Below are positions 1 to 64,000 of a DNA stretch of 64,000 nucleotides, piece after piece. Source of the stretch: Bacteroides congonensis (lineage in GTDB: Bacteria > Bacteroidota > Bacteroidia > Bacteroidales > Bacteroidaceae); the NCBI RefSeq assembly GCF_900130125.1, contig NZ_FQXY01000010.1, positions 310,001 through 374,000 of the forward strand. The letters run 5' to 3'. The translations under genes and the position numbers were made by a program. The notes below the pieces were generated by a model. The model made no database searches. It was not told the origin of the DNA and saw nothing but the letters and a program-made list of their open reading frames with translations. Position 1 is the first letter of the stretch; each line of letters begins with the position of its first letter.

Positions 1-1
1 G

Positions 2-1384
2 TCATTAAGCGAACTCCAGCCCCACCTGCATCTCCATTCGGACGAAGACCTCAAGCCGCTGTTAGTCCGCCTTGCGGAAAATTGCTTCCAGGCGGGTATA
101 CCGGAAGAAGAAACCGCCCGTTGGGCCATCGCTCATTTCTACTCCAAGAAGAAAGAGTTCCTTGTCCGCCAGACCGTAAAAAATACATATACCGCCGCCA
201 AAGGATTCGGACAAAAATCCCCCTTATCAACCGAACAGGAACTGGAACTCCGAACGGAAGAATTCATGCAACGTCGGTACGAATTCCGTTACAACACGAT
301 GACCACCGTAACGGAATATCGCGAACGGAACACATTTTGTTTCTGCTTCCGTCCCATCACCAACCGGGTACGAAACAGCATTGCCATGAACGCCCGTCTG
401 GAAGGGCTCAGCCTTTGGGACAGGGACGTCGCCCGCTATCTGGATTCCGACCGTATCCCGATATTCAACCCTATCGAGGATTTCCTCTTCGGAGTGGACG
501 TCCGTTGGGACGGCCGCGACCGGATTCGTGAACTGGCTGCCCGTGTCCCTTGCAACAACGCCCACTGGCCCGACCTGTTCTACCGCTGGTTTCTGAACAT
601 GGTAGCGCACTGGCGTCATACCGACCGCAAATATTCAAACTGCACCGTCCCGTTGCTTGTCGGCCCGCAAGCCTACCGGAAATCCACTTTCTGCCGGAAC
701 CTGTTACCGCCTGAATTGCAGACATACTACACCGACCACATTGATTTCAGCAATAAAAGAGATGCCGAACTGTCACTGAACCGTTTCGCGCTCATCAACA
801 TGGATGAGTTTGACCAGAACGGGGTGCATCAGCAGGCTTTCCTGAAGCATATCCTCCAGAAGCCGGTGGTCAACGTCCGCCGACCTCATGGCACAGCCAC
901 GCAGGAGATGCGCCGCTACGCTTCATTCATCGGAACGAGCAACCACAAGGACTTGCTGACGGACACTTCCGGCAGTCGACGCTACATCGTCATCAACGTA
1001 ACCGCCCCCATCGACTGCTCCCCGATTGACTATGAACAACTTTATGCACAAGCAATGCATGATATTTACAGGGGAGAACGTTACTGGTTCGACCACGAAG
1101 ATGAAAAGCTGATGACTGAAAGCAATCAGGAATTTCAGGTCATCCCCATCGCCGAGCAATTATTCCATCAATATTTCCGAGCTGCGCGGGAAGATGAAGA
1201 AGAATACGAGCAACTTCTCGCCATCGAGATACTGGAACAGGTGCAGCATGACAGCAGGATTCATGTTTCAAATTGCAATATTATTCAGTTCGGCAGAATA
1301 TTACAGAGGAATCAAGTGCCTTCCGTGCATGCCAAACGGGGAAATGTCTACAAAGTGGTTCAGATCAAGCCGAAAAGGGAATAA
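2..1384 (+). CDS. VapE/VirE-family ATPase (DUF3874-type C-terminus), 5' end outside window
   Basis: The frame is open from base 2 to the TAA at 1382-1384, so about 460 residues are seen and the N-terminus lies upstream. It resembles Bacteroides 'virulence-associated E' proteins, superfamily-3-helicase-like ATPases usually found with primase domains on mobile or accessory DNA. Visible motifs are a Walker A-like GPQAYRKST, a Walker B-like FALINMDEFD and a sensor-like FIGTSN, followed by SGSRRY, which could hold the arginine finger. The Walker A is unusual: an Arg stands where the canonical Gly precedes Lys-Ser-Thr. The gene looks clearly more GC-rich than the genes after it, which suggests a different origin. 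Substrate and role cannot be told from this fragment. Confidence 0.8.
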   Translation, partial: SLSELQPHLHLHSDEDLKPLLVRLAENCFQAGIPEEETARWAIAHFYSKKKEFLVRQTVKNTYTAAKGFGQKSPLSTEQELELRTEEFMQRRYEFRYNTMTTVTEYRERNTFCFCFRPITNRVRNSIAMNARLEGLSLWDRDVARYLDSDRIPIFNPIEDFLFGVDVRWDGRDRIRELAARVPCNNAHWPDLFYRWFLNMVAHWRHTDRKYSNCTVPLLVGPQAYRKSTFCRNLLPPELQTYYTDHIDFSNKRDAELSLNRFALINMDEFDQNGVHQQAFLKHILQKPVVNVRRPHGTATQEMRRYASFIGTSNHKDLLTDTSGSRRYIVINVTAPIDCSPIDYEQLYAQAMHDIYRGERYWFDHEDEKLMTESNQEFQVIPIAEQLFHQYFRAAREDEEEYEQLLAIEILEQVQHDSRIHVSNCNIIQFGRILQRNQVPSVHAKRGNVYKVVQIKPKRE

Positions 1385-1727
1385 ATATACAGTTCTCAGG
1401 ACGGTGATAGGTGATAGATGAGGTGATAGGTTAGCAACAACCTATCACCGTTCTGTAAGTGCGATGGATAAGGAGTTTCAGAGGGGTGGTGATAGGTTGA
1501 AAGAGGAATTGGTGAAATCAATAAGGAATGAAATCTAGAATATGTATGGAATCCTCTCAATATGTACCCACTGAAACTCAAAAACAACACTAGAATCTGC
1601 CTCCTTTTCTTGCGGATTACAAAAGCTTCCTTCTTAGACGGAAACTTTTCCTCAAATCTTTCCTTTTCAAACGGAAACTTTTTATTATCTTTATCCATTG
1701 AAAGCGAAAACTTAAAATATTTGCCAT
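1385..1727. repeat. 343-base gene-free stretch with GGTGATAGG repeats
   Basis: No convincing gene. GGTGATAGG occurs as direct copies at 1403-1411, 1422-1430 and 1488-1496 and inverted at 1441-1449. The copies at 1422-1432 and 1439-1449 form a perfect 11-bp stem with a 6-nt loop just after the VapE stop. No T tract follows, so it is not a standard intrinsic terminator. Farther on, ACGGAAACTTT occurs at 1638-1648 and again at 1670-1680, just before the next gene. Confidence 0.6.
1686..1693 (+). promoter_or_regulatory. Possible -7 box of the AAA_14 ATPase gene
   Basis: TATCTTTA matches 7 of 8 positions of the Bacteroides TAnnTTTG box and lies about 35 bases before the ATG at 1728. No clear -33 TTTG was seen at the usual distance. 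Confidence 0.35.
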
Positions 1728-3029
1728 ATGAGCCTAAGACAAATTATCCAATCACTTATTGCCCTCAAGCAGAAAGAGCTCCCTTTCGAAGTTATCCCAC
1801 GTGAGTTGGAATTGCCCTTAAACAGTAAGAAGATTATTACAATTCCCGGGGTCAGACGTTGCGGCAAATCATCTTTAATGATGCTGGCAATTAACGCACT
1901 AGTAGAAAGCGGTGTTCGTAGAGAACAAATTCTATGGATAGGCTTTGATGATGAACGTCTATATAATATGCAAACTAAAGATTTAGACGAAATCATCCAG
2001 GCTTATATGGAAATGTATCCGGATATCCCTATCAATTCTGTCTATATGTTTTTTGACGAGATACAGATGGTTAAAGACTGGGAGCTTTTCGTCCTGCGCC
2101 TGTTCAAGAGTTACTGCAAGAATATCTATGTATCCGGTAGTAATGCACAAATGTTGTCGGAAGAATTAGCTACCGCTCTTCGGGGGTGGCCACTCGAATA
2201 TGAGGAATTTCCTCTTTCATTCAAAGAATTCTGCCTGTTTAAAAAGATTAATATAGACTCTTACACGGAAAGTGGAAGAGCTAAGTTGAAGGTTACTTTT
2301 AAGGAATATAATAGCGGAAGTGCTTTTCCCGAAGTTGTGCTTCAAAAAGAACAGTCTATAAAAGACCGAGAATTGCAAAGTTATTTTAACACAATGTTAT
2401 TCAGAGATTTGGTAGAGCATTATGACCTGAGCAATCCGGGCATGATCCGGTACTTTTTAAAAAGAGTCATGTCTAACCTGACAAAACCGACTTCGACCAA
2501 TAGTGTTTTCAATGATTTGAAATCGCAAGGGATAAAGGTGGCTAAGGATACTTTGTATGAACTACTGGAACATGCCTGTTCCATCTTTATGTTTTTTAAA
2601 GTCCCCAAATATACTTCGTCCATGATACAAGAGAATAACTCTCTTTCCAAATATTATATTATAGATAATGGGTTGCGCTCATCCGTATTGTTACCTCAAA
2701 GTGGAGATGAAGGAAAGCTATTAGAAAATTCTGTATACCTTCATTTACGCAGAAGAAAGGCACCGAATGAGAAAATATACTATTACAAAGGAGAGAAAGA
2801 ATGTGATTTTGTAATTCAAACTGATGAGCATGTTTCCTCACTTATACAAGTTACCTGGCTACTAAACTCACATAATACCGCACGGGAAATCGGCGGAATA
2901 TTAGAAGCTTACAAGACTACCGGTTGCAAAAATTGCATAATTGTCACTTTCGAACAGGAAGATAAGATAGAAACAGAAGGGATAACGATTTCCGTTATTC
3001 CCGCCTGGAAGTGGATGTTACAATACTAA
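1728..3029 (+). CDS. AAA_14/DUF4143-type ATP-binding protein
   Basis: A 433-residue solo ATPase of the AAA_14 plus DUF4143 type. Walker A is GVRRCGKSS near residue 41. A Walker B-like MFFDEIQ lies near residue 108, followed by the family hallmark YVSGSNAQML. The C-terminal half ends in a PD-(D/E)XK-like stretch (NSVYLHLRRR, then KECDFVI and IQVTW), as is usual for DUF4143. These proteins are abundant and often multicopy in Bacteroides; their role is unknown, with suggestions ranging from toxin-antitoxin-like to nucleic-acid processing. The gene is convergent with the next ATPase, only 7 bases apart. The start at 1728 gives the normal family N-terminus. Confidence 0.85.
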   Translation: MSLRQIIQSLIALKQKELPFEVIPRELELPLNSKKIITIPGVRRCGKSSLMMLAINALVESGVRREQILWIGFDDERLYNMQTKDLDEIIQAYMEMYPDIPINSVYMFFDEIQMVKDWELFVLRLFKSYCKNIYVSGSNAQMLSEELATALRGWPLEYEEFPLSFKEFCLFKKINIDSYTESGRAKLKVTFKEYNSGSAFPEVVLQKEQSIKDRELQSYFNTMLFRDLVEHYDLSNPGMIRYFLKRVMSNLTKPTSTNSVFNDLKSQGIKVAKDTLYELLEHACSIFMFFKVPKYTSSMIQENNSLSKYYIIDNGLRSSVLLPQSGDEGKLLENSVYLHLRRRKAPNEKIYYYKGEKECDFVIQTDEHVSSLIQVTWLLNSHNTAREIGGILEAYKTTGCKNCIIVTFEQEDKIETEGITISVIPAWKWMLQY

Positions 3030-3036
3030 GGAATCA

Positions 3037-4599
3037 TTATTCCTCAACAATTATCCAATCTCCGATAGTTCTTGTCGTACTGTCGAAGTTTACTCCTATC
3101 TTTATAACTTTCCGATGATCGGGTTGATAAGGTATAGCATATCCTCTACTATTTATCTGCGCCAACGCTTCTTCCGGGGTGCCATCCATCTTGAATTCAA
3201 AGACATAGATGGCATCATGCAGTTTTACGACTACATCTGCACGCCCAATCGCACTTTTTACTGCCACATCTACATACTGTCCCATCAGCCGGAACAATAG
3301 ATAGAAGATTGTCTGATAATGCTTCTCTTGTTTATTCTCCAAATCATTGGGGATAGAAGCAAAGAAAGACCTTATCCGTTCCAAACACTCAGTCAGTTTT
3401 CCGGCTCGCAAATCCTTAATAAAAGAAACTACATAGAATGTGTTTTCCCGAGCAGGCAAATGCACGTAAGCAGGCATAAGAGATTCGATGAATCCTTTCC
3501 GCACCTCTTTGTTGGGATAAGCAAGTGTATAAAGCTGAAATTCAGGGTCATATCCTTTGATAGTGAGATAACCGCTTTGATAAAGTACGGGAAGAGGGTC
3601 AGTAATAGCACTCGTAGGGGCATCAAACTGCTCGGCAGTAGCCGTAGCACCGTCCAATTCACGAATATCGAAATTACTTTGCTGCAATATGTTTATCAAG
3701 AAAGTAGGCGTTCCGGTAGAAAACCAGAAATTTTCATAACTCTTTTGAGCAAATGCATTAAACAAACTGAACGGATTATAAACATCTTCACATTTCTTAC
3801 TGAAATGATAACCGTCATACTGTTGTTTCAGATGCATGCAAGCCTCCTCATAGGTTTCGTCATTGGCCTGTGCCATCATCTCAATATCAATTTTCAGTTG
3901 CGTACGCAATTCCTGCTCGGTAATACCACAGATAGCGCTATAATCATCCCGCATACTGATATTCTGCAAGTTATTCAATTCACTGAAAATACTCATCTGA
4001 CTGAATTTGCTGATACCTGTCAGGAAAAGAAAGCGTAGATATTCCCCTTGTGCTTTCAAAGGACTGAAGAATTTCCGCATTTCTTCACGAAGATCATTTT
4101 GCAGTTCCGGCAAATGATTACTGTCTAATAGAGGAGCGTCATATTCGTCAACGAGCACTACTACCGGTTTGCCCGTCTTTTCATAAGCACGACGAATCAC
4201 TCCCCGGAAACGTTCGGCCGGCGTTTCTTCCACTTCTTCCTTTCCATAAAGTTTTTCCCAATCATACAGGTTCAGATTTAGCTGCCCCACAAGGTCGGAA
4301 AGTGCAGTGTACTTTGTCATGCTGAAATCTATGTGCAACACCGGATAGACATTCCACTCTTTCTCCAAACGTTCCATCGCCAATCCTTGGAACAAATCTT
4401 TCTTCCCTCGAAAATAAGCATCAAGAGTAGATATCAGCAAACTTTTCCCAAAACGGCGGGGGCGGCTCAAAAAATATACCTTATTGGTATTTGCCAGACG
4501 ATATATCAACTCCGTCTTATCTACATACACGTTGTTGTTATTACGCAAATCTTCAAAATTCTGTATCCCTATCGGGTATATTCTGAAAGTGCTATCCAT
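3037..4599 (-). CDS. AAA-ATPase_like / PD-(D/E)XK nuclease-superfamily protein (DUF1703 type)
   Basis: About 520 residues from the internal Met at 4599, which begins MDSTFRIYPIGIQNFEDLR, the usual start of this family. An N-terminal AAA-ATPase_like domain carries a Walker A variant (SRPRRFGKSLL) and a Walker B-like VVLVDEYDAPL. The C-terminal PDDEXK_9-like domain shows GRADVVVKLHDAIYVFEFK, with the Asp and Glu-x-Lys expected of a restriction-like fold. The frame stays open upstream to 4698, but those codons run through the promoter and an inverted repeat, so I prefer 4599. Such genes occur in many copies in Bacteroides genomes; function unknown. It abuts a decayed nuclease remnant (4731-4820) and may have arrived by insertion there; that is inference. 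Confidence 0.85.
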   Translation of the reverse strand: MDSTFRIYPIGIQNFEDLRNNNNVYVDKTELIYRLANTNKVYFLSRPRRFGKSLLISTLDAYFRGKKDLFQGLAMERLEKEWNVYPVLHIDFSMTKYTALSDLVGQLNLNLYDWEKLYGKEEVEETPAERFRGVIRRAYEKTGKPVVVLVDEYDAPLLDSNHLPELQNDLREEMRKFFSPLKAQGEYLRFLFLTGISKFSQMSIFSELNNLQNISMRDDYSAICGITEQELRTQLKIDIEMMAQANDETYEEACMHLKQQYDGYHFSKKCEDVYNPFSLFNAFAQKSYENFWFSTGTPTFLINILQQSNFDIRELDGATATAEQFDAPTSAITDPLPVLYQSGYLTIKGYDPEFQLYTLAYPNKEVRKGFIESLMPAYVHLPARENTFYVVSFIKDLRAGKLTECLERIRSFFASIPNDLENKQEKHYQTIFYLLFRLMGQYVDVAVKSAIGRADVVVKLHDAIYVFEFKMDGTPEEALAQINSRGYAIPYQPDHRKVIKIGVNFDSTTRTIGDWIIVEE

Positions 4600-4630
4600 A
4601 ACACTTATCTTTATTAAAATGAAATGTAGA

Positions 4631-4661
4631 CAAATATAGGGATTAAAAAAGATACCACAAA
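4631..4661 (-). promoter_or_regulatory. Bacteroides-type promoter of the AAA-ATPase_like gene
   Basis: On the minus strand TATATTTG (4631-4638) matches the TAnnTTTG -7 box exactly, and TTTG (4658-4661) lies 19 bases upstream as the -33 element. The start codon at 4599 follows about 30 bases downstream. Confidence 0.65.
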
Positions 4662-4663
4662 AC

Positions 4664-4710
4664 AAATGCATAGATTCAAACAACATCAAGTTATTCAAAT
4701 CTATGCATTT
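4664..4710. repeat. 13-bp inverted repeat next to the promoter
   Basis: Arms AAATGCATAGATT (4664-4676) and AATCTATGCATTT (4698-4710) are perfectly complementary around a 21-nt spacer, just upstream of the -33 element. It could be an operator, a terminator for the decayed minus-strand operon, or an end of inserted DNA. Confidence 0.55.
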
Positions 4711-4730
4711 ACAATATAATAAGAATACTA

Positions 4731-4820
4731 TTAACGTATTTCTTTCACAAAATAAATCAAGGCCGGGAAGTGGTCACTATATCCATTTATAAAAGTATTA
4801 CTGGAGAAACTCTTTATTAT
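4731..4820 (-). pseudogene. C-terminal remnant of an endonuclease/exonuclease/phosphatase (EEP) nuclease
   Basis: Reading the minus strand from 4820 gives 29 codons ending in a stop at 4731-4733, preceded in frame by a TAG at 4821-4823. The peptide contains FINGYSDHFPALIYFVKEI, which aligns with LNGYSDHLPTIIYLIKEV at the C-terminus of the intact EEP nuclease at 11337-12362. The SDH triad is the C-terminal catalytic signature of EEP enzymes. There is no start codon and the other catalytic motifs are gone, so this is a leftover of a second EEP gene that once followed the endonuclease gene at 4833-5687. Most of it was probably lost by deletion. Confidence 0.8.
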
Positions 4821-4832
4821 CTACGGTAATAT

Positions 4833-5687
4833 TTATTCTAACCCAGGCCAAGCTTTTGTTGAGTAAGTGGCTTCAAGTGCATTTTCCAAGTTATCATTAA
4901 GATTGGGAAAGAAATCAATTCCTGTCTTTTCTTCCAGTTCATCTATAGATAATACATAGTCGGCTAACTTTATTGTTTTTGATGGTTTGCTGTCGGTGTG
5001 TTCCATCCAAAAGGCTATCGCTTTAAAAGAATCTCCCTTCTTAAACAACAAAGCCATATAATAGTATTTTGGAACGGGCTTACTACGGTCACCGCCTATA
5101 TACTCTTTAACCTGTTCTTCTTTATCAATCGTTCCACCTTTTACCACATACAAAGTATCCGAAGCTGTGCAACTACGCCCCCATGCCTGTACTTGCCCTT
5201 CCAACGCTAACCAAACACCTGTATTGAATGCATTCCGTTGCGGACTCATGTTGGTGTAATAGAATGTTTGTTCATTTACTTCACGAGAATAAAGTCGGTC
5301 GGCGGATGCGCAAAGATGTCCCCGGTCATAACCTTTTCTTCCAAAGTCTGCTTGTACACGCTGATACTCTGAAGCAACAGAAGGGTCTGCGTCAAACGGT
5401 TCATTACTACGATCTACATTTTGCTGTTTTGTTTGGTTATCAAATCGAAAGGCAATCCAACGGGAGTGTTTCTTACTTTTATCATATTCCATACTAAAAG
5501 AGGTTATTTTCTGCCCGTTGAAAGTAGTAGAGTGAGTTATGAATACATCGTTTACGCCATTACGAAGAGCCGGAAGCTCTACGATGCCGGTGGCAAAATT
5601 ATTGAAATCGTAATTGTCATCTTTATCACAAGCGATAATTCCAACACACAAAACTCCCAATAAAACATATTTTAATTGACATTTCAT
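4833..5687 (-). CDS. DNA/RNA non-specific endonuclease, lipoprotein
   Basis: A 284-residue NUC-superfamily endonuclease. The signal peptide ends in a lipobox (VGIIAC, Cys20) followed by acidic residues (DKDD), a pattern associated with surface-exported Bacteroides lipoproteins. The catalytic DRGH motif is present in GYDRGHLCASADR near residue 120. Downstream FYYTNMSPQRNAFN and LEGQVQAW carry the metal-binding Asn and Glu expected of the family. It probably cuts extracellular DNA or RNA at the cell surface. A terminator-like hairpin separates it from the upstream DUF6359 gene, so it may have its own weak promoter. Its paralogue at 12359-13546 shares the FYY(S/T)NMSPQ and VVKGGTIDKEE segments. 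Confidence 0.88.
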   Translation of the reverse strand: MKCQLKYVLLGVLCVGIIACDKDDNYDFNNFATGIVELPALRNGVNDVFITHSTTFNGQKITSFSMEYDKSKKHSRWIAFRFDNQTKQQNVDRSNEPFDADPSVASEYQRVQADFGRKGYDRGHLCASADRLYSREVNEQTFYYTNMSPQRNAFNTGVWLALEGQVQAWGRSCTASDTLYVVKGGTIDKEEQVKEYIGGDRSKPVPKYYYMALLFKKGDSFKAIAFWMEHTDSKPSKTIKLADYVLSIDELEEKTGIDFFPNLNDNLENALEATYSTKAWPGLE

Positions 5688-5750
5688 TGTATTTCTTTTT
5701 GAATTAAATATAGACTACAATATCAAATTATCAGTTGTCTAAAGAAATAG

Positions 5751-5780
5751 AAAGCTGCCCTCAACAATAAGGACAGCCTT
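5751..5780 (-). terminator. Probable intrinsic terminator after the DUF6359 gene
   Basis: Minus-strand hairpin of 11 pairs including two G-U wobbles, with arms 5770-5780 and 5751-5761 and an 8-nt loop, followed by a T-rich run. It lies between the DUF6359 lipoprotein gene and the endonuclease gene. Confidence 0.55.
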
Positions 5781-5807
5781 CATTATCAAATTATAATCAG
5801 AGAAGTA

Positions 5808-7697
5808 TTATATCTCTGTAATGGTTACAGGCCCCTTAAGTCCCGGAACCGAGAAATATTTCTCCAGATTAGCTTGTATCAATACTAATTTTCCTTTATT
5901 TGTTGGATTTGTTTTTAATCCCCATGTAGTACGCCAAGTCGCTGGACTCTTTGGTAATTCGACAGGAATTAACTTTTCCGGTGCTGTCTCAGTTGGAGAG
6001 TCAGCCAATAATAGATTAGTATCACCTGCAAAATTCTCAAACTGAAGATTTTTTTCTGTCATAGACCCATTATTGGCAAAACCTACAATATAACCTTTCA
6101 CATAATAAGCACCAGTTTTTTCATTATTCAAAGTTATAACATCTGTAATAGAATATGGATGTGCTTCAGTACCATCTGCTTCGCCGGGTTCTGGTTCAGG
6201 TTCTGGTTCTTCCCCACCGGCTACCAATTCATGATCAGTAATTGTCTTCATCCCCGGAGCATTAAATGCGTATTTAAGAGTACCTTGAAGAAGTACTTCT
6301 TTTCCTAAATTTCCAGGATTCTCTACTAAATTCAATGCCGCTTTTGCAACTTGACTATCATTACTAAATCCTATAACTAAACATTTTGTATAATCAGTTT
6401 CATCTTTAGAACCTGCAATTACAATTGCACTTGGACGTATATCATCTAAACCAAAAACAACATCTTCTGGTGAATCTACCGTATTAGCATCATTACCATT
6501 TTTTACACTTCCAACAATATAACCTTTAACCCAAGCAGTAGTTGTACCACTTGCAGATGTCAAATTCAACGCTGAAGCAACATCATATGGATTTTCTTTA
6601 GTACCATCACCTACTGGATCTGGACCAGGTCCAGGACCTTCACCCGGTTCTACACCCACATACAAATTATCAATCTGATAAGTTCCGCTAGCTACTTCAC
6701 CACCAACATATTTAAAGCCAATGAAACCTACTTTATCACCAATGCTTGTAAGATCAGCCGTCAAAGTCTTAGCTTCAGAATACCCCTCAGCATTCTGAGG
6801 CAAAGTACCAACATCTAATAGAGTCTGTTTCAGATTATTACCATCTTTTTCAAGGAAATAAACTTCCAACTTATTACCATCTTTATAATAAGCTGATATA
6901 CAATCAAAAGTTACTTTCTTCACCTCCATTTGAGCTGTATTCACAGCAGGAGTAACAAACCATGAAATAACCGAAGCCACTTTACTTCCATAGGCAGTTG
7001 CCTGAATCAAACCATTACCATTAAAAGGTTTACCTCGCCAAGTTCTAGCACCAGCTTCTGCAAAATTCACATATCCTTCTTTCACATACTCTTTGTCATT
7101 TTCCGCATCATCAAACGTATTGACCACTTGACTTACTGGATTAGACGGATCAAGTAACTCAGCTAAGCTACCACTTGGTTGTTCAGAACCTCCTTCACCT
7201 ATTTCGGTTCCATCCAACACAGCCGCAGTAGCCGACTTCAGTCCTGCTACACCAAAATATTTTTCCAATGAGCCATAAATCATTACGATCTTACCCAAAT
7301 TTCCTGCATTGTCTTTCAAGTTCAATGCTGTACGAACATCAGAGCCACCTACCAATTGTACAGGAATACAATTTTTATAATTAGTTTCATTCGGTGTATC
7401 TGCAATCAATATATTTGAAGCTATTGTGAAAGGAGCCTCAAACTTGCTTTCCGTAGCAATAGCTTTTCCTTCTCCATCTACACAACCTACAATATATCCT
7501 TGTACCCAAGCTATAGAACCATCTTGTTTCTTCTGTGCGGTTTCAATATTATATGGATCTTCCTTAGTGCCACCACCTGTAAGCCCCGGAACATCACCTT
7601 CTCCCAATATATCATAAGGAGCAGGAACATCACTACATGAACTAAATGTAAACACCGCAAGCAGTGTTAAGAATAAAGCATTTAGAATCTTTTTCAT
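5808..7697 (-). CDS. Lipoprotein with three DUF6359 (YhcR-like) domains and a jelly-roll-like domain
   Basis: 629 residues with a lipobox (FTFSSC, Cys21). Three copies of one domain occur at about residues 41-165, 365-500 and 510-629. Each begins GT(K/E)xxPY, contains a W/Y-V-(K/Q)GYIVG strand, and ends NxGNLGKxVxIxGxLxKYFxVxGLK (the middle copy varies: TLKYAFNAPGMK). This is the DUF6359 family, which as I recall matches the N-terminal domain of Bacillus YhcR nuclease and is probably an OB-fold. Between copies 1 and 2 (about 180-350) lies a choice-of-anchor-J/DUF5017-like beta domain (GRTWRGKPF-type strand, ending TYQIDNLYVG), and Pro/Gly/Glu linkers join the parts. It has no catalytic motif. 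Placed between a TonB receptor unit and a nuclease, it may bind nucleic acid at the surface; that role is inference. Confidence 0.75.
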   Translation of the reverse strand: MKKILNALFLTLLAVFTFSSCSDVPAPYDILGEGDVPGLTGGGTKEDPYNIETAQKKQDGSIAWVQGYIVGCVDGEGKAIATESKFEAPFTIASNILIADTPNETNYKNCIPVQLVGGSDVRTALNLKDNAGNLGKIVMIYGSLEKYFGVAGLKSATAAVLDGTEIGEGGSEQPSGSLAELLDPSNPVSQVVNTFDDAENDKEYVKEGYVNFAEAGARTWRGKPFNGNGLIQATAYGSKVASVISWFVTPAVNTAQMEVKKVTFDCISAYYKDGNKLEVYFLEKDGNNLKQTLLDVGTLPQNAEGYSEAKTLTADLTSIGDKVGFIGFKYVGGEVASGTYQIDNLYVGVEPGEGPGPGPDPVGDGTKENPYDVASALNLTSASGTTTAWVKGYIVGSVKNGNDANTVDSPEDVVFGLDDIRPSAIVIAGSKDETDYTKCLVIGFSNDSQVAKAALNLVENPGNLGKEVLLQGTLKYAFNAPGMKTITDHELVAGGEEPEPEPEPGEADGTEAHPYSITDVITLNNEKTGAYYVKGYIVGFANNGSMTEKNLQFENFAGDTNLLLADSPTETAPEKLIPVELPKSPATWRTTWGLKTNPTNKGKLVLIQANLEKYFSVPGLKGPVTITEI

Positions 7698-7717
7698 AAT
7701 TATATGTGTTAATTGAA

Positions 7718-8560
7718 TTAATTATTTCGTTTGATATCGCTTAAAGTACGAACAACAACCTCCCACTGGTTATTGTAACGTAACAAAATACCTGTAATAT
7801 TCACACTACCTTGTGGCATTACCTCCATTGAGAAGTTTGCGTAAGCACTAGTATAAAGGAACAAGTTACTTCCACTCTCTGTACCATCAGCATAAGTGAA
7901 ATAACGCTTTACGGAACCTTCATCGCCAGGAGCGTAGGTTGCCGTTCCGTCTGCTTCGGAAAGCTTTACGTTTTTAAAAGTAACCAATACCGGCGCTGCC
8001 TTCAAATCAATAGCAGCAAGCTCAGCAGGCGTACTAACCTCAATCGGTTTCAATTCCTCATAATACAACTTCGGTTCATTAATCAGACGAACATGCTGCT
8101 TCCATACATACTCGGGCATACGTCCAACTGAGTTATTATAAACAGTACCAATTTGCGCCTGCTTACGGTAACTACCTATCTGTAAACCCTTGCAATCGAT
8201 TACCACTTTCTGACCTACCGGACAAAATGCATACAAGCCGGTTGCATTAACGCCAATAACAATAGCACCTGTTTCGTCTGCCACGACCAACTTCTTGTAC
8301 AGATTACCACTCTCGTCATCACAGGTAATTACACCTTCAATACGGGTTTCACCTTCAATAGTAGTATAAGTATCTTTACTCGTATCAATAAAGTCATTAT
8401 ATTTTTCTTTCAACGCAGCGATTGAAATCGTGCGCCCTTCCGGAATAGAATTATTGCCATAGGCATTACCTGTTACCGGGTCATCATAGTTCTCGCAAGA
8501 AGTAAGAACTGTACCACATAACAGCAATCCGGTACATAATATAGATAGTAATTTCTTCAT
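7718..8560 (-). CDS. DUF5689-domain lipoprotein
   Basis: 280 residues from the Met at 8560 (MKKLLSILCTGLLLCG), preceded by a GGAAG-like ribosome-binding site; the frame is open to 8605 but that adds only a non-signal-like extension. The lipobox is VLTSC (Cys22), followed by ENYDD. The remainder fits the DUF5689 family: SIAALKEKY, then IEGVITCDDESGNLYKKLVVAD and IGVNATGLYAFCPVGQKV, a pattern like an OB-fold beta-barrel. The family is often found beside TonB receptors and secreted nucleases or phosphatases. It sits 47 bases after the TonB receptor gene and 20 before the DUF6359 gene, so co-transcription is likely. Its ligand is unknown. Confidence 0.78.
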   Translation of the reverse strand: MKKLLSILCTGLLLCGTVLTSCENYDDPVTGNAYGNNSIPEGRTISIAALKEKYNDFIDTSKDTYTTIEGETRIEGVITCDDESGNLYKKLVVADETGAIVIGVNATGLYAFCPVGQKVVIDCKGLQIGSYRKQAQIGTVYNNSVGRMPEYVWKQHVRLINEPKLYYEELKPIEVSTPAELAAIDLKAAPVLVTFKNVKLSEADGTATYAPGDEGSVKRYFTYADGTESGSNLFLYTSAYANFSMEVMPQGSVNITGILLRYNNQWEVVVRTLSDIKRNN

Positions 8561-8607
8561 AATCGTTTCTTCCTTTCTTTTTGTTTTGGATTGATAACTA
8601 CACATTC

Positions 8608-11136
8608 TTAAAATCTATAACCAATATTCAAGAAAGCATTGAACGGGAATGCATAGAAATACTTGGAGTTCTTAGAGAACTTGTAAATACGCGCGTCACC
8701 GTCTTTGTAATTATCATCACGGTTTTGTTCAAAGCCACCTGTACGGAGATCTGTATTATTCAAGATATTAGTCAGACTCAGGTTAAGGCTAATACTCTTG
8801 CCATTACGCAAACGAATAAATTTCCCGATAGAAGCATCAAGCATAAATCCTCCGTCCAGTTTTTCCTGTCCCGGAACATTAAGAACCGGATTACCGTTAG
8901 CATCTACACCTGCACCGTTCTTATCCAACACACTTCCAAGGCGTCGATAGCTTGAGAAGTCAATGTATACACGATCATAGTAATTACCTGTCAGGTTGAA
9001 GAACCAACCATTTATGTTATAATCCAGGGCAAGGCTATAAGCAGACAACGGTGTTCCATTAGCATGCAGACCTTTTGCATAAACACGATCAAGATTTGAC
9101 TCATTTTCACTCTCGTATGTCAACACAGCATCAGGATTGTTTGTATATTTAGCATCACTCCAAGTACCAATAGCAGTTAATGAAAGTTCACTTGTCAGCT
9201 TAAATGTAGCTGCCGCTTCTATCCCCCAATGCTCCTTTTCAATACCGTTCATAGAAAGATAAGTGAAACGTGCTTCACTGTCATTATAGAATGCATCCAT
9301 TTCCACCTGATTCTGGAAGCGTGTATAATAACCGGTTAAACGTCCCATTACCCATGAAGTATTGAAATTGTAAGTCAGATCACCACCGAAAATACGTTCT
9401 GTTTTCAAATCTTTCACAAAATCATTCTTAATACGCGGAGCAATGAAAGAGTTATAGGCAAGCGGTGCACGATCTTCATATCCTGCATTCAATGTAAACG
9501 AATGGTTGCCATTGATAGCCCAGCTTAATCCGGCTTTCACTCCCCCTTCCAAGAACTTGGCAGTACCGCTGCTACCCAATGATTTCAATGGAGCACGTCC
9601 GTTTCTCATTTGTCCGTCACGGAACATTTGTGTAGACCCAATCTTACCGGATACAAAATAATTGAGCGAACCGGCATTATTTCCTTGATAGCGTATCCAA
9701 GCACTCTGTTTATTTACATAAATATTATAATTGTAACCAAACTTATCGCCTTCACCGATACGACGGTTCGGATTATCGAGGTCATTCTGTACCATAGTAG
9801 AACTTGCACCATGATCGCGCACTGCAAACTTATCAACATCTGTATAGAGTTGTGCACCTAACAAATCTTTCATTTTTTTATAGTGCATACCTTTCGTTGT
9901 ATTCACCGCGATTCCTGCAACATAACTGTTACGTTCGTTCCATTGATGGTTGAATACTGAGTTGAAGTTGAATGCTAACTGGTCGTCATGACGTTCTTCT
10001 ACATAATAGAGCGCTTCCTTACCCAATGAATTGGCTTGTTTATTGGCAAAATAAAGAGCATCCCAATCCAATTGACGATAAGCCTTATTATTCTTCCAGT
10101 TATCAGTTACTTCATTAAATTGCTGCAACTCGTCAGGAGTAGGAACTGATTCCCATACATCAAAAATAGAACTAGGCAACTTTTTATAATAATCCGGACG
10201 TGGGTCTGCTGCATTACCATTCCACCCCAAAGCACTCTTGCCATAATTAGAATACTTGAATCCGGCACTTGTCACCAATTTCTTATTATCATCAATATTG
10301 AAGTTCCAAGAAGCAATAGCCGATGGTTCAAACTGACGCACAATACGTGCATTTCGTTTCTCACCATTTTGATACCCCCAGTTCGGATTGTAATAATGGC
10401 TATTGGCTAAATAATAAGCTTCTTCAGTAGCTGCCATTTGTTGACCTCTCTCTGTAGGTGTTCCCCATGTAGCTAAAGAAAGACTGTGGCGTTCATTAAA
10501 TACTTTCTCTGCACCAAGAAAATAAGAGAAAGAGTTATACTTAATACCTTCAATATTACCTTCATTTCCCCAACGATATCCCAATGAACCGGTAAACGCC
10601 CAGCCATTGTTCATCAAACCTGTGGAATAAGTGTACATTCCACGCAAAATGTAATTACGGTTACTACCTGATAATGTGAGTTTTGAACCGGCAGCATACT
10701 GACTCGCACGTAAATTAATATTAGTAGCTCCCCCTATCGCTCCAAAAGTAAAATTATTGACTTCAAAAGGACCGATACCTTCTTTATTACGGGTCGCGTC
10801 ATTTAATCCCCCGATTAATCCGTAGCTGAAACGTCCTGTTTCTACATCATTGAATTGTACCCCATTGATGTACATATCGCTATACTGGGAATCATATCCC
10901 CTTACGCGAAATCTCATCGGGCTAAACAGATAACCTACATTTGACAGATAAACATCATTGTTGGAAGTGACTAACGCAGAGGTACTCTGAGCTGCATCAT
11001 CATCTTCGTTCAATTGTGATTCTGTAAACATGAAAGAAGCATTGTCTTCACGGGCATTTTGCTTCGCCTTTTGCTGAGCCAAAAGTGCTGGTGTTAAGCA
11101 AAATAGCACGATCGCTAACCCTAGTCGTTGTTTCAT
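8608..11136 (-). CDS. TonB-dependent outer membrane receptor of the secreted-nuclease locus
   Basis: 842 residues with a signal peptide (cleavage after ALLA near residue 20). There is no carboxypeptidase-like N-terminal domain as in SusC proteins. A plug-like region (FRVRGYDSQYSDMYINGVQFND, then FGAIGGATNINLR) spans about residues 70-150 and is followed by a long beta-barrel. The C-terminus ends in an aromatic residue (NIGYRF), as needed for barrel assembly. No SusD partner follows; the next genes are DUF5689 and DUF6359 lipoproteins. It diverges from the EEP-nuclease operon with 200 bases between the start codons. I infer import of nuclease products such as oligonucleotides or phosphate-containing fragments; the sequence does not show the substrate. 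Confidence 0.85.
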   Translation of the reverse strand: MKQRLGLAIVLFCLTPALLAQQKAKQNAREDNASFMFTESQLNEDDDAAQSTSALVTSNNDVYLSNVGYLFSPMRFRVRGYDSQYSDMYINGVQFNDVETGRFSYGLIGGLNDATRNKEGIGPFEVNNFTFGAIGGATNINLRASQYAAGSKLTLSGSNRNYILRGMYTYSTGLMNNGWAFTGSLGYRWGNEGNIEGIKYNSFSYFLGAEKVFNERHSLSLATWGTPTERGQQMAATEEAYYLANSHYYNPNWGYQNGEKRNARIVRQFEPSAIASWNFNIDDNKKLVTSAGFKYSNYGKSALGWNGNAADPRPDYYKKLPSSIFDVWESVPTPDELQQFNEVTDNWKNNKAYRQLDWDALYFANKQANSLGKEALYYVEERHDDQLAFNFNSVFNHQWNERNSYVAGIAVNTTKGMHYKKMKDLLGAQLYTDVDKFAVRDHGASSTMVQNDLDNPNRRIGEGDKFGYNYNIYVNKQSAWIRYQGNNAGSLNYFVSGKIGSTQMFRDGQMRNGRAPLKSLGSSGTAKFLEGGVKAGLSWAINGNHSFTLNAGYEDRAPLAYNSFIAPRIKNDFVKDLKTERIFGGDLTYNFNTSWVMGRLTGYYTRFQNQVEMDAFYNDSEARFTYLSMNGIEKEHWGIEAAATFKLTSELSLTAIGTWSDAKYTNNPDAVLTYESENESNLDRVYAKGLHANGTPLSAYSLALDYNINGWFFNLTGNYYDRVYIDFSSYRRLGSVLDKNGAGVDANGNPVLNVPGQEKLDGGFMLDASIGKFIRLRNGKSISLNLSLTNILNNTDLRTGGFEQNRDDNYKDGDARIYKFSKNSKYFYAFPFNAFLNIGYRF

Positions 11137-11336
11137 AATTTAATTTATATTAATGTTAATTGGTCTTTCATTTTGCAATACAAATGAAATAAGCTGTTAC
11201 GCAAAATAACAAAGAATTTTATGAATAACAATGTTTTTTTCGAAAAAAGTCACTGCAATAGGCGGTTTTTCCGTTTTCTTTTTAGATATTTGTCATACGA
11301 ATGTCAAATTACCCACTTTTAAAATCAATTTTAAAG

Positions 11337-12362
11337 ATGAAAAAAAACTTAATGACTCTCGGCCTACTTGTCTTTTTTGTCCTAATGGCTTATGGACAAG
11401 AAAAGAAATATGCCCTCTACAGTGTAGCTTTCTACAACATGGAGAATTTATTCGACACAATCCATGATGAAGGTAAGAACGACTATGAGTATTTGCCCAA
11501 TGGAACGAACCAATGGAATTCGATGAAATATAAGGCAAAGCTGAAGAATATGTCGGAAATTTTAAGTAAACTTTCAACGGACAAGCTACCAATGGGACCT
11601 GCCATTATCGGTGTATCTGAAATCGAGAACTACAGAGTTTTGGAAGATATTCTGAAACAGCCTGCTTTAGCTGATAGAGATTATAAGTATATTCATTATG
11701 AGGGCGAAGACAAGCGTGGCGTAGATTGCGCATTCTTCTACAACCCGAAATTATTTGAACTCTCAAACAGCAAACTCGTTCCATATGTATATATAAATGA
11801 TACAGTACATAAAACACGCGGCTTCCTTATTGCCAGCGGTTATATAGCTGGAGAAAAAATGCATTTTATTGTCAACCATTGGCCTTCACGCGCTGCTGCG
11901 TCTGCTGCTCGCGAACGTGCGGGTGAGCAAGTCAGAGCAATAAAAGATTCCTTACTAAGAGAGGACTCTGCTGCAAAAGTGGTTATCATGGGAGACATGA
12001 ATGATGACCCGATGGACAAAAGTATGGCTGTGGCACTTGGAGCCAAGAGGAAACCGGCAGATGTTGGTCCGGGGGATTTATACAATCCATGGTGGGATAC
12101 ATTGAAAAAAGGCTACGGAACATTAATGTATAGAGGTAAATGGAACTTATTTGACCAAATTGTATTTACTGGAAATCTGTTAGGTAACGACCGTAGTTCA
12201 TTAAAATACTATAAACATGAAATTTTCCGTCGGGATTTCATGTTCCAAAAAGAAGGGAAATATAAAGGATATCCAAAACGAACGCAAGCAGGTGGTGTAT
12301 GGCTAAACGGATATAGCGATCACTTACCTACCATAATTTATTTAATTAAAGAAGTAAAATGA
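11337..12362 (+). CDS. Secreted endonuclease/exonuclease/phosphatase family nuclease
   Basis: 341 residues from the Met at 11337, giving a clean signal peptide (MKKNLMTLGLLVFFVLMAYG); the frame extends to 11301 without adding signal-like sequence. EEP motifs appear in order: FYNMENLFD near 32-40, GVSEIEN near 90, DKRGVDCAFFY, VNHWPSR, VIMGDMNDDP and GYSDHLPTIIY near the end. These supply the metal-binding Asn/Glu and the Asp-His catalytic residues of DNase I-like enzymes. It is probably periplasmic or secreted, hydrolysing nucleic acid phosphodiesters. Its stop overlaps the next start as ATGA (12359-12362), so translation of the two nucleases is coupled. Confidence 0.9.
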   Translation: MKKNLMTLGLLVFFVLMAYGQEKKYALYSVAFYNMENLFDTIHDEGKNDYEYLPNGTNQWNSMKYKAKLKNMSEILSKLSTDKLPMGPAIIGVSEIENYRVLEDILKQPALADRDYKYIHYEGEDKRGVDCAFFYNPKLFELSNSKLVPYVYINDTVHKTRGFLIASGYIAGEKMHFIVNHWPSRAAASAARERAGEQVRAIKDSLLREDSAAKVVIMGDMNDDPMDKSMAVALGAKRKPADVGPGDLYNPWWDTLKKGYGTLMYRGKWNLFDQIVFTGNLLGNDRSSLKYYKHEIFRRDFMFQKEGKYKGYPKRTQAGGVWLNGYSDHLPTIIYLIKEVK

Positions 12363-13546
12363 CAAAAGGATTATTTAAACTATTTATTCTGTTCATAGTT
12401 TGTAGCACAGTTGTATCTTGTAGCGAACAGAATATTCCGGACCTACCAGAAAATCCGGGTAATACCAATCAAGGTATCGCCTCCATTGACCAAACACAAA
12501 TCAATGCCAACGGTGGTGGATTTATCATTCGAGTAAAAGCAAGCGGAACGTGGGACGCTTCAAGTAGTGAGACATGGTGTACATTAAGTAGGACATCCGG
12601 TAGTGGAAACGGGGCGATCAGTGGCTACATAAAAGCAAATACCAGTGCAGAACGTAATGTAACTATTACAATAACTTCAGGAAAAGAGAAGGCAACATTC
12701 ACCATCAAGCAGTTGGCTGGCAACGGTTCTAATCCTGATCCAGCTCCAAACCCAGATCCAGACCCCGATCCGGATCCGGAAAGACCTTCGGGATATGCAG
12801 GAAGAATTGAGATTCCTGTATTAAAGGGAGGAAGTATGAATATATTTCATACATGGACTACCAAAGAAAATAACAAAGAGATAATTACTTATAGTTATGA
12901 ATATGACTGCACAAAAAAGCATGTACGCTGGGTAGCGTTTACTTTCGACAATTATACATGTCAGTCAAATGTAAAACGCTCTAATGCATGGAAAGAGGAC
13001 ACCAATATCCCTGCGCAATACAGAACATCCAAAAGCGACTATAACCCAGAGTATACAAGAGGACATATGGTTGGTTCCGGTGACAGAGTATATAGCAGAG
13101 CTGCAAATGAACAAACATTTTATTATTCTAATATGAGTCCGCAACAACAAGCCGGTTTCAATACTGGTGGCGGCGTTTGGAATAATGTAGAAGACCAAGT
13201 ACAAGCATGGGGACAAATCAACAATCCTGCAGACACTCTATATGTTGTCAAAGGTGGCACTATTGATAAAGAAGAAGACATACGCACTCGGACTAGCACA
13301 GGAGTAGCTGTTCCTAAATATTATTTTATAGCAGTCCTGTCGTATAAGAACAAACAATATAAAGGTATTGCATTCTATGTAGAACATACAAATAATAAGA
13401 CTAATCTTATAAAACGCTACTCAATGTCTATTAGAGAATTAGAGCAGAAAACCGGAATTAATTTCTTCCACAACCTTGAAGATGCAATTGAAAACAACGT
13501 AGAAATTAACTATAGTCCCAGTGATTGGAGTTGGCGAGAAGGTTAA
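12359..13546 (+). CDS. BACON-domain DNA/RNA non-specific endonuclease, lipoprotein
   Basis: 395 residues with lipobox VVSC (Cys21). Residues about 40-122 form a BACON domain (SGTWDASSSETWCTLSRTSG, then ATFTIKQLAG), joined by an Asp-Pro repeat linker to a NUC-type nuclease domain. The catalytic motif reads TRGHMVGSGDR: the His base is kept but Thr replaces the first Asp of DRGH, unlike the paralogue at 4833-5687. FYYSNMSPQQQ and VEDQVQAW keep the Asn and Glu ligands. BACON domains often serve as surface spacers or glycan-binding modules. It is coupled to the EEP nuclease by a 4-base overlap and ends at a strong bidirectional hairpin. It is probably active on extracellular nucleic acid; the Thr substitution leaves activity uncertain. 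Confidence 0.88.
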   Translation: MTKGLFKLFILFIVCSTVVSCSEQNIPDLPENPGNTNQGIASIDQTQINANGGGFIIRVKASGTWDASSSETWCTLSRTSGSGNGAISGYIKANTSAERNVTITITSGKEKATFTIKQLAGNGSNPDPAPNPDPDPDPDPERPSGYAGRIEIPVLKGGSMNIFHTWTTKENNKEIITYSYEYDCTKKHVRWVAFTFDNYTCQSNVKRSNAWKEDTNIPAQYRTSKSDYNPEYTRGHMVGSGDRVYSRAANEQTFYYSNMSPQQQAGFNTGGGVWNNVEDQVQAWGQINNPADTLYVVKGGTIDKEEDIRTRTSTGVAVPKYYFIAVLSYKNKQYKGIAFYVEHTNNKTNLIKRYSMSIRELEQKTGINFFHNLEDAIENNVEINYSPSDWSWREG

Positions 13547-13556
13547 CCCCAACATA

Positions 13557-13605
13557 TTGAAATATAATAAAAGCCAGCGGAATGCTGGCTTTTATTATAT
13601 TTCAA
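13557..13605. terminator. Bidirectional terminator, 22-bp perfect stem
   Basis: Arms 13557-13578 and 13584-13605 are perfectly complementary with a GGAAT loop (plus strand). The outer stem is A/T-rich and the inner part is GCCAGC/GCTGGC. It serves the convergent nuclease and fimbrial operons. Confidence 0.85.
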
Positions 13606-13621
13606 TTGTCATTTCAATCTA

Positions 13622-16600
13622 TCAGAACCGATAAGAAGTCCCCACCGAAAATGCAGCATGTACAGGAGTCAAATCTCCACCTGCAAAAATATCTTTAGTA
13701 TACATACGCAGGCGAGGTTCCGCAAAGACTCCGAATCCTTTAATTAATTTATAATAACAATGCAAGCCGCCTTCCAAACCAAAGGTTGTCTTATTAGGTT
13801 CTGAACCAAAAGCCAGTACCGGACCTGCCAAAATCTCTACTCCAAATTTGCGTTCAGGATTATAACCACCCATAAAATGGGTGATGTCAAAGAGGTAATC
13901 GGCCGAAACACTAATCAATTTACGCGCATCTGCACCGTTTCTACCCGGCAAAGCTGTATAATCCAAACCAACCCGTGCTCCGGAACATGGAAAGAACTGA
14001 CGTCCGCCCGATACACCTATCAATACTCCAAGTCCCGTACCCGAATCATACTTCACACGATGAACGGGCATATTGGCGCCTACATTCCACGAAGCAAAGT
14101 AGTAAGGCTCAAATTCTTTTCTAAGCGCTGCCAACTCCTTCAACGTCCTGCCACCGGCGCGACGGAATTCCAGTCCTATCTGAACACTCATTACATTGTC
14201 CGCTGCCGGAGTACGCGGACCTACATAATTATTTTCTACGTTTATGTCTCTATAAGAATAAGGTACACGAGAGAAGCGAGGTTCTATAAACAATGCCATA
14301 GCGTCAGATACGTAATATTTGCATTGTAAGCCGGCTGTTATACCTGCATATGCGGCTCCCGCAGCACTAACTTTAATCTTCTCGCTCTGTCTCCGGACTT
14401 TTCCCAGTTCCAAACCAAGCATCGGGACAATCCCCCATCGCCGCTCTTTATCATACTTCCAGAAAGAAAGGATATCAAACATACTCTCCACCCGTATTCC
14501 ACCTTGCATCGTCCGCTTGTCGGAAAGGATTCCATATTCACTCAAAGCCTGCCCCCAACTGCTGATTCCGGCAAAACCAGAGAAACGCAGTCCCCAAAAG
14601 GGCAACAGCCACTTACCGACTGATATACTCATTGTCGGACCTGCCGAAGCTAAAGCATCCATAGAACGATTTGAGCCAACCAACGACTGGAAGCCGACTC
14701 CGCCACTAATAAATGTATTTCCCCAGATTGTACCGTCACCGAATCCACTCTCCGTCAAATTCTTACGTAGAAGCGGATTAAACCGATAAGATGTTCCTAG
14801 AGCAAAAGATAGTTGCAAAGGAGTCCCTTTCGCCCCTCCCCGGGAATTCATATAGCGTTTCGTATAAAGGCGTAGCTTAGACTCTGCAAAAATATCAAAC
14901 TGTTCGCCCAGTCTCCAATAAGGACGTACACCACCTTCTCCTCCTACATATGTTTTACCGGGTTCAAAGCAACGGGTGATGACCGGCCCGCCAAAGACTT
15001 CCGTACCGAACTTGCGTTCCGGGTCGTAGCCTATCACCCAATTAGATATATCAAACATATAATCCAAAGAAAGGCTCGTAAAAGTATAACGGTCAGTCTT
15101 GTCATCTGCCGTACGGGTAGCCGCATTGTTAAAATCAAGCCCTAAACGCACTCCGGAAAGTGAACTGAACTGACGTCCGACTGCAGCTCCGATTATAAAT
15201 CCCGGACGTCGTGAAGTAGGACGGTTCAATTGCTGCGGCATTGTCATGCCGACAGCATAGGAAGTATAATAATAAGGTGTAAAATCACCTCTCAGTTTTG
15301 CCAACTGTTGCCATTGCGAACGAGTAGGGCGACGTAATTCAACACCTACACTTACATTCATCAATTTATCCATGAAAGAATATTCATTCACTTTTCCGGA
15401 AATTGTTTTCTCCGTAAATGTATAAGGTACGAATGACATACGGGGCTCTACAAAGAAAGCGAGATTCTCCGTCGGGTAGTACTTGAATTGAAGTCCACCA
15501 GTCATTCCGGTGTACGATTTGGATACAAGTTCGCGTTCATCCTGCTTTTTCATCATTCCAAGTTCAACACCAAACATCGGGACAATTCCCCATTTCATCG
15601 AGCGCACATCTTTCTTGAAAAAGGCGAAAGGATTCAGCATTACTTCAGCCCGTCCACCTGCATACAAGGTCATTCTGTCAATTCCGGTCTTCTGATTTGC
15701 CTTCCACACATCATAAGAGCCGAATGCAGATAGGCGGAAACCAAATAAATCAAGAAACCACTTACCTGCCGCCACACTAAAGATAGGGCCTGTAGAGCCT
15801 AACAGTCCTTGCTCTCTGGCCAATGAGGAATTCTGTGCCTGCAAACCCATCCCCGCACTGATAAATGTATTATCCAGAAAGTTCTCATCCCCGGCTTCCG
15901 TACTTCCACGCGGAGTAAAAGTTCCTAAGCGATAATTCATACCCACCCGGGCGTTGAAACCGATATCATAGCCATGCGAGTTATTGTTTCCGGAAATATC
16001 AATTCCATCTGTATAAAAAGAGATTCCCGGCTCCATAAACACATCCAGACGGGTCCCGGTAGATATTTTCATTTGCAATCCCAGATGAAAATCGGCTGCT
16101 TTCTGTTTCTCTCCAGCCAAAGAAGCGAGATGGACTCCAAGTCCCTCTACCGTAGAGAGTTCTAGCATACGATAAGGATTATAGCCGGCAAGGGCAGTAC
16201 TCAGACTGAATATATGATCTACGCCGAAAGTATAGTTAGTCCATTTCTCATTATCACTCTGCCGGTTAGCAGACTGCCAGTTCCCATACAACCGTACCCC
16301 GTTCTTGGGAGAAAAGAATTTTGATACGGACAATCCGATTTCCGGTCCGCCGGAAAGATTCATCCCACCTTGGGGAATAATACGGTTGTATCCGCCCCAG
16401 AAACTTACAAAGAAGTTGTCAAGGAACTTTTTATTGACAAACTCCCTGCCTTGAGGTTGATAACGTTTCTGCATCGAATATTTCAGAGCGTTGTACTTCA
16501 CACGATAGGCTGTATCCGCCTGACTTCTTCGTTGCATTGCGGAATCCTGGGCAGCAGCGGCATCTCGCATTTTTGCAATGGAATCCTGTTGCTGAGCCAT

Positions 16601-16660
16601 TACACTTCCGGCAAGCATTCCACAACAAACATACGTCAATATATATCTTTTCATCACCAT
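13622..16660 (-). CDS. Outer-membrane protein of five tandem barrel-like modules, last gene of fimbrial operon
   Basis: 1012 residues with a signal peptide ending SVMAQ (start at 16660 or the Met two codons on). About 60 residues of charged linker are followed by five modules of about 180-210 residues in an A-B-A-B-A pattern. A modules contain (D/G)Y(N/D)PxR followed by a GP or EGLG strand (residues about 62-245, 470-645 and 850-1012). B modules start NTFIS(A/G)GxG and contain (R/K)WGIVPM(F/L)G(V/L)ELG (about 255-465 and 655-845). Each carries amphipathic strands and xxFxEPRxxxY-type segments resembling small Omp barrels. The chain ends GTSYRF with an aromatic terminus. I do not recognise a named family for the whole protein. 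From its position it may anchor or assemble the fimbriae; that is inference. Confidence 0.75.
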   Translation of the reverse strand: MVMKRYILTYVCCGMLAGSVMAQQQDSIAKMRDAAAAQDSAMQRRSQADTAYRVKYNALKYSMQKRYQPQGREFVNKKFLDNFFVSFWGGYNRIIPQGGMNLSGGPEIGLSVSKFFSPKNGVRLYGNWQSANRQSDNEKWTNYTFGVDHIFSLSTALAGYNPYRMLELSTVEGLGVHLASLAGEKQKAADFHLGLQMKISTGTRLDVFMEPGISFYTDGIDISGNNNSHGYDIGFNARVGMNYRLGTFTPRGSTEAGDENFLDNTFISAGMGLQAQNSSLAREQGLLGSTGPIFSVAAGKWFLDLFGFRLSAFGSYDVWKANQKTGIDRMTLYAGGRAEVMLNPFAFFKKDVRSMKWGIVPMFGVELGMMKKQDERELVSKSYTGMTGGLQFKYYPTENLAFFVEPRMSFVPYTFTEKTISGKVNEYSFMDKLMNVSVGVELRRPTRSQWQQLAKLRGDFTPYYYTSYAVGMTMPQQLNRPTSRRPGFIIGAAVGRQFSSLSGVRLGLDFNNAATRTADDKTDRYTFTSLSLDYMFDISNWVIGYDPERKFGTEVFGGPVITRCFEPGKTYVGGEGGVRPYWRLGEQFDIFAESKLRLYTKRYMNSRGGAKGTPLQLSFALGTSYRFNPLLRKNLTESGFGDGTIWGNTFISGGVGFQSLVGSNRSMDALASAGPTMSISVGKWLLPFWGLRFSGFAGISSWGQALSEYGILSDKRTMQGGIRVESMFDILSFWKYDKERRWGIVPMLGLELGKVRRQSEKIKVSAAGAAYAGITAGLQCKYYVSDAMALFIEPRFSRVPYSYRDINVENNYVGPRTPAADNVMSVQIGLEFRRAGGRTLKELAALRKEFEPYYFASWNVGANMPVHRVKYDSGTGLGVLIGVSGGRQFFPCSGARVGLDYTALPGRNGADARKLISVSADYLFDITHFMGGYNPERKFGVEILAGPVLAFGSEPNKTTFGLEGGLHCYYKLIKGFGVFAEPRLRMYTKDIFAGGDLTPVHAAFSVGTSYRF

Positions 16661-16676
16661 TATTTATCTATTTAAG

Positions 16677-19016
16677 CTACTCATTTCCTCCTGTAGCCAT
16701 TTCGTCTTCATAACCCATCTTGGCATATTTGAAACAGTCTTCACTAATATCCCCATCCCATTCGGCTATCGAGATATAGCTGCTGTCTTTTTTGAAACAA
16801 TTCGTCAGAGCCTCTTCTGCCTGCATGGCAAAAAAGTCACCTTTCCGGCAATAAAGGACTGCTTTCAGATAGAGTGTTTTCGGATCGTCCGCAGGTAAAT
16901 CTTCCAATGCTTTCTCCGCCTTTTCATTCCATGCATGTGTTTTCATCGCCAGACACATCACTACATTATTGATAGGTGAACTGTTTCTGACCAGTTCGAA
17001 TGTTTCGAGACGCCGGGCTATTTCCGCATCATTCAATCCGCTGGTTACCTTATAATATCCACCCAAACAGAAAGCAAATGCTTTTATCTTTTTGTTCTTT
17101 TCACTATCAGGCAATAACTGAGCCAAACGGCTGGCTTCGGAGAAGTCTCCCTTTTTAAGATACATAGCCAACTGATTGGCTACTACTTCTTCCACATTAT
17201 CTACACCAATCACTCGTCCGTCAAAGGTACGTTCCACGTTGCAGCCTCTCACGGAAAAGTCAACCAATGGCCTTAGGACTTCCGTATCGACCGTATCACG
17301 TTTCAAATAAGATACTGCCAGATTATTCGCAGCCAACACCCACGGCTTTCCGTTAGTCAATTCTTTAGAATAGTTGTATGCACGACGGTAAAGTTCCTCC
17401 AACTCTTTGGGGTCTTTCACCATGTTAAACAAGTGCCAATATTCATATAAGGCGAAATTCTTCTTTCCCGAACGATAATCAGGATCATTCTGATAACGAT
17501 TCAATATTTCTTCTTTTGTCAGCGCACGATAAATCTCGGCTGTATATTCACATTTCATTGAACGCAACTTAGGAAGATGTGCCTTAATGATCGTATTATA
17601 ATAAGGCAGGGCAGCCACTTGCCGATACTGCAAGTCCTGGTTCTTCGGATATTTTTCGACAATCTCGCGGATGGCGGCAGCTTCATCAGGCAGTGTGTCC
17701 TGTTCCAATAAATCTGCAACTTCCAACCAGGTAGCTACTCGTGAGTCATTCGGTGTATAAGTGTATAGCCGCTGCATAGTACGAGCAGGAATAACTGAAT
17801 AAACCAACGAACGGGCATATGCCAGACGACGCTGGGATAAAGCCATATTAGACGCATAAGAACCTTCAGGGGATGATACACTATATAAATGGAGTTCCTT
17901 CAAAGTAGAACTTTCTCCATTCACTACTTCCAACAGTTTCGCTTTCAGTTTGTCCAGTTGTATTTCATTGTTAGGATCTTCAGGATCCAATTCTGCTTTT
18001 CCTAACAAGAAACTTAGAGAAATATCTTCCACACCGGTCCGACGTTCCACTTTCGGTTTCTCTTCGTATTTTTTAGGATCCAGTTCATATTGGTCAAGCG
18101 AATATTCCAGAAAGCGCAACGGACGTCTCGGGCTACGTGTGGAAAGCTCCAACAGGCGTTCATAATAAGGACGTGTATAGTCCTCCATCTGCATGAGGGC
18201 TAATACCTGGAAATTATCCTGTGCATTGGAAAGTTTGATTGTGTCATTCCACATATAGGAAGCCTTCTCCGCCGAAAGCGGCTCATTCTCAACTATAAAA
18301 TTAAACAGTGAATCATGTTGTATGTCATATCCCATCCTTCTTTCTTGCGTCAGTGCATACTGAACGCCATCATACACGCGTGGCAACCGATACATTTCCA
18401 CTTTCTTTCCTTTACTGTTATTTATTACATATGGTTGAACGATCATCCGGGCATTATCTTTGCCAATCATCTGAGGAACTGCGACTTTTGCACCGTTCAG
18501 GATAATCATATCACCATACTGGTCAGGTGTTTCGGGCATAGACGTGACCTCTGTGCGTTGTCCTACTACCGTCACCTGACTAATCATGTGTCCCATGTCT
18601 ACATATGTAGTAATCTCACGCCGTCCATTGATCGCTTCAAACACGGCAGGCGCCGTACTTACTTTGATAACCAACGATCCGGTTTCCGGCAAAGTAATCT
18701 GATAAGCTCCCGTAGCGTCGGGCACTTCATACATGGCAGAAAGGGTAAGGCTGATATTGTCCTGATTCAAAGCGGCTTCCATATCTTTCCCTTCCTGAAC
18801 GGTATTGAAGTAGTAAATCTTTATATCACCAATAGAAGAGATATCAAACGGGACTGGTTTTCTTTTCTTCTCTGATGCTTCTTTATCCAACACACGTCCC
18901 ATTACCAACTTGGGTGCCTGCGCATTCATCTGAATGCAAGCAGCCAAATAACAGGTCAAAAGAAAAGCTATTCTCATAGCTCTGTTTATTCTTATCAAAC
19001 TTACTTTCATATCCAC
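16677..19016 (-). CDS. OmpA-like domain plus TPR-like repeats, fimbrial-operon outer-membrane protein
   Basis: 779 residues. A signal peptide is present from any of three Mets (residues 1, 3 or 14), ending IQMNAQ. The N-terminal region contains a carboxypeptidase-regulatory-like beta fold (VDMGHMISQVTVVG near 145). The middle holds an OmpA/MotB-like segment (ISLSFLLGKAELDPEDP, then LHLYSVSSPEGSYASNMALS) near 335-420; the arrangement of the last part is like the peptidoglycan-binding OmpA pattern SPEG-N-x-LSxxRA. The C-terminal 250 residues look alpha-helical and TPR-like (NNLAVSYLKRD, then VANQLAMYLKKGDFSEASRLA). Similar OmpA proteins accompany DUF3575 and fimbrillin genes in Bacteroides. It probably links fimbria assembly to peptidoglycan. 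It is 16 bases upstream of the five-module gene. Confidence 0.7.
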   Translation of the reverse strand: MDMKVSLIRINRAMRIAFLLTCYLAACIQMNAQAPKLVMGRVLDKEASEKKRKPVPFDISSIGDIKIYYFNTVQEGKDMEAALNQDNISLTLSAMYEVPDATGAYQITLPETGSLVIKVSTAPAVFEAINGRREITTYVDMGHMISQVTVVGQRTEVTSMPETPDQYGDMIILNGAKVAVPQMIGKDNARMIVQPYVINNSKGKKVEMYRLPRVYDGVQYALTQERRMGYDIQHDSLFNFIVENEPLSAEKASYMWNDTIKLSNAQDNFQVLALMQMEDYTRPYYERLLELSTRSPRRPLRFLEYSLDQYELDPKKYEEKPKVERRTGVEDISLSFLLGKAELDPEDPNNEIQLDKLKAKLLEVVNGESSTLKELHLYSVSSPEGSYASNMALSQRRLAYARSLVYSVIPARTMQRLYTYTPNDSRVATWLEVADLLEQDTLPDEAAAIREIVEKYPKNQDLQYRQVAALPYYNTIIKAHLPKLRSMKCEYTAEIYRALTKEEILNRYQNDPDYRSGKKNFALYEYWHLFNMVKDPKELEELYRRAYNYSKELTNGKPWVLAANNLAVSYLKRDTVDTEVLRPLVDFSVRGCNVERTFDGRVIGVDNVEEVVANQLAMYLKKGDFSEASRLAQLLPDSEKNKKIKAFAFCLGGYYKVTSGLNDAEIARRLETFELVRNSSPINNVVMCLAMKTHAWNEKAEKALEDLPADDPKTLYLKAVLYCRKGDFFAMQAEEALTNCFKKDSSYISIAEWDGDISEDCFKYAKMGYEDEMATGGNE

Positions 19017-19027
19017 AATCTTACTTT

Positions 19028-19594
19028 CTACCTAATAATATAAGAAATAGAAACTGCTAGTTTGGCCGGAAACAGCTTATATCCATGCGCGTTCGTCTTC
19101 CCCGGATTATTGATTGCATAATCCTCAAAGTTATCATTCTCAAAGTATTGTTGGTGCCAGAAATGGACAGCTCCGAAACCTGCCGAGAACTCGAGGTTAA
19201 AACGTTTTCCCAATGCCATCGAATATCCCATCGTTATACCGATTCCTACTGCATCTCCTTCGTAAATATGTTTTCCCCAATGAATGTCATAACTTGCGCC
19301 TAAAGCAGATATACCTATATATTCACGTACCATAGGACGACCATTGAACCAATAGCGATATTCGGGCTGCACTCCAATGATTTTGATGTCTGTTCCATAA
19401 GGTTTATATCCCCCGTAAACACTTAAATCAATACTGGAACGTTCACCTACTACCAGTTCGCATCCTAAATTGGGCACTCCTGCCAATAGTGACAAGCCGT
19501 TGGTTTTTACTGCCACTTGCTGGGCACACAAGCTCTGCGCTCCTGCAAGAAGCAGAAAAACAAAGGAGAATAGATATTTTACGATTCGTGTCAT
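19028..19594 (-). CDS. DUF3575 outer-membrane protein
   Basis: 188 residues with a signal peptide ending SLCAQ. The sequence VAVKTNGLSLLAGVPNLGCELVVG and the short tyrosine-rich strands (GVQPEYRYWFNGRP, then YIGISALGASYDIHWG) match DUF3575, a small beta-barrel-like family almost always found in fimbrillin operons. It lies 4 bases after the last pilin gene and 11 before the OmpA-like gene. It is a second, shorter DUF3575 protein than the one at the head of the operon. The function is unknown; a role in pilus anchoring at the outer membrane is plausible. Confidence 0.82.
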   Translation of the reverse strand: MTRIVKYLFSFVFLLLAGAQSLCAQQVAVKTNGLSLLAGVPNLGCELVVGERSSIDLSVYGGYKPYGTDIKIIGVQPEYRYWFNGRPMVREYIGISALGASYDIHWGKHIYEGDAVGIGITMGYSMALGKRFNLEFSAGFGAVHFWHQQYFENDNFEDYAINNPGKTNAHGYKLFPAKLAVSISYIIR

Positions 19595-19598
19595 GTCG

Positions 19599-20660
19599 TT
19601 ATTGTAACTTTACATTTTCGTCTACGGTATTACCTCCTGTCCAAGAATCCACATTAGCCGGTCCGGAAAGCGTGGCATCTTTGGGCAAGAAATTAATGCG
19701 CATTAATGTAGTCTTACCTTTCTTTATTGAGATATCATAACCATAATACTTGTAATCATAGATAGTGTACTCACGCAAATTGTTACCACCATCTTTTACC
19801 TGACAGGTGATTTTCTGTATCAAGGTTTGTTCAGGCGGGAACATAAACTTTGCGACAGACTCTCCCGGAGTATTGTATGTAATTCCGGCATTATTTGTCG
19901 AATGAAGGCAAATCAAATCCTTAGGAGAAAAAGAAAGTGTACCATCTGTCAAAGCCATCCAACCGGATTCACCTGTATTGCAATACACTGTTACTGACTG
20001 GATTCGATATCCAGCATCACATACTTGCTTACTGGTAGAATAGAAACTGAAATCCAAACGTCCGAATGCATGCTGGAAATTCAACATTATCGGATTTGTA
20101 CCCACTTCTGAATACCATGTCGGTGTTTGACCGGTGAACATATAGTCTTTCGTTTCGGACATATCACTCGGAGTAAGTTTCCAAGGTATAGCCCATTGTG
20201 CTACTCTGTTCACTTCACGCCATTCCGCTTCTTCCGTATAAGGGTAATAGCCATACATCATCAAGCCCGCATTACTCGTATTAGGGAAAGTTGCCAATTT
20301 CTCCGTCTGTAACGTTTCATAACCTGGCACATACGTGTAACAAGCATTAAATAAATTTGCCTGGAAATCACTCTCATTTTTTTTATTGAACAAGTCACAG
20401 TCGCTATTATGATTACCCTGTATGGCAGGAATACCAAAAACGCCCAACTGTGCATTCGGTTCAAAAGCAGTTATCGGTGCACGAGTACCCGGCCCTGTTA
20501 CCTCAACCACAACAGAAGCGAAAATGTTGGAGCTGAAAGAAACTACAGCTCCACCATTTACATTAGTATTATTTCCTGATTGAGGCGTATTATCGTCATC
20601 CTTACTACATGATGCCAATAAAAACGACAACGCTACGCCTGCTATCATCCATTTATTCAT
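19599..20660 (-). CDS. Fimbrillin-family lipoprotein, fourth pilin-like gene
   Basis: 353 residues with lipobox LLASC (Cys18) followed by SKDDD. A TR dipeptide at Arg60 (GPGTRAPI) fits the arginine site at which Mfa/Fim pilins are cleaved during maturation. The body is a two-domain beta fold with LNFQHAFGRLDFSFYS, the mid-protein FxHxLxRLxF strand shared by all four pilins here. The C-terminus is NVDSWTGGNTVDENVK, related to the WxxGGxI ending of its neighbours, which probably acts as the donor strand in fibre assembly. The last pilin of the set is often a tip or accessory subunit. Five bases separate it from the preceding gene. Confidence 0.82.
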   Translation of the reverse strand: MNKWMIAGVALSFLLASCSKDDDNTPQSGNNTNVNGGAVVSFSSNIFASVVVEVTGPGTRAPITAFEPNAQLGVFGIPAIQGNHNSDCDLFNKKNESDFQANLFNACYTYVPGYETLQTEKLATFPNTSNAGLMMYGYYPYTEEAEWREVNRVAQWAIPWKLTPSDMSETKDYMFTGQTPTWYSEVGTNPIMLNFQHAFGRLDFSFYSTSKQVCDAGYRIQSVTVYCNTGESGWMALTDGTLSFSPKDLICLHSTNNAGITYNTPGESVAKFMFPPEQTLIQKITCQVKDGGNNLREYTIYDYKYYGYDISIKKGKTTLMRINFLPKDATLSGPANVDSWTGGNTVDENVKLQ

Positions 20661-20665
20661 AAGAA

Positions 20666-21739
20666 TTAGTTTACTTCCTGATCAATAGTCTGGTCTGCAT
20701 CCTTCCATTCTTCCAATGTAGCATTGATATCAACTACACGCAAACCGTAAATTGTCAACTTAACCTTATAAGCTTTACCTGCTTCAAACGGAGAAATCTG
20801 ACCTTCCGCATTTTTGTAAGTGATGGTAACTTCATTGGTCTGTGTTCTTTCCTGACCATTTACCATTGCAGACAAAGTAACATTAAGCACATAAGACCCG
20901 GATGCTGTAGGCAATAACATTACATTTCCTGCATCTTTTTCAGTTTTCGTTTCCAAAGCTACATTTGTTGTATACTTATTATCACCAAAATATGCAGGAA
21001 TTTCCTCATTAGCGCCTGTACCAGTCAGAATTCCTTTATTGACACCGGCAACAGCCAAAGAAGCTGTTTTCTGAGAAGTCACAGTTATATTCTTAATGCT
21101 CACAGGCCATACTTTACCATTTTCAAGCAAACCTTCATCTCCACCTATTCCAAAAAGCTGTAATTGGGTCAGCAAGTGCTTGAACTTTAATTCAGGTGTT
21201 ACCCCGCCTTTACGGAAATAACGGGCATTATAGCCGGAGTAAGTTTTTCCGTCAGCAGAATCCACATCTTCAGCTATTGCTTCGCCCCAAAGAATATCTT
21301 TGTTACCAGTAACTTCATAAGTAACGGTAGCATTATTGGAAGATAAGGATGGGTTAGTCGGAATCGGACTACAAGCATAGAATGAGAAATTCACATCGCT
21401 ATTCAAAGGATAAAAATAGACATCATTGTCACCTCCCAGTTTGACCTTTCCGTCCGTTGCAACTTTTCCATCCACATAATTAGCCGGTGAAAACAAGTTA
21501 CCGGAAGCTGTATTCCAGCCGGAGCCTGCATTGTCTAATCCCCACACACGAATCGGAGTATCCTGCCATTTACTAACAACGGCTCTTGTTTGAGTAATAG
21601 AAATGTTAGAACCGGCATTCAATGAAACTGCTCCGTCAAAAGGAATATTAACCTCTTCTTTTTGATCTACCACGTCATTATTTGAGCAACTTGCCAATAT
21701 TGCAGCCGCTCCCAGTATAAATAGATATTTTTTATTCAT
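20666..21739 (-). CDS. Fimbrillin-family lipoprotein, third pilin-like gene
   Basis: 357 residues with lipobox ILASC (Cys18). A TR dipeptide at Arg52 (TQTRAVV) is the likely maturation cleavage site. ELKFKHLLTQLQLFG is the conserved inter-domain strand, and GVNKGILTGTG matches the GxxKGI loop of its neighbour at 21761-22984. The C-terminus TLEEWKDADQTIDQEVN is a divergent form of the tail motif, with Trp kept and the Gly-Gly lost. Known Mfa1/FimA-type pilins are lipid-anchored precursors cleaved at Arg after reaching the surface and then polymerised by strand exchange. No adhesin domain was seen. Confidence 0.84.
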   Translation of the reverse strand: MNKKYLFILGAAAILASCSNNDVVDQKEEVNIPFDGAVSLNAGSNISITQTRAVVSKWQDTPIRVWGLDNAGSGWNTASGNLFSPANYVDGKVATDGKVKLGGDNDVYFYPLNSDVNFSFYACSPIPTNPSLSSNNATVTYEVTGNKDILWGEAIAEDVDSADGKTYSGYNARYFRKGGVTPELKFKHLLTQLQLFGIGGDEGLLENGKVWPVSIKNITVTSQKTASLAVAGVNKGILTGTGANEEIPAYFGDNKYTTNVALETKTEKDAGNVMLLPTASGSYVLNVTLSAMVNGQERTQTNEVTITYKNAEGQISPFEAGKAYKVKLTIYGLRVVDINATLEEWKDADQTIDQEVN

Positions 21740-21760
21740 ATTCAGATATTTAGTTTATTA

Positions 21761-22984
21761 TTATTCTGTAAATGTATCATCAGGATTGATATTGATATCA
21801 CCACCATCTATCCATTCACCAAGTTCTGCTTTAAGCTCAATCTTCTTGATGCCATAAACAGCAATTGTGACATTATAAGAAGTAGATGCAGCGAAAGTAG
21901 TAATACCGGCAGCAGCACCATCTTTAGTTACATCACTAGCTTTCAAAGTCAACTTGTATGTTTCTGTCTGCTGTTCAACAGGCACCGTATTACCTGATTC
22001 ATCAATTTCCTGTTTAACAACAACTTCAATATCATAGGTTTCAACACCCGGTTCAACTAACAATGCTTCACCTACAGCAGTCGGAGTTGCCGCATCAGCT
22101 GCCGAAGCATAGTACGTTTTATCTGTTAACGGCTGCATTACATTACCATTTCTTTCCTGAAGAGACAATAAAGAGCCTTCATCATTTCCATCCCATTTGA
22201 TACCCTTATTTGCATCTGCAGCATATACAAATACCAACTTTCCGGTAGTTTTTGATTTTACTTTAATAGATTGTACATACACATTCTCAGGTTTAGAACT
22301 TCCCATACCTTTGATGTTGAATACAAGACGAGTCAACAAGTGTTCAAACTTCATTGAGGGCTGAACTTCTCTACGAGCTGTATAAGAACTGTATGCCTTA
22401 TTTATATCTTCAGCATCAAGTTTGGCCTTATCTGCTTCAGAAAGTTCAGCTTTTGCAATCATCAAATCCTGAGAACCATTAATCACAAAAGATTTATACA
22501 GTACGTTTGTACCATTCATAGCCTCAGATCTTGCTTCTCCAGTTACAGCATCATCTCCATAATAACCAAAGAAATCATAAGCGCCACTACGTGGGAAATA
22601 ACGAGATTCGTCATTTTTCCATTTAACACCTGAAATCTTATCACCCGTTCCAACTGTTCCCTCTTCATCACGCAAAGCATAAGTATTCAGGTCTGCAATT
22701 CTATCGCTCATTGTTATGCCTGTCTTAGAATCCTTCTGGCAAGCATAGATATACAATTTTTGCCCACTCCATGTATTAGAAATAGTAGCACCATCACCTC
22801 CGATAGTACCGGCACTTCTGGTAGCATTAACAGTTACAGAAGGAGCGGCGGCAGAAAGTAAGATAGCATCTGCGCTAGGTGTCAAATCTACAGGTTCATT
22901 TCCTGGTACACCCTCATTTTCGCTCTGCGAACAAGATGCCAACACTCCGGCTGCCACCATTGCATAAAGAAAAAATCGTTTCAT
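21761..22984 (-). CDS. Fimbrillin-family lipoprotein, second pilin-like gene
   Basis: 407 residues with lipobox VLASC (Cys18). A TR dipeptide at Arg56 (NATRSAG) marks the likely cleavage site. Typical elements are YFPRSGAYDFFGYYGDD, SMKFEHLLTRLVFNIKG and ANKGIKWDG, all found in fimbrillin-family proteins. The C-terminus ends ELGEWIDGGDININPDD, the WxxGGDI(N) tail shared with the pilin upstream and a probable donor strand. It is 21 bases before the third pilin and 45 after the first. It has the fullest motif set together with the gene at 23030, so these two are the best candidates for the main shaft pilin. Confidence 0.86.
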   Translation of the reverse strand: MKRFFLYAMVAAGVLASCSQSENEGVPGNEPVDLTPSADAILLSAAAPSVTVNATRSAGTIGGDGATISNTWSGQKLYIYACQKDSKTGITMSDRIADLNTYALRDEEGTVGTGDKISGVKWKNDESRYFPRSGAYDFFGYYGDDAVTGEARSEAMNGTNVLYKSFVINGSQDLMIAKAELSEADKAKLDAEDINKAYSSYTARREVQPSMKFEHLLTRLVFNIKGMGSSKPENVYVQSIKVKSKTTGKLVFVYAADANKGIKWDGNDEGSLLSLQERNGNVMQPLTDKTYYASAADAATPTAVGEALLVEPGVETYDIEVVVKQEIDESGNTVPVEQQTETYKLTLKASDVTKDGAAAGITTFAASTSYNVTIAVYGIKKIELKAELGEWIDGGDININPDDTFTE

Positions 22985-23029
22985 AAATCACACAAATTTA
23001 AATTAATAATAATATGTAAGTTTCACTTT

Positions 23030-24388
23030 TTATTCATCCTCATATTTATCGTCCGGACTAATGTTTATATCTCCCCCATTCGTCCAAACTCCACTTTCGA
23101 CAGTAGATTTAATATCTGACAAGCTATTAATTGTCAAGTAGATAGTATACGCTTTCCCTGCACTAAAAATTCCATTATCATTTTTATTTTCCAGTTCTAC
23201 ATCAACTTCCGTATATAACGCCCCTTCTTGTCCCTGTTCCGCACTCAAAGTAATTTTTGCCCGATAAGAATCAGCAGGTGCCACCAATAAACTTGTACCA
23301 CTATCACGGTCGTTATCTTTGTCTTTATCAAGAACATAGCGATAATGTTTTTTATCATCATCCGTCACATTCTCATAGATAGGACAATCAGCTACCAAAC
23401 ACCATCCGGCACTTCCAACGAGTTCCCCGTTTTTCTTTCTTAGTTCAAAAGAAGTATAATCCTCGTTATCAAAAGATATCCCCCTCTTGGGCTTTGTCAT
23501 ATCATCCGCATCAGGGTCACTTACCGCTACTGTAAACCGTCCTTTATATTTTGAATTCAACTCGATCTTTTTAACTGTCAAAGTCTGATCCAACGAAGGT
23601 ATGTCACTACCATTCTGGTTTGAACCGCCATCTGGCCTACAAACCACAAACCGGAGAAGAACCAAATGATGTTCAAACTGAAATACCGGATTTAGTCCAT
23701 GATTGGCAGAATATGCACTAAATGCCCGCCCCAGAATTTTATCCCCATATGGATTATCTTTGTATTTATCTTTCTGGGTCTCTGGATCTGCCATAGAAGA
23801 CATGAAGTCTCTGCGTCCATCCAGTTCGACATCATAATAAATATGATCTTTCTCACGATGGCACTCACCCATCCAATCATCCAAATAATAAGCAAAGAAG
23901 TTATAAGGCTGATTCGTATTCTTCATATTATAATAGATCTCCTGAGAATTCTCATCCGGATAGAAAAGCATTAAATTGGAATCTTCTTTCTTTACGCCTA
24001 CTTCTTTCCCGTGCTCAGAAACCTGTACATTTGCTCCTCCGGTTCTATGCCCATCCAACAAGCAGAAATCCTGGTTTGTCTCACTCCAAGGTTTGGACAA
24101 ATCCGTTTGCGGATCCTTATTAAAAGCATATACATAGAATTTTACATTGTCCCAGAAACTCGCATCATTGCCATTATTGACCTCACCGCTTCCGCGTGTC
24201 AATATCTCAAAATCAGACATACCTAAACTCAATACAATAGGAATCGGCTCCACTAAGGGAGCATCGTCATCTGTCGTCAGTTCTCCTACATATGTATCTC
24301 CGGAACAATTAAACAACAGTATCGAACAAAATCCGATCAATAAACAGTGCTTAATCTTCATATATATTATCTGCTCTTTTTTCATCAT
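23030..24388 (-). CDS. Fimbrillin-family lipoprotein, first pilin-like gene
   Basis: 452 residues from 24388, or 443 from the Met at 24361, which gives a tidier signal peptide (MKIKHCLLIGFCSILLFNC). The lipobox is LLFNC. A TR dipeptide (EILTRGSG) lies 56 residues from that second Met. NYNMKNTNQPYNFFAYYLDD-type segments, VFQFEHHLVLLRFVV and KRGISFDNEDY are the pilin hallmarks, and the chain ends VWTNGGDINISPDD, the same tail as the next gene. It is the largest of the four pilins. The longer reading starts 5 bases after the upstream DUF5119-like gene. Confidence 0.83.
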   Translation of the reverse strand: MMKKEQIIYMKIKHCLLIGFCSILLFNCSGDTYVGELTTDDDAPLVEPIPIVLSLGMSDFEILTRGSGEVNNGNDASFWDNVKFYVYAFNKDPQTDLSKPWSETNQDFCLLDGHRTGGANVQVSEHGKEVGVKKEDSNLMLFYPDENSQEIYYNMKNTNQPYNFFAYYLDDWMGECHREKDHIYYDVELDGRRDFMSSMADPETQKDKYKDNPYGDKILGRAFSAYSANHGLNPVFQFEHHLVLLRFVVCRPDGGSNQNGSDIPSLDQTLTVKKIELNSKYKGRFTVAVSDPDADDMTKPKRGISFDNEDYTSFELRKKNGELVGSAGWCLVADCPIYENVTDDDKKHYRYVLDKDKDNDRDSGTSLLVAPADSYRAKITLSAEQGQEGALYTEVDVELENKNDNGIFSAGKAYTIYLTINSLSDIKSTVESGVWTNGGDINISPDDKYEDE

Positions 24389-24392
24389 TCCA

Positions 24393-25745
24393 TTATATGT
24401 CTACATGAATATCACCTACAACTTCCCATCCACATACACCGTCACTACCCATTTCCGGGTTTAATCCTACAATACGGAAAGGCGTCTCAATCTTCAACGC
24501 AGCCCGGTCTTTCACTTTCTTGCGCTCATTCACCTGTCCTGTTTCCACCGTAATCTCCTGTTCTTTGATTTGTTTTGACAGATTGGACTTCGCATGAATA
24601 GCCCGAACATCTGTAGGAGTTTTCACATACAAAACGATACAGCAAACGCCCGGCCCTGTTATTGTGTAACTATCCACACCGCCTATCAATCCGAATACTT
24701 CTAAAGACGCTTTGCATGAAAGAGTTACAACAGGCTTTTCTCCTTCAGCAGATTGGGAAACTTCTTTTTCAATCACTTTTACAATCACCCTTTTCAACTC
24801 TGCAATATTCAAAATACCTGTAGATAAAGAGACTTCCGGCGCAATACCAGCCATTTCTACATAAATATCTTGAATATCATCCTCTGCTAACTGATTATTC
24901 TTCTCATCTGCTGCTAATTGAACTGTGAACTGGATATCAACATGTTGGGTAAGAGATGTAAAATCAAAAGGCTGTATATAATTCTTCCCGGCATCCAATT
25001 CTAAATAGTCACGACGAGCTACCAGCAACCTACGGCCAGCATCCTTTACATAGCCGATTCCAGGATTTAAATCCGCCCATTTCCGATTGTCTACCAGTTC
25101 TTTACTTACATCTTTCTGTACTACTTCCTTATGGCGCATCTTAACTTGCCTGACCGGAATAGCTTCATCGGCTTTAAACTCATCTAAACCAACCAGCGAT
25201 ACTCTCTTGTCTTCCTCTTCTACCTGTATAACCTTACCATCATTATCTTTCAAATCATTTCCTTCACCGTCTTTTTTCGTTACTTTTACCTTCGGATATT
25301 TCGGATCAGTAAAAGCCATCATAAAGTATTCTCCACCAGGAAGTTTGATATCCGGTTGATATTCATCTGTCGGTTCTGTACCGCCGTCAGGAGTCTCAGT
25401 TCCGCTATCGTCACGAGTCACAGAATCATCTCCGGGAGTTTCAGAACTGTCACCGCCAGGCGTAGTTCCCGGTTCTTCATCTTTACTCTTTTCGACCAAA
25501 AATCTCCCGTCTTTATCCGTTTGATAAACCATATGTCGTGTATTCAAAATACGGGTTGCCACGAAATACAAACGTTCAGGTGTTTCGGCGGCTGACAAGT
25601 TTAAATCACTCCAATTATATGTGACAGAAAAGCCATCCACCACATGAGGATGCGTTCCCTCATCACATAAATCCACCTTCGTACAACCGACCAGCAATAA
25701 CGACGCAAATATGACCTGATATATAATAGTAGTTGCTTTCATCAT
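24393..25745 (-). CDS. DUF5119-like fimbrial accessory lipoprotein
   Basis: 450 residues with lipobox LLLVGC (Cys21). The segment VDLCDEGTHPHVVDGFSVTYNWSD after the lipid anchor resembles DUF5119/FimB-type proteins, which accompany DUF3575 in fimbrillin operons and probably anchor or terminate the fibre. A low-complexity insert of Asp, Gly, Thr and Ser (residues about 87-130) interrupts the first domain. The rest is predicted beta-sandwich (YFMMAFTDP, then VDIQFTVQLAADEKNN and ISTGILNIAELKRV-like strands). It is coupled to the upstream DUF3575 gene by a 4-base ATGA overlap (25742-25745). The Cys-lined VCCIVLY strand near the end is unusual. Confidence 0.7.
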   Translation of the reverse strand: MMKATTIIYQVIFASLLLVGCTKVDLCDEGTHPHVVDGFSVTYNWSDLNLSAAETPERLYFVATRILNTRHMVYQTDKDGRFLVEKSKDEEPGTTPGGDSSETPGDDSVTRDDSGTETPDGGTEPTDEYQPDIKLPGGEYFMMAFTDPKYPKVKVTKKDGEGNDLKDNDGKVIQVEEEDKRVSLVGLDEFKADEAIPVRQVKMRHKEVVQKDVSKELVDNRKWADLNPGIGYVKDAGRRLLVARRDYLELDAGKNYIQPFDFTSLTQHVDIQFTVQLAADEKNNQLAEDDIQDIYVEMAGIAPEVSLSTGILNIAELKRVIVKVIEKEVSQSAEGEKPVVTLSCKASLEVFGLIGGVDSYTITGPGVCCIVLYVKTPTDVRAIHAKSNLSKQIKEQEITVETGQVNERKKVKDRAALKIETPFRIVGLNPEMGSDGVCGWEVVGDIHVDI

Positions 25746-27145
25746 TCTTCACCTCCCTCATTAGTAATTTCCGGATTATCCTCCCGAATTCCTGAAGATT
25801 GTGGAGTCACAGCCTGCGGGTCGGACGACTCCGACTCCGTAGACTGCTTCTCCTGAACAGGTTGCTGTTCATCTGGGGATTGTTCTTTTATCTCTGGTGT
25901 TTCCACACCTTCTTCCTGTTTTTTATCTTTTTTCTTTTCTTTCGAACGTTTCTTTTCCTCTTTGGCAACATTTTCCAAAGAATCTTTCATTAGCTTAGCT
26001 TGCTCCTTCTCCAATCTCTGAATTTGTTCCAAAGAGTCTTTCATTAATTTAGCCTGTTCTTTATCAAGTTTGCGAACTTGCTCCAAGGAGTCCTTCATCA
26101 ATTTCTCCTGCTTCTTCAGTGAATCCTTTATTTGTGATAAAGAGTCCTTAGCCAGATTCAAAGAATCTTTCTGTAACTTTTTCAACTCCCTGATCTTTGT
26201 CCTGGCTTCACTTATCGAGTCGCGTCTCAGTTGTTTCTGCCGCTTGGCTTCCGTACGGGCATTGATTTTATCATAATCAATCAGCTTGTATTTATTCTTA
26301 ACAGAAGTCGAGAAACGATAGACAAACGCTACACGCAAGTCACTAACGACCGGGAATGGAACCAGATGTCCTCCCTTACTCTTTTCAGGTAAACGGGGAT
26401 AACAATTACTTTCCTCGTCATGTCGGTAAGCATCATATTTAGTATAGACTAACCCTACGCTGGCTCCCAATTCCAGATCCACAAAATTGTCACGATAGCC
26501 ATATAGAGGAATGCTGAAACCACCCGATACACCAAGCCCTAGAGCAGAACCCTGCATACCACGTTTGCCGAACTTAAAATTATAGTTAGCATAATCGGCA
26601 TATACACCCCAATAATAGGCACGCCAATAACGGGGGTGGAAACGCTTAATCGTAAACACCTCTTCTTTTAAACGTTGAAAGAAACTGGCTGAATCCAAAT
26701 GGTGGAAGTTGCGCTGAGTTGTACGGAAGTAATTCCGAAATTCCAGGCGGGTATCAAACAGATTATATACTATACTAGGCTTGTAATTCTGTGAAGTACT
26801 CCAATTACCTTTTATACCAAGGCTTAATGTGTAATGTTTATAAGGAGAACCGAACAGATCAAATTCGGCAGTAATATTAGGTAATAGCACAAGCCAGTCG
26901 ACCGCATTCGTCTTGAATGCCAGTCGAGACTTGAAAGGCATTATTGAATCCTTGTTCTCTACTGCCTTTTTACGCATAGTCGGAGATTGAGCATAACACT
27001 CCACTCCTAAGAAGAAAAATAAAGAAAATAGAATACAAGACAGTATTCTTATCCTACAATTTTTCCCCTTCTTTACGTACTTGTCTACAAATAACACTTG
27101 CTTCCCTTGTACAAGGAAAGCATTATGTTCGCCCTCATTTCCCAT
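25742..27145 (-). CDS. DUF3575 protein with long repetitive coiled-coil tail, first gene of the fimbrial operon
   Basis: 467 residues. A long basic N-region precedes the hydrophobic signal (ILSCILFSLFFFLGVECYAQ); no internal Met gives a shorter signal peptide. Residues about 70-290 form the DUF3575 domain (SRLAFKTNAVDWLVLLPNIT, then RYWRAYYWGVYADYANYNFKF). The last 170 residues are highly charged: KDSL repeats with an 18-residue period (KLMKDSLEQ, L(D/E)KEQA), then a Lys/Glu run and a Glu/Pro/Gln/Ser tail. The repeats predict a coiled coil that could span the periplasm or bind the peptidoglycan layer. The gene follows a strong promoter and overlaps the next gene by 4 bases. Confidence 0.78.
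   Translation of the reverse strand: MGNEGEHNAFLVQGKQVLFVDKYVKKGKNCRIRILSCILFSLFFFLGVECYAQSPTMRKKAVENKDSIMPFKSRLAFKTNAVDWLVLLPNITAEFDLFGSPYKHYTLSLGIKGNWSTSQNYKPSIVYNLFDTRLEFRNYFRTTQRNFHHLDSASFFQRLKEEVFTIKRFHPRYWRAYYWGVYADYANYNFKFGKRGMQGSALGLGVSGGFSIPLYGYRDNFVDLELGASVGLVYTKYDAYRHDEESNCYPRLPEKSKGGHLVPFPVVSDLRVAFVYRFSTSVKNKYKLIDYDKINARTEAKRQKQLRRDSISEARTKIRELKKLQKDSLNLAKDSLSQIKDSLKKQEKLMKDSLEQVRKLDKEQAKLMKDSLEQIQRLEKEQAKLMKDSLENVAKEEKKRSKEKKKDKKQEEGVETPEIKEQSPDEQQPVQEKQSTESESSDPQAVTPQSSGIREDNPEITNEGGEE
25974..26108. repeat. 54-bp tandem repeats inside the DUF3575 gene
   Basis: Two full units (25974-26027 and 26028-26081) and a partial third from 26082 repeat with a 54-base period, encoding KLMKDSLEQ(V/I)x(K/R)L(D/E)KEQA on the minus strand. 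The units differ mostly at silent positions, so they are not freshly duplicated. Confidence 0.8.
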
Positions 27146-27215
27146 AATTCGCGTCTGCGCCCTTATTTTTGTTTATTTGTCCGCATTGTTCCCTAATACA
27201 ATGCTACTTTGACCG

Positions 27216-27247
27216 CAAATGTATGGCAAATGCCGTAATATAACAAA
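27216..27247 (-). promoter_or_regulatory. Promoter of the fimbrial operon
   Basis: On the minus strand TACATTTG (27216-27223) fits TAnnTTTG exactly and TTTG (27244-27247) lies 20 bases upstream. The transcript would begin near 27209, followed by a 7-bp hairpin (27183-27189 with 27198-27204) in a leader of about 65 bases. No inverted repeats flank the promoter. Confidence 0.65.
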
Positions 27248-27384
27248 TAAAATCGAAGATTTAATATAAAGAATTTTAAAACACAAGTCCAAACTTCCTT
27301 ATTTTAGTACTATTTACCCCAAAAAAGTTATAATATCAAGAATGAAAATGAGTTGGCAGAAAAAATAGAATAGCAATATTTTTC

Positions 27385-28683
27385 TTAAAGATAAAAGAAT
27401 AGTAATAAAACAAGGTTACAACCAATCACGACACCGAATCCTCCCAAAATCCAAGGACGAAGTTTGCTTCCCTTTCCGGCAAAAAACAGTGCGTAGAGCA
27501 TATTAACCAATATATTACTGATTATGGCCTGCATACTACAAGCCGTAATAATCAGTACGGCGACAGTGTCCGTATTTTGCAACAGGTTTAATATGAAAGG
27601 AGTGATATCGCTAAAACCGGATACAAAAGAAAGAAGGTTCAATCCGCCTGTACCGGCATAGACCAATGTATAATGAGTAAGAATAGTAAAGACAACAAAG
27701 AGTACGGCAAAAATTAATGCCACTTTAAACTCTAGCGGGTTGCTGCTGTCATCATCTTCTTCATCGACAGGCTGACCTTTCGGACGTTTTTGCCGGGAAT
27801 GAATAAACCATCCTACAACAGCAGCCACTACCGACATAATCAGCAGATACGGATAAATGGCAAGAAAGATTTCTCTGCTAAAGATTAGTATCAATATCAT
27901 AAAACGTAGGAACATCATACTAATAGCGAGTAACATGGCAGCAACGTATTCCGTAGCTTCCTCTGCCGAAGCTTTCCGGCTCTTACGGGCGAGTACGGAA
28001 ATGGTAGCCGTACTACTGTACAATCCACCAATAATACCTGAAACCAGAGTACCGGATTCATGGAATACATACCGCTTCAACAGATACGAAAGATAAGAAA
28101 TACCGGAAACTACTACTGTTGCCAGCCAGATAGAATAAGGAGTCAGATTTATATCGGGAATCAGATTCTTATTTGGAAGCATAGGCAATATAATACCACT
28201 GATGGCCAAGAACTTTGCCAACGTAATCATTTCGTCATTTTTCATCCGTTGGGCGAATTCCGTAAAAGTATGTTTGAGCTCAGTTAATAGGAGTACTGTC
28301 ACTATTACCATAACGTAGAACCAGGAAGGCTGTGTAGCTACGATAGGAGCCATACAATAAGTAATCAAGGCAATAATAATAGTGGTAACGCCAAAGACAT
28401 GGAATTGGGATTGCTTCACGTAATAGTTTAAGCCCAACAGCAAACCCAACACTGCACCACCTCCCATAAACAAACGCATATCGGTGGGATCCAATATATA
28501 GAGCAGATAACCCAGAATACCTATAAAAGTAAATGTACGGTCGGTTCCGAAAAGAGTGGTTTCGCCCTCACGTTTCAAGCTGATCCGGCGCTGCGAGAGG
28601 CCGATTAGCAAAGAAAACAAAGTCACCAGAATAAAAGTAACCAATTCACGCGGCACATAATTGTACAACTGTTCCATATCCAT
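27385..28683 (-). CDS. MgtC/SapB-like, DUF4010 integral membrane protein
   Basis: 432 residues with about twelve hydrophobic segments. The N-terminal third resembles MgtC/SapB (FILVTLFSLLIGLSQRR, then TFTFIGILGYLLY), followed by a DUF4010 region with VVSGISYLSYLLKRY and GIIGGLYSSTATISVLARKS. A charged cytoplasmic loop (about 300-325) precedes the last helices. DUF4010 proteins are widespread inner-membrane proteins without a settled function. It is a single-gene unit: a TATATTTG -7 box lies about 25 bases before the start, and it runs the same way as the CYTH gene upstream. Confidence 0.82.
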   Translation of the reverse strand: MDMEQLYNYVPRELVTFILVTLFSLLIGLSQRRISLKREGETTLFGTDRTFTFIGILGYLLYILDPTDMRLFMGGGAVLGLLLGLNYYVKQSQFHVFGVTTIIIALITYCMAPIVATQPSWFYVMVIVTVLLLTELKHTFTEFAQRMKNDEMITLAKFLAISGIILPMLPNKNLIPDINLTPYSIWLATVVVSGISYLSYLLKRYVFHESGTLVSGIIGGLYSSTATISVLARKSRKASAEEATEYVAAMLLAISMMFLRFMILILIFSREIFLAIYPYLLIMSVVAAVVGWFIHSRQKRPKGQPVDEEDDDSSNPLEFKVALIFAVLFVVFTILTHYTLVYAGTGGLNLLSFVSGFSDITPFILNLLQNTDTVAVLIITACSMQAIISNILVNMLYALFFAGKGSKLRPWILGGFGVVIGCNLVLLLFFYL

Positions 28684-28706
28684 ACATCGTTCTTTTTAGA
28701 TAAGAA

Positions 28707-28714
28707 CAAATATA
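28707..28714 (-). promoter_or_regulatory. -7 box of the DUF4010 gene
   Basis: TATATTTG on the minus strand, an exact TAnnTTTG match 23 bases before the start codon at 28683. No convincing -33 element was seen. Confidence 0.45.
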
Positions 28715-28732
28715 CGGTTTATTTGTTAACAT

Positions 28733-29200
28733 TCACCACGTTTTATACGGCTTTTTCATTAGTTGGGAATTGTAGTAGCGTATATCTCCTGTCACTTCTT
28801 CACTTATAAAGTCCGGTTTTACAAAAGCCTCATCTTCAGATTCCAGTTCTATTTCAGCAATGACAAGACCGTCGTTTTCACCATAAAACTCGTCAACTTC
28901 GAATACATGTTTGCCACTGCGCACCAAATAACGAGTTTTATCAATAATACCCGGTTCGCAAAGTTTCATCAATTCTTCCGCTTCAGATAAAGAAAGTTCC
29001 TTCTCCCACTCATAGCGACTGGTGCCGGAAGCATTGGAAGCGCCCTTAATAGTCAGATAGCCTTTATCGTCCCGAATGCGTACCCGGACAGTTCTCCCGC
29101 GAGCACTGCTGATATACCCTTGTACAATACGGCTTTGCGCAAATGCAAAGGATTTAAATTCTCCGGAAACTAAAAATTTACGTTCTATTTCTTGTGCCAT
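28733..29200 (-). CDS. CYTH-domain triphosphate tunnel metalloenzyme
   Basis: 155 residues forming one CYTH domain. The N-terminal EIERKFLV supplies the ExExK signature. Alternating charged strands follow (VRVRIRDDKGYLTIKG, then YEWEKELS, HVFEVDEFYG and VIAEIELESEDE), as expected for an eight-strand tunnel that binds triphosphate with two metal ions. Bacterial short CYTH proteins act as inorganic triphosphatases or have unknown substrates; none can be assigned here. A TACTTTTG box ends only 5 bases before the ATG, so the transcript may be leaderless. Confidence 0.88.
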   Translation of the reverse strand: MAQEIERKFLVSGEFKSFAFAQSRIVQGYISSARGRTVRVRIRDDKGYLTIKGASNASGTSRYEWEKELSLSEAEELMKLCEPGIIDKTRYLVRSGKHVFEVDEFYGENDGLVIAEIELESEDEAFVKPDFISEEVTGDIRYYNSQLMKKPYKTW

Positions 29201-29204
29201 GGCA

Positions 29205-29212
29205 CAAAAGTA
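29205..29212 (-). promoter_or_regulatory. -7 box almost abutting the CYTH start codon
   Basis: TACTTTTG on the minus strand exactly matches TAnnTTTG and lies 5 bases before the ATG at 29198-29200. Transcription starting at the usual distance would begin at or next to the A of ATG. Confidence 0.45.
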
Positions 29213-29222
29213 ACCATAAAAA

Positions 29223-30275
29223 TTAAAATCTCGTCATAAACTCAATTACGATTTTATCCTGTTCCGATTCTTTAGGTATGCCGGACTTCTTATAGAAATA
29301 CTTCTCAAAGTTCAGCCGCAGGTCGGCAATAAAAGCTTTAGAAAGACTTAGTGTGATTCCGCCTGTCACACGATGGCGGGCATAATCATTGATTATTAAG
29401 GTCTTGGTTGTTTCATCCATCTTGCCGTCACTATGGTCTGTCATCATGTCATAACGGGCAAGGAAAGAAATCTTATTGAATACCTTTTTCAACGGTAAAT
29501 CGTAATTAATGAAACTATTCACTGCATGTACATCCTTAAAAGCTTCGTGTCCATACATCTTATATAAATATTCCGCTTCAATATGAAAACGATTGTTCTG
29601 ATAATAGATGCCGGCATCATACATATTAATCCGTACATTTTCCGGTTTTATCATTTGGGTGCTGAGCGTTACATTCCAGTTCTTATCAGGCAATAGCTGT
29701 GCTTTCACCGAATAATTGAGCGTCTTATGCCATTCCTTCTGATTAGTCAGACCGGAACCATTGAATAATCCGCCTTCAAGAATAAATGGAAGACCATCTT
29801 TATTTGTATAGGCAGTAGTAAAACCGACATCACGCACATTTCCCACTTGCTTGGCTATGAACGAACGGTTGGCGAAATATTGCTGATGAGGAGAACGATG
29901 GGCGTCTATCGTGAAAGGAACACGCATCTGTCCAAGCGTAAAATTCAGGTCTTTCATCGGAAAGACACGCGCATAGGCATCGAGCATCTTAATAGAACCT
30001 TCGTCAGAAAGGTCTATCTCGGCTTTATAAGCTACCAAAGGATGCACATTCCCCGAAACGCTGAAACGCGCGTTACGCACTTCGAAACGACTTTCCTGCG
30101 TTTCTGTCTGGAATTCGTATTTTCCCCGGATTGTTCCATGAATTTCGGGTAGATAATCCTTAAATTCCATTGTTTCCATCTCCAGTTTCTTGCCATCCCC
30201 GGCATCTTCTTTGGCCTGCCCGAAGGCTGCTGTCGCTAGCAGAAGTGTAACGACTGTTGTTGTAATTCTACTCAT
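29223..30275 (-). CDS. Porin, phosphate-selective porin O/P-like
   Basis: 350 residues with a signal peptide (LLLATAAFGQA). A short charged linker precedes a beta-barrel typical of the porin O/P-like family: GTIRGKYEFQTETQESRFEV, VRNARFSVSGNVHPLVAYKAEID, then LNFTLGQMRVPFTIDAHRSP and SNRSFIAKQ-type loops. The last residues IVIEFMTRF give an aromatic terminus for outer-membrane insertion. The specificity of this family is uncertain in Bacteroides despite the name. It is a single gene with its own TACTTTTG box upstream. Confidence 0.82.
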   Translation of the reverse strand: MSRITTTVVTLLLATAAFGQAKEDAGDGKKLEMETMEFKDYLPEIHGTIRGKYEFQTETQESRFEVRNARFSVSGNVHPLVAYKAEIDLSDEGSIKMLDAYARVFPMKDLNFTLGQMRVPFTIDAHRSPHQQYFANRSFIAKQVGNVRDVGFTTAYTNKDGLPFILEGGLFNGSGLTNQKEWHKTLNYSVKAQLLPDKNWNVTLSTQMIKPENVRINMYDAGIYYQNNRFHIEAEYLYKMYGHEAFKDVHAVNSFINYDLPLKKVFNKISFLARYDMMTDHSDGKMDETTKTLIINDYARHRVTGGITLSLSKAFIADLRLNFEKYFYKKSGIPKESEQDKIVIEFMTRF

Positions 30276-30302
30276 TTCAGTTGTTTGCTACTTAATTCGT
30301 GG

Positions 30303-30310
30303 CAAAAGTA
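30303..30310 (-). promoter_or_regulatory. -7 box of the porin gene
   Basis: TACTTTTG on the minus strand, exact TAnnTTTG match, 27 bases before the start codon at 30275. Confidence 0.45.
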
Positions 30311-30409
30311 CAACTGCGAGGATACACAAAAATGACAATTTGAATACGGATAGGTTACGGAAAAGTTACATTCCCGTTACATGAGTTACGGAAGCATTAC
30401 AAAACAAAA

Positions 30410-30501
30410 TTCACCACAGATTATATGATTTACCGGAGTTTTCAATAAATGAAACGCAACTGTTTCATTCTCTCCGCACCATCTCTATAATCTGTAGTGA
30501 A
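30410..30501 (-). terminator. Large nested hairpin after the small membrane-protein gene
   Basis: Outer arms 30410-30425 and 30486-30501 pair at 15 of 16 positions. A second hairpin sits inside (AATGAAAC at 30448-30455 with GTTTCATT at 30462-30469). On the minus strand it begins 4 bases after the stop of the 44-residue gene and is followed by ATTTTGTTTTG, fitting a terminator of the prfB unit. Confidence 0.55.
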
Positions 30502-30505
30502 TCAA

Positions 30506-30640
30506 TCAGCCGAAAAAGGAATATGCTATCAGCATAATCAGCGCCAAAATAATTAATGAGACGAATACTATTTTGACAACTTTCTGGGCTTTCTCTTCTT
30601 CCTTCTTACTTATTGCTGCTTTTTTCTTACTCTTACCCAT
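30506..30640 (-). CDS. 44-residue single-pass membrane protein
   Basis: ATG at 30638-30640, TGA at 30506-30508. The peptide is a basic, charged N-terminus (MGKSKKKAAISKKEEEKAQK) followed by one hydrophobic helix (IVFVSLIILALIMLIAY) and SFFG. The charge pattern fits an inner-membrane protein with a cytoplasmic N-terminus. It lies 84 bases after prfB on the same strand and directly before a large hairpin terminator. It is not related to any named family I recognise. The clear coding pattern and the position of the terminator support it being real. Confidence 0.7.
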   Translation of the reverse strand: MGKSKKKAAISKKEEEKAQKVVKIVFVSLIILALIMLIAYSFFG

Positions 30641-30724
30641 AATAGTTAGCTTTAAAGTTCAACGCTAACAAAGTAAGAACAATTCTTTTAACTTTCCAAA
30701 AATAACACTTGCTAATTTTGCATT

Positions 30725-31841
30725 TTATGATTCCTGTGAAGAGAATTCCATCAGATAAGCTTTGATGAAGTCTTCTATCTTACCGTCCATCACTCCGTTT
30801 ACATCCGAAGTCTGATAGTTGGTACGATGGTCTTTCACACGGCGGTCATCAAACACATAGCTTCGTATCTGCGAGCCCCATTCGATTTTCTTCTTGCCGG
30901 CCTCCACCTTTGCCTGTTCAGCCATGCGGTGCTGCAACTCCTTATCATATAAGATAGAGCGTAATTGGCGCATTGCATTCTCACGGTTCTTCGGTTGGTC
31001 GCGGGTTTCGGTATTTTCAATCAGGATTTCTTCTTCCTCGCCTGTATAAGGGTCTTTGTACTGATAACGCAGACGGACACCGGATTCTACCTTGTTCACA
31101 TTCTGCCCACCGGCACCACCGCTTCGGAAGGTATCCCATGAGATATTGGCAGGCAGGATATTCACCTCAATACTGTCGTCCACCAACGGAGTGACGAATA
31201 CAGAGGCAAAAGAAGTCATACGCTTGCCCTGTGCATTATATGGAGAAACACGCACCAGACGATGCACACCGTTTTCCCCTTTCAAGTAACCGTAAGCAAA
31301 ATCCCCTTCGATATTGATTGTACAGGTTTTAATTCCGGCTTCGTCACCTTCCTGAAGGTTGGCAATGGTAGCCTTATACCCGTTTGTCTCGGCATAGCGC
31401 AGATACATACGCATCAGCATGGAAGCCCAGTCCTGACTTTCCGTACCACCGGCACCGGAGTTGATTTTCAACACACAAGCCATCTGGTCAGCCTCATCAC
31501 GAAGCATATTTTTGAGTTCGAGTGCTTCCACAGCTTCGTAAGCTTTCGCATAAGCCGTGTCCACGTCTTCCTCAGTCACCAATTCTTCCTTATAGAAATC
31601 AAATGACAGTTCGAGCTCGTCTGCCAGCGTCTTGACTTCGTTATAGCCGTCAATCCACTTTTGCAGGTCTTTCACCAGTTTCATTTGAGCTTCAGCCCTC
31701 TTCTGGTCGTCCCAGAACCCCGGAGCTTGTGTCCTTAATTGTTCTTCTTCGACTTGAATTTTCTTCCCGTCGACGTCAAAGATACCTCCTCAGCGCATCA
31801 GTGCGCTCTTTCACGTCTTTAAGTTGTTCAATAGTAATCAT
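30725..31841 (-). CDS. prfB: Peptide chain release factor 2, with programmed +1 frameshift
   Basis: The gene begins at ATG 31839-31841 with MITIEQLKDVKERTDALRR, reaches an in-frame TGA at 31776-31778 after 21 codons, and continues in the +1 frame as DVDGKKIQVEEEQL. The shift site is AGGAGG TAT CTT TGA C, with an internal Shine-Dalgarno-like AGGAGG before the slippery CTT, as in the classic prfB autoregulatory frameshift. The joined product is 371 residues, normal for RF2. GGAGGQNVNK carries the peptidyl-hydrolysis GGQ motif. RF2 releases peptides at UGA and UAA; low RF2 favours the shift. A TATCTTTG box at 31885-31892 is the likely promoter. Confidence 0.97.
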
Positions 31842-31884
31842 TTGATTTAGAATTTTATTATTTACAAATTTCTGATATTGGGCA

Positions 31885-31892
31885 CAAAGATA
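31885..31892 (-). promoter_or_regulatory. -7 box of prfB
   Basis: TATCTTTG on the minus strand, exact match, 43 bases before the prfB start codon and between it and the end of the acyl-CoA ligase gene. Confidence 0.5.
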
Positions 31893-31925
31893 AGCAAAAA
31901 TCCGCTACTAAAAAGGAACAGCGGA

Positions 31926-33737
31926 CTATGCGTTTTCTTCGTACATTTTTTCTATCAAATCTTTATAGTTTTCCGAAACGACCGACCGCTTCAACTTCAA
32001 CGTATTAGTCAGTTCCCCACGTTCCATGCTGAACGGTTCGGGAAGCAAAGTAAAACGTTTGATCTGCTCATAATGCGCAAACTGCTGTTGTAAGGTCTCT
32101 ATCCGTGCACGGAACAGGCCGACAATCTTGGGATGCCGCAACAATTCAGCCATATCTTTATATTCGATGCCTTTCTCCTTTGCGTACTCTTTCACATATC
32201 CGTATACAGGTACAATCAGAGCAGAGACAAATTTACGCTGATCGGCAATAATGGCAATCTGATCTATATAACGGTCGATAACCAACTTCGTTTCCAAAGC
32301 CTGTGGCGCAATATACTTACCGTTCGACGTTTTGAACAAGTCCTTGATACGTTCCGTCAGGAAAAGCTGCCCATTCTTGAAATATCCCGCGTCACCCGTG
32401 TGGAACCATCCATCGGGTTCAATGGCGGCAGCCGTAGCTTCCGCTTTCTTATAATACCCTTTCGTGATAGTTTTACCACGGAGCAGAATCTCATTGTCTT
32501 CGCCAATCTTCACTTCAACTCCCGGCAACACAACACCTACCGAACCAATATCATAACCAACCGGCAACGTACATGATACAGTAGCCGTAGACTCTGTCAG
32601 TCCATAGCCAACCACCATATTAATGCCTACCGAATGAACAAATTCATTGATTTCATCGGGCACGGCAGCACCGGCAGTCGGAAAAAAGTTACCGTTCTCA
32701 ATACCGATAGTCTTCTTCAGTAAAGAATAGATAGTCTTTTCGTAGAACTTATATTTCAGTTGGTTCATCACCGGCGGAGTCTTACCCTGACGCAGATAAT
32801 CCAAGTTATGAATTCTGCCTACCCGGATAGCATCGAGCATCAACGCTTTCTTCACACCTGTCGTTTCATTTATTTTCTCCTGTACACCGGCATATACCTT
32901 TTCCCAAAAACGGGGAACACTGCACATCAGTGTCGGACGAATCTCCTTAATGGTGGTCTGAATATCCGCCGGGCGAAGATTAATGCAAATCTGCACTCCC
33001 TTATGGATACAGAGATAACACCATGCTTTCTCGAACACATGAGTCAAAGGAAGGAAGTTCATGGATACATCCTTATCGGACATCGTAGTCAGACGGTCAT
33101 CATGCGTATGAAACTGCTCCAAATAACAGGAATGGTGAAGCATCACCCCTTTCGGCTCACCCGTTGTTCCGGATGTATAGAGGATATTCGCCAAGTCATC
33201 ATAAGAAGCACGGTCCGTGCGTTCTTCCACCACATCATTCTGCAAAAGCCCTTCTCCCATCGCCATAAACTCATCAAAATAGATAGACGATACGTCACGA
33301 GGATCCTTCACCACCGAACGGTCAAAGATAATCAGTTGTTGCAGGGAAGTACAGAAACCGAAGATACTGAAAGCAGCATCATACTGGAATTGCTCACCTA
33401 CAAAAAGATAACGTATTTGTGCATCATTGATAATATATTGTGCCTGCGCCGGAGAACTGGTTGCATAGAACGGAATAGTAACAGCCCGATTAGCAAATGC
33501 TCCAAAGTCTACATAAAACCATTCAGGTTTATTCTGCGAAAAGATTCCGATATTTTCTTGTTCCTCTACTCCCAGTGCCACAAGTGCGTTGGCTGCCTGT
33601 CTCACTGTTCCGGAGAATTGATTCCATGTAATCGGAATCCATTGTGCTGTCTCATAGTCGCGATATTTCAGAGCTACCTTGTTGCCATATTTTTCAGCCT
33701 GACGATGGACTAAGACAGATAAATGATGATAAGTCAT
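31926..33737 (-). CDS. Long-chain fatty acid-CoA ligase (AMP-binding)
   Basis: 603 residues, full length for an FAA1/FadD-type AMP-forming ligase. The P-loop-like YTSGTTGEPKGVMLHH lies near residue 190, followed by GYGLTESTATVS, then TGDAGYF and LTERIKDLFKTSNGKYIAP, the adenylate-forming signature and the hinge region. It activates fatty acids to acyl-CoA with ATP. No signal peptide; the protein is cytoplasmic or peripheral on the membrane. It is a single-gene unit with its own promoter, and an operator-like element shared with the M20 gene at 45158 lies over the -33 region. Confidence 0.9.
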   Translation of the reverse strand: MTYHHLSVLVHRQAEKYGNKVALKYRDYETAQWIPITWNQFSGTVRQAANALVALGVEEQENIGIFSQNKPEWFYVDFGAFANRAVTIPFYATSSPAQAQYIINDAQIRYLFVGEQFQYDAAFSIFGFCTSLQQLIIFDRSVVKDPRDVSSIYFDEFMAMGEGLLQNDVVEERTDRASYDDLANILYTSGTTGEPKGVMLHHSCYLEQFHTHDDRLTTMSDKDVSMNFLPLTHVFEKAWCYLCIHKGVQICINLRPADIQTTIKEIRPTLMCSVPRFWEKVYAGVQEKINETTGVKKALMLDAIRVGRIHNLDYLRQGKTPPVMNQLKYKFYEKTIYSLLKKTIGIENGNFFPTAGAAVPDEINEFVHSVGINMVVGYGLTESTATVSCTLPVGYDIGSVGVVLPGVEVKIGEDNEILLRGKTITKGYYKKAEATAAAIEPDGWFHTGDAGYFKNGQLFLTERIKDLFKTSNGKYIAPQALETKLVIDRYIDQIAIIADQRKFVSALIVPVYGYVKEYAKEKGIEYKDMAELLRHPKIVGLFRARIETLQQQFAHYEQIKRFTLLPEPFSMERGELTNTLKLKRSVVSENYKDLIEKMYEENA

Positions 33738-33762
33738 ACTCTTTGTATTAGTAAATATGGCG

Positions 33763-33770
33763 CAAAGGTA
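33763..33770 (-). promoter_or_regulatory. -7 box of the acyl-CoA ligase gene
   Basis: TACCTTTG on the minus strand, exact match, 25 bases before the start codon at 33737. The expected -33 region is covered by the shared element at 33775-33800. Confidence 0.5.
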
Positions 33771-33774
33771 TTGG

Positions 33775-33800
33775 TTTTATTTGAAACTATTGCGCAAAAT
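33775..33800. promoter_or_regulatory. Operator-like element, copy A
   Basis: A 26-base element matching 45059-45084 at 24 positions. The core reads TTTGAAACTATTGCGCAAAA. It covers the spacer and -33 region of the acyl-CoA ligase promoter, in opposite orientation relative to its gene from copy B. Confidence 0.5.
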
Positions 33801-33869
33801 TAGTCAGAAGTTTTAATTTCATGGTCTGAATAAAAGGAAAATAGAAACGGAAAAATTGCGTTTAAAGAT

Positions 33870-33895
33870 ATGATGAAAAGCTTCCTTTTCATCAT
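33870..33895 (-). terminator. 11-bp hairpin after the orphan lipoprotein gene
   Basis: ATGATGAAAAG (33870-33880) pairs perfectly with CTTTTCATCAT (33885-33895) across a 4-base loop, 68 bases after the stop of the minus-strand gene at 33963. No strong T tract follows. Confidence 0.45.
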
Positions 33896-33962
33896 TATTC
33901 GGGATTAACTATGGATAATACGCTTGCACTGTTTTCATTCAAAATACATACCTCAAACGGCC

Positions 33963-34682
33963 TTAGATAGATTCCATTTCTGTACAAGTCACTATAGGAC
34001 ACTCCTTGCTTTTGAAGTCTACACGAAGTCTGCGCACATAGTCCGGTCGAGCCTCTTCGCCGACAGACTCCAACGCCTCAATGAAAGGGGTAATTTCGAG
34101 CTTTCGATATGCCTTGCAGTGATATACTGCTGTTGTGTCCGAGGGATGTATCTCCACATCAAACTTCTCTTTAGCCACCAACACGACTTCCAACTGTTCT
34201 CTTCGGCGCCAAGCATTTATAATAGGATGAAATCCGGATATATGCCGTTCAATTAAGTATTGTTTTCCTTTTTCTGTGAGCCATACGGTGGCCCTGACTG
34301 AGGCACTGTCTCTACGGATAACATTATATGTTATCAGACCAGCGTCCCGATAGCGAATCATGCACGAGTCACATCCGTGACATTCGTATGTCTCGCCCAT
34401 ATAATTACCATTTACAATCCACACATTACTGATGGGAGTTTCCATACCTCCCGGAAGAGGATGGGTGACATGCGGATATTTGCCCCCGAGAGGCAAGGTA
34501 ACTTTACCTGTCTGCAAAGCAAGAGCATATAACTCCCTATAGGGCTCGAGATGATTGCGGACTACGCGTTCCACATCAGTACAGTTGGTGTTACAAGCCG
34601 TGCAAAAACATATCACAGCTATAACAAACATTCCAACAATGACAATTCTTCGTGAAATAATATCAGATAGCATGTTAGGCAT
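33963..34682 (-). CDS. Orphan lipoprotein of unknown function
   Basis: 239 residues from the Met at 34682 (an alternative Met is at 34673). The frame is open to 34763, but that part runs through the upstream terminator. A hydrophobic stretch ending FCTAC gives a lipobox, followed by NTNCTD. The rest has no motif I recognise. It contains GGMETPISNVWIVNGNYMGE, a CHGCDSC cluster of three cysteines that could bind metal or form disulfides, and a C-terminal half rich in charged strands. It stands alone between the terminator of the polysaccharide locus and the acyl-CoA ligase gene. Confidence 0.65.
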   Translation of the reverse strand: MPNMLSDIISRRIVIVGMFVIAVICFCTACNTNCTDVERVVRNHLEPYRELYALALQTGKVTLPLGGKYPHVTHPLPGGMETPISNVWIVNGNYMGETYECHGCDSCMIRYRDAGLITYNVIRRDSASVRATVWLTEKGKQYLIERHISGFHPIINAWRRREQLEVVLVAKEKFDVEIHPSDTTAVYHCKAYRKLEITPFIEALESVGEEARPDYVRRLRVDFKSKECPIVTCTEMESI

Positions 34683-34721
34683 ATAATCAGATATTAAACT
34701 GGTAATCAATAATAAAAAAGG

Positions 34722-34801
34722 AAGAACACAAATTACACAAGTTATATTGGAAGATAAAGACATCAGCCTCTGAATGTCTAACTTGTGTAATTTGCGTTCT
34801 T
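34722..34801 (-). terminator. Terminator of the SusC/SusD operon, 23-bp arms
   Basis: Arms 34722-34744 and 34779-34801 pair at 22 of 23 positions. A short inner hairpin (AGACAT with ATGTCT) stacks inside. On the minus strand it starts 14 bases after the stop at 34816 and is followed by CCTTTTTTATT, a proper T tract. Confidence 0.75.
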
Positions 34802-34815
34802 TCTATCAATTCACA

Positions 34816-35796
34816 CTATTTAATGAAAGTAATCTCATAGATGTCCGGTCCTGTGCCACCGCTGGTTGTCAACATTCCATCAAACTTGATAGCACGTATG
34901 TTAACAGGGTTCTTAAATTTCATATATATGACACCATTGTTATCTCTGACAAATCTACCATACGAAATGAATCCGTTGCCTTCATCCACATACACATTCA
35001 AACTTCCAAGCTTGTAGCTATTGGTAACAACGTCGAGTCTGACACCCAGAATTTTGATGGGTTCCGGGAAAGTCATTGTCAGGTAATCATTTCTGCCGGG
35101 ATACCACGTATTACCGGAGCGGTCTCCATCATACAAGCATTCCAGCCTACTGGTTTTGCTTGACTCAAAAACAACATTGTCGTTAAAATACTCTCCTTCA
35201 ATCACATCATTGGAAGAATCAATATTGTCTTTTTCCAACTTGATGCTCAGCTCAATCAACACGTTATAGTACTGTCCCGATATTCTCACTCCACTGACGA
35301 CATCTACAAATTCCAAACAAAGTGGCAGAACATATCCCGGCAGTTTGTTCAATAAATCCGGATTAGTGATATCAAGAGTAATCGTCCCCTCTCTGCTTCC
35401 GGCAGTTATGATGGCATCATTCAGTTCGTATGCTTCGTCCGGAAACTCTGTCAAAGTATATTCTTCCAACAAGTCGAGGTCCTTTTTGAGACAGACCTTG
35501 ACATCTTGGTCCAAAGTTTTTTTCATTTTGACATTAAAAGTAAACTCTGTACCTTCGGTTATCGTAGTCTGTTTTCCATCATTTCTGGCATTCAGTTTCA
35601 ACACAGTCTTACCATCCAAATACAAAATGTTGGAAGGATCAAACGGAAACTCTTCCGGAATATCCACAAATACATAGTTTGCATCGAGCTGATAAGCCAA
35701 ATCCTGACTTACCACTTCTCCTTGATTGTCATCGCTACAAGACGAAAAGGCAGCTACGACAAACAGTATATACAACAATTGAATTATTTTTTTCAT
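34816..35796 (-). CDS. DUF1735 lipoprotein with C-terminal discoidin-like region, probable surface glycan-binding protein
   Basis: 326 residues from the Met at 35796 (MKKIIQLLYILFVVAAFSSC), lipobox FSSC followed by SDDNQGE, a strong surface-export pattern. The first 170 residues resemble DUF1735 (BT_3987-like N-terminal domain): LKLNARNDGKQTTITEGTEF, then VDVVSGVRISGQYYNVLIEL. The last 130 residues have the look of an F5/8 type C beta-sandwich (SRLECLYDGDRSGNTWYPG, then YLTMTFPEPIKILGVRLDV and NIRAIKFDG). The last gene of the locus, 9 bases before the terminator hairpin's region. It probably holds the glycan substrate at the surface. Confidence 0.75.
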   Translation of the reverse strand: MKKIIQLLYILFVVAAFSSCSDDNQGEVVSQDLAYQLDANYVFVDIPEEFPFDPSNILYLDGKTVLKLNARNDGKQTTITEGTEFTFNVKMKKTLDQDVKVCLKKDLDLLEEYTLTEFPDEAYELNDAIITAGSREGTITLDITNPDLLNKLPGYVLPLCLEFVDVVSGVRISGQYYNVLIELSIKLEKDNIDSSNDVIEGEYFNDNVVFESSKTSRLECLYDGDRSGNTWYPGRNDYLTMTFPEPIKILGVRLDVVTNSYKLGSLNVYVDEGNGFISYGRFVRDNNGVIYMKFKNPVNIRAIKFDGMLTTSGGTGPDIYEITFIK

Positions 35797-35832
35797 CTGT
35801 TTTGATTTTAATTTGTTACACAAACATGAAAA

Positions 35833-37035
35833 CTATTCTTCTACAATGATCAAGTCTTCAGCTGGGAATTGAACATTCTCTACATACGACATCTGAGGAG
35901 GATCCTCGTCCCAGATATCCAATGTGCGAAAATCCGAGATTTCCCAATTGCCTGTCAGTTCTCTCATTTCATTGTTCTCCACTGTGTTGAAAGGCATGTA
36001 CATAATCAGACTGGGATCTGTTGGATCTTGAGGTAAATATTCTTTATCTATTATTTCACCTTCGGTCAATGCTCTGTTCCACATACGCGCTTCGCGAATA
36101 TAAACACCGGAGTATTCTGTATTTCCTATATATAAACAGCACTTTTTTATGTTTGAGAAATAGATAGGCGAAGTCTCGAACGTCTTCTGCAATTCTCCAT
36201 TCACATAAACTGAAATACTGGAAGCATCCTTGTGAACAAAGCTGATGTTCAGCCATTTCCCCCTAGATAAAGGTTTGTCGGTCCAAGTATCATCTCCATC
36301 ACGACCATTCTTGATTTGAATACCTCTCTCTTCGTTAATACGAGTATAAAAATCACCCGTACCGGAGCTTATTGACATAACGGTTTGATTACTGCTAGTC
36401 ATTCTCGGATAAAGCATACTTACCTGCATAGTCCAATTATTCATAGGCTTTCTCAACTCATCATTAGGTACCAGTGCGATACTTCCTGCACGCGAGAATC
36501 GTCCGACAGAAGTAACCAGTTCGCGGCTCAAACGGATGATGGTAGATTTCGGTGAGCTCAACAGTTTATACATAGAAGAATGAGTGACAGATACCGGAAT
36601 GGCAAAACGCTTGCTATAAGGATATTTATTCTCATCCACTCTGGGAATCTTTACTTCAACACTGGCATTGTACTGTCCGGGGCCAATGGTCACCACGGCT
36701 TTTCCATGTGTTTCTTTCTTATCTTTAGTAACAAACACAAAGTCCTCTACCGACATGGGTTCCAGTGCCAGACCAGTTTTGGCGTTATACTCCTCCAGTA
36801 GTTGTTTATCTACTTCTACTGTTATTTCCACCGGTTGGTCGGTAATATTGGCCAATCGAGGAGTGATTACAGCACTACCACCTTTTTCGTTATTTACCAC
36901 CATAGAGATTATACCACTGCTATTGGCGTTGCCCATGTAGACCGCATTGTCGGTCCCTTCTCCTTCACCACTGACCATGTCGCATGCAGCGAAAAGACCT
37001 AAAGACAAGAATAATAATATAATATGTTTCTTCAT
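35833..37035 (-). CDS. DUF1735 and LamG-domain lipoprotein, probable surface glycan-binding protein
   Basis: 400 residues with lipobox LFAAC (Cys18) followed by DMVSGEGEGTD. Residues about 30-165 match DUF1735 (AVITPRLANITDQPVEITVE, then YSKRFAIPVSVTHSS). The remainder is a concanavalin/LamG-like domain (NNWTMQVSMLYPRMTS, WLNISFVHKDASSISVYVNG, YSGVYIREARMWNRALTEGE). The same domain pair accompanies GH18 genes in N-glycan loci of B. thetaiotaomicron. No catalytic residues were seen; a substrate-capture role is the usual reading. It lies 28 bases after the GH18 gene and 36 before the last gene. Confidence 0.8.
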   Translation of the reverse strand: MKKHIILLFLSLGLFAACDMVSGEGEGTDNAVYMGNANSSGIISMVVNNEKGGSAVITPRLANITDQPVEITVEVDKQLLEEYNAKTGLALEPMSVEDFVFVTKDKKETHGKAVVTIGPGQYNASVEVKIPRVDENKYPYSKRFAIPVSVTHSSMYKLLSSPKSTIIRLSRELVTSVGRFSRAGSIALVPNDELRKPMNNWTMQVSMLYPRMTSSNQTVMSISSGTGDFYTRINEERGIQIKNGRDGDDTWTDKPLSRGKWLNISFVHKDASSISVYVNGELQKTFETSPIYFSNIKKCCLYIGNTEYSGVYIREARMWNRALTEGEIIDKEYLPQDPTDPSLIMYMPFNTVENNEMRELTGNWEISDFRTLDIWDEDPPQMSYVENVQFPAEDLIIVEE

Positions 37036-37063
37036 TTTATTCTTTGTTTATAAAGTGACTATA

Positions 37064-38179
37064 TTACTTGATAGGAGGATTCATGATAGAAATTGCCTCC
37101 CGTACATTACGATATTCGTTTTTGTTGAATGAATCCGCATTAATGTGATAAGCACCGATACCACCGGCCTCGCGGTTTAGTTCGTTAACCACAAAGTTGG
37201 CATACCTTTCAAAACTTTTCTGGTTGCTTACATTGTTTTCGAATGTCTCGGTATAAATAATCTGGTCTTTCACATTGTTTCCCAAGCGGTCGGTTATTCT
37301 GGATGTCCACCCACTATAGCCACCGTTATAGGATTGTGCCACAAAGTAAGAGAAAAGAGGTGCCATTTCTGGAGACAGATAGTGGATTGAACCATTGATA
37401 TTCAAAATCTTCTTCTTACCTTCTTTGGCTTCCAGTTTGTCCAAGCCATCGCGCAACGTTTGAAAGAAGAGATTTTCATTCTCTTTATTACCGTTCTGGC
37501 TACAAGAGATGATAGGCCTGTTGTCTGCCCAGTTAGCAGTCCAATCACCGCAGTGATTGCCAGGTTTGAAGGGAGAGGAATAGGAAGGCTCATAGTCGAT
37601 GTCGAAGCCATCATACCCATACTTGGCGATAGAGTCCAAAATCGCTTGTGCATATTGCTTGATTCCCGTTTCCGGATTATCAGACCACCCTCCTTCAGGA
37701 GTATTACTAAGTCCGTTACCCACATTTTCCACAATCCAGCCCACAATGACTTTGGTGCCTTTGTTCTGCACCTCTCTCATCTGTTTCAGGCGTTTCTCAT
37801 TGATATTAAAACAGTTACCCCAAATTGAAACGATATCCATACTGTCGGGAAGCAACGTCAGATTAGAGTATTCGCCCGGAGTTTCGGCACTCCATGCGTT
37901 GAACCATCCGAACATCACCGGATGCTTGGTCTCTTTGTACTCCCTTAAGTCTGCAAGATAGAGTTCATAGAGACGTTTGTTCTCCTCGGCTATGCGTACA
38001 GAGTCCTCATAGTTCTGTTGTTTCTGGGCATCTTCTTCCGCCCATTTATCTTTATCACGTTTCTCGTACAGATCTTTTACGGCTTCTTTTTCCAAGTCGA
38101 TGGTTTCAATGTCAGTACATGAAAACATGAAACTTGCCATGAGTGATAAAACGAAGCATTTTTTTATGTTATTCATCAT
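37064..38179 (-). CDS. GH18 endo-beta-N-acetylglucosaminidase-like lipoprotein
   Basis: 371 residues with lipobox FMFSC. A helical, charged region of about 55 residues after the anchor probably acts as a stalk. The GH18 signature DGFDIDYEP (the DxxDxDxE motif with catalytic Glu) lies near residue 196, and IIYTETF and SYNGGYSGW fit later barrel strands. Family members cut the chitobiose core of N-glycans or chitin. The SusC/SusD/DUF1735 context is like the B. thetaiotaomicron loci for N-glycans, so an ENGase role is likely. The surface-anchored form would release glycans for import by the SusC/D pair upstream. Confidence 0.86.
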   Translation of the reverse strand: MMNNIKKCFVLSLMASFMFSCTDIETIDLEKEAVKDLYEKRDKDKWAEEDAQKQQNYEDSVRIAEENKRLYELYLADLREYKETKHPVMFGWFNAWSAETPGEYSNLTLLPDSMDIVSIWGNCFNINEKRLKQMREVQNKGTKVIVGWIVENVGNGLSNTPEGGWSDNPETGIKQYAQAILDSIAKYGYDGFDIDYEPSYSSPFKPGNHCGDWTANWADNRPIISCSQNGNKENENLFFQTLRDGLDKLEAKEGKKKILNINGSIHYLSPEMAPLFSYFVAQSYNGGYSGWTSRITDRLGNNVKDQIIYTETFENNVSNQKSFERYANFVVNELNREAGGIGAYHINADSFNKNEYRNVREAISIMNPPIK

Positions 38180-38190
38180 TTCTGTATTGT

Positions 38191-39816
38191 TTAAGAGTTA
38201 CTTTTTTCTTTTTTATCCCACCATACATTTACGGAAGCCTTATCCATGCCGCCCAAATATTGTTGGATGGCTTTTTGCAGGTTTTCACCGTTGTGTTCAT
38301 ATTCATCGCGCGGATATGGGATACGGCGCACGCCATCCTTGTGACCGTCGCTTTTCTTCACATCAGAGTTAGTGAAATTGTTCACCGGAGGAATCTGTCG
38401 CGGATATCCTGTGCGTCTCCATTCGCTCCATGCTTCTTGACCATCAGGGAAAAGGGCCAGATACTTCTGTGTAATAATGCGTTCCAACTTTTTCTCCACA
38501 TCATCCGCTTCGTTCCACTTCACGGTGATGGTACTGGGTGCTGCATAGTTGTAAGCCGCATTAACCGGGTCTACAAAGGCCTGCGGAGGAGTATTACTAT
38601 TCAGGTAAGAACCAACGCTTACACCACATTCAGCAAAAGATTTCCGAATACCCGATTCATAATACTGTTGAGGAGTTCCACCGCCCATATCAAAGCCTGC
38701 CAAAGCTCCTTCTGCACGCAGAAAGTCTATCTCCGAAGCCCTCATCCAATACACAGGATCGTCTTCCGAAATGTTAGGCAGTGATGCTCCGTCATACACT
38801 TTTTGAGTAACCGGCAGACCTGCACGTATAGCTTTCTTTCCTTGGTCTTGAAAATATTTGGAGATACGCGAGTCTGAATATCCTTTCAAGTAACATTGGA
38901 TAGTGGCCCCCATGCGGCTATCGTTATACTGCCCTGGGTCAGCAATCTGGTACATCGGATGTTTTGTCTGCAAATTAGCACCTCTATCCATCTTCGCCAT
39001 ATCGTCTATGTTTTCCATCACACCCATTGGATTCTTAATAGCCTTTTCAGCATATGTACGTGCCAATTCCTCATCAGCATAGCGCACACGGATTGCAAGT
39101 CGTAACATCAATGAGTTGGCCAGACGTATCCACTTGGCTACATTACCCTCATACACTACGTCCGAAGCCATAGGTACGGTACTGTTCGCTTTCATATAAA
39201 AGTCGTACAGGATAGTGACAGCTTCGTCCAGTTCTTCGAAGAATGAGCGATACACCGACTCCTGAGAATCATATTCCACGGTGAATGAGCCGTTTCCCAC
39301 CTGCTTGTAAGGGATAGGGCCAAACTTGTCGGTAGAACGATGCAGCCCCATAATCTTAGATATCTGTGCAATAGCGTACATTTCTTTATTGGGATTTTCA
39401 CCGCTCATGTTGATATTCTTCAGTTGAATCCAAGGCGCAAAGATGTTGGTGATAGCATACTCATACATCAGGTTCACCCAGCCTTCCGAAAAGAAGAATG
39501 TAGTAGTATTGGAGGCCTCGTTCCATTTGTTATCACGTGGTGAGAAATATCCTACCCACGAGTCACCACACAAGTTGATGGAAATCTGATAAGCATTAGT
39601 CAGGTCTGTATTATCTGTTTTGAGCGGTACAGGAATGATATGTTTTTCCAAATTCGGCATATAGGCACCGTTAAGCACACCGTCCTTCTGCTCCATGTCC
39701 TTGTCTGGTAGATACGGGTTTTTATTTATCTCTTCAAAATCCACGCATGAGGTGCTTGTCATGAGCCCTGCACATGCCAATAGTATCCCCACTATCTTTT
39801 TTATCTGTATTTTCAT
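38191..39816 (-). CDS. SusD/RagB-like nutrient-binding lipoprotein
   Basis: 541 residues with lipobox TSTSC followed by VDFEEINKNPY. The pattern (EEINKNPYLPDKD, GWVNLMYEYAITNIFAPW, KEMYAIAQISKIMGLHRSTDKFGPIPY, LANSLMLRLAIRVRY) fits the SusD-like_2 subfamily. TPR-type helices support a ligand surface, and the ending WWDKKEKSNS is typical. It forms the lid of the SusC channel at 39836-43114, 19 bases downstream of it. The role is glycan binding and delivery. Confidence 0.88.
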   Translation of the reverse strand: MKIQIKKIVGILLACAGLMTSTSCVDFEEINKNPYLPDKDMEQKDGVLNGAYMPNLEKHIIPVPLKTDNTDLTNAYQISINLCGDSWVGYFSPRDNKWNEASNTTTFFFSEGWVNLMYEYAITNIFAPWIQLKNINMSGENPNKEMYAIAQISKIMGLHRSTDKFGPIPYKQVGNGSFTVEYDSQESVYRSFFEELDEAVTILYDFYMKANSTVPMASDVVYEGNVAKWIRLANSLMLRLAIRVRYADEELARTYAEKAIKNPMGVMENIDDMAKMDRGANLQTKHPMYQIADPGQYNDSRMGATIQCYLKGYSDSRISKYFQDQGKKAIRAGLPVTQKVYDGASLPNISEDDPVYWMRASEIDFLRAEGALAGFDMGGGTPQQYYESGIRKSFAECGVSVGSYLNSNTPPQAFVDPVNAAYNYAAPSTITVKWNEADDVEKKLERIITQKYLALFPDGQEAWSEWRRTGYPRQIPPVNNFTNSDVKKSDGHKDGVRRIPYPRDEYEHNGENLQKAIQQYLGGMDKASVNVWWDKKEKSNS

Positions 39817-39835
39817 AAATTGAATATATTAGTTG

Positions 39836-42800
39836 TTACAAGCTAAACTTAATACTAAATCCTAAGTTCCTTAAGCTGGGAGCCATGAAAAAGTCACTAC
39901 GATTATACGTACCTGTAGAACCGTTCATGTCGGGGTCGAACGGAGCCTTACGATAGAACATGAAGAGATTGCGTCCCACGAAGGAGACGGCGGCATTATT
40001 GAAAACATTGCCCAGCCACTTCTTCGGCAGCGAATAGGTCAACGAAAGTTCCTGCAGACGAATGTTGGTAGCATCGTAAGTATAGTAACTCATCAGTCCC
40101 TGTCCACCCACAGTATTGTAATAGCGTTCGGCATCATATCGGTGTCCGTCCAACATTACACCACCGTTATCGCGAGCTTCAGCCGATACCTTAGACACAC
40201 CGAATGCATCCATAAATGCCTGTGTCTGTGATGTGACGATACCTCCAAAACGTCCGGTAATCATTAAACCCAACGAGAGATTCTTATAGCTGATATCGTG
40301 ACGCCATCCCATAGTAAAGTCCGGATCGGCCGAACCTAAACGGATACGTTGGGTGCGGTCAACCTGATAACCGGTTCCTTCTTCAACGAGCCTGCCGTCT
40401 CTGCCACGCTGCAAAATACCTGTGGTAAAGACATCGGACATGGAATAGCCTTCGCGTAGATACACATCGCCAGCTTCCTTCAAAGTCAACTCTGTAATAT
40501 TTACCAGTGAGTTGTCGATAGGATTGCGATAGTCGTGTACCATTTCTACAATCTTATTTTTGTTGGCCGTATAAGTCAAGTGTGTAGAATAGTTCACCTT
40601 ACCGAACGTATCAGTGTAGCCCAATGTCATTTCCACACCTCGGTTGCGCACGTTACCAGCCTGAACATAGAAACCCGAATAACCGGTGGCAGGAGACATG
40701 ACCGAAAGGAAAGTCTGGTTATATGTATTGGATTGGTAGAAAGTTCCGTCGAAAGAAATCCGTCCGTTCAGGAAACGGGCGTTGATACCCACTTCATAGG
40801 ATTTGGTCCGTTCCGGTTTGAAATCGGGATACGGATAAGTGGAAATCGGGTTAATAACACCACCCGACATCGGATCAGTCACCGTACCGGGAGTGATACC
40901 TATCTGTGTAATAGGCGAGCCTACCTCGGTATAAGATGTACGCAGCTTTAAATAAGAAATAAATTCAGGCAATTTCACCATTTCGCTAATGATACCTGAC
41001 AAACCGATGGAGGGATAAAAGATACAGGGAGTATCTCCATTGCTGACCAACTGAGAGGCCCAGTCGCAACGTCCCGTAGCTGACAGATAGAGCATGTTTT
41101 TCCACCCCAGTTCCGCACTGGCAAAGAAAGCAACGTTGCGTGTACGAAGATATTCTTGGTCTCTTTTACCTGAAGCGGGTTCTACATTGGCCAGCGAGAA
41201 AAGATTGGGTACGGTCATCAGTTTGCCACCTACATTAATGCTACGTGTGTAATGATCTTCAAAGCTACCGCCCACGTTAGCCGTCAGCGAAAAGTCTGCA
41301 CCGAATCGTTTGTTAATATTAGCCATCACGTCAGCATAAGTTTGAGTATAGAACTCCTCTTTAGTCGTGTAGCTACCTTTCGAAGAACCTGTATACAGTT
41401 CAAGTGTAGAAGCATGAAGTTTACGTTCTTCGGTAGAATGAGTCTTATCCAAACGCACACGTCCGGCAATATTCAACCAGTCGAAAATATCATATTGTAC
41501 TCTACCGTGAAGCATATAACGGTTTTTCTTGGTAGGGAACATCTCACGGTTGATAATCCAATAGGGATTTTCAAAGGAGAGTCCCTGATCACCATATTCC
41601 CAGTTCTGGGTAGGGAAACGACGTTCTTCGTTGTAACGCTCGAATATTTTCACATTCTCGAAATCCTCGCCACGGGGAAACAGATAAAGCGGGAACAACG
41701 GGTTGAAGTAACGTCCGCCTGAAATCATGTTCTGCTCGGCTTGAATGACATAACTGGCTCCCAAGTCAACATGCAACTTGTCATCCAGCATGAGCGCAGT
41801 ATTTCTGAAAGAGAAGTTGTAACGGTAATATTCATTGTTTTTAATGACACCCTTAGAATTGGTAGAGGCCAAAGAGATAAACGTTTGATTAGTTCTGGTA
41901 CCCGAAGAAATGTTCAGCGAATTGATGGTGTTCATACCAGTCTTGAAAAAATCCATGGGATCAAATGAGGAAGGTGTAGCCAGTTTCTCGCCCCAGCTTC
42001 GATAAGAGTTTTCTCGGTTACCATACCTGTTTTGAAATTCCGGTGATATCATCGGTTTCGAGAATTCTGTATTGGATGAGAAGTTAATCTTCATCTTGCC
42101 CTCACTACCTTTCTTGGTGTTAATCAGAATCACACCGTTGGCCGCAGCCGCACCATAAAGAGCCGCTGCCGAAGGACCTGTCAGCACAGAAATGCTTTCA
42201 ATATCATCGGGGTTAAAGTCCGAGATGCTTTCACTACCGGCCACTGCACCATATTCTGTTTGAATGACACCACGTGAAGGGTTTCCAATGGGCATACCAT
42301 CAACCACATACAAAGCATTGTTGTTGCCGACAATAGATTTGGAACCACGCATGATGACGCGTGTAGCACCGCCCACACCAGAGGAACTCTTCTGGATATT
42401 GACACCAGCCACCTTACCGTTCAAGCTGTTCATAAAGTTAGCGTCTTTGGCTGCGGTAAGTTCTGAATTACTTACAGTCTGTACATTGTAGGAAAGCGCT
42501 TTTTCAGCACGTTTGATACCTAAAGCCGTAACAACTACTTCATCCAGTGCCTGTGAACCATCTTCCAACACCACATTGATTACATTTTCTTTTACAGCTA
42601 CTTCCTTCGGCTGATAGCCGATATAGGAAAACACCAATATGGGAGTGGCACCTTGTGTGGTAATGTGATAGTTGCCATCTATATTAGTTACAGTTCCGTT
42701 AGTAGTCCCTTTTTCAAGCACAGTAACTCCAATTAGCGGGTCACCTTTTCCATCCACTACATTACCCGCCACATTTCTGCTTTTAGATTTTTTAGCAGCC

Positions 42801-43114
42801 TGTTCCGGAATAATCATTATATAAGTATCTTTTACAGTATATGTGAACCCCGTTCCGGCAAGAATAGTATTCAGCGCCTGCTCCAAAGACTGGTTGTTTA
42901 TATCTAAAGATATTCTTGTATTAGGGAGTTGAGAACTGTTGTAAGATACAGACATTTTGGTCTGTTCCCTAACGTCAGCCAAAGCTGTTTGCAATGAAAT
43001 ATTCTTCTTTTTTATTGTTATTTTACTATTACTTTGGGCATAAAGCATTGACCCTATTAATAGTAGAAAAGTCATTAATATACTTTTTCTAGTGTTTTCC
43101 AGATATAAATTCAT
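39836..43114 (-). CDS. SusC/RagA TonB-linked outer-membrane transporter with STN domain
   Basis: 1092 residues. After the signal peptide (SMLYAQ) comes an STN domain (residues about 33-105: ISLQTALADVREQ, then SLEQALNTILAGTGFTYTV), the signal-transfer module that contacts a FecR-type anti-sigma factor. A carboxypeptidase-regulatory-like domain (GNVVDGKGDPLIGVTVLEKG) follows, then the plug with the SusC TonB-box region (LDEVVVTALGIKR) and RVIMRGSKSI, and a barrel ending GFSIKFSL. It imports the oligosaccharides released by the GH18 enzyme. With the sigma/FecR genes just upstream this is a classic trans-envelope sensing unit. Confidence 0.92.
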   Translation of the reverse strand: MNLYLENTRKSILMTFLLLIGSMLYAQSNSKITIKKKNISLQTALADVREQTKMSVSYNSSQLPNTRISLDINNQSLEQALNTILAGTGFTYTVKDTYIMIIPEQAAKKSKSRNVAGNVVDGKGDPLIGVTVLEKGTTNGTVTNIDGNYHITTQGATPILVFSYIGYQPKEVAVKENVINVVLEDGSQALDEVVVTALGIKRAEKALSYNVQTVSNSELTAAKDANFMNSLNGKVAGVNIQKSSSGVGGATRVIMRGSKSIVGNNNALYVVDGMPIGNPSRGVIQTEYGAVAGSESISDFNPDDIESISVLTGPSAAALYGAAAANGVILINTKKGSEGKMKINFSSNTEFSKPMISPEFQNRYGNRENSYRSWGEKLATPSSFDPMDFFKTGMNTINSLNISSGTRTNQTFISLASTNSKGVIKNNEYYRYNFSFRNTALMLDDKLHVDLGASYVIQAEQNMISGGRYFNPLFPLYLFPRGEDFENVKIFERYNEERRFPTQNWEYGDQGLSFENPYWIINREMFPTKKNRYMLHGRVQYDIFDWLNIAGRVRLDKTHSTEERKLHASTLELYTGSSKGSYTTKEEFYTQTYADVMANINKRFGADFSLTANVGGSFEDHYTRSINVGGKLMTVPNLFSLANVEPASGKRDQEYLRTRNVAFFASAELGWKNMLYLSATGRCDWASQLVSNGDTPCIFYPSIGLSGIISEMVKLPEFISYLKLRTSYTEVGSPITQIGITPGTVTDPMSGGVINPISTYPYPDFKPERTKSYEVGINARFLNGRISFDGTFYQSNTYNQTFLSVMSPATGYSGFYVQAGNVRNRGVEMTLGYTDTFGKVNYSTHLTYTANKNKIVEMVHDYRNPIDNSLVNITELTLKEAGDVYLREGYSMSDVFTTGILQRGRDGRLVEEGTGYQVDRTQRIRLGSADPDFTMGWRHDISYKNLSLGLMITGRFGGIVTSQTQAFMDAFGVSKVSAEARDNGGVMLDGHRYDAERYYNTVGGQGLMSYYTYDATNIRLQELSLTYSLPKKWLGNVFNNAAVSFVGRNLFMFYRKAPFDPDMNGSTGTYNRSDFFMAPSLRNLGFSIKFSL

Positions 43115-43163
43115 ATCTTTACGACGTTTTTAGTTTTAAATCATGTATTTTTTCTCGTTTCTT

Positions 43164-43187
43164 AAATAAGCAAGAAGTTGCTTATTT
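43164..43187. terminator. 10-bp hairpin before the SusC gene
   Basis: AAATAAGCAA (43164-43173) pairs perfectly with TTGCTTATTT (43178-43187) around a 4-base loop, within the leader of SusC. On the plus strand GTTTTTAAGG follows; on the minus strand no T tract follows, so it may be a leader structure rather than a terminator. Confidence 0.4.
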
Positions 43188-43211
43188 GTTTTTAAGGCTA
43201 AAAATCATTTC

Positions 43212-43244
43212 ATATCCGGAGAGGGTGGAGCCTCTTCCGGATAT
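43212..43244. terminator. GC-rich hairpin between FecR and SusC genes
   Basis: ATATCCGGAGAGG (43212-43224) pairs with CCTCTTCCGGATAT (43231-43244) with one bulged base and a 6-base loop. A run of seven T follows on the plus strand. It lies between the anti-sigma gene and the SusC gene it would control, and could end or attenuate the sigma/FecR transcript. Confidence 0.55.
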
Positions 43245-43300
43245 TTTTTTACATAAGCATATTAGATTTAAGTTTAACAAAAAATATTTATTGTTTTTCT

Positions 43301-44290
43301 CTACCAGATAATATAGCAGATACTGTCTTCCAATCGATAATTGAATTGACCAATGACCACCTTCATCACTTCCAATGTCTCTTCCAAAGTCGCGTCTTTT
43401 CTGAATACAAAATTATAACGGTCTTGATTAGATTTCTTTGTTGAGATATGAAATGTGATTCCATAATGACGTTCCAGTGTCCGCACAATTTCGGCGAGAG
43501 TAACCTTGTCGAACACAAGTTCTCCCCTCATCCATGCGGTCACATCTTTCATGTTGGCAGTCAGCAATTGGCAGTCAGCCGTACATTTATTATACACAAC
43601 CTGATATCCGGGAGTTAAGACATAGCTGGTCGTATCATTGCAATCCACTCGTACTTTTCCTTCGATCAAAGAAGCTGTTATTACATCTTCTTCCGGATAA
43701 GCTTTCACATTAAACTCTGTTCCCAAGGCAGTTATTGCCATATTTGAAGATCGCACAATGAAAGGTTTCTCCGGATCTTTTGCCACTTTAAATTCTGCTT
43801 CTCCCATCAGATAAACCGTTCGGGTCTTGCCCTCCAGATTTTCAGGATAAAATACATATGAACCGGAATTCAGATGTACGGTAGTTCCGTCCGGAAGACT
43901 GATTGTCTCTTTAGATCCATTATTCACATAATGTTCCACCATCACGGTGTTGTCCCTGTCAAAATGATTGTAACTTACCCACAAAGTAGCCGTCACAGAC
44001 AGAAAGATGATAACAGCAGCTGCCGCAACAGATTTCCACAAATTCCAGCGGTTTGTATTTGTAACCATTGGAGTGTATTCAATGCCGATTTTATCCAATA
44101 CCTGCTGAAACGAATGCTCCATACCACGCCCAGACTTTCCTTTTGTCTCAAACCATAGATTATGAAGCGCTGTTTCTTTCTCTTCTGCAGAATCAGAACT
44201 GATCATCCAACGGTGAAATCTGTCGATTGTCCGCTTTGAATAATCAAAGTCAATAAAAGAGCGTAGCTGTTTTTCCAATTTACTTTTCAT
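43301..44290 (-). CDS. FecR-family anti-sigma factor
   Basis: 329 residues. The first 85 residues are cytoplasmic and would bind the sigma factor. One membrane helix (AAAVIIFLSVTATLWVSY) is near 90-107. The periplasmic FecR domain has SLPDGTTVHLNSGSYVFYPE and ALGTEFNVKAYPEED, and a C-terminal DUF4974-like module (LAEIVRTLERHYGITF, then ATLEETLEVMKVVIGQF) resembles the STN fold. It probably relays substrate occupancy of the SusC at 39836-43114 to the ECF sigma factor encoded 52 bases upstream. Confidence 0.92.
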   Translation of the reverse strand: MKSKLEKQLRSFIDFDYSKRTIDRFHRWMISSDSAEEKETALHNLWFETKGKSGRGMEHSFQQVLDKIGIEYTPMVTNTNRWNLWKSVAAAAVIIFLSVTATLWVSYNHFDRDNTVMVEHYVNNGSKETISLPDGTTVHLNSGSYVFYPENLEGKTRTVYLMGEAEFKVAKDPEKPFIVRSSNMAITALGTEFNVKAYPEEDVITASLIEGKVRVDCNDTTSYVLTPGYQVVYNKCTADCQLLTANMKDVTAWMRGELVFDKVTLAEIVRTLERHYGITFHISTKKSNQDRYNFVFRKDATLEETLEVMKVVIGQFNYRLEDSICYIIW

Positions 44291-44342
44291 CTATACCAAA
44301 TCAAGTGTTACATATAAGAGACAACTTGCCAGGCATACATAC

Positions 44343-44891
44343 TTAGTCTAAATAGAAAAAAAATAAAAATAAAACGATTTTTTTTAGATCTTGAAGGGCT
44401 TTATAAATATGTTGCTCAACTGTACGAACCGAAACATTCAGTTTCTCAGCAATTTCCGGTGAAGTCATTCCTTCCTCTCTGCTCATTAAAAAAACACGCC
44501 TACGCTGTTCCGGCATACGTTCAAGGGCCATCTGAACAAAAAGCTCAAGTTCATGAGCACAAAATTCATCATCCGGCGTAGGCAATCCCTGCTCCGCCAT
44601 TCGCATTTTTTCTGCTGCGACATCCAAATAGTCATATTCTACAGCCTTGTGCTTCAAAAAATTATAGATATGGTTTCGTACAACTGTATATAAATAACTA
44701 TCCAATTTTTCACGTTCTAACCATAAATCCGGTTTCTCCCATAGCTTAACAAAAATATCTTGAGCTATATCTTCTGCATCTTCTTCTGATTTTAACAATT
44801 GCCATGCGAAAGTCTTTACTTTGGGAAAATTCAGATCAAAAAACTTTTTAAAACGAAGAACTTTATCTTCCATTCGTGTGATAATCATCAT
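44343..44891 (-). CDS. ECF RNA polymerase sigma factor (Bacteroidetes SusC-linked type)
   Basis: 182 residues from 44891, or 176 from the Met at 44873 (MEDKVLRFKKFFDLNF), which is nearer the family norm. Region 2 contains LLKSEEDAEDIAQDIFVKLWE and SYLYTVVRNHIYNFLKHK; region 4 has MPEQRRRVFLMSREEGMTSPEIAEKLNVSVRTVEQHI. The C-terminal tail is Phe/Leu rich (KKIVLFLFFFYLD) and unusual for a cytoplasmic protein; it may touch the membrane or the FecR partner. It probably drives transcription of the SusC operon downstream. A TAATTTTG box lies at 44935-44942. Confidence 0.9.
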   Translation of the reverse strand: MMIITRMEDKVLRFKKFFDLNFPKVKTFAWQLLKSEEDAEDIAQDIFVKLWEKPDLWLEREKLDSYLYTVVRNHIYNFLKHKAVEYDYLDVAAEKMRMAEQGLPTPDDEFCAHELELFVQMALERMPEQRRRVFLMSREEGMTSPEIAEKLNVSVRTVEQHIYKALQDLKKIVLFLFFFYLD

Positions 44892-44934
44892 GTTTATCCA
44901 TTAAGATTAACAAGTAAAATATAAAACCCTCCAA

Positions 44935-44942
44935 CAAAATTA
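44935..44942 (-). promoter_or_regulatory. -7 box of the ECF sigma gene
   Basis: TAATTTTG on the minus strand, exact TAnnTTTG match, about 45 bases before the start codon. A TTG lies 17 bases upstream, a shorter gap than usual. Confidence 0.4.
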
Positions 44943-45058
44943 ATTATTAAATAATTTATCAACAACCTTTTCATAAGAAAACATTCAAAAAAAAAAGTTC
45001 TCAAGACCTTCTTTGGCATAAACAACTAATAATCAACACATAAGCATTTCTTTATTAA

Positions 45059-45084
45059 TTTTATTTGAAACAATTGTGCAAAAT
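45059..45084. promoter_or_regulatory. Operator-like element, copy B
   Basis: Same 26-base element as at 33775-33800, differing at two positions. The core TTTGAAACAATTGTGCAAAA holds the palindrome ACAATTGT with T/A-rich flanks. It covers the -33 TTTG and most of the spacer of the M20 promoter, so a bound protein would probably repress. Confidence 0.5.
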
Positions 45085-45095
45085 GACTATCTTTG
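45064..45095 (+). promoter_or_regulatory. Promoter of the M20 metallohydrolase gene
   Basis: TTTG (45064-45067) and TATCTTTG (45088-45095) with 20 bases between, a full match to the Bacteroides consensus. The start codon lies 63 bases after the -7 box. Confidence 0.7.
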
Positions 45096-45157
45096 TGTAA
45101 AAATAATTAGTAACAATATAACATCTGAATTACAACGCTAAAGCAGTATATCCAACT

Positions 45158-46225
45158 ATGAAATATGATATTCCGTATATGGCAACCGAGGCTGTAAGCC
45201 TACTTAAATCATTGATTAGTATCCCCTCAATCAGCCGGGAAGAGACTCAGGCTGCCGATTTTCTGCAGAACTATATCGAAATGGCGGGTATGCAGACCGG
45301 ACGCAAGGGAAATAATGTATGGTGTCTCAGCCCGATGTTCGACCTGAAGAAGCCGACTATCCTGCTTAACTCCCACATAGACACAGTAAAGCCGGTGAAC
45401 GGCTGGCGGAAAGACCCGTTCACTCCGCGGGAAGAAAACGGCAAACTGTACGGTTTGGGAAGCAATGATGCCGGTGCCAGTGTTGTCTCTCTCTTACAGG
45501 TGTTCCTGCAACTATGTCGTACTTCGCAGAAGTATAATCTGATTTATCTCGCTTCCTGCGAAGAGGAAGTTTCGGGCAAAGATGGAATTGAAAGTGTATT
45601 GCCGGGACTTCCGCCCGTTTCATTCGCCATCGTAGGCGAACCTACGGAGATGCAACCTGCCATTGCCGAAAAAGGATTAATGGTTTTGGACGTGACCGCG
45701 ACAGGAAAAGCCGGACATGCGGCACGCAATGAAGGAGATAATGCCATATATAAGGTATTGGATGATATCGCCTGGTTCCGTGATTATCATTTTGAGAAAG
45801 AATCTCCGCTACTGGGAGCTGTGAAAATGAGTGTTACCGTAATCAACGCAGGTACGCAACATAATGTTGTTCCGGACAAATGTACTTTCGTCGTCGATAT
45901 ACGCAGTAATGAACTTTACTCCAACGAAGAATTATTTGCTGAAATCAAGAAACATATTTCTTGTGATGTCAAGGCACGTTCGTACCGTCTCAATTCTTCA
46001 CGGATTGACGAGAAGCATCCGTTCGTACAGAAGGCTATAAAAATAGGATGCGTTCCTTTCGGCTCTCCTACCCTGTCCGATCAGGCATTAATGTCCTTTC
46101 CATCGGTAAAAATAGGGCCGGGACGCTCTTCACGCTCGCACACGGCAGAGGAATATATCATGTTGAAGGAGATAGAAGAAGCTGTCGGAATCTATCTGGA
46201 GTTATTGGACGGGCTTCTGATTTAA
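45158..46225 (+). CDS. M20 metallohydrolase, acetyl/succinyl-ornithine deacylase-like
   Basis: 355 residues of the ArgE/DapE/CPG2 family. Metal and catalytic residues are visible: LLNSHIDTV (His and catalytic Asp), GSNDAGASV (bridging Asp), SCEEEVSG (catalytic and metal Glu), VGEPTE (Glu) and SSRSHTAEEYI (final His). A lid domain covers about residues 165-280 (KAGHAARNEGDNAIY). Bacteroides makes arginine through N-succinyl or N-acetyl ornithine and uses an enzyme of this group, so that is the likely job. No other arginine genes are near, so the assignment is moderate. It starts 63 bases after a strong promoter. Confidence 0.8.
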   Translation: MKYDIPYMATEAVSLLKSLISIPSISREETQAADFLQNYIEMAGMQTGRKGNNVWCLSPMFDLKKPTILLNSHIDTVKPVNGWRKDPFTPREENGKLYGLGSNDAGASVVSLLQVFLQLCRTSQKYNLIYLASCEEEVSGKDGIESVLPGLPPVSFAIVGEPTEMQPAIAEKGLMVLDVTATGKAGHAARNEGDNAIYKVLDDIAWFRDYHFEKESPLLGAVKMSVTVINAGTQHNVVPDKCTFVVDIRSNELYSNEELFAEIKKHISCDVKARSYRLNSSRIDEKHPFVQKAIKIGCVPFGSPTLSDQALMSFPSVKIGPGRSSRSHTAEEYIMLKEIEEAVGIYLELLDGLLI

Positions 46226-46233
46226 CAGAAGCC
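46212..46233 (+). terminator. Hairpin over the stop codon of the M20 gene
   Basis: GGCTTCTG (46212-46219) pairs with CAGAAGCC (46226-46233) around 6 bases that contain the TAA stop. The nearest T run is 25 bases on, so terminator function is uncertain. Confidence 0.35.
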
Positions 46234-46400
46234 AATTACAGTCTTCATCGCTTTCACTTTTTTTCCTAAACTACCATCCAGAACAGGAAAGCGGGTGGAA
46301 GCGACACTACAAACACCCTTTTATTACGCTTTCAAACGTTTCACCATTCTACAAGACGGCATCACGGAGACGATTACACACGGCAAGAATCGTTCACCGC

Positions 46401-47036
46401 TTACCGCCGCACCACATCGCGCGACACCCCATAATACCCTGCCGCAGCCACATAAATCGGCTGCATACATTTACCTATATTACGCAGCTTCCCTTCTTCC
46501 TGCAATCGCCGGAGATGACGGTTCGCCGTAGTCCGTGTCATGCAGCACACTTCCTGAAAATCGTAGCGGAGCATTACGTCATGGTCTGCAAAATATTCTT
46601 TCAACCGCATATCTATCTCTACTGCCGACAAAACTTCCGAATGGCGCGCATACTTGCTCCGGCTGACTTTAATACCAGCAAGTTCCCCCTTCAAACGGGC
46701 ATCGGGACGAAACCCGATTGTTTTCAACTCCATTTTCGACGATTTGTTCTTGGTGCTGCGAGTCACTTTCTGCGTGCTCCGCAGAATGGGGGCAAAATAA
46801 CCGAGTCCTTCGATATGTATCTCACGACCTTCGCGAAGTTCCTCGCCACAGATTTGGGCAAGCATTTCAAACGCATTTTTCACATCACCCACAGAAAGGG
46901 AACTGCGTCCGTGAATCATCCGGCATAGCTTATCCGTCCCCAGCTTTCCATTCAAAAAAATACGGGGATGCAAACCCTTTTCTTCAGAATCATCGGATTC
47001 ACCGGGATTCTCATACCAATCGTAAAGTATAGCCAT
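46401..47036 (-). CDS. HU-family DNA-binding protein with C-terminal helical domain
   Basis: 211 residues. Residues about 40-125 resemble the HU/IHF fold of the Bacteroides HU-HIG type (RSSLSVGDVKNAFEMLAQIC, REIHIEGLGYFAPILR, then KSSKMELKTIGFRPDARLK). The last 70 residues (LKEYFADHDVMLRYDFQEVC, then RTTANRHLRRLQEEGKLRNI) look like a winged-helix or helix-turn-helix DNA-binding domain, giving a two-headed DNA binder. Function unknown, possibly nucleoid structuring or transcriptional control. A 26-bp imperfect inverted repeat lies in its leader and could be its own target. Confidence 0.75.
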   Translation of the reverse strand: MAILYDWYENPGESDDSEEKGLHPRIFLNGKLGTDKLCRMIHGRSSLSVGDVKNAFEMLAQICGEELREGREIHIEGLGYFAPILRSTQKVTRSTKNKSSKMELKTIGFRPDARLKGELAGIKVSRSKYARHSEVLSAVEIDMRLKEYFADHDVMLRYDFQEVCCMTRTTANRHLRRLQEEGKLRNIGKCMQPIYVAAAGYYGVSRDVVRR

Positions 47037-47084
47037 AGTAGTTAACGTCTTTATAATGAATACTTTTCATGCAAAACCTTTAAA

Positions 47085-47186
47085 GTTATCAATGACCCAC
47101 TACTGTGGTTCACTCAAACTACAATTGCCATTCAATCAGATGACCTTTGTTATTTAATTAAACCACGATAGTGAATCATTGATAAC
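47085..47186. repeat. 26-bp imperfect inverted repeat in the leader of the HU-like gene
   Basis: Arms 47085-47110 and 47161-47186 are complementary at 22 of 26 positions, 50 bases apart. Both begin or end with GTTATCAATGA/TCATTGATAAC. It lies between the -7 box and the start codon of the minus-strand HU-like gene, so it would be in its mRNA as well as in the DNA. Confidence 0.7.
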
Positions 47187-47193
47187 TCTACGG

Positions 47194-47201
47194 CAAAGAT
47201 A
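47194..47201 (-). promoter_or_regulatory. -7 box of the HU-like gene
   Basis: TATCTTTG on the minus strand, exact match, giving a leader of about 150 bases that contains the inverted repeat. Confidence 0.45.
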
Positions 47202-47268
47202 CGATAAATAATAGTGAAAAGGGTGATAAGAAGCCGACTTCTTCCGTTAAGGAAAAAATATCTTTTTT

Positions 47269-47421
47269 CTAGAGAAATTGCAACGTCACAATACCGCCTT
47301 TTACCATCCATGTCCGACGGAAGAAGTCTTTCATGCCTGTTACCGGATAGCCGGAGACAATGAAGAAGGTGAAGACACCTATAAACACCAAAGAAAAAGG
47401 TACCGTTTTCACCGATTGCAT
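47269..47421 (-). CDS. 50-residue membrane protein coupled to galM
   Basis: ATG at 47419-47421 overlaps the galM stop as TAATG, the usual form of translational coupling. The peptide MQSVKTVPFSLVFIGVFTFF, then IVSGYPVTGMKDFFRRTWMV, ends KGGIVTLQFL. It has one hydrophobic helix (about residues 8-23) followed by a basic segment. It is not related to any family I recognise. No separate promoter is visible, so expression should follow galM. Confidence 0.55.
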   Translation of the reverse strand: MQSVKTVPFSLVFIGVFTFFIVSGYPVTGMKDFFRRTWMVKGGIVTLQFL

Positions 47422-48551
47422 TACTTATCTACTGAGAACTTGAAGATACATTGGCTCATGTACTTTTCACCCGGACGAAGCACAGCCGAAGGCCATTCGG
47501 GTTTGTTCGGGGTATCCGGATATTTCTGTGTTTCGAGACATACGGAAGCACGCTGGTTGTAGGTAATCCCTTTCTTTCCAGTCAAAGAACCGTCAAGGAA
47601 GTTTCCGGCATATACTTGAACTCCCGGTTCGTTGGTATATACATCCAACACAATGCCCGTTTTCGGTGATTTCAATGAAGCAGCTTTCCGGTTGATATCG
47701 CCTTTGGTATTCAAGATCCAGTTGTGGTCATAGCCATTACCATTTTTCAATTGGACAAAAGCGTAATCATTGATGCGTGCGCCCACCGGAGTCGGTGTAC
47801 GGAAATCCATTGGAGTACCTTCTACAGAAGCTATTTCGCCCGTTGTCATGAATGTGCTGTCCACTGGTGTGTAATAATCAGCATCAACAGTCAGCAGATG
47901 GTCTGCATTGCTGCCGGCATCTCCGTCAAGATTGAAATAAGAGTGGTTTGTCATATTCACGATAGTAGGCTTGTCCGTTTCCGCCTCATAACGGATATCA
48001 ATGGCATTGTCATCTGTCAGCTTCATCAAGACTTTGCAAGTGATATTTCCAGGGAAACCTTCTTCACCGTCTTTTGCGACATAAGTAAGTTCCACTTCCT
48101 GGGGATTCGGCTGCACTGCATCAAACACGCGATACTGGAAACCTTGCGGGCCACCGTGCAGGCAATGCCCATAGTTATTGCGAGGCAATTGATATTCAAC
48201 GCCGTCCAACGTAAATTTACCTTGATTGATACGGTTTGCATAACGACCGATACTAGCTCCAAAATCGGAAGGCTTACTGATGTAATCCTGAATAGAATCA
48301 AAACCCAGCACTACGTCACGCATCTGTCCGTCCTTATCGGGAACCATTACGGAAACGATACGCCCACCGAAGTTTGTAATGCAAACTTCCATATTGTCCT
48401 TATTACGCAAAGTAAACAAATCGGTTTTCTTTCCGTCCACTTCCGTCTGGAATTTACTCTGCAACAACCCGGATTCTGTAGCCTTTTCAGCTTTTGGCGT
48501 ACAAGCCGCCATCAAAAGGGCGGCAACTCCCCATACACATAATTTTCTCAT
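47421..48551 (-). CDS. galM: Aldose 1-epimerase (mutarotase), lipoprotein
   Basis: 376 residues with lipobox LLMAAC (Cys17), so it is membrane-anchored rather than cytoplasmic like the E. coli enzyme. Galactose-mutarotase motifs are present: NFGGRIVSVMVPDKDG, FGASIGRYANRINQGKF, GGPQGFQYRVF, TNHSYFNLDGD (catalytic His) and NEPGVQVYAGNF (catalytic Glu). It interconverts the alpha and beta anomers of aldoses such as galactose. Anchored in the envelope it could act on sugars released in the periplasm. A small gene follows with overlapping stop/start. Confidence 0.9.
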   Translation of the reverse strand: MRKLCVWGVAALLMAACTPKAEKATESGLLQSKFQTEVDGKKTDLFTLRNKDNMEVCITNFGGRIVSVMVPDKDGQMRDVVLGFDSIQDYISKPSDFGASIGRYANRINQGKFTLDGVEYQLPRNNYGHCLHGGPQGFQYRVFDAVQPNPQEVELTYVAKDGEEGFPGNITCKVLMKLTDDNAIDIRYEAETDKPTIVNMTNHSYFNLDGDAGSNADHLLTVDADYYTPVDSTFMTTGEIASVEGTPMDFRTPTPVGARINDYAFVQLKNGNGYDHNWILNTKGDINRKAASLKSPKTGIVLDVYTNEPGVQVYAGNFLDGSLTGKKGITYNQRASVCLETQKYPDTPNKPEWPSAVLRPGEKYMSQCIFKFSVDK

Positions 48552-48778
48552 GTTCTTTCGTTTTATTCAGTTAGTTTATTCTCAATTATCTGGATAAAGT
48601 CTATGCCACAAAGGTGGGAAATCTTCTATAAAGAAAAGATTAATTATTAACCAATAAATAACAGAAACTAACCAAAACCACTACGAATCTAAACATTTCG
48701 CGTTTTTTACGCGATATATATTATAAGACAGGAACGCTATGAGAACGCCACTTATAAGGTTAGAAACAGTCATCTATT

Positions 48779-50086
48779 TTATCGGTTGAGCCAAGGCTCC
48801 GGATTCAGTTTCTCTTTTTCCCGTCGCAACTGGAAATGCAATACTGTCCGTCCATTATCCGTTCCGTCAGAGAAGACTTGTCCTATGGATTGCTTCGTTT
48901 TCACAGTATCACCGGTTTTCACAGAGGCCGATGAAAGGTTACAATAAACGGAAATGTAGTTGCCGTGACGGATAAGTACATTGAATAATCCGTTCAACTG
49001 GAATACGGCTGCTACTTTACCATCGAAGATGGCACGTGCCTGCGCACCCGGTTTTCCCTGTATATCAATTCCTTTATTATCCAGTTTCACGTTGCGAAGT
49101 CCCTCCACCGCATATTGTCCGTAATGACTGGTGATGATATAAGCACCGGATATAGGCATGGGAAGTTTTCCCCGGTTGGCGGCAAAGTTGCCGGACAGTT
49201 CCCGGTCTGCCTTGCTCATGGTGTAGGCTTCCAGAGGTTTTGAGTTTGTTTTTGCTGCTGTCCCCGCTCCGGAAGACCGGCTCTCCTTACCCTCCGCCTT
49301 CCTGCGTGCAGCCGCTTCGCGGCGGGCTTCCTCTTGTGCACGCTTGCGGGCACGTTCTATTTCTTCAGCGATTAGCTTGTCAATACGGGCATTCAATTGG
49401 TTTGCCTCTCTTCGTTTCTTATTAATCTCATTTTGAAGGCCTTTCTGTTTCTTTTGCAGATTGGCTACCAAGGTTCGTTTTTCTTTTTCCTGAGCTTCCA
49501 GTTTCACCTTTTCGCCTTCACGTTCTTTCAGCAGATTCTCCTTGGCTGCTTTCACCTGTTGGCGTTCGGCTTTTTTCTTGCGTATCTGTTCTTGCTTCTT
49601 CAGGATTTCTTCTCCTTGCAAACGTTGGTAAGTGGCATATTCACGTACATAGCGCATACGTCGGTACGTCTGTCCCAGATTCTTGGCTGAGAAGATGAAC
49701 ATTAATTTTTCCTCTATTGATTTATTCTTATACAGGTATTGGACAGAAGCTTCATATTTCTTCTTCTTTTCTTTCAAATCCTTCTCCAGTGCCCGCAACT
49801 GGCGTTCCAAGGAGTTTAACTCACGTTCAATGGCGTCCACATCATTGTTTATAGCCAGAATATAACGTTTCCGTTCCTCAATCTGTCCGGTCAATGCAGC
49901 CAGACTATTCAGTTGGCTGCCTACATCCTTCTTTGTATCCTTCAATATAGATTCCGACTCGGCAATCTGCTTTTGCAGCGCGCCGCGCTTACTTTCCAAC
50001 TCGCGAATCAACTTATTCGACTGAGCGGAAAGCGGAACTGCCAACCACAGGCAACTGACAAGAATAACAAAGAAGCGTTTCATCAT
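48779..50086 (-). CDS. EnvC/LytM-like murein hydrolase activator
   Basis: 435 residues. Signal peptide (VPLSAQ), then a long coiled coil (about residues 20-250), a low-complexity Ala/Arg/Glu linker, and a C-terminal M23/LytM domain (about 315-430). The zinc ligands are broken: NKGIDIQ replaces HxGxDI and HFQLRR replaces the HxH motif, so it is probably non-catalytic and activates an amidase, as EnvC does. It is the last gene of the dut-TPR-DUF4292-envC operon, starting 4 bases inside the preceding gene (ATGA overlap). Confidence 0.87.
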   Translation of the reverse strand: MMKRFFVILVSCLWLAVPLSAQSNKLIRELESKRGALQKQIAESESILKDTKKDVGSQLNSLAALTGQIEERKRYILAINNDVDAIERELNSLERQLRALEKDLKEKKKKYEASVQYLYKNKSIEEKLMFIFSAKNLGQTYRRMRYVREYATYQRLQGEEILKKQEQIRKKKAERQQVKAAKENLLKEREGEKVKLEAQEKEKRTLVANLQKKQKGLQNEINKKRREANQLNARIDKLIAEEIERARKRAQEEARREAAARRKAEGKESRSSGAGTAAKTNSKPLEAYTMSKADRELSGNFAANRGKLPMPISGAYIITSHYGQYAVEGLRNVKLDNKGIDIQGKPGAQARAIFDGKVAAVFQLNGLFNVLIRHGNYISVYCNLSSASVKTGDTVKTKQSIGQVFSDGTDNGRTVLHFQLRREKEKLNPEPWLNR

Positions 50087-50649
50087 AACAAGGCCGTCAG
50101 CATTTTTACTAATTCTTCCAAAGGAACTTGCCGGTATTTAGCAGTAAGTTCCGTAGGAGTCATGGAGAATTCTTTCGTGGAAAACTCATAAAGTTGCACT
50201 TTCGCCTTTTCCAGTGAAGGGATTCCTACATCTTTTCCCGTCAGTTCTGTTTTCCCGCCGGGCAGGGACGCATCCATCAATATCTTTTCCAAACGGGAGA
50301 ACTCCGCGTTCTTCGGTAACATACCTTTCAATTCTTCTTTAGTCGCACGGACAAATCTCCTGTTCATCCGGTCTACCAACAATACTTCATCGGGAGTGAT
50401 TTCGATACGGGCTACTTCCGTACGCAGAATAGGCATCAACAAGGAGACTTGTACCCGTTCATGGGTTTTCATCTTCATTGTTCCTCCTACGGACATGCTT
50501 CCTCCTTTTTTATTGGGAATAGTCAGTTGAAGTCTGGAAGTCAGATAACTGGATACGGGAGCCTTTGTTTCCGAAGTCGCCAAACGCTTGGAACTCTTAC
50601 AACCTGCCAATACGACTACAACCAACAATAGATAAACGAACCTTTTCAT
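50083..50649 (-). CDS. DUF4292 lipoprotein
   Basis: 188 residues with lipobox VVLAGC (Cys17). The sequence LTSRLQLTIPNKKGGSMSVGG, LMPILRTEVARIEITPDEVL and LVDRMNRRFVRATKEELKG fits DUF4292, a LolA/LolB-like half-barrel family found widely in Bacteroidetes. A lipid-shuttling or envelope role is plausible but untested. It overlaps the TPR gene upstream and the EnvC-like gene downstream by 4 bases each, so the three are translationally coupled. Confidence 0.8.
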   Translation of the reverse strand: MKRFVYLLLVVVVLAGCKSSKRLATSETKAPVSSYLTSRLQLTIPNKKGGSMSVGGTMKMKTHERVQVSLLMPILRTEVARIEITPDEVLLVDRMNRRFVRATKEELKGMLPKNAEFSRLEKILMDASLPGGKTELTGKDVGIPSLEKAKVQLYEFSTKEFSMTPTELTAKYRQVPLEELVKMLTALL

Positions 50650-52415
50650 TCTGCAATATATTTCTTCTTTTCTATTTTCTGTTTCAATGTTTTCGACTCA
50701 CTACCCATTTCCAACGCCTGTTTCCAGTATTTCAGCGCCCCTTCGACATCGCCGGTCATAAAGTAAATATCTCCGCAATGCTCCACAATCACATCACTTT
50801 TCTCCCCGTCACTCTTCATCGCATTATCAATGTAGATACGTGCCTCGGCATAATTTCCTTTTTCAAAAAGAATCCAGGCATAAGTATCGAGATAAGTCGA
50901 ATTATTGGGTTCGGCCTTTACAGTTTTGTAGCTCATTTCTTCCGCCTTATCCAAATCACGTCGTTCTACCGACAGGTAATAAGCATAATTATTCAATGCG
51001 CCGATATTGGAAGGATTGTACACCAAAGCCGAATCATAGGCGGCATAGGCTTCCGACATCTGTTTCTTCGTATGATAAATATCACCCATTATCGAGTAAA
51101 AATCCGAAATAACTTCTTTTCGTGTATCAGGTGTGACATGTTCCAGCGCCCTGTTACAAACACTTAATACACTGTCCGTCTGTTCAGCCTGATGATAGGC
51201 AATTGCCAGATAATAATACAATTCCAAAGCATCAGGAGTAGCCTCGATACCCGGCTCACAAACTTTTATAATCTGTTTATAATCTTCTTTTTTCACAGCG
51301 GCACTGACTAGCATCAAGCGGGCAGCCTTGTTAGTCGGGTCTAAATCAACCACCTGTTCTAGGACAGGGACAGACTCCTGCTCCATATTCTTCGACAGCA
51401 GATACTGCGCATAAAGCATCGGGACTTGCGGGTCATCCTGTTCCTGCTTCATCATCCGGTCAAACAAAGCAATCACTTGGGTACTGTCTTTAGCCGATGA
51501 CTGTTCATTTTCCACAATTATCTGACGCATGACATTGATTTTCGTATCAGGAGTCACCTTCTTGTTCAGCAGCAGTGTATCCAGTTGTTGCTGATACAGT
51601 TCTTTTTGCCCGGTCTGTTCATAATAAGAAGCCATCGAGAAAAGAGCCATCGGATTGTCCGGCTCTGCCGCCAGCACTTTCTGATACGCTGCATAGGCTT
51701 CCTCTTTCTTTCCATTTTGAAGATACACATCACCCAGAATTACCTGATAACGCATATCCATCGGATATTCCTGCACCAGGCTCTCAATTTCCTGAAACGC
51801 TTTCTTGTCATCTTTCATCTGAAGATAAATACGGAATTTCTCCATAGACAACTGTTCATTCTTGCCCAACCGTTTCTCCAGACGGTTCAATGTGGAAATC
51901 ACCTCATCATACTTCTCCTGACGGCTGTAAATATCAAGCAGACTGAACAAAGGGTCTTGTTTTGCCGGGAAACGGGTAACCATACTTTCGAGCAAAGTCA
52001 CTGCCTTATCCAGCTCATTCTGTTGCTGATACAAGCTAACCAATCCCTGGCTATACCAGAAATTGTCGGGAGCGTAAGCTACCGCTTTCTCCAAAGCAGC
52101 CTGACCTTGCGGTACCTGGCGGAGAAACATATAATACTGGGAAACCTCGTAAAGCGCAGAGGAAGCATTTGGATTAATATCCAGACAATGCTGCAACAAG
52201 CCAAAAGCTGCATCATATTCTTTCTTTTCCTTCATCCGCATGGCTTCCAGAAAGAAGTAGTCATACTTCCGCTGTTGTTCGGCAGTCACCTGTACTTGTG
52301 GAAGGAAAGAAACTCCCTCACCTGTCGCGGACTTCGCCGTACGTCCTGTACGTGTCGTTCCGCATGAGGCCAGTACCCAAACTGCGACCAGCAGCCATCC
52401 TATTTTTATCTTCAT
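50646..52415 (-). CDS. TPR-repeat lipoprotein
   Basis: 589 residues from the Met at 52415 (MKIKIGWLLVAVWVLASC); the frame extends to 52523 only by running into the dut gene. Lipobox Cys18. It has around twelve tetratricopeptide repeats across residues about 45-580 (AFGLLQHCLDINPNASSALY, AYAAYQKVLAAEPDNPMALF, AYAAYDSALVYNPSNIGALN). TPR lipoproteins act as scaffolds for envelope complexes. Grouped with DUF4292 and an EnvC-like protein, it may organise cell-wall processing. It follows dut by 25 bases. Confidence 0.88.
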   Translation of the reverse strand: MKIKIGWLLVAVWVLASCGTTRTGRTAKSATGEGVSFLPQVQVTAEQQRKYDYFFLEAMRMKEKKEYDAAFGLLQHCLDINPNASSALYEVSQYYMFLRQVPQGQAALEKAVAYAPDNFWYSQGLVSLYQQQNELDKAVTLLESMVTRFPAKQDPLFSLLDIYSRQEKYDEVISTLNRLEKRLGKNEQLSMEKFRIYLQMKDDKKAFQEIESLVQEYPMDMRYQVILGDVYLQNGKKEEAYAAYQKVLAAEPDNPMALFSMASYYEQTGQKELYQQQLDTLLLNKKVTPDTKINVMRQIIVENEQSSAKDSTQVIALFDRMMKQEQDDPQVPMLYAQYLLSKNMEQESVPVLEQVVDLDPTNKAARLMLVSAAVKKEDYKQIIKVCEPGIEATPDALELYYYLAIAYHQAEQTDSVLSVCNRALEHVTPDTRKEVISDFYSIMGDIYHTKKQMSEAYAAYDSALVYNPSNIGALNNYAYYLSVERRDLDKAEEMSYKTVKAEPNNSTYLDTYAWILFEKGNYAEARIYIDNAMKSDGEKSDVIVEHCGDIYFMTGDVEGALKYWKQALEMGSESKTLKQKIEKKKYIAE

Positions 52416-52440
52416 TTTATTTTCTTGATTTAAGCATTCA

Positions 52441-52872
52441 TCATACTCCGGTATGACCGAAGCCACCTGCTCCCCGTTCCGTCTCATCCAGCACTTCCAC
52501 TTCCTGCCATGTCGGCTGCTCATGCTTTGCTATCACCATTTGGGCGATACGTTCACCATCTTCAATCACAAAAGTTTCAGATGAAAGATTGACTAAGATA
52601 ATACAGATTTCTCCCCGATAATCCGCGTCGATTGTTCCCGGTGAATTAAGTACGGAAATACCCTTCTTGATAGCCAGGCCGCTACGGGGACGGATTTGTG
52701 CTTCAAATCCCTTCGGGAGAGCAATATATAATCCTGTCGGCACCAGGCAACGTTGTAGCGGTTCCAATGTGATAGGTTCGGAAAGATTAGCGCGGATATC
52801 CATTCCTGCAGACAATTCAGTGGCGTAAGCCGGAAGCGGATGCTTCGATTTATTGATAACTTGAATATTCAT
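52441..52872 (-). CDS. dut: Deoxyuridine 5'-triphosphate nucleotidohydrolase (dUTPase)
   Basis: 143 residues from the Met at 52872 ([18 protein letters not shown]). All five trimeric dUTPase motifs are visible: [41 protein letters not shown] and [10 protein letters not shown]. Motif 5 has His where Ser is common. It hydrolyses dUTP to dUMP and pyrophosphate, keeping uracil out of DNA. It heads the dut-TPR-DUF4292-envC operon and is divergent from dgt with 124 bases between them, so two nucleotide-pool enzymes share one control region. Confidence 0.95.
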
Positions 52873-52928
52873 AAATGCATGTTTACTATTTAACGGGCGA
52901 AAATACACATTTTGAACTGAAAAATAGT

Positions 52929-52936
52929 TAAGTTTG
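52929..52936 (+). promoter_or_regulatory. -7 box of dgt
   Basis: TAAGTTTG, exact TAnnTTTG match, 61 bases before the dgt start codon, in the dut/dgt intergenic region. Confidence 0.4.
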
Positions 52937-52996
52937 CAGTTAAATAATGTACCGGCAACCAATTTGCGGACGCTAAACACTGAAATTACAAATAAA

Positions 52997-54343
52997 ATGA
53001 TGAATTGGAATCAATTAATATCGGCTAAACGTTTCGGAATGGAAGAGTTCCACGAAGAACGCCAGGAAAATCGCTCGGAATTTCAACGGGATTATGACCG
53101 CCTTATCTTTTCCGCGCCTTTTCGCAGGTTACAGAACAAAACACAGGTATTTCCCCTACCGGGTAGCGTCTTTGTACACAACCGGCTCACACATAGTCTC
53201 GAAGTGGCTAGTGTAGGTCGTTCTTTAGGCGACGATGTCGCCAAAGCTATCCTGGAACGTCAACCTGAACTTGAGGACTCTTTCCTGCCGGAGATTGGTT
53301 CAATCGTATCCGCCGCTTGCCTGGCGCACGATTTGGGGAACCCGCCCTTCGGACATTCCGGCGAACGGGCTATATCCACCTTCTTCTCCGAAGGAAAAGG
53401 GCTGCGCCTGAAAGAAAAACAGTCCAATGGAGAGCAAATTTCTGCGATGGAATGGGAAGATTTGACACATTTCGAAGGAAATGCAAATGCATTCCGGCTT
53501 TTGACTCATCGGTTCGAGGGACGTCGGAACGGTGGATTTGTCCTGACATATACCACATTGGCTTCTATCGTAAAATACCCCTTTTCATCGAGCCTTGCCG
53601 GAACAAAGTCCAAATTCGGCTTCTTCGTCAGTGAAGAAGAAAGCTTCCGGAAAATAGCGACAGAGTTGGGATTGATCTTACTGAACGAACATCCCTTAAA
53701 ATATGCCCGTCACCCCTTAGTCTATTTAGTCGAGGCCGCAGATGATATTTGTTATCAGATGATGGACATCGAAGATGCGCACAAGCTAAAGCTACTCACT
53801 ACTGAAGAGACAAAAGAGCTATTAATGGCATATTTCGATGAAAAGCGACAGGAACATATCCGGAAAACTTTTCTGATTGTCAATGATACAAACGAGCAAA
53901 TCGCCTATCTGCGCTCTTCCGTAATCGGATTACTGATTCGTGAATGTACCCGCGTATTCCTGGAACATGAGCAGGAAATATTATCAGGCACTTTCGAAGG
54001 GGCACTTATCAAACACATCGCCGAACGTCCGGCAGAAGCATACCGACACTGTGCCCAGGTATCTTTGAAGAAGATTTACCGTTCACGGGACGTACTGGAC
54101 ATCGAGCTGGCCGGCTTCCGTGTCATCAGCACGCTGCTCGAATTAATGGTGGATGCCGTAACCTCACCCGAAAAGGCTTACTCCAAGCTTCTGATTGACC
54201 GTGTATCCAGCCAGTATAATATACAAGCGCCTGCACTCTATGAAAGAATACAGGCGGTACTTGATTATATTTCGGGAATGACCGATGTCTTTGCCCTTGA
54301 TTTATATCGTAAGATTAACGGCAACAGTCTGCCTGCGGTGTAA
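52997..54343 (+). CDS. dgt: Deoxyguanosinetriphosphate triphosphohydrolase
   Basis: 448 residues from 52997 (a second Met follows directly). HD-domain residues are present: [14 protein letters not shown] near 60 and [16 protein letters not shown] near 110, then [13 protein letters not shown]. This order is typical of dGTPases, which remove the whole triphosphate from dNTPs; in many bacteria these are tetra- or hexameric and allosteric. The last 29 bases overlap the tail of the convergent glsB gene on the other strand. Confidence 0.92.
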
Positions 54344-55328
54344 CCACTTTAGGAGTAAACGCTTCATCATCCTCACAAGGCATTTTCAGCGCATCCGGAT
54401 GGCTTTCTATAAACGTCTGGATGTGCCGGATTCGTTTGTCTTCGAGGATTTCATCCACAGCAATCAGGATTCCGGTTTCTTCCACATCACCGAATTCATA
54501 ATTGATAGCCGTTCCGAACATCCGCATGGTAGGGCTCAGGCTCATATACGCATTCACCAACGGCGGAATGTTATAACCCAATTTACGAATCTCACAATTC
54601 AGGATTTTATAATCTTCCTTAAAGGTATCTTTGCAGAATAAAGCACGAAGCTCCTCTTCTGAAGTCTCCAGTATCAACGGTTCCAGCGGGGTGACAAGCT
54701 TATCCTTATCATAGAAATGTTTTTTGAGGAAATAAAGAATCATATCACGGCCGCGGCGATGGTAGCTGGGATACATGGTCACTTTTCCAAAGAAATATTT
54801 CACGTTCGGCATTACGACCGTCAATGCGCCCAATCCGTCCCACAAATTATCCAGGGCAAACAGGCCTTTGCTTCCGGCACGGGTAGACTGATACTCAAGC
54901 GTAACGAACGAACGTCCCAATTCAATCGTTTGGGGCAAATATTCTTTAATAAAAGTTTCTGAGAAATTAAACATATGAGAAGTAGCCAGAATCGGAGCTC
55001 CTTTTTCATCAAAACGAACATCCGTTCCAAGCAAGTACCGATAACCGCCCAGGATTTCTTCCGCTTCCGGATTCCATACAATCAGTTGTTTATATGGATG
55101 TTCCATTATGTCGTATTCGTCTATATCCATCGACATGCCCGTTCCACCACCGGCAGCACGGAAAGCTATTTCACGCAAACGACCAATCTCTTTCATCACA
55201 TTGGGAGCATTCTGGTGAGTAATAATATAAATCTGATTATTACTCTTATTCGTCATTCGTAAGCGCCTGTCTTCCGTCAACTCAGCTTTCAGCAGTTCCT
55301 TGCTTATCGGTTTGATAATCTCTTCCAT
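54315..55328 (-). CDS. glsB: GNAT-like N-acyltransferase for glycine lipids
   Basis: 337 residues. An N-acyltransferase of the hemolysin/OlsB-like group: RLREIAFRAAGGGTGMSMDI, VWNPEAEEILGGYRYLLGTD, ELGRSFVTLEYQ and NVKYFFGKVTMYPSYHRRGR. In B. thetaiotaomicron the equivalent gene makes N-acyl glycine from 3-hydroxy fatty acid, the first step of glycine lipid synthesis. It lies 26 bases downstream of the gene for the O-acyltransferase, so the two form one unit. The stop falls inside the 3' end of dgt on the opposite strand. Confidence 0.83.
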   Translation of the reverse strand: MEEIIKPISKELLKAELTEDRRLRMTNKSNNQIYIITHQNAPNVMKEIGRLREIAFRAAGGGTGMSMDIDEYDIMEHPYKQLIVWNPEAEEILGGYRYLLGTDVRFDEKGAPILATSHMFNFSETFIKEYLPQTIELGRSFVTLEYQSTRAGSKGLFALDNLWDGLGALTVVMPNVKYFFGKVTMYPSYHRRGRDMILYFLKKHFYDKDKLVTPLEPLILETSEEELRALFCKDTFKEDYKILNCEIRKLGYNIPPLVNAYMSLSPTMRMFGTAINYEFGDVEETGILIAVDEILEDKRIRHIQTFIESHPDALKMPCEDDEAFTPKVVTPQADCCR

Positions 55329-55354
55329 ATTTCTTGTTATAGTTGTTCTATCAG

Positions 55355-56173
55355 TTACAGTTTATATACAATATCCTTCACGTATTCGGCCCATTGCGCC
55401 GGAGTTTTCGATTTATCGAAAGTCTGCCAGGGTATCGGCTTGCCAAAGGTGACAGTAAAAGTTTTGTGGCGGTTCTTGAACATTTCATCCGCAAGATACA
55501 ACATAGCGATGTTAAACTTAATACCTAGTGCCTTGCAGACATTTGCCAGATTGTAGAAGAAATCTGAATTTCTACCCCCAAAATGCACAGGTATCACATC
55601 ACGTTCTGCTTGTATGCTTTTCACAATAAATGTCTTTTTCCATTCCAAATCACGGATTATCCCGTTCTGACGGCGCGAACATAATCCGGCAGGAAACATG
55701 ATAAGCTGGTCGTCAGACTTGAATCCGGCTTCCACCATTCTAGGGAAATCTTTCGCCTGTTTGCCGGTTTTATTGATAGGGATACAAAGCGGAGCCAATC
55801 CGCGCAGGTTCATCAGCAAGTCATTCACCAGGTATTTCACCTTTCCGTCATAATGACGTCCCAGCACATAACCGAGCGCTACACCATCCTGACCACCCAA
55901 CGGATGATTGGAAACAAAGGTATACAAACCGTCTTTGGGAAGATTCTCAAGACCTTTCACATCTACTTTTGCATCCAGAAAATCCATGCATGCCTCCAGG
56001 AAATCCACACCTACCTTATCTTTCGACTCATCCAAAAACACATTAATCTCATCCTGATGAACAATTTTCTTCAGATAAGAAACCACAAACTTAGGGATGT
56101 ACTTATATTGCTTCGGAGCTTTCTTCCGAAGTATCTTATCGACATCGATTAAAAATAAAGAGTCATCAGTCAT
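55355..56173 (-). CDS. glsA: Acyltransferase (PlsC-like) for glycine lipids
   Basis: 272 residues from the Met at 56173 (MTDDSLFLIDVDKILRKK), which has a purine-rich site upstream; the frame goes on to 56200. SNHPLGGQDG carries the acyltransferase His and Asp, five residues apart rather than the usual four, and MFPAGLCSRRQNG matches the FPEG-type substrate block. IPVHFGGRNSDFFY follows. It would add the second acyl chain to the N-acyl glycine made by the next gene. Strong likeness to the glsA/olsA group rather than to true lysophosphatidate acyltransferases. Promoter: TAATTTTG at 56198-56205. Confidence 0.83.
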   Translation of the reverse strand: MTDDSLFLIDVDKILRKKAPKQYKYIPKFVVSYLKKIVHQDEINVFLDESKDKVGVDFLEACMDFLDAKVDVKGLENLPKDGLYTFVSNHPLGGQDGVALGYVLGRHYDGKVKYLVNDLLMNLRGLAPLCIPINKTGKQAKDFPRMVEAGFKSDDQLIMFPAGLCSRRQNGIIRDLEWKKTFIVKSIQAERDVIPVHFGGRNSDFFYNLANVCKALGIKFNIAMLYLADEMFKNRHKTFTVTFGKPIPWQTFDKSKTPAQWAEYVKDIVYKL

Positions 56174-56197
56174 TCTTTTCAAATAAAAATGATGCCA

Positions 56198-56205
56198 CAA
56201 AATTA
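56198..56205 (-). promoter_or_regulatory. -7 box of glsA
   Basis: TAATTTTG on the minus strand, exact match, 25 bases before the start codon at 56173. A TTG lies 21 bases upstream. Confidence 0.45.
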
Positions 56206-56271
56206 ACGGTTCTTTTTTATTAATTGCAATAAATCAGTAGAAAATGCAGGATTTAAGTTCAGAAGATGAAA

Positions 56272-56313
56272 AAATACCACCTAAAAACTATCAAATACCA
56301 CCTAAAAACTATC
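56272..56313 (+). repeat. Perfect 21-bp tandem direct repeat
   Basis: Two identical units at 56272-56292 and 56293-56313, each containing ACCACCTAAAAACTATC. The second unit supplies the 5' arm of the palindromic hairpin at 56299-56332, so the first is a spare copy of that arm. Confidence 0.85.
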
Positions 56314-56338
56314 CGCGGATAGTTTTCGGGTGTTTTTT
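56299..56338 (+). terminator. Palindromic hairpin with T6 tract upstream of the sigma gene
   Basis: A perfect 22-base palindrome at 56305-56326 (center TATCCGCGGATA) is extended by CACC/GGTG pairing at 56299-56302 and 56329-56332, and is followed by T6 at 56333-56338. This is an intrinsic terminator or attenuator form, 94 bases before the plus-strand sigma gene. Confidence 0.65.
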
Positions 56339-56431
56339 AGCCGGATTCTCCCCCGTCAGGTTTTCAAAAATCCCGTAAACTTGCACCATCGAAATTAACG
56401 AACGAATATTCACAATTTAAAAGCAACGCAT

Positions 56432-56935
56432 ATGAAAAGTTTAAGCTTCAGAAAAGATTTAGTAGGAGTACAGGACGAACTGCTCCGTTTCGCCTATAAA
56501 CTGACAACCGACCGCGAAGAAGCAAATGATTTGTTGCAGGAAACATCATTGAAAGCATTGGATAATGAAGACAAATACATGCCCGATACAAATTTTAAAG
56601 GATGGATGTACACCATCATGCGCAATATATTCATCAACAACTACCGTAAAGTGGTTCGCGACCAGACTTTTATTGACCAAACCGACAACTTATATCATCT
56701 GAATCTGCCGCAAGACGCCAGTTCGGAAAGTACAGAAAGAGCGTACGACCTGAAAGAGATGCACCGGGTGGTAAACAAACTCCCTAAAGAATACAGGGTT
56801 CCGTTTGCCATGCACGTTTCAGGATTCAAATATCGTGAGATTGCGGAAAAGCTGAATCTCCCGCTGGGTACAGTGAAAAGCCGCATCTTCTTCACACGCC
56901 AGAAATTGCAGGAAGAATTGAAAGACTTCCGCTAA
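56432..56935 (+). CDS. ECF-type RNA polymerase sigma factor
   Basis: 167 residues. Region 2: LLRFAYKLTTDREEANDLLQ, KGWMYTIMRNIFINNYRK; region 4: LPKEYRVPFAMHVSGFKYRE and LNLPLGTVKSRIFFTRQKLQ. Unlike the sigma at 44343 it has no FecR or SusC gene beside it, and belongs to the group of orphan ECF factors found next to the dcw cluster. No anti-sigma gene is visible. Its leader holds the duplicated hairpin described at 56272-56338, and a terminator follows at 57009-57042. Confidence 0.9.
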   Translation: MKSLSFRKDLVGVQDELLRFAYKLTTDREEANDLLQETSLKALDNEDKYMPDTNFKGWMYTIMRNIFINNYRKVVRDQTFIDQTDNLYHLNLPQDASSESTERAYDLKEMHRVVNKLPKEYRVPFAMHVSGFKYREIAEKLNLPLGTVKSRIFFTRQKLQEELKDFR

Positions 56936-57008
56936 GCCGACCTTAACTATATAATTTTTGATTCCAGATTAAATATTTAAATGTAATTTTTTAGTTGTGT
57001 CAATGATT

Positions 57009-57042
57009 AAAAGGCAGAAGAGTTCAAGACCTTCTGCCTTTT
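57009..57042 (+). terminator. Intrinsic terminator after the sigma gene
   Basis: AAAAGGCAGAAG (57009-57020) pairs with CTTCTGCCTTTT (57031-57042) across a 10-base loop and is followed by more T residues. Confidence 0.85.
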
Positions 57043-57213
57043 TTTGCGTATCCGACACAGCAAAAAAACGGTTATAGACAAATAAAAGTTATTTTGACTG
57101 TCATCCTCCCTGATTCCCCACGAATAAGGGCTTTGAAAAGCCTATTCATTTTCAAGCAAATAACCATTTAACAATCGGTTGAAAACTTCTCTAAAAGTTT
57201 TCCATGGAAAATT

Positions 57214-57229
57214 GTGGGGAATTGTGGGG
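57214..57229 (+). promoter_or_regulatory. MraZ operator repeats
   Basis: GTGGGG occurs at 57214-57219 and 57224-57229 with a 10-base period, the TGGG(N) spacing to which MraZ binds in other bacteria. It lies 38 bases before the mraZ start, so autorepression of the dcw operon is likely. Confidence 0.7.
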
Positions 57230-57267
57230 AATTTCATACTTTTACGCTCTCTTATTATAATAAGGTA

Positions 57268-57738
57268 ATGATACGGTTTTTAGGTAATATTGAAGCCAAG
57301 GCGGACACCAAAGGAAGGGTGTTCATCCCCGCCATCTTCAGGAAGCAATTACAAGCTGCTTCTGAGGAGAGGCTCATTATGCGTAAAGACGTGTTTCAGG
57401 ACTGTCTGACCCTGTACCCCGAGAGCGTGTGGAACGAGGAGTTGAACGAGCTTCGAAGCAGGCTCAACAAATGGAATAGCAAGCATCAACTCATTTTCAG
57501 GCAGTTTGTGAGCGACGTAGAGGTGGTGACACCTGACAATAACGGTCGCATATTAATCCCGAAACGATATTTGCAGATTTGCAGCATTCACGGGGATATA
57601 CGCTTTATCGGCATCGACAACAAAATAGAGATTTGGTCGAAGGAGCGGGCAGAACAGCCGTTTATGTCACCCGAAGAGTTCGGAGCGGCATTAGAAGAAA
57701 TTATGAACGATGAAAATAGACAAGATGGAGAAAGATGA
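57268..57738 (+). CDS. mraZ: Transcriptional regulator MraZ
   Basis: 156 residues from the ATG at 57268 (MIRFLGNIEAKADTKGRVFI); the frame goes on upstream but runs through the operator. Two SpoVT/AbrB-like folds are visible: DTKGRVFIPAIFRKQL and NNGRILIPKRYLQICSI. MraZ forms a ring that binds direct repeats at its own promoter and represses the division and cell wall cluster. GTGGGG repeats at 57214-57229 fit that. It overlaps rsmH by 29 bases. Confidence 0.94.
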   Translation: MIRFLGNIEAKADTKGRVFIPAIFRKQLQAASEERLIMRKDVFQDCLTLYPESVWNEELNELRSRLNKWNSKHQLIFRQFVSDVEVVTPDNNGRILIPKRYLQICSIHGDIRFIGIDNKIEIWSKERAEQPFMSPEEFGAALEEIMNDENRQDGER

Positions 57739-58639
57739 ACTGACATATCATGTACCTGTACTGCTAAAGGAAAGCGTTGACGGGATGAATATCCGACCGG
57801 ATGGAACGTATGTAGACGTTACTTTCGGAGGGGCGGGACATTCGCGCGAGATTCTTTCACGGCTCGGCGAGGGCGGACGACTCCTGGGATTCGACCAGGA
57901 CGAGGATGCCGAACGGAACATTGTCAATGACCCCCATTTTATCTTTGTACGCAGCAATTTCCGCTACCTGTACAATTTCCTGCGCTATCACGACATCGAA
58001 CAGGTGGATGCAATCCTTGCCGACCTCGGCGTATCTTCCCATCACTTCGATGACAGCGAGCGCGGTTTCTCTTTCCGTTTCGACGGGGATTTGGATATGC
58101 GTATGAACAAACGTGCGGGACTTACGGCGGCAGACATCGTGAACACTTACGAAGAAGAGCGTCTCGCAAACGTCCTCTATCTGTATGGAGAACTAAAAAA
58201 CAGCCGCAAGCTGGCTTCTGTCATCGTCAAAGCCAGAAGCGGACAGACGATCCGTACTATCGGAGAGTTCCTGGAAATCATCAAACCGCTTTTCGGTCGC
58301 GAACGGGAAAAGAAAGAGCTTGCGAAGGTATTCCAAGCACTAAGAATTGAAGTGAACCAAGAGATGGAAGCACTGAAAGAGATGCTATTGGCGGCCACCG
58401 AAGCGTTGAAGCCAGGTGGCAGACTGGTGGTTATCACCTACCACTCACTGGAAGACCGCATGGTGAAGAATATCATGAAAACAGGTAACGTGGAAGGTAA
58501 AGCCGAAACGGATTTCTTCGGAAACCTGCAGACGCCTTTCCGCCTCGTCAATAACAAGGTGATTGTACCCGACCAGGCAGAAATAGAAAGGAATCCACGG
58601 TCGAGAAGCGCTAAATTACGTATTGCAGAAAAGAAATAA
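57710..58639 (+). CDS. rsmH: 16S rRNA (cytosine1402-N4)-methyltransferase
   Basis: 309 residues. HVPVLLKESVDGM at the start and VDVTFGGAGHSREILSRL (SAM-binding) are the family hallmarks, followed by DAILADLGVSSHHFDDSERGF and the C-terminal VVITYHSLEDRMVKN and RNPRSRSAKLRIAE. It methylates N4 of C1402 in the ribosomal P site. Full length for the family. The first Met is 57710, with a second at 57725 that would still overlap mraZ. Confidence 0.96.
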   Translation: MKIDKMEKDELTYHVPVLLKESVDGMNIRPDGTYVDVTFGGAGHSREILSRLGEGGRLLGFDQDEDAERNIVNDPHFIFVRSNFRYLYNFLRYHDIEQVDAILADLGVSSHHFDDSERGFSFRFDGDLDMRMNKRAGLTAADIVNTYEEERLANVLYLYGELKNSRKLASVIVKARSGQTIRTIGEFLEIIKPLFGREREKKELAKVFQALRIEVNQEMEALKEMLLAATEALKPGGRLVVITYHSLEDRMVKNIMKTGNVEGKAETDFFGNLQTPFRLVNNKVIVPDQAEIERNPRSRSAKLRIAEKK

Positions 58640-58645
58640 GAAAAA

Positions 58646-59002
58646 ATGGAAGAAGAAGTAGTAAACAAGAAAGCAGAAGAAAGTAAGAAGAAGAAACGTA
58701 CCTCACTGAAAAGTATTCTGGGTGGAGACATTCTGGCTACCGACTTTTTCCGTCGTCAGACGAAGTTGCTGGTACTGATTATGGTATTCATCATCTTCTA
58801 TATCCACAACCGCTATGCCAGTCAGCAGCAGCAGATTGAGATAGACAAGTTGAAGCAAGAACTGATAGATATTAAATATGATGCGCTGACACGCAGTTCG
58901 GAACTGATGGAAAGGAGCCGTCAGTCACGCATTGAAGATTATATCTCGAGTAAGGAAAGTGATTTGCAGACATCCACAAATCCCCCTTACCTTATTAAAT
59001 AA
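58646..59002 (+). CDS. ftsL: FtsL-like cell division protein
   Basis: 118 residues: a charged cytoplasmic N-terminus (EEEVVNKKAEESKKKKRTSL), one membrane helix (LLVLIMVFIIFYIHNRYA) near residue 50, and a coiled coil (QQQIEIDKLKQELIDIKYDA). This is the size, topology and location of FtsL, which with DivIC/FtsB helps recruit FtsI and FtsW at the division site. Sequence likeness across FtsL is low, so the call rests on topology and on position between rsmH and the PBP gene. Confidence 0.82.
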   Translation: MEEEVVNKKAEESKKKKRTSLKSILGGDILATDFFRRQTKLLVLIMVFIIFYIHNRYASQQQQIEIDKLKQELIDIKYDALTRSSELMERSRQSRIEDYISSKESDLQTSTNPPYLIK

Positions 59003-59033
59003 GTGGAGAGTTGAAAATTGAGAGTGGAGAGTT
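59003..59033 (+). repeat. GTGGAGAGTT direct repeats between ftsL and ftsI
   Basis: Copies at 59003-59012 and 59024-59033, 21 bases apart, fill most of the spacer right after the ftsL stop. Confidence 0.7.
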
Positions 59034-59050
59034 TTTAAAAGACAAGCACT

Positions 59051-61204
59051 GTGGCAGTTAATAAAAAGAATATAATGACCCGTTACTTCTTCGTCCTCCT
59101 TTTGATGGCGTTGATAGGCGTGGCAATTGTCGTAAAGGCAGGCATCACCATGTTTGCCGAACGTCAATACTGGCAGGACGTAGCCGACCGTTTCGTAAAA
59201 GAAAACGTGACAGTGAAACCCAACCGCGGAAACATTATCTCTTCCGACGGCAAACTAATGGCCAGTTCTCTACCCGAATATAGGATATATATGGACTTTA
59301 TGTCCGGTGAAAAGGACGAAAAACGCAGAAAGAAGGATCAGGCACGACGGGATTCCATCCTTACCGCCAACATGGATTCAATCTGCATCGGACTGAATAA
59401 AATATTTCCGGACAAGAGCGTGGCTCAATTCAAGGCGCATCTGAAAAAAGGACGCCAGGCAAAGAGCCGTAATTATTCGATTTATCCGAAACGTATCTCT
59501 TACATACAATATAAAGAGGTGAAGAGATTACCTGTTTTTTGCCTGAACAAATATAAAGGTGGATTTATAGGATTACCCTACAACCAGCGTAAAAAGCCTT
59601 TCGGCTCATTGGCAGCCCGTACGCTGGGCGATGTATATGCCGACACCGCGAAAGGAGCCAAGAACGGTATCGAGCTTGCTTTTGACACGATTCTGAAGGG
59701 ACGGGACGGATTGACGCACCGCCAGAAGGTGATGAACAAATATCTGAATATCGTAGATGTGCCGCCGGTTGACGGCTGCGACCTCATTTCGACTATCGAC
59801 GTAGGTATGCAGGATATTTGCGAGAAAGCATTGGTAGACAAACTGAAAGAGCTGAATGCCAGTGTAGGGGTGGTCGTACTGATGGAGGTGGCTACCGGAG
59901 AGGTGAAAGCCATCGTCAATATGATGCAGGGCAAAGACGGCGGATATTACGAGATGCGTAATAATGCCATCAGTGACATGCTCGAGCCGGGGTCAACTTT
60001 CAAGACAGCGTCTATCATGGTAGCCCTTGAAGACGGGAAAATCACTCCCGATTATGTAGTGGATACCGGCAACGGACAAATGCCGATGCACGGCCGTGTG
60101 ATGAAAGACCACAACTGGCATCGCGGGGGATACGGAAAATTAACGGTTACCGAGATTCTGGGAGTTTCTTCCAATGTCGGTACATCTTATATTATTGACC
60201 ATTTCTATGGCAGCAATCCGCAGAAGTTCATTGACGGATTGAGACGAATGAGTATCGACCAGCCGCTTCACCTGCAAATTGCGGGAGAAGGCAAGCCGAA
60301 TATCCGTGGCCCGAAAGAAAGAAGTTATTTCTCCAAGACGGCTCTTCCGTGGATGAGTATCGGTTATGAAACGCAAGTTCCGCCGATAAATATTCTCACG
60401 TTCTATAATGGAATAGCAAACAATGGCGTTACAGTACGTCCGAAGTTCGTAAAGGCTGCGGTGAAAGACGGGGAAATAGTGAAGGAATATCCGACAGAGG
60501 TTATCAATCCGAAGATTTGTTCGGACAAGACATTGGCACAAATCCGTGAGATACTGCGGAAAGTAGTAGGCGAAGGGTTGGCCAAACCTGCGGGAAGCAA
60601 GCAGTTCCATGTTTCAGGCAAGACGGGAACGGCACAGATTTCACAGGGAGCAGCCGGATATAAAACGGGAAGGACGAACTATCTTGTAAGTTTCTGCGGG
60701 TATTTCCCATCGGAAGCGCCTAAATATAGTATGATTGTTTCCATTCAGAAACCGGGTTTGCCGGCGTCGGGTGGTTTGATGGCAGGTAGCGTATTCAGCA
60801 AGATTGCCGAAAGGGTGTATGCCAAAGACCTGCGTTTGCCGCTCGCGAATGCGGTTGATACGAATTCCGTAGTTATTCCGAACGTCAAGGCCGGAGAAAT
60901 GAGGGAAGCGCAACGGGTATTGGAAGAGTTGAATATTCAGGTACAGGGCAAGATAGCCGACGCAGGAAAGGAAGTGTGGGGAAATACCCATTCGGCACCT
61001 CAGGCGGTGGTTCTTGAAAGCCGGAGCAATATGCAGAATTTCGTGCCGAGTGTCATAGGCATGGGGGCGAAAGATGCTGTGTACCTACTGGAAAGTAAGG
61101 GATTAAAAGTACACCTGGTTGGAGTAGGCAAGGTGAAAAGCCAGTCGATAGCCAACGGAACGAAAGTAAAAAAAGGGCAGACGATTACCCTTTCGATGCA
61201 TTAA
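59051..61204 (+). CDS. ftsI: Class B penicillin-binding protein with PASTA region
   Basis: 717 residues with a GTG start at 59051. One N-terminal membrane helix, a dimerisation domain, then the transpeptidase with SxxK in EPGSTFK (about residue 315), SSN in GVSSNVGTS and KTGTAQ. A C-terminal PASTA region (VVIPNVKAGEMREAQRVLEE, then FVPSVIGMGAKDAVYLLESK) is of the type seen in septal PBPs. It cross-links septal peptidoglycan with FtsW. Lies 48 bases after ftsL and 30 before murE. Confidence 0.93.
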   Translation: MAVNKKNIMTRYFFVLLLMALIGVAIVVKAGITMFAERQYWQDVADRFVKENVTVKPNRGNIISSDGKLMASSLPEYRIYMDFMSGEKDEKRRKKDQARRDSILTANMDSICIGLNKIFPDKSVAQFKAHLKKGRQAKSRNYSIYPKRISYIQYKEVKRLPVFCLNKYKGGFIGLPYNQRKKPFGSLAARTLGDVYADTAKGAKNGIELAFDTILKGRDGLTHRQKVMNKYLNIVDVPPVDGCDLISTIDVGMQDICEKALVDKLKELNASVGVVVLMEVATGEVKAIVNMMQGKDGGYYEMRNNAISDMLEPGSTFKTASIMVALEDGKITPDYVVDTGNGQMPMHGRVMKDHNWHRGGYGKLTVTEILGVSSNVGTSYIIDHFYGSNPQKFIDGLRRMSIDQPLHLQIAGEGKPNIRGPKERSYFSKTALPWMSIGYETQVPPINILTFYNGIANNGVTVRPKFVKAAVKDGEIVKEYPTEVINPKICSDKTLAQIREILRKVVGEGLAKPAGSKQFHVSGKTGTAQISQGAAGYKTGRTNYLVSFCGYFPSEAPKYSMIVSIQKPGLPASGGLMAGSVFSKIAERVYAKDLRLPLANAVDTNSVVIPNVKAGEMREAQRVLEELNIQVQGKIADAGKEVWGNTHSAPQAVVLESRSNMQNFVPSVIGMGAKDAVYLLESKGLKVHLVGVGKVKSQSIANGTKVKKGQTITLSMH

Positions 61205-61234
61205 AAGTAAAAATGAAGTATTAAAAAAGAGACT

Positions 61235-62683
61235 ATGTTACTAAGCAAGTTACTGAAAGCAATTCAACCGGAACAGATAGCCGGAAATTCAGACATAGAA
61301 ATCACCGGAATCAACATTGATTCCCGTTTGGTAGAAGCCGGGCAACTGTTCATGGCTATGCGCGGCACACAAACCGACGGTCATGCCTATATACCTGCCG
61401 CCATTAATAAAGGAGCTATCGCTATCCTCTGCGAGGATATGCCGGAAGAGCCTGTGGCGGGAATCACTTATATACAAGTAAAGGACAGCGAAGATGCGAC
61501 AGGCAAGATTGCCACTACATTCTATGGCGACCCGACTTCCAAACTGGAACTGGTCGGTGTCACCGGAACGAATGGCAAGACGACCATCGCTACCTTATTA
61601 TATGATACTTTCCGTTATTTCGGATATAAGGTGGGGCTTATCTCTACCGTTTGCAATTATATCGACAATGAACCTGTTCCGACAGAACATACTACGCCCG
61701 ACCCTATCACGCTGAACCGCTTGTTGGGACGAATGGCGGACGAAGGATGCAAATATGCGTTTATGGAAGTCAGTTCTCATTCCATTGCACAGAAACGTAT
61801 CAGCGGATTGAAGTTTGCAGGCGGCATCTTCACCAATCTTACACGCGACCATCTTGACTATCATAAAACAGTGGAGAACTATCTGAAAGCTAAGAAAAAG
61901 TTCTTTGACGACATGCCGAAGAATGCATTCAGCCTTACTAATCTCGATGATAAGAATGGATTGGTAATGACGCAGAATACTCGTTCTAAGGTTTATACGT
62001 ATTCCTTGAGAAGCCTCAGCGACTTCAAAGGACGGGTACTGGAATCTCATTTCGAAGGAATGTTGCTTGATTTCAACAATCACGAACTGGCTGTTCAGTT
62101 TATTGGCAAGTTCAACGCTTCCAATCTATTGGCTGTGTTCGGAGCGGCGGTTCTGCTGGGTAAGAAGGAAGAAGAGGTGCTTGTCGCCCTTAGCACACTT
62201 CATCCGGTAGCAGGGCGTTTCGATGCTGTCCGCTCACCGAAGGGTGTTACGGCGATTGTGGATTATGCACATACACCGGACGCGCTTATCAATGTGCTGA
62301 ATGCCATACACGGAGTACTCGAAGGAAAAGGAAAGGTTATCACTGTGGTAGGTGCAGGCGGCAACCGTGATAAGGGCAAACGTCCCATCATGGCGAAAGA
62401 AGCTGCCAAAGCCAGTGACCGTGTCATCATCACTTCGGATAATCCCCGTTTTGAAGAGCCGCAGGATATTATCAATGATATGCTGGCAGGACTCGACGCC
62501 GAGGATATGAAGAAAACACTAAGCATTGCCGACCGTAAGGAAGCAATCCGCACGGCTTGCATGCTGGCAGAAAAAGGAGACGTAATACTCGTTGCCGGAA
62601 AAGGACACGAGAATTACCAGGAGATAAAAGGAGTGAAACATCACTTCGACGACAAGGAAGTACTCAAAGAGGTATTCCAATAA
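61235..62683 (+). CDS. murE: UDP-N-acetylmuramoyl-tripeptide synthetase (meso-DAP adding)
   Basis: 482 residues. [18 protein letters not shown] is the Mur-ligase P-loop near residue 110, and [11 protein letters not shown] is the motif that marks meso-diaminopimelate as the amino acid added. [12 protein letters not shown] and [20 protein letters not shown] complete the ATP and carbamate region. The cytoplasmic enzyme adds the third residue of the stem peptide. Next gene: mraY, after a short AT repeat spacer. Confidence 0.96.
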
Positions 62684-62694
62684 CGTCGCCTGCA

Positions 62695-62733
62695 TAGTAA
62701 ATTGTAAATAGTAAATTGTAAAATAGTAAATTT
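62695..62733 (+). repeat. AT-rich short repeats between murE and mraY
   Basis: TAGTAAATTGTAAA occurs at 62695-62708 and 62709-62722, with a third partial copy from 62724, filling the spacer just before the mraY start. Confidence 0.75.
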
Positions 62734-62737
62734 CATC

Positions 62738-64000
62738 ATGCTATATTATCTGTTCGAATGGCTGCATAAGCTCAATTTTCCAGGAGCGGGAATGTTTGGT
62801 TACACCTCATTCCGTGCTTTGATGGCTGTTATCCTCGCGCTACTTATTTCAAGTATCTGGGGAGATAAATTTATCAACCTGCTAAAGAAAAAGCAAATCA
62901 CGGAAACACAGCGTGATGCCAAAATCGACCCGTTCGGAGTCAACAAGGTAGGTGTGCCAAGCATGGGCGGTGTCATTATTATTGTAGCCATTCTCATCCC
63001 CTGCCTTTTACTGGGTAAGTTGGGCAACATATATATGATATTGATGCTGATAACCACCGTATGGCTGGGCTCACTCGGATTCGCTGACGATTATATCAAA
63101 ATCTTCAAGAAAGATAAGGAAGGATTGCACGGCAAATTCAAGATTATCGGACAGGTCGGTTTAGGCTTAATCGTCGGACTTACTTTGTATTTAAGCCCGG
63201 ACGTGGTAATCCGCGAGAACATCGAAGTGCATACTCCGGGACAGGAGATGGAAGTGATACATGGAACGAATGACTTGAAATCGACTCAAACCACCATTCC
63301 TTTCTTCAAGAGCAACAACCTCGACTATGCCGACCTGGTTTCTTTCATGGGCGAACACGCACAGGCAGCCGGTTGGGTATTGTTTGTCATTATCACAATC
63401 ATCGTAGTTGCCGCCGTATCAAACGGCGCTAACCTGAATGACGGTATGGACGGAATGGCCGCGGGAAACTCTGCCATTATCGGTGCCACACTAGGTATAT
63501 TGGCCTATGTGTCGTCGCACATCGAATTTGCAAGTTATCTAAACATCATGTATATCCCGGGCTCGGAAGAGCTGGTAATCTATATCTGTGCCTTTATCGG
63601 TGCCATGATTGGTTTCCTTTGGTACAACGCTTACCCGGCGCAAGTATTCATGGGCGACACCGGTAGCCTGACAATCGGCGGTATCATCGCCGTATTTGCC
63701 ATTATCATCCACAAAGAGTTGCTGATACCGATTCTTTGCGGTGTATTTCTCGTAGAAAACCTGTCGGTTATCCTGCAACGGGCTTACTATAAGGCAGGAA
63801 AACGGAAAGGAGTGAAACAACGGCTATTCAAACGAACACCGATTCACGACCATTTCCGTACTTCCATGAGCCTGATAGAACCGGGCTGCACTGTGAAGTT
63901 CACGAAGCCCGACCAGTTATTCCACGAATCAAAAATTACCATCCGCTTCTGGATTGTAACTATTGTGTTGGCAGCTATAACAATTATAACATTAAAGATA
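62738..64000 (+). CDS. mraY: Phospho-N-acetylmuramoyl-pentapeptide transferase, 3' end outside window
   Basis: 421 codons open from the ATG at 62738 to the window edge with no stop; the ending AAITIITLKI suggests that only one or two residues are missing. The protein is polytopic: MLYYLFEWLHKLNFPGAGMF, then GFADDYIKIFKKDKEG (catalytic Asp region), NLNDGMDGMAAG and FMGDTGSLTIGG, all MraY hallmarks. It transfers phospho-MurNAc-pentapeptide to undecaprenyl phosphate to form lipid I. An insert between about residues 165-200 (with HTPGQEMEVIHG) is typical of Bacteroidetes MraY. Confidence 0.95.
   Translation, partial: MLYYLFEWLHKLNFPGAGMFGYTSFRALMAVILALLISSIWGDKFINLLKKKQITETQRDAKIDPFGVNKVGVPSMGGVIIIVAILIPCLLLGKLGNIYMILMLITTVWLGSLGFADDYIKIFKKDKEGLHGKFKIIGQVGLGLIVGLTLYLSPDVVIRENIEVHTPGQEMEVIHGTNDLKSTQTTIPFFKSNNLDYADLVSFMGEHAQAAGWVLFVIITIIVVAAVSNGANLNDGMDGMAAGNSAIIGATLGILAYVSSHIEFASYLNIMYIPGSEELVIYICAFIGAMIGFLWYNAYPAQVFMGDTGSLTIGGIIAVFAIIIHKELLIPILCGVFLVENLSVILQRAYYKAGKRKGVKQRLFKRTPIHDHFRTSMSLIEPGCTVKFTKPDQLFHESKITIRFWIVTIVLAAITIITLKI

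Follow-up and report, generated by a model that had tools for sequence, protein, structure and literature searches.

To our knowledge, every outer-membrane protein of solved structure comprises a single barrel per chain. A 2021 PNAS study by Solan et al. is said to have found that combinations with 8-strand barrels prevail and that they arise by lineage-specific amplification. According to the available text of PMC8592465, which cites an analysis to this effect, many outer-membrane families may have multiple barrels; the view of the initial annotation that a chain of barrels would be rare is thus only partly right, such chains having been predicted before. More than one barrel per outer-membrane chain is also proposed, in the same available text, for YjbH/GfcD, in which two larger barrels, with 12-13 strands, would flank a middle domain; those predicted here are small, homologous and five in number. 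The OmpA-family proteins of Bacteroidota (an N-terminal barrel plus PF00691; two of them, L046 and L047, are encoded in the source genome) share with our protein a homologous 8-strand module; they differ from it in that five barrels are predicted here in a row with no PF00691, weak OmpA matches occurring in the family of a neighbouring gene.

Type V pili are described in the accessible part of PMC12632263 as built of tip, stalk and anchor pilins. The type V (Mfa/FimA) loci of Bacteroidales resemble the one analysed here in uniting genes for Mfa-like fimbrillins and DUF3575 proteins in one operon, whereas that portion of the paper names tip, stalk and anchor as pilin parts and no multi-barrel gene. 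In B. thetaiotaomicron, DUF3868 and DUF3575 genes (BT4233-36) lie near the Mfa1-type gene BT4227, as stated in the available text of PMC10434189. A literature search by title and abstract start returned no description of the tandem-barrel gene family. The protein shares several predicted barrels per chain with the multi-barrel proteins of Solan et al. 2021 and differs from them in that 2-8 barrels occur at one three-gene locus, sometimes within a type V pilus operon. Multi-barrel outer-membrane proteins as such had already been predicted, and it is this variable count at a conserved three-gene locus that would be new.

The five modules and their order

In the window (the whole 64,000-nucleotide stretch of Bacteroides congonensis DNA analysed here), a family profile identified five homologous modules of 164-193 residues in the 1012-residue product of the last gene of an operon (Table 1), separated by linkers of 12-14 residues; the E-values are inflated, since the profile was trained on the modules of the window and related sequences. 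The initial annotation had described five tandem modules of two alternating types with the shared motifs NTFIS(A/G)GxG (B) and GY(N/D)PxR (A); we located NTFIS(A/G)G at residues 264 and 648 and GY(N/D)PxR at residues 159, 544 and 932. A comparison of all ten module pairs (300 shuffles per pair) likewise bears out the homology, with modules 2/4 (B1/B2; 78/182 identical, score 334, best shuffle 71, z > 50) and 3/5 (A2/A3; 72/162 identical, score 335, best shuffle 59, z > 50) being closest, at 43-44% identity. Module 1 (A1) is roughly equidistant from B1 (51/167 identical, score 93) and from A2 (34/134, score 107) and A3 (35/139, score 85). In the one-to-one comparison, the pairs B1-A2 and A2-B2 (two of ten) did not score above their best shuffle, and self-blastp of the 1012-residue protein gave the diagonal only; the comparisons were made with excised modules.

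Table 1. Features of the multi-barrel gene and its operon, in window positions.
Feature	Residues	Positions	Strand	Basis or remark
Poly-barrel gene	1-1012	13622..16660	-	1012 codons, ATG start; final gene of the operon
Putative N-terminal signal peptide	~1-22	16595..16660	-	Judged by eye
Module 1 (A1; probably its own subtype)	78-247	15920..16429	-	Family profile, tree
Module 2 (B1)	260-446	15323..15883	-	Family profile, tree
Module 3 (A2)	459-629	14774..15286	-	Family profile, tree
Module 4 (B2)	644-836	14153..14731	-	Family profile, tree
Module 5 (A3)	849-1012	13625..14116	-	Family profile; predicted complete 8-strand barrel
Partner gene	779 aa	16677..19016	-	Family: weak OmpA and TPR matches, shared SPEG/SPDG stretch
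DUF3575 gene	188 aa	19028..19594	-	Pfam
Mfa-like fimbrillin		19599..20660	-	Pfam
Mfa-like fimbrillin		20666..21739	-	Pfam
Mfa-like fimbrillin		21761..22984	-	Pfam
Probable Mfa-like fimbrillin		23030..24388	-	19.5 bits, under the Pfam cut-off of 27
Putative anchor-type lipoprotein	450 aa	24393..25745	-	No Pfam match at E 0.1
DUF3575 protein		25742..27145	-	Long charged repetitive tail; first gene of the operon
Promoter-like site		27216..27247	-	Bacteroides consensus; window total not above chance
Terminator-like hairpin		13559..13603	called on +	Between the operon end and convergent nuclease genes

In a tree of 95 modules (bootstrap unsettled, so the support values quoted here are rough), modules 2 and 4 group with the second modules of three-module relatives (100/93); modules 3 and 5 form a sister pair (100/96) beside the third modules of those relatives. 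Module 1 clusters with the first modules of these relatives (98/72, on a branch that was not starred), and for this reason the order C-B-A-B-A fits better than the A-B-A-B-A originally proposed: B at positions 2 and 4 and A at 3 and 5 stand, while module 1 looks like a subtype of its own. We also considered whether the window protein descends from an ancestor with three modules whose last pair was duplicated once and cleanly; the tree agrees with this only in part, modules 3 and 5 being sisters and modules 2 and 4 not. A single late duplication explains the former better than the latter, since module 2 is nearer to the second modules of the relatives (100/82) than to module 4. In the eight-module proteins, the sister pairs 4/6 (100/93) and 5/7 (100/99) fit a duplication of pairs in a separate lineage. 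Duplication, probably of adjacent pairs, has changed the module number.

This apparent multiplication in pairs, clean in the eight-module proteins and less so in the window, speaks for a different architecture, in which neighbouring modules would merge into larger barrels (B+A with 16 strands, or one 40-strand ring) forming a conduit that exports pilins or other cargo. The C-terminal ends of the modules, ELRR and EFRR in the B modules as against YRF in modules 3 and 5 (YRL in module 1), leave room for such a B+A folding unit, and the position of the gene in a pilin operon would suit a conduit.

The family PF13505 (OMP_b-brl) scored 30.1 bits summed over the chain (cut-off 28.7), with no single stretch passing alone; 2/26 isolated family modules matched it at E 0.01, and module 1 reached 20.7 bits, below the cut-off. 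Pfam searches at E 0.1 gave no match in the 1012-residue protein to PF00691, to a fimbrillin (Mfa-like) domain or, with regard to the chaperone-usher system, to any usher family. The whole protein had no match in a PDB sequence search at E 1, and the module profile retrieved two weak Burkholderia porin matches (E 0.0048 and 0.0059).

Relatives and the recurrence of the three-gene locus

A module search matched 26/119 Bacteroidales genomes at E 1e-10, mostly with one match per frame of ~370-430 codons. PF00691 was found in 6/7 single-module proteins scanned (L046, L047, L051, L052, L055, L056), and L048 has TPR matches instead. Relatives of ~360-400 aa had been candidates for two-module proteins; Pfam and the profile show one module plus OmpA. 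The module counts observed were 2 (L050), 3 (L038-L040, L085), 4 (L043-L045), 5 (L042, L078-L082), 6 (L083, L084) and 8 (L087, L088), with linkers of median 12 residues (range 1-18). The source genome itself has, besides the window gene and the two single-module genes, one four-module gene, which belongs to a second trio (L045 6946-11949, G000:C1) with no same-strand fimbrillin detected. Other arrangements include a single module joined to a DUF3575-like stretch, with DUF5119 and two Mfa-like genes behind it (L086 7601-8854), a free-standing single module of 205 aa, too short for a trailing OmpA domain, at a locus shared with a three-module gene (L085 8630-9247), and a 1024-codon frame with two module matches (G140:C12:21296-22792). 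Three scans of viral contigs found no relatives, and a scan of genome contigs found two loci.

The gene upstream of the multi-barrel gene defines a partner family, found in 18/247 genomes drawn from the order at E 1e-20 (strong matches in 12) and in 29/119 genomes from the genus at E 1e-30. Our census of partner loci comprised 51 rows, reduced to 49 loci by dropping L035 (the same record as L099) and one of two L115 rows: 41 strong (partner E < 1e-90) and 8 weak (L089-L096), many of them from related species and hence not independent. One strong locus (G012:C32) and six weak ones (E 1e-50 to 1e-46) stand outside it. A gene with at least two modules lies within 600 bases downstream of the partner in 38/41 strong loci. 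The fair figure is 26/29, counted over the strong loci found through the partner alone, because the partner model came from ten module-bearing loci and 12/41 loci were first found through the module gene. All 41 strong loci have a same-strand DUF3575 gene no more than 6 kb away, and a module gene was found in 0/8 weak ones. The trio of DUF3575, partner and multi-barrel gene is recurrent in Bacteroidales.

Over the 40 strong loci other than the split L115, no module was matched in two (L105 and L114) and a single one in one (L086); two modules were found in 2, three in 7, four in 8, five in 16, six in 2 and eight in 2, counting L112 as three modules (one split) and L111, with a truncated first module, as five. 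At L115 (7619-10943), possibly a decaying copy, a short module gene accompanies a partner gene broken into two frames.

Fimbrillins were detected in 11/41 strong loci (the window and ten further) and none on the same strand in 30/41; the former count is a lower bound, as the stretches reach up to 19 kb or the contig end, and includes matches by construction in the window, L038 and L039, from which the 12 fimbrillin queries were drawn. A role in pili therefore cannot be general. The 30 loci, together with the OmpA domain of most single-module relatives, are what one would cite for a plain outer-membrane stabiliser, with OmpA-like barrels and their partner stiffening the envelope in some growth condition and being tied to pili by shared transcription only. 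This reading, to which we attach a low probability, has to accommodate the window trio, which stands directly behind four fimbrillin-type genes with gaps of 4-45 bases, as well as the ten further strong loci with fimbrillins.

Predicted fold and the putative inner partner

Module 5, the one of the five that was modelled, was submitted alone to AlphaFold2 with an alignment of 15 rows (modules of the window, L035 and L036), yielding a predicted complete 8-strand barrel (pLDDT 84.2, pTM 0.79). The four best Foldseek matches of the model in the PDB were OmpA entries (E 3.5e-8 to 4.9e-7). Its alignment with the OmpA membrane domain, 1bxw (Z 17.8, rmsd 2.4, 151/164 residues), suggests that the strands close into a barrel; four chains outrank 1bxw, all within 1 Z unit, and one of these is a model of OmpA itself. 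The full chain, modelled with two close orthologues as the alignment, gave a pLDDT of 23.8, and that model was not used.

That each module would form its own barrel, five in the chain, is supported by this model and by the existence of single-module relatives, most of them with an OmpA domain. Of the two options in the initial annotation, separate barrels are thus favoured and a large barrel made jointly by A and B is not. Merged 16- or 40-strand barrels appear quite improbable to us: a single module is predicted to be complete in itself, with its OmpA match spanning nearly its full length; single modules exist on their own; linkers with a median of 12 residues (range 1-18) join the modules; and odd counts are common (3 or 5 modules in 23/40 intact strong loci). 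With five homologous modules and one of them modelled as a barrel, the 1012-residue protein is a predicted multi-barrel outer-membrane protein.

To compare the two faces of the predicted barrel, 26 family modules were mapped on the module 5 model, assuming the OmpA orientation with both ends periplasmic. Mean conservation was 1.94 bits in the periplasmic turns, 1.80 in the strands and 1.13 in the outer loops (turns vs loops, Mann-Whitney p 3.5e-5, the columns not being independent); T3, a two-residue periplasmic turn, is weakly conserved (0.95 bits). The GY(N/D)PxR motif occupies the turn that joins strand 4 to strand 5. The poor conservation of the outer loops, and the longer insertions that B modules carry at outer-loop positions, could also be read as the mark of a multivalent surface protein, in which the barrels merely hold variable loops binding glycans, host or bacteria and the inner partners are incidental; lectin domains in some type V pili, mentioned in the available text of PMC12632263, indicate that fimbrial loci do serve binding. 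We find this rather doubtful, since module 5 as modelled has short outer loops (4-12 residues), it is the inner turns that are conserved, and the trio also stands among unrelated genes where no fimbrillins are detected.

The partner in the window has no Pfam OmpA match at E 0.1. Among ten members of its family, OmpA was matched weakly in 4/10 (best E 0.0054), TPR_1 in 4/10 and a carboxypeptidase-regulatory-like domain in 5/10. L048 (377-2842) is a fusion of one barrel module with a part resembling the partner (hhalign probability 96.1, E 3.1e-9); the evidence from this fusion is moderate, as a search of L048 with the partner model gave no match and the profile-profile comparison did. The genome of L048 belongs to another family of the order, and four further genomes contain frames of 820-846 codons with a single module.

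The operon and a proposed role

The operon consists of nine same-strand genes (27145 to 13622, gaps of -4 to 45 bases) in the order DUF3575, putative lipoprotein, four Mfa-like genes, DUF3575, OmpA/TPR-like partner and multi-barrel gene. On the basis of strand and tight spacing with the fimbrillin genes, the multi-barrel gene appears to be a member of a type V pilus operon. Position and a lipobox seen by eye suggest that the 450-residue protein may act as the anchor lipoprotein. Promoter-like sites numbered 3 in the window vs 2.02 expected, and no promoter-flipping inverted repeat was reported upstream (27000-27450), where there is one palindrome only. In genome G009, window positions 13849-27297 are unmatched and the flanks match (L041 ~7531-8199), a 225-base piece of the 3' end of the multi-barrel gene persisting at 95% identity; the pattern is consistent with the operon having been lost as a whole. 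Convergent to the operon are two tandem nuclease genes with a 4-base overlap (11301-13546; Exo_endo_phos_3, and Endonuclease_NS with a BACON domain).

Our main reading, to which we assign a probability of about one half, is that the five-barrel chain serves as an outer-membrane scaffold docking the partner and, in fimbrial operons, as a pilus platform. After export, the protein would insert into the outer membrane as a set of five small, closed barrels of the 8-strand OmpA type (40 strands altogether if the other four modules fold like module 5), with the linkers in the periplasm. Packed side by side, the barrels may form a membrane-embedded row. Its conserved inner turns, including the one with GY(N/D)PxR, would dock the OmpA/TPR-like partner, while the outer loops vary; we derive this inward orientation from the conservation of the periplasmic turns, the conserved partner and the L048 fusion. 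The partner may reach peptidoglycan, and the DUF3575 protein may be the third member. Where the operon is fimbrial, type V pili would be organised or anchored by this platform, and differing module numbers would give platforms of different size. A bolder version, namely that a peptidoglycan-tied platform sized by its tandem barrels (2-8 per chain, up to 64 strands) is the missing base or export platform for type V pilins, seems unlikely at present.

A conserved locus encoding 2-8 barrels would offer a natural series for asking how the insertion machinery handles several barrels in one chain. The same series bears on the mutual effects of neighbouring barrels and on whether type V pili may have a dedicated base in the outer membrane.
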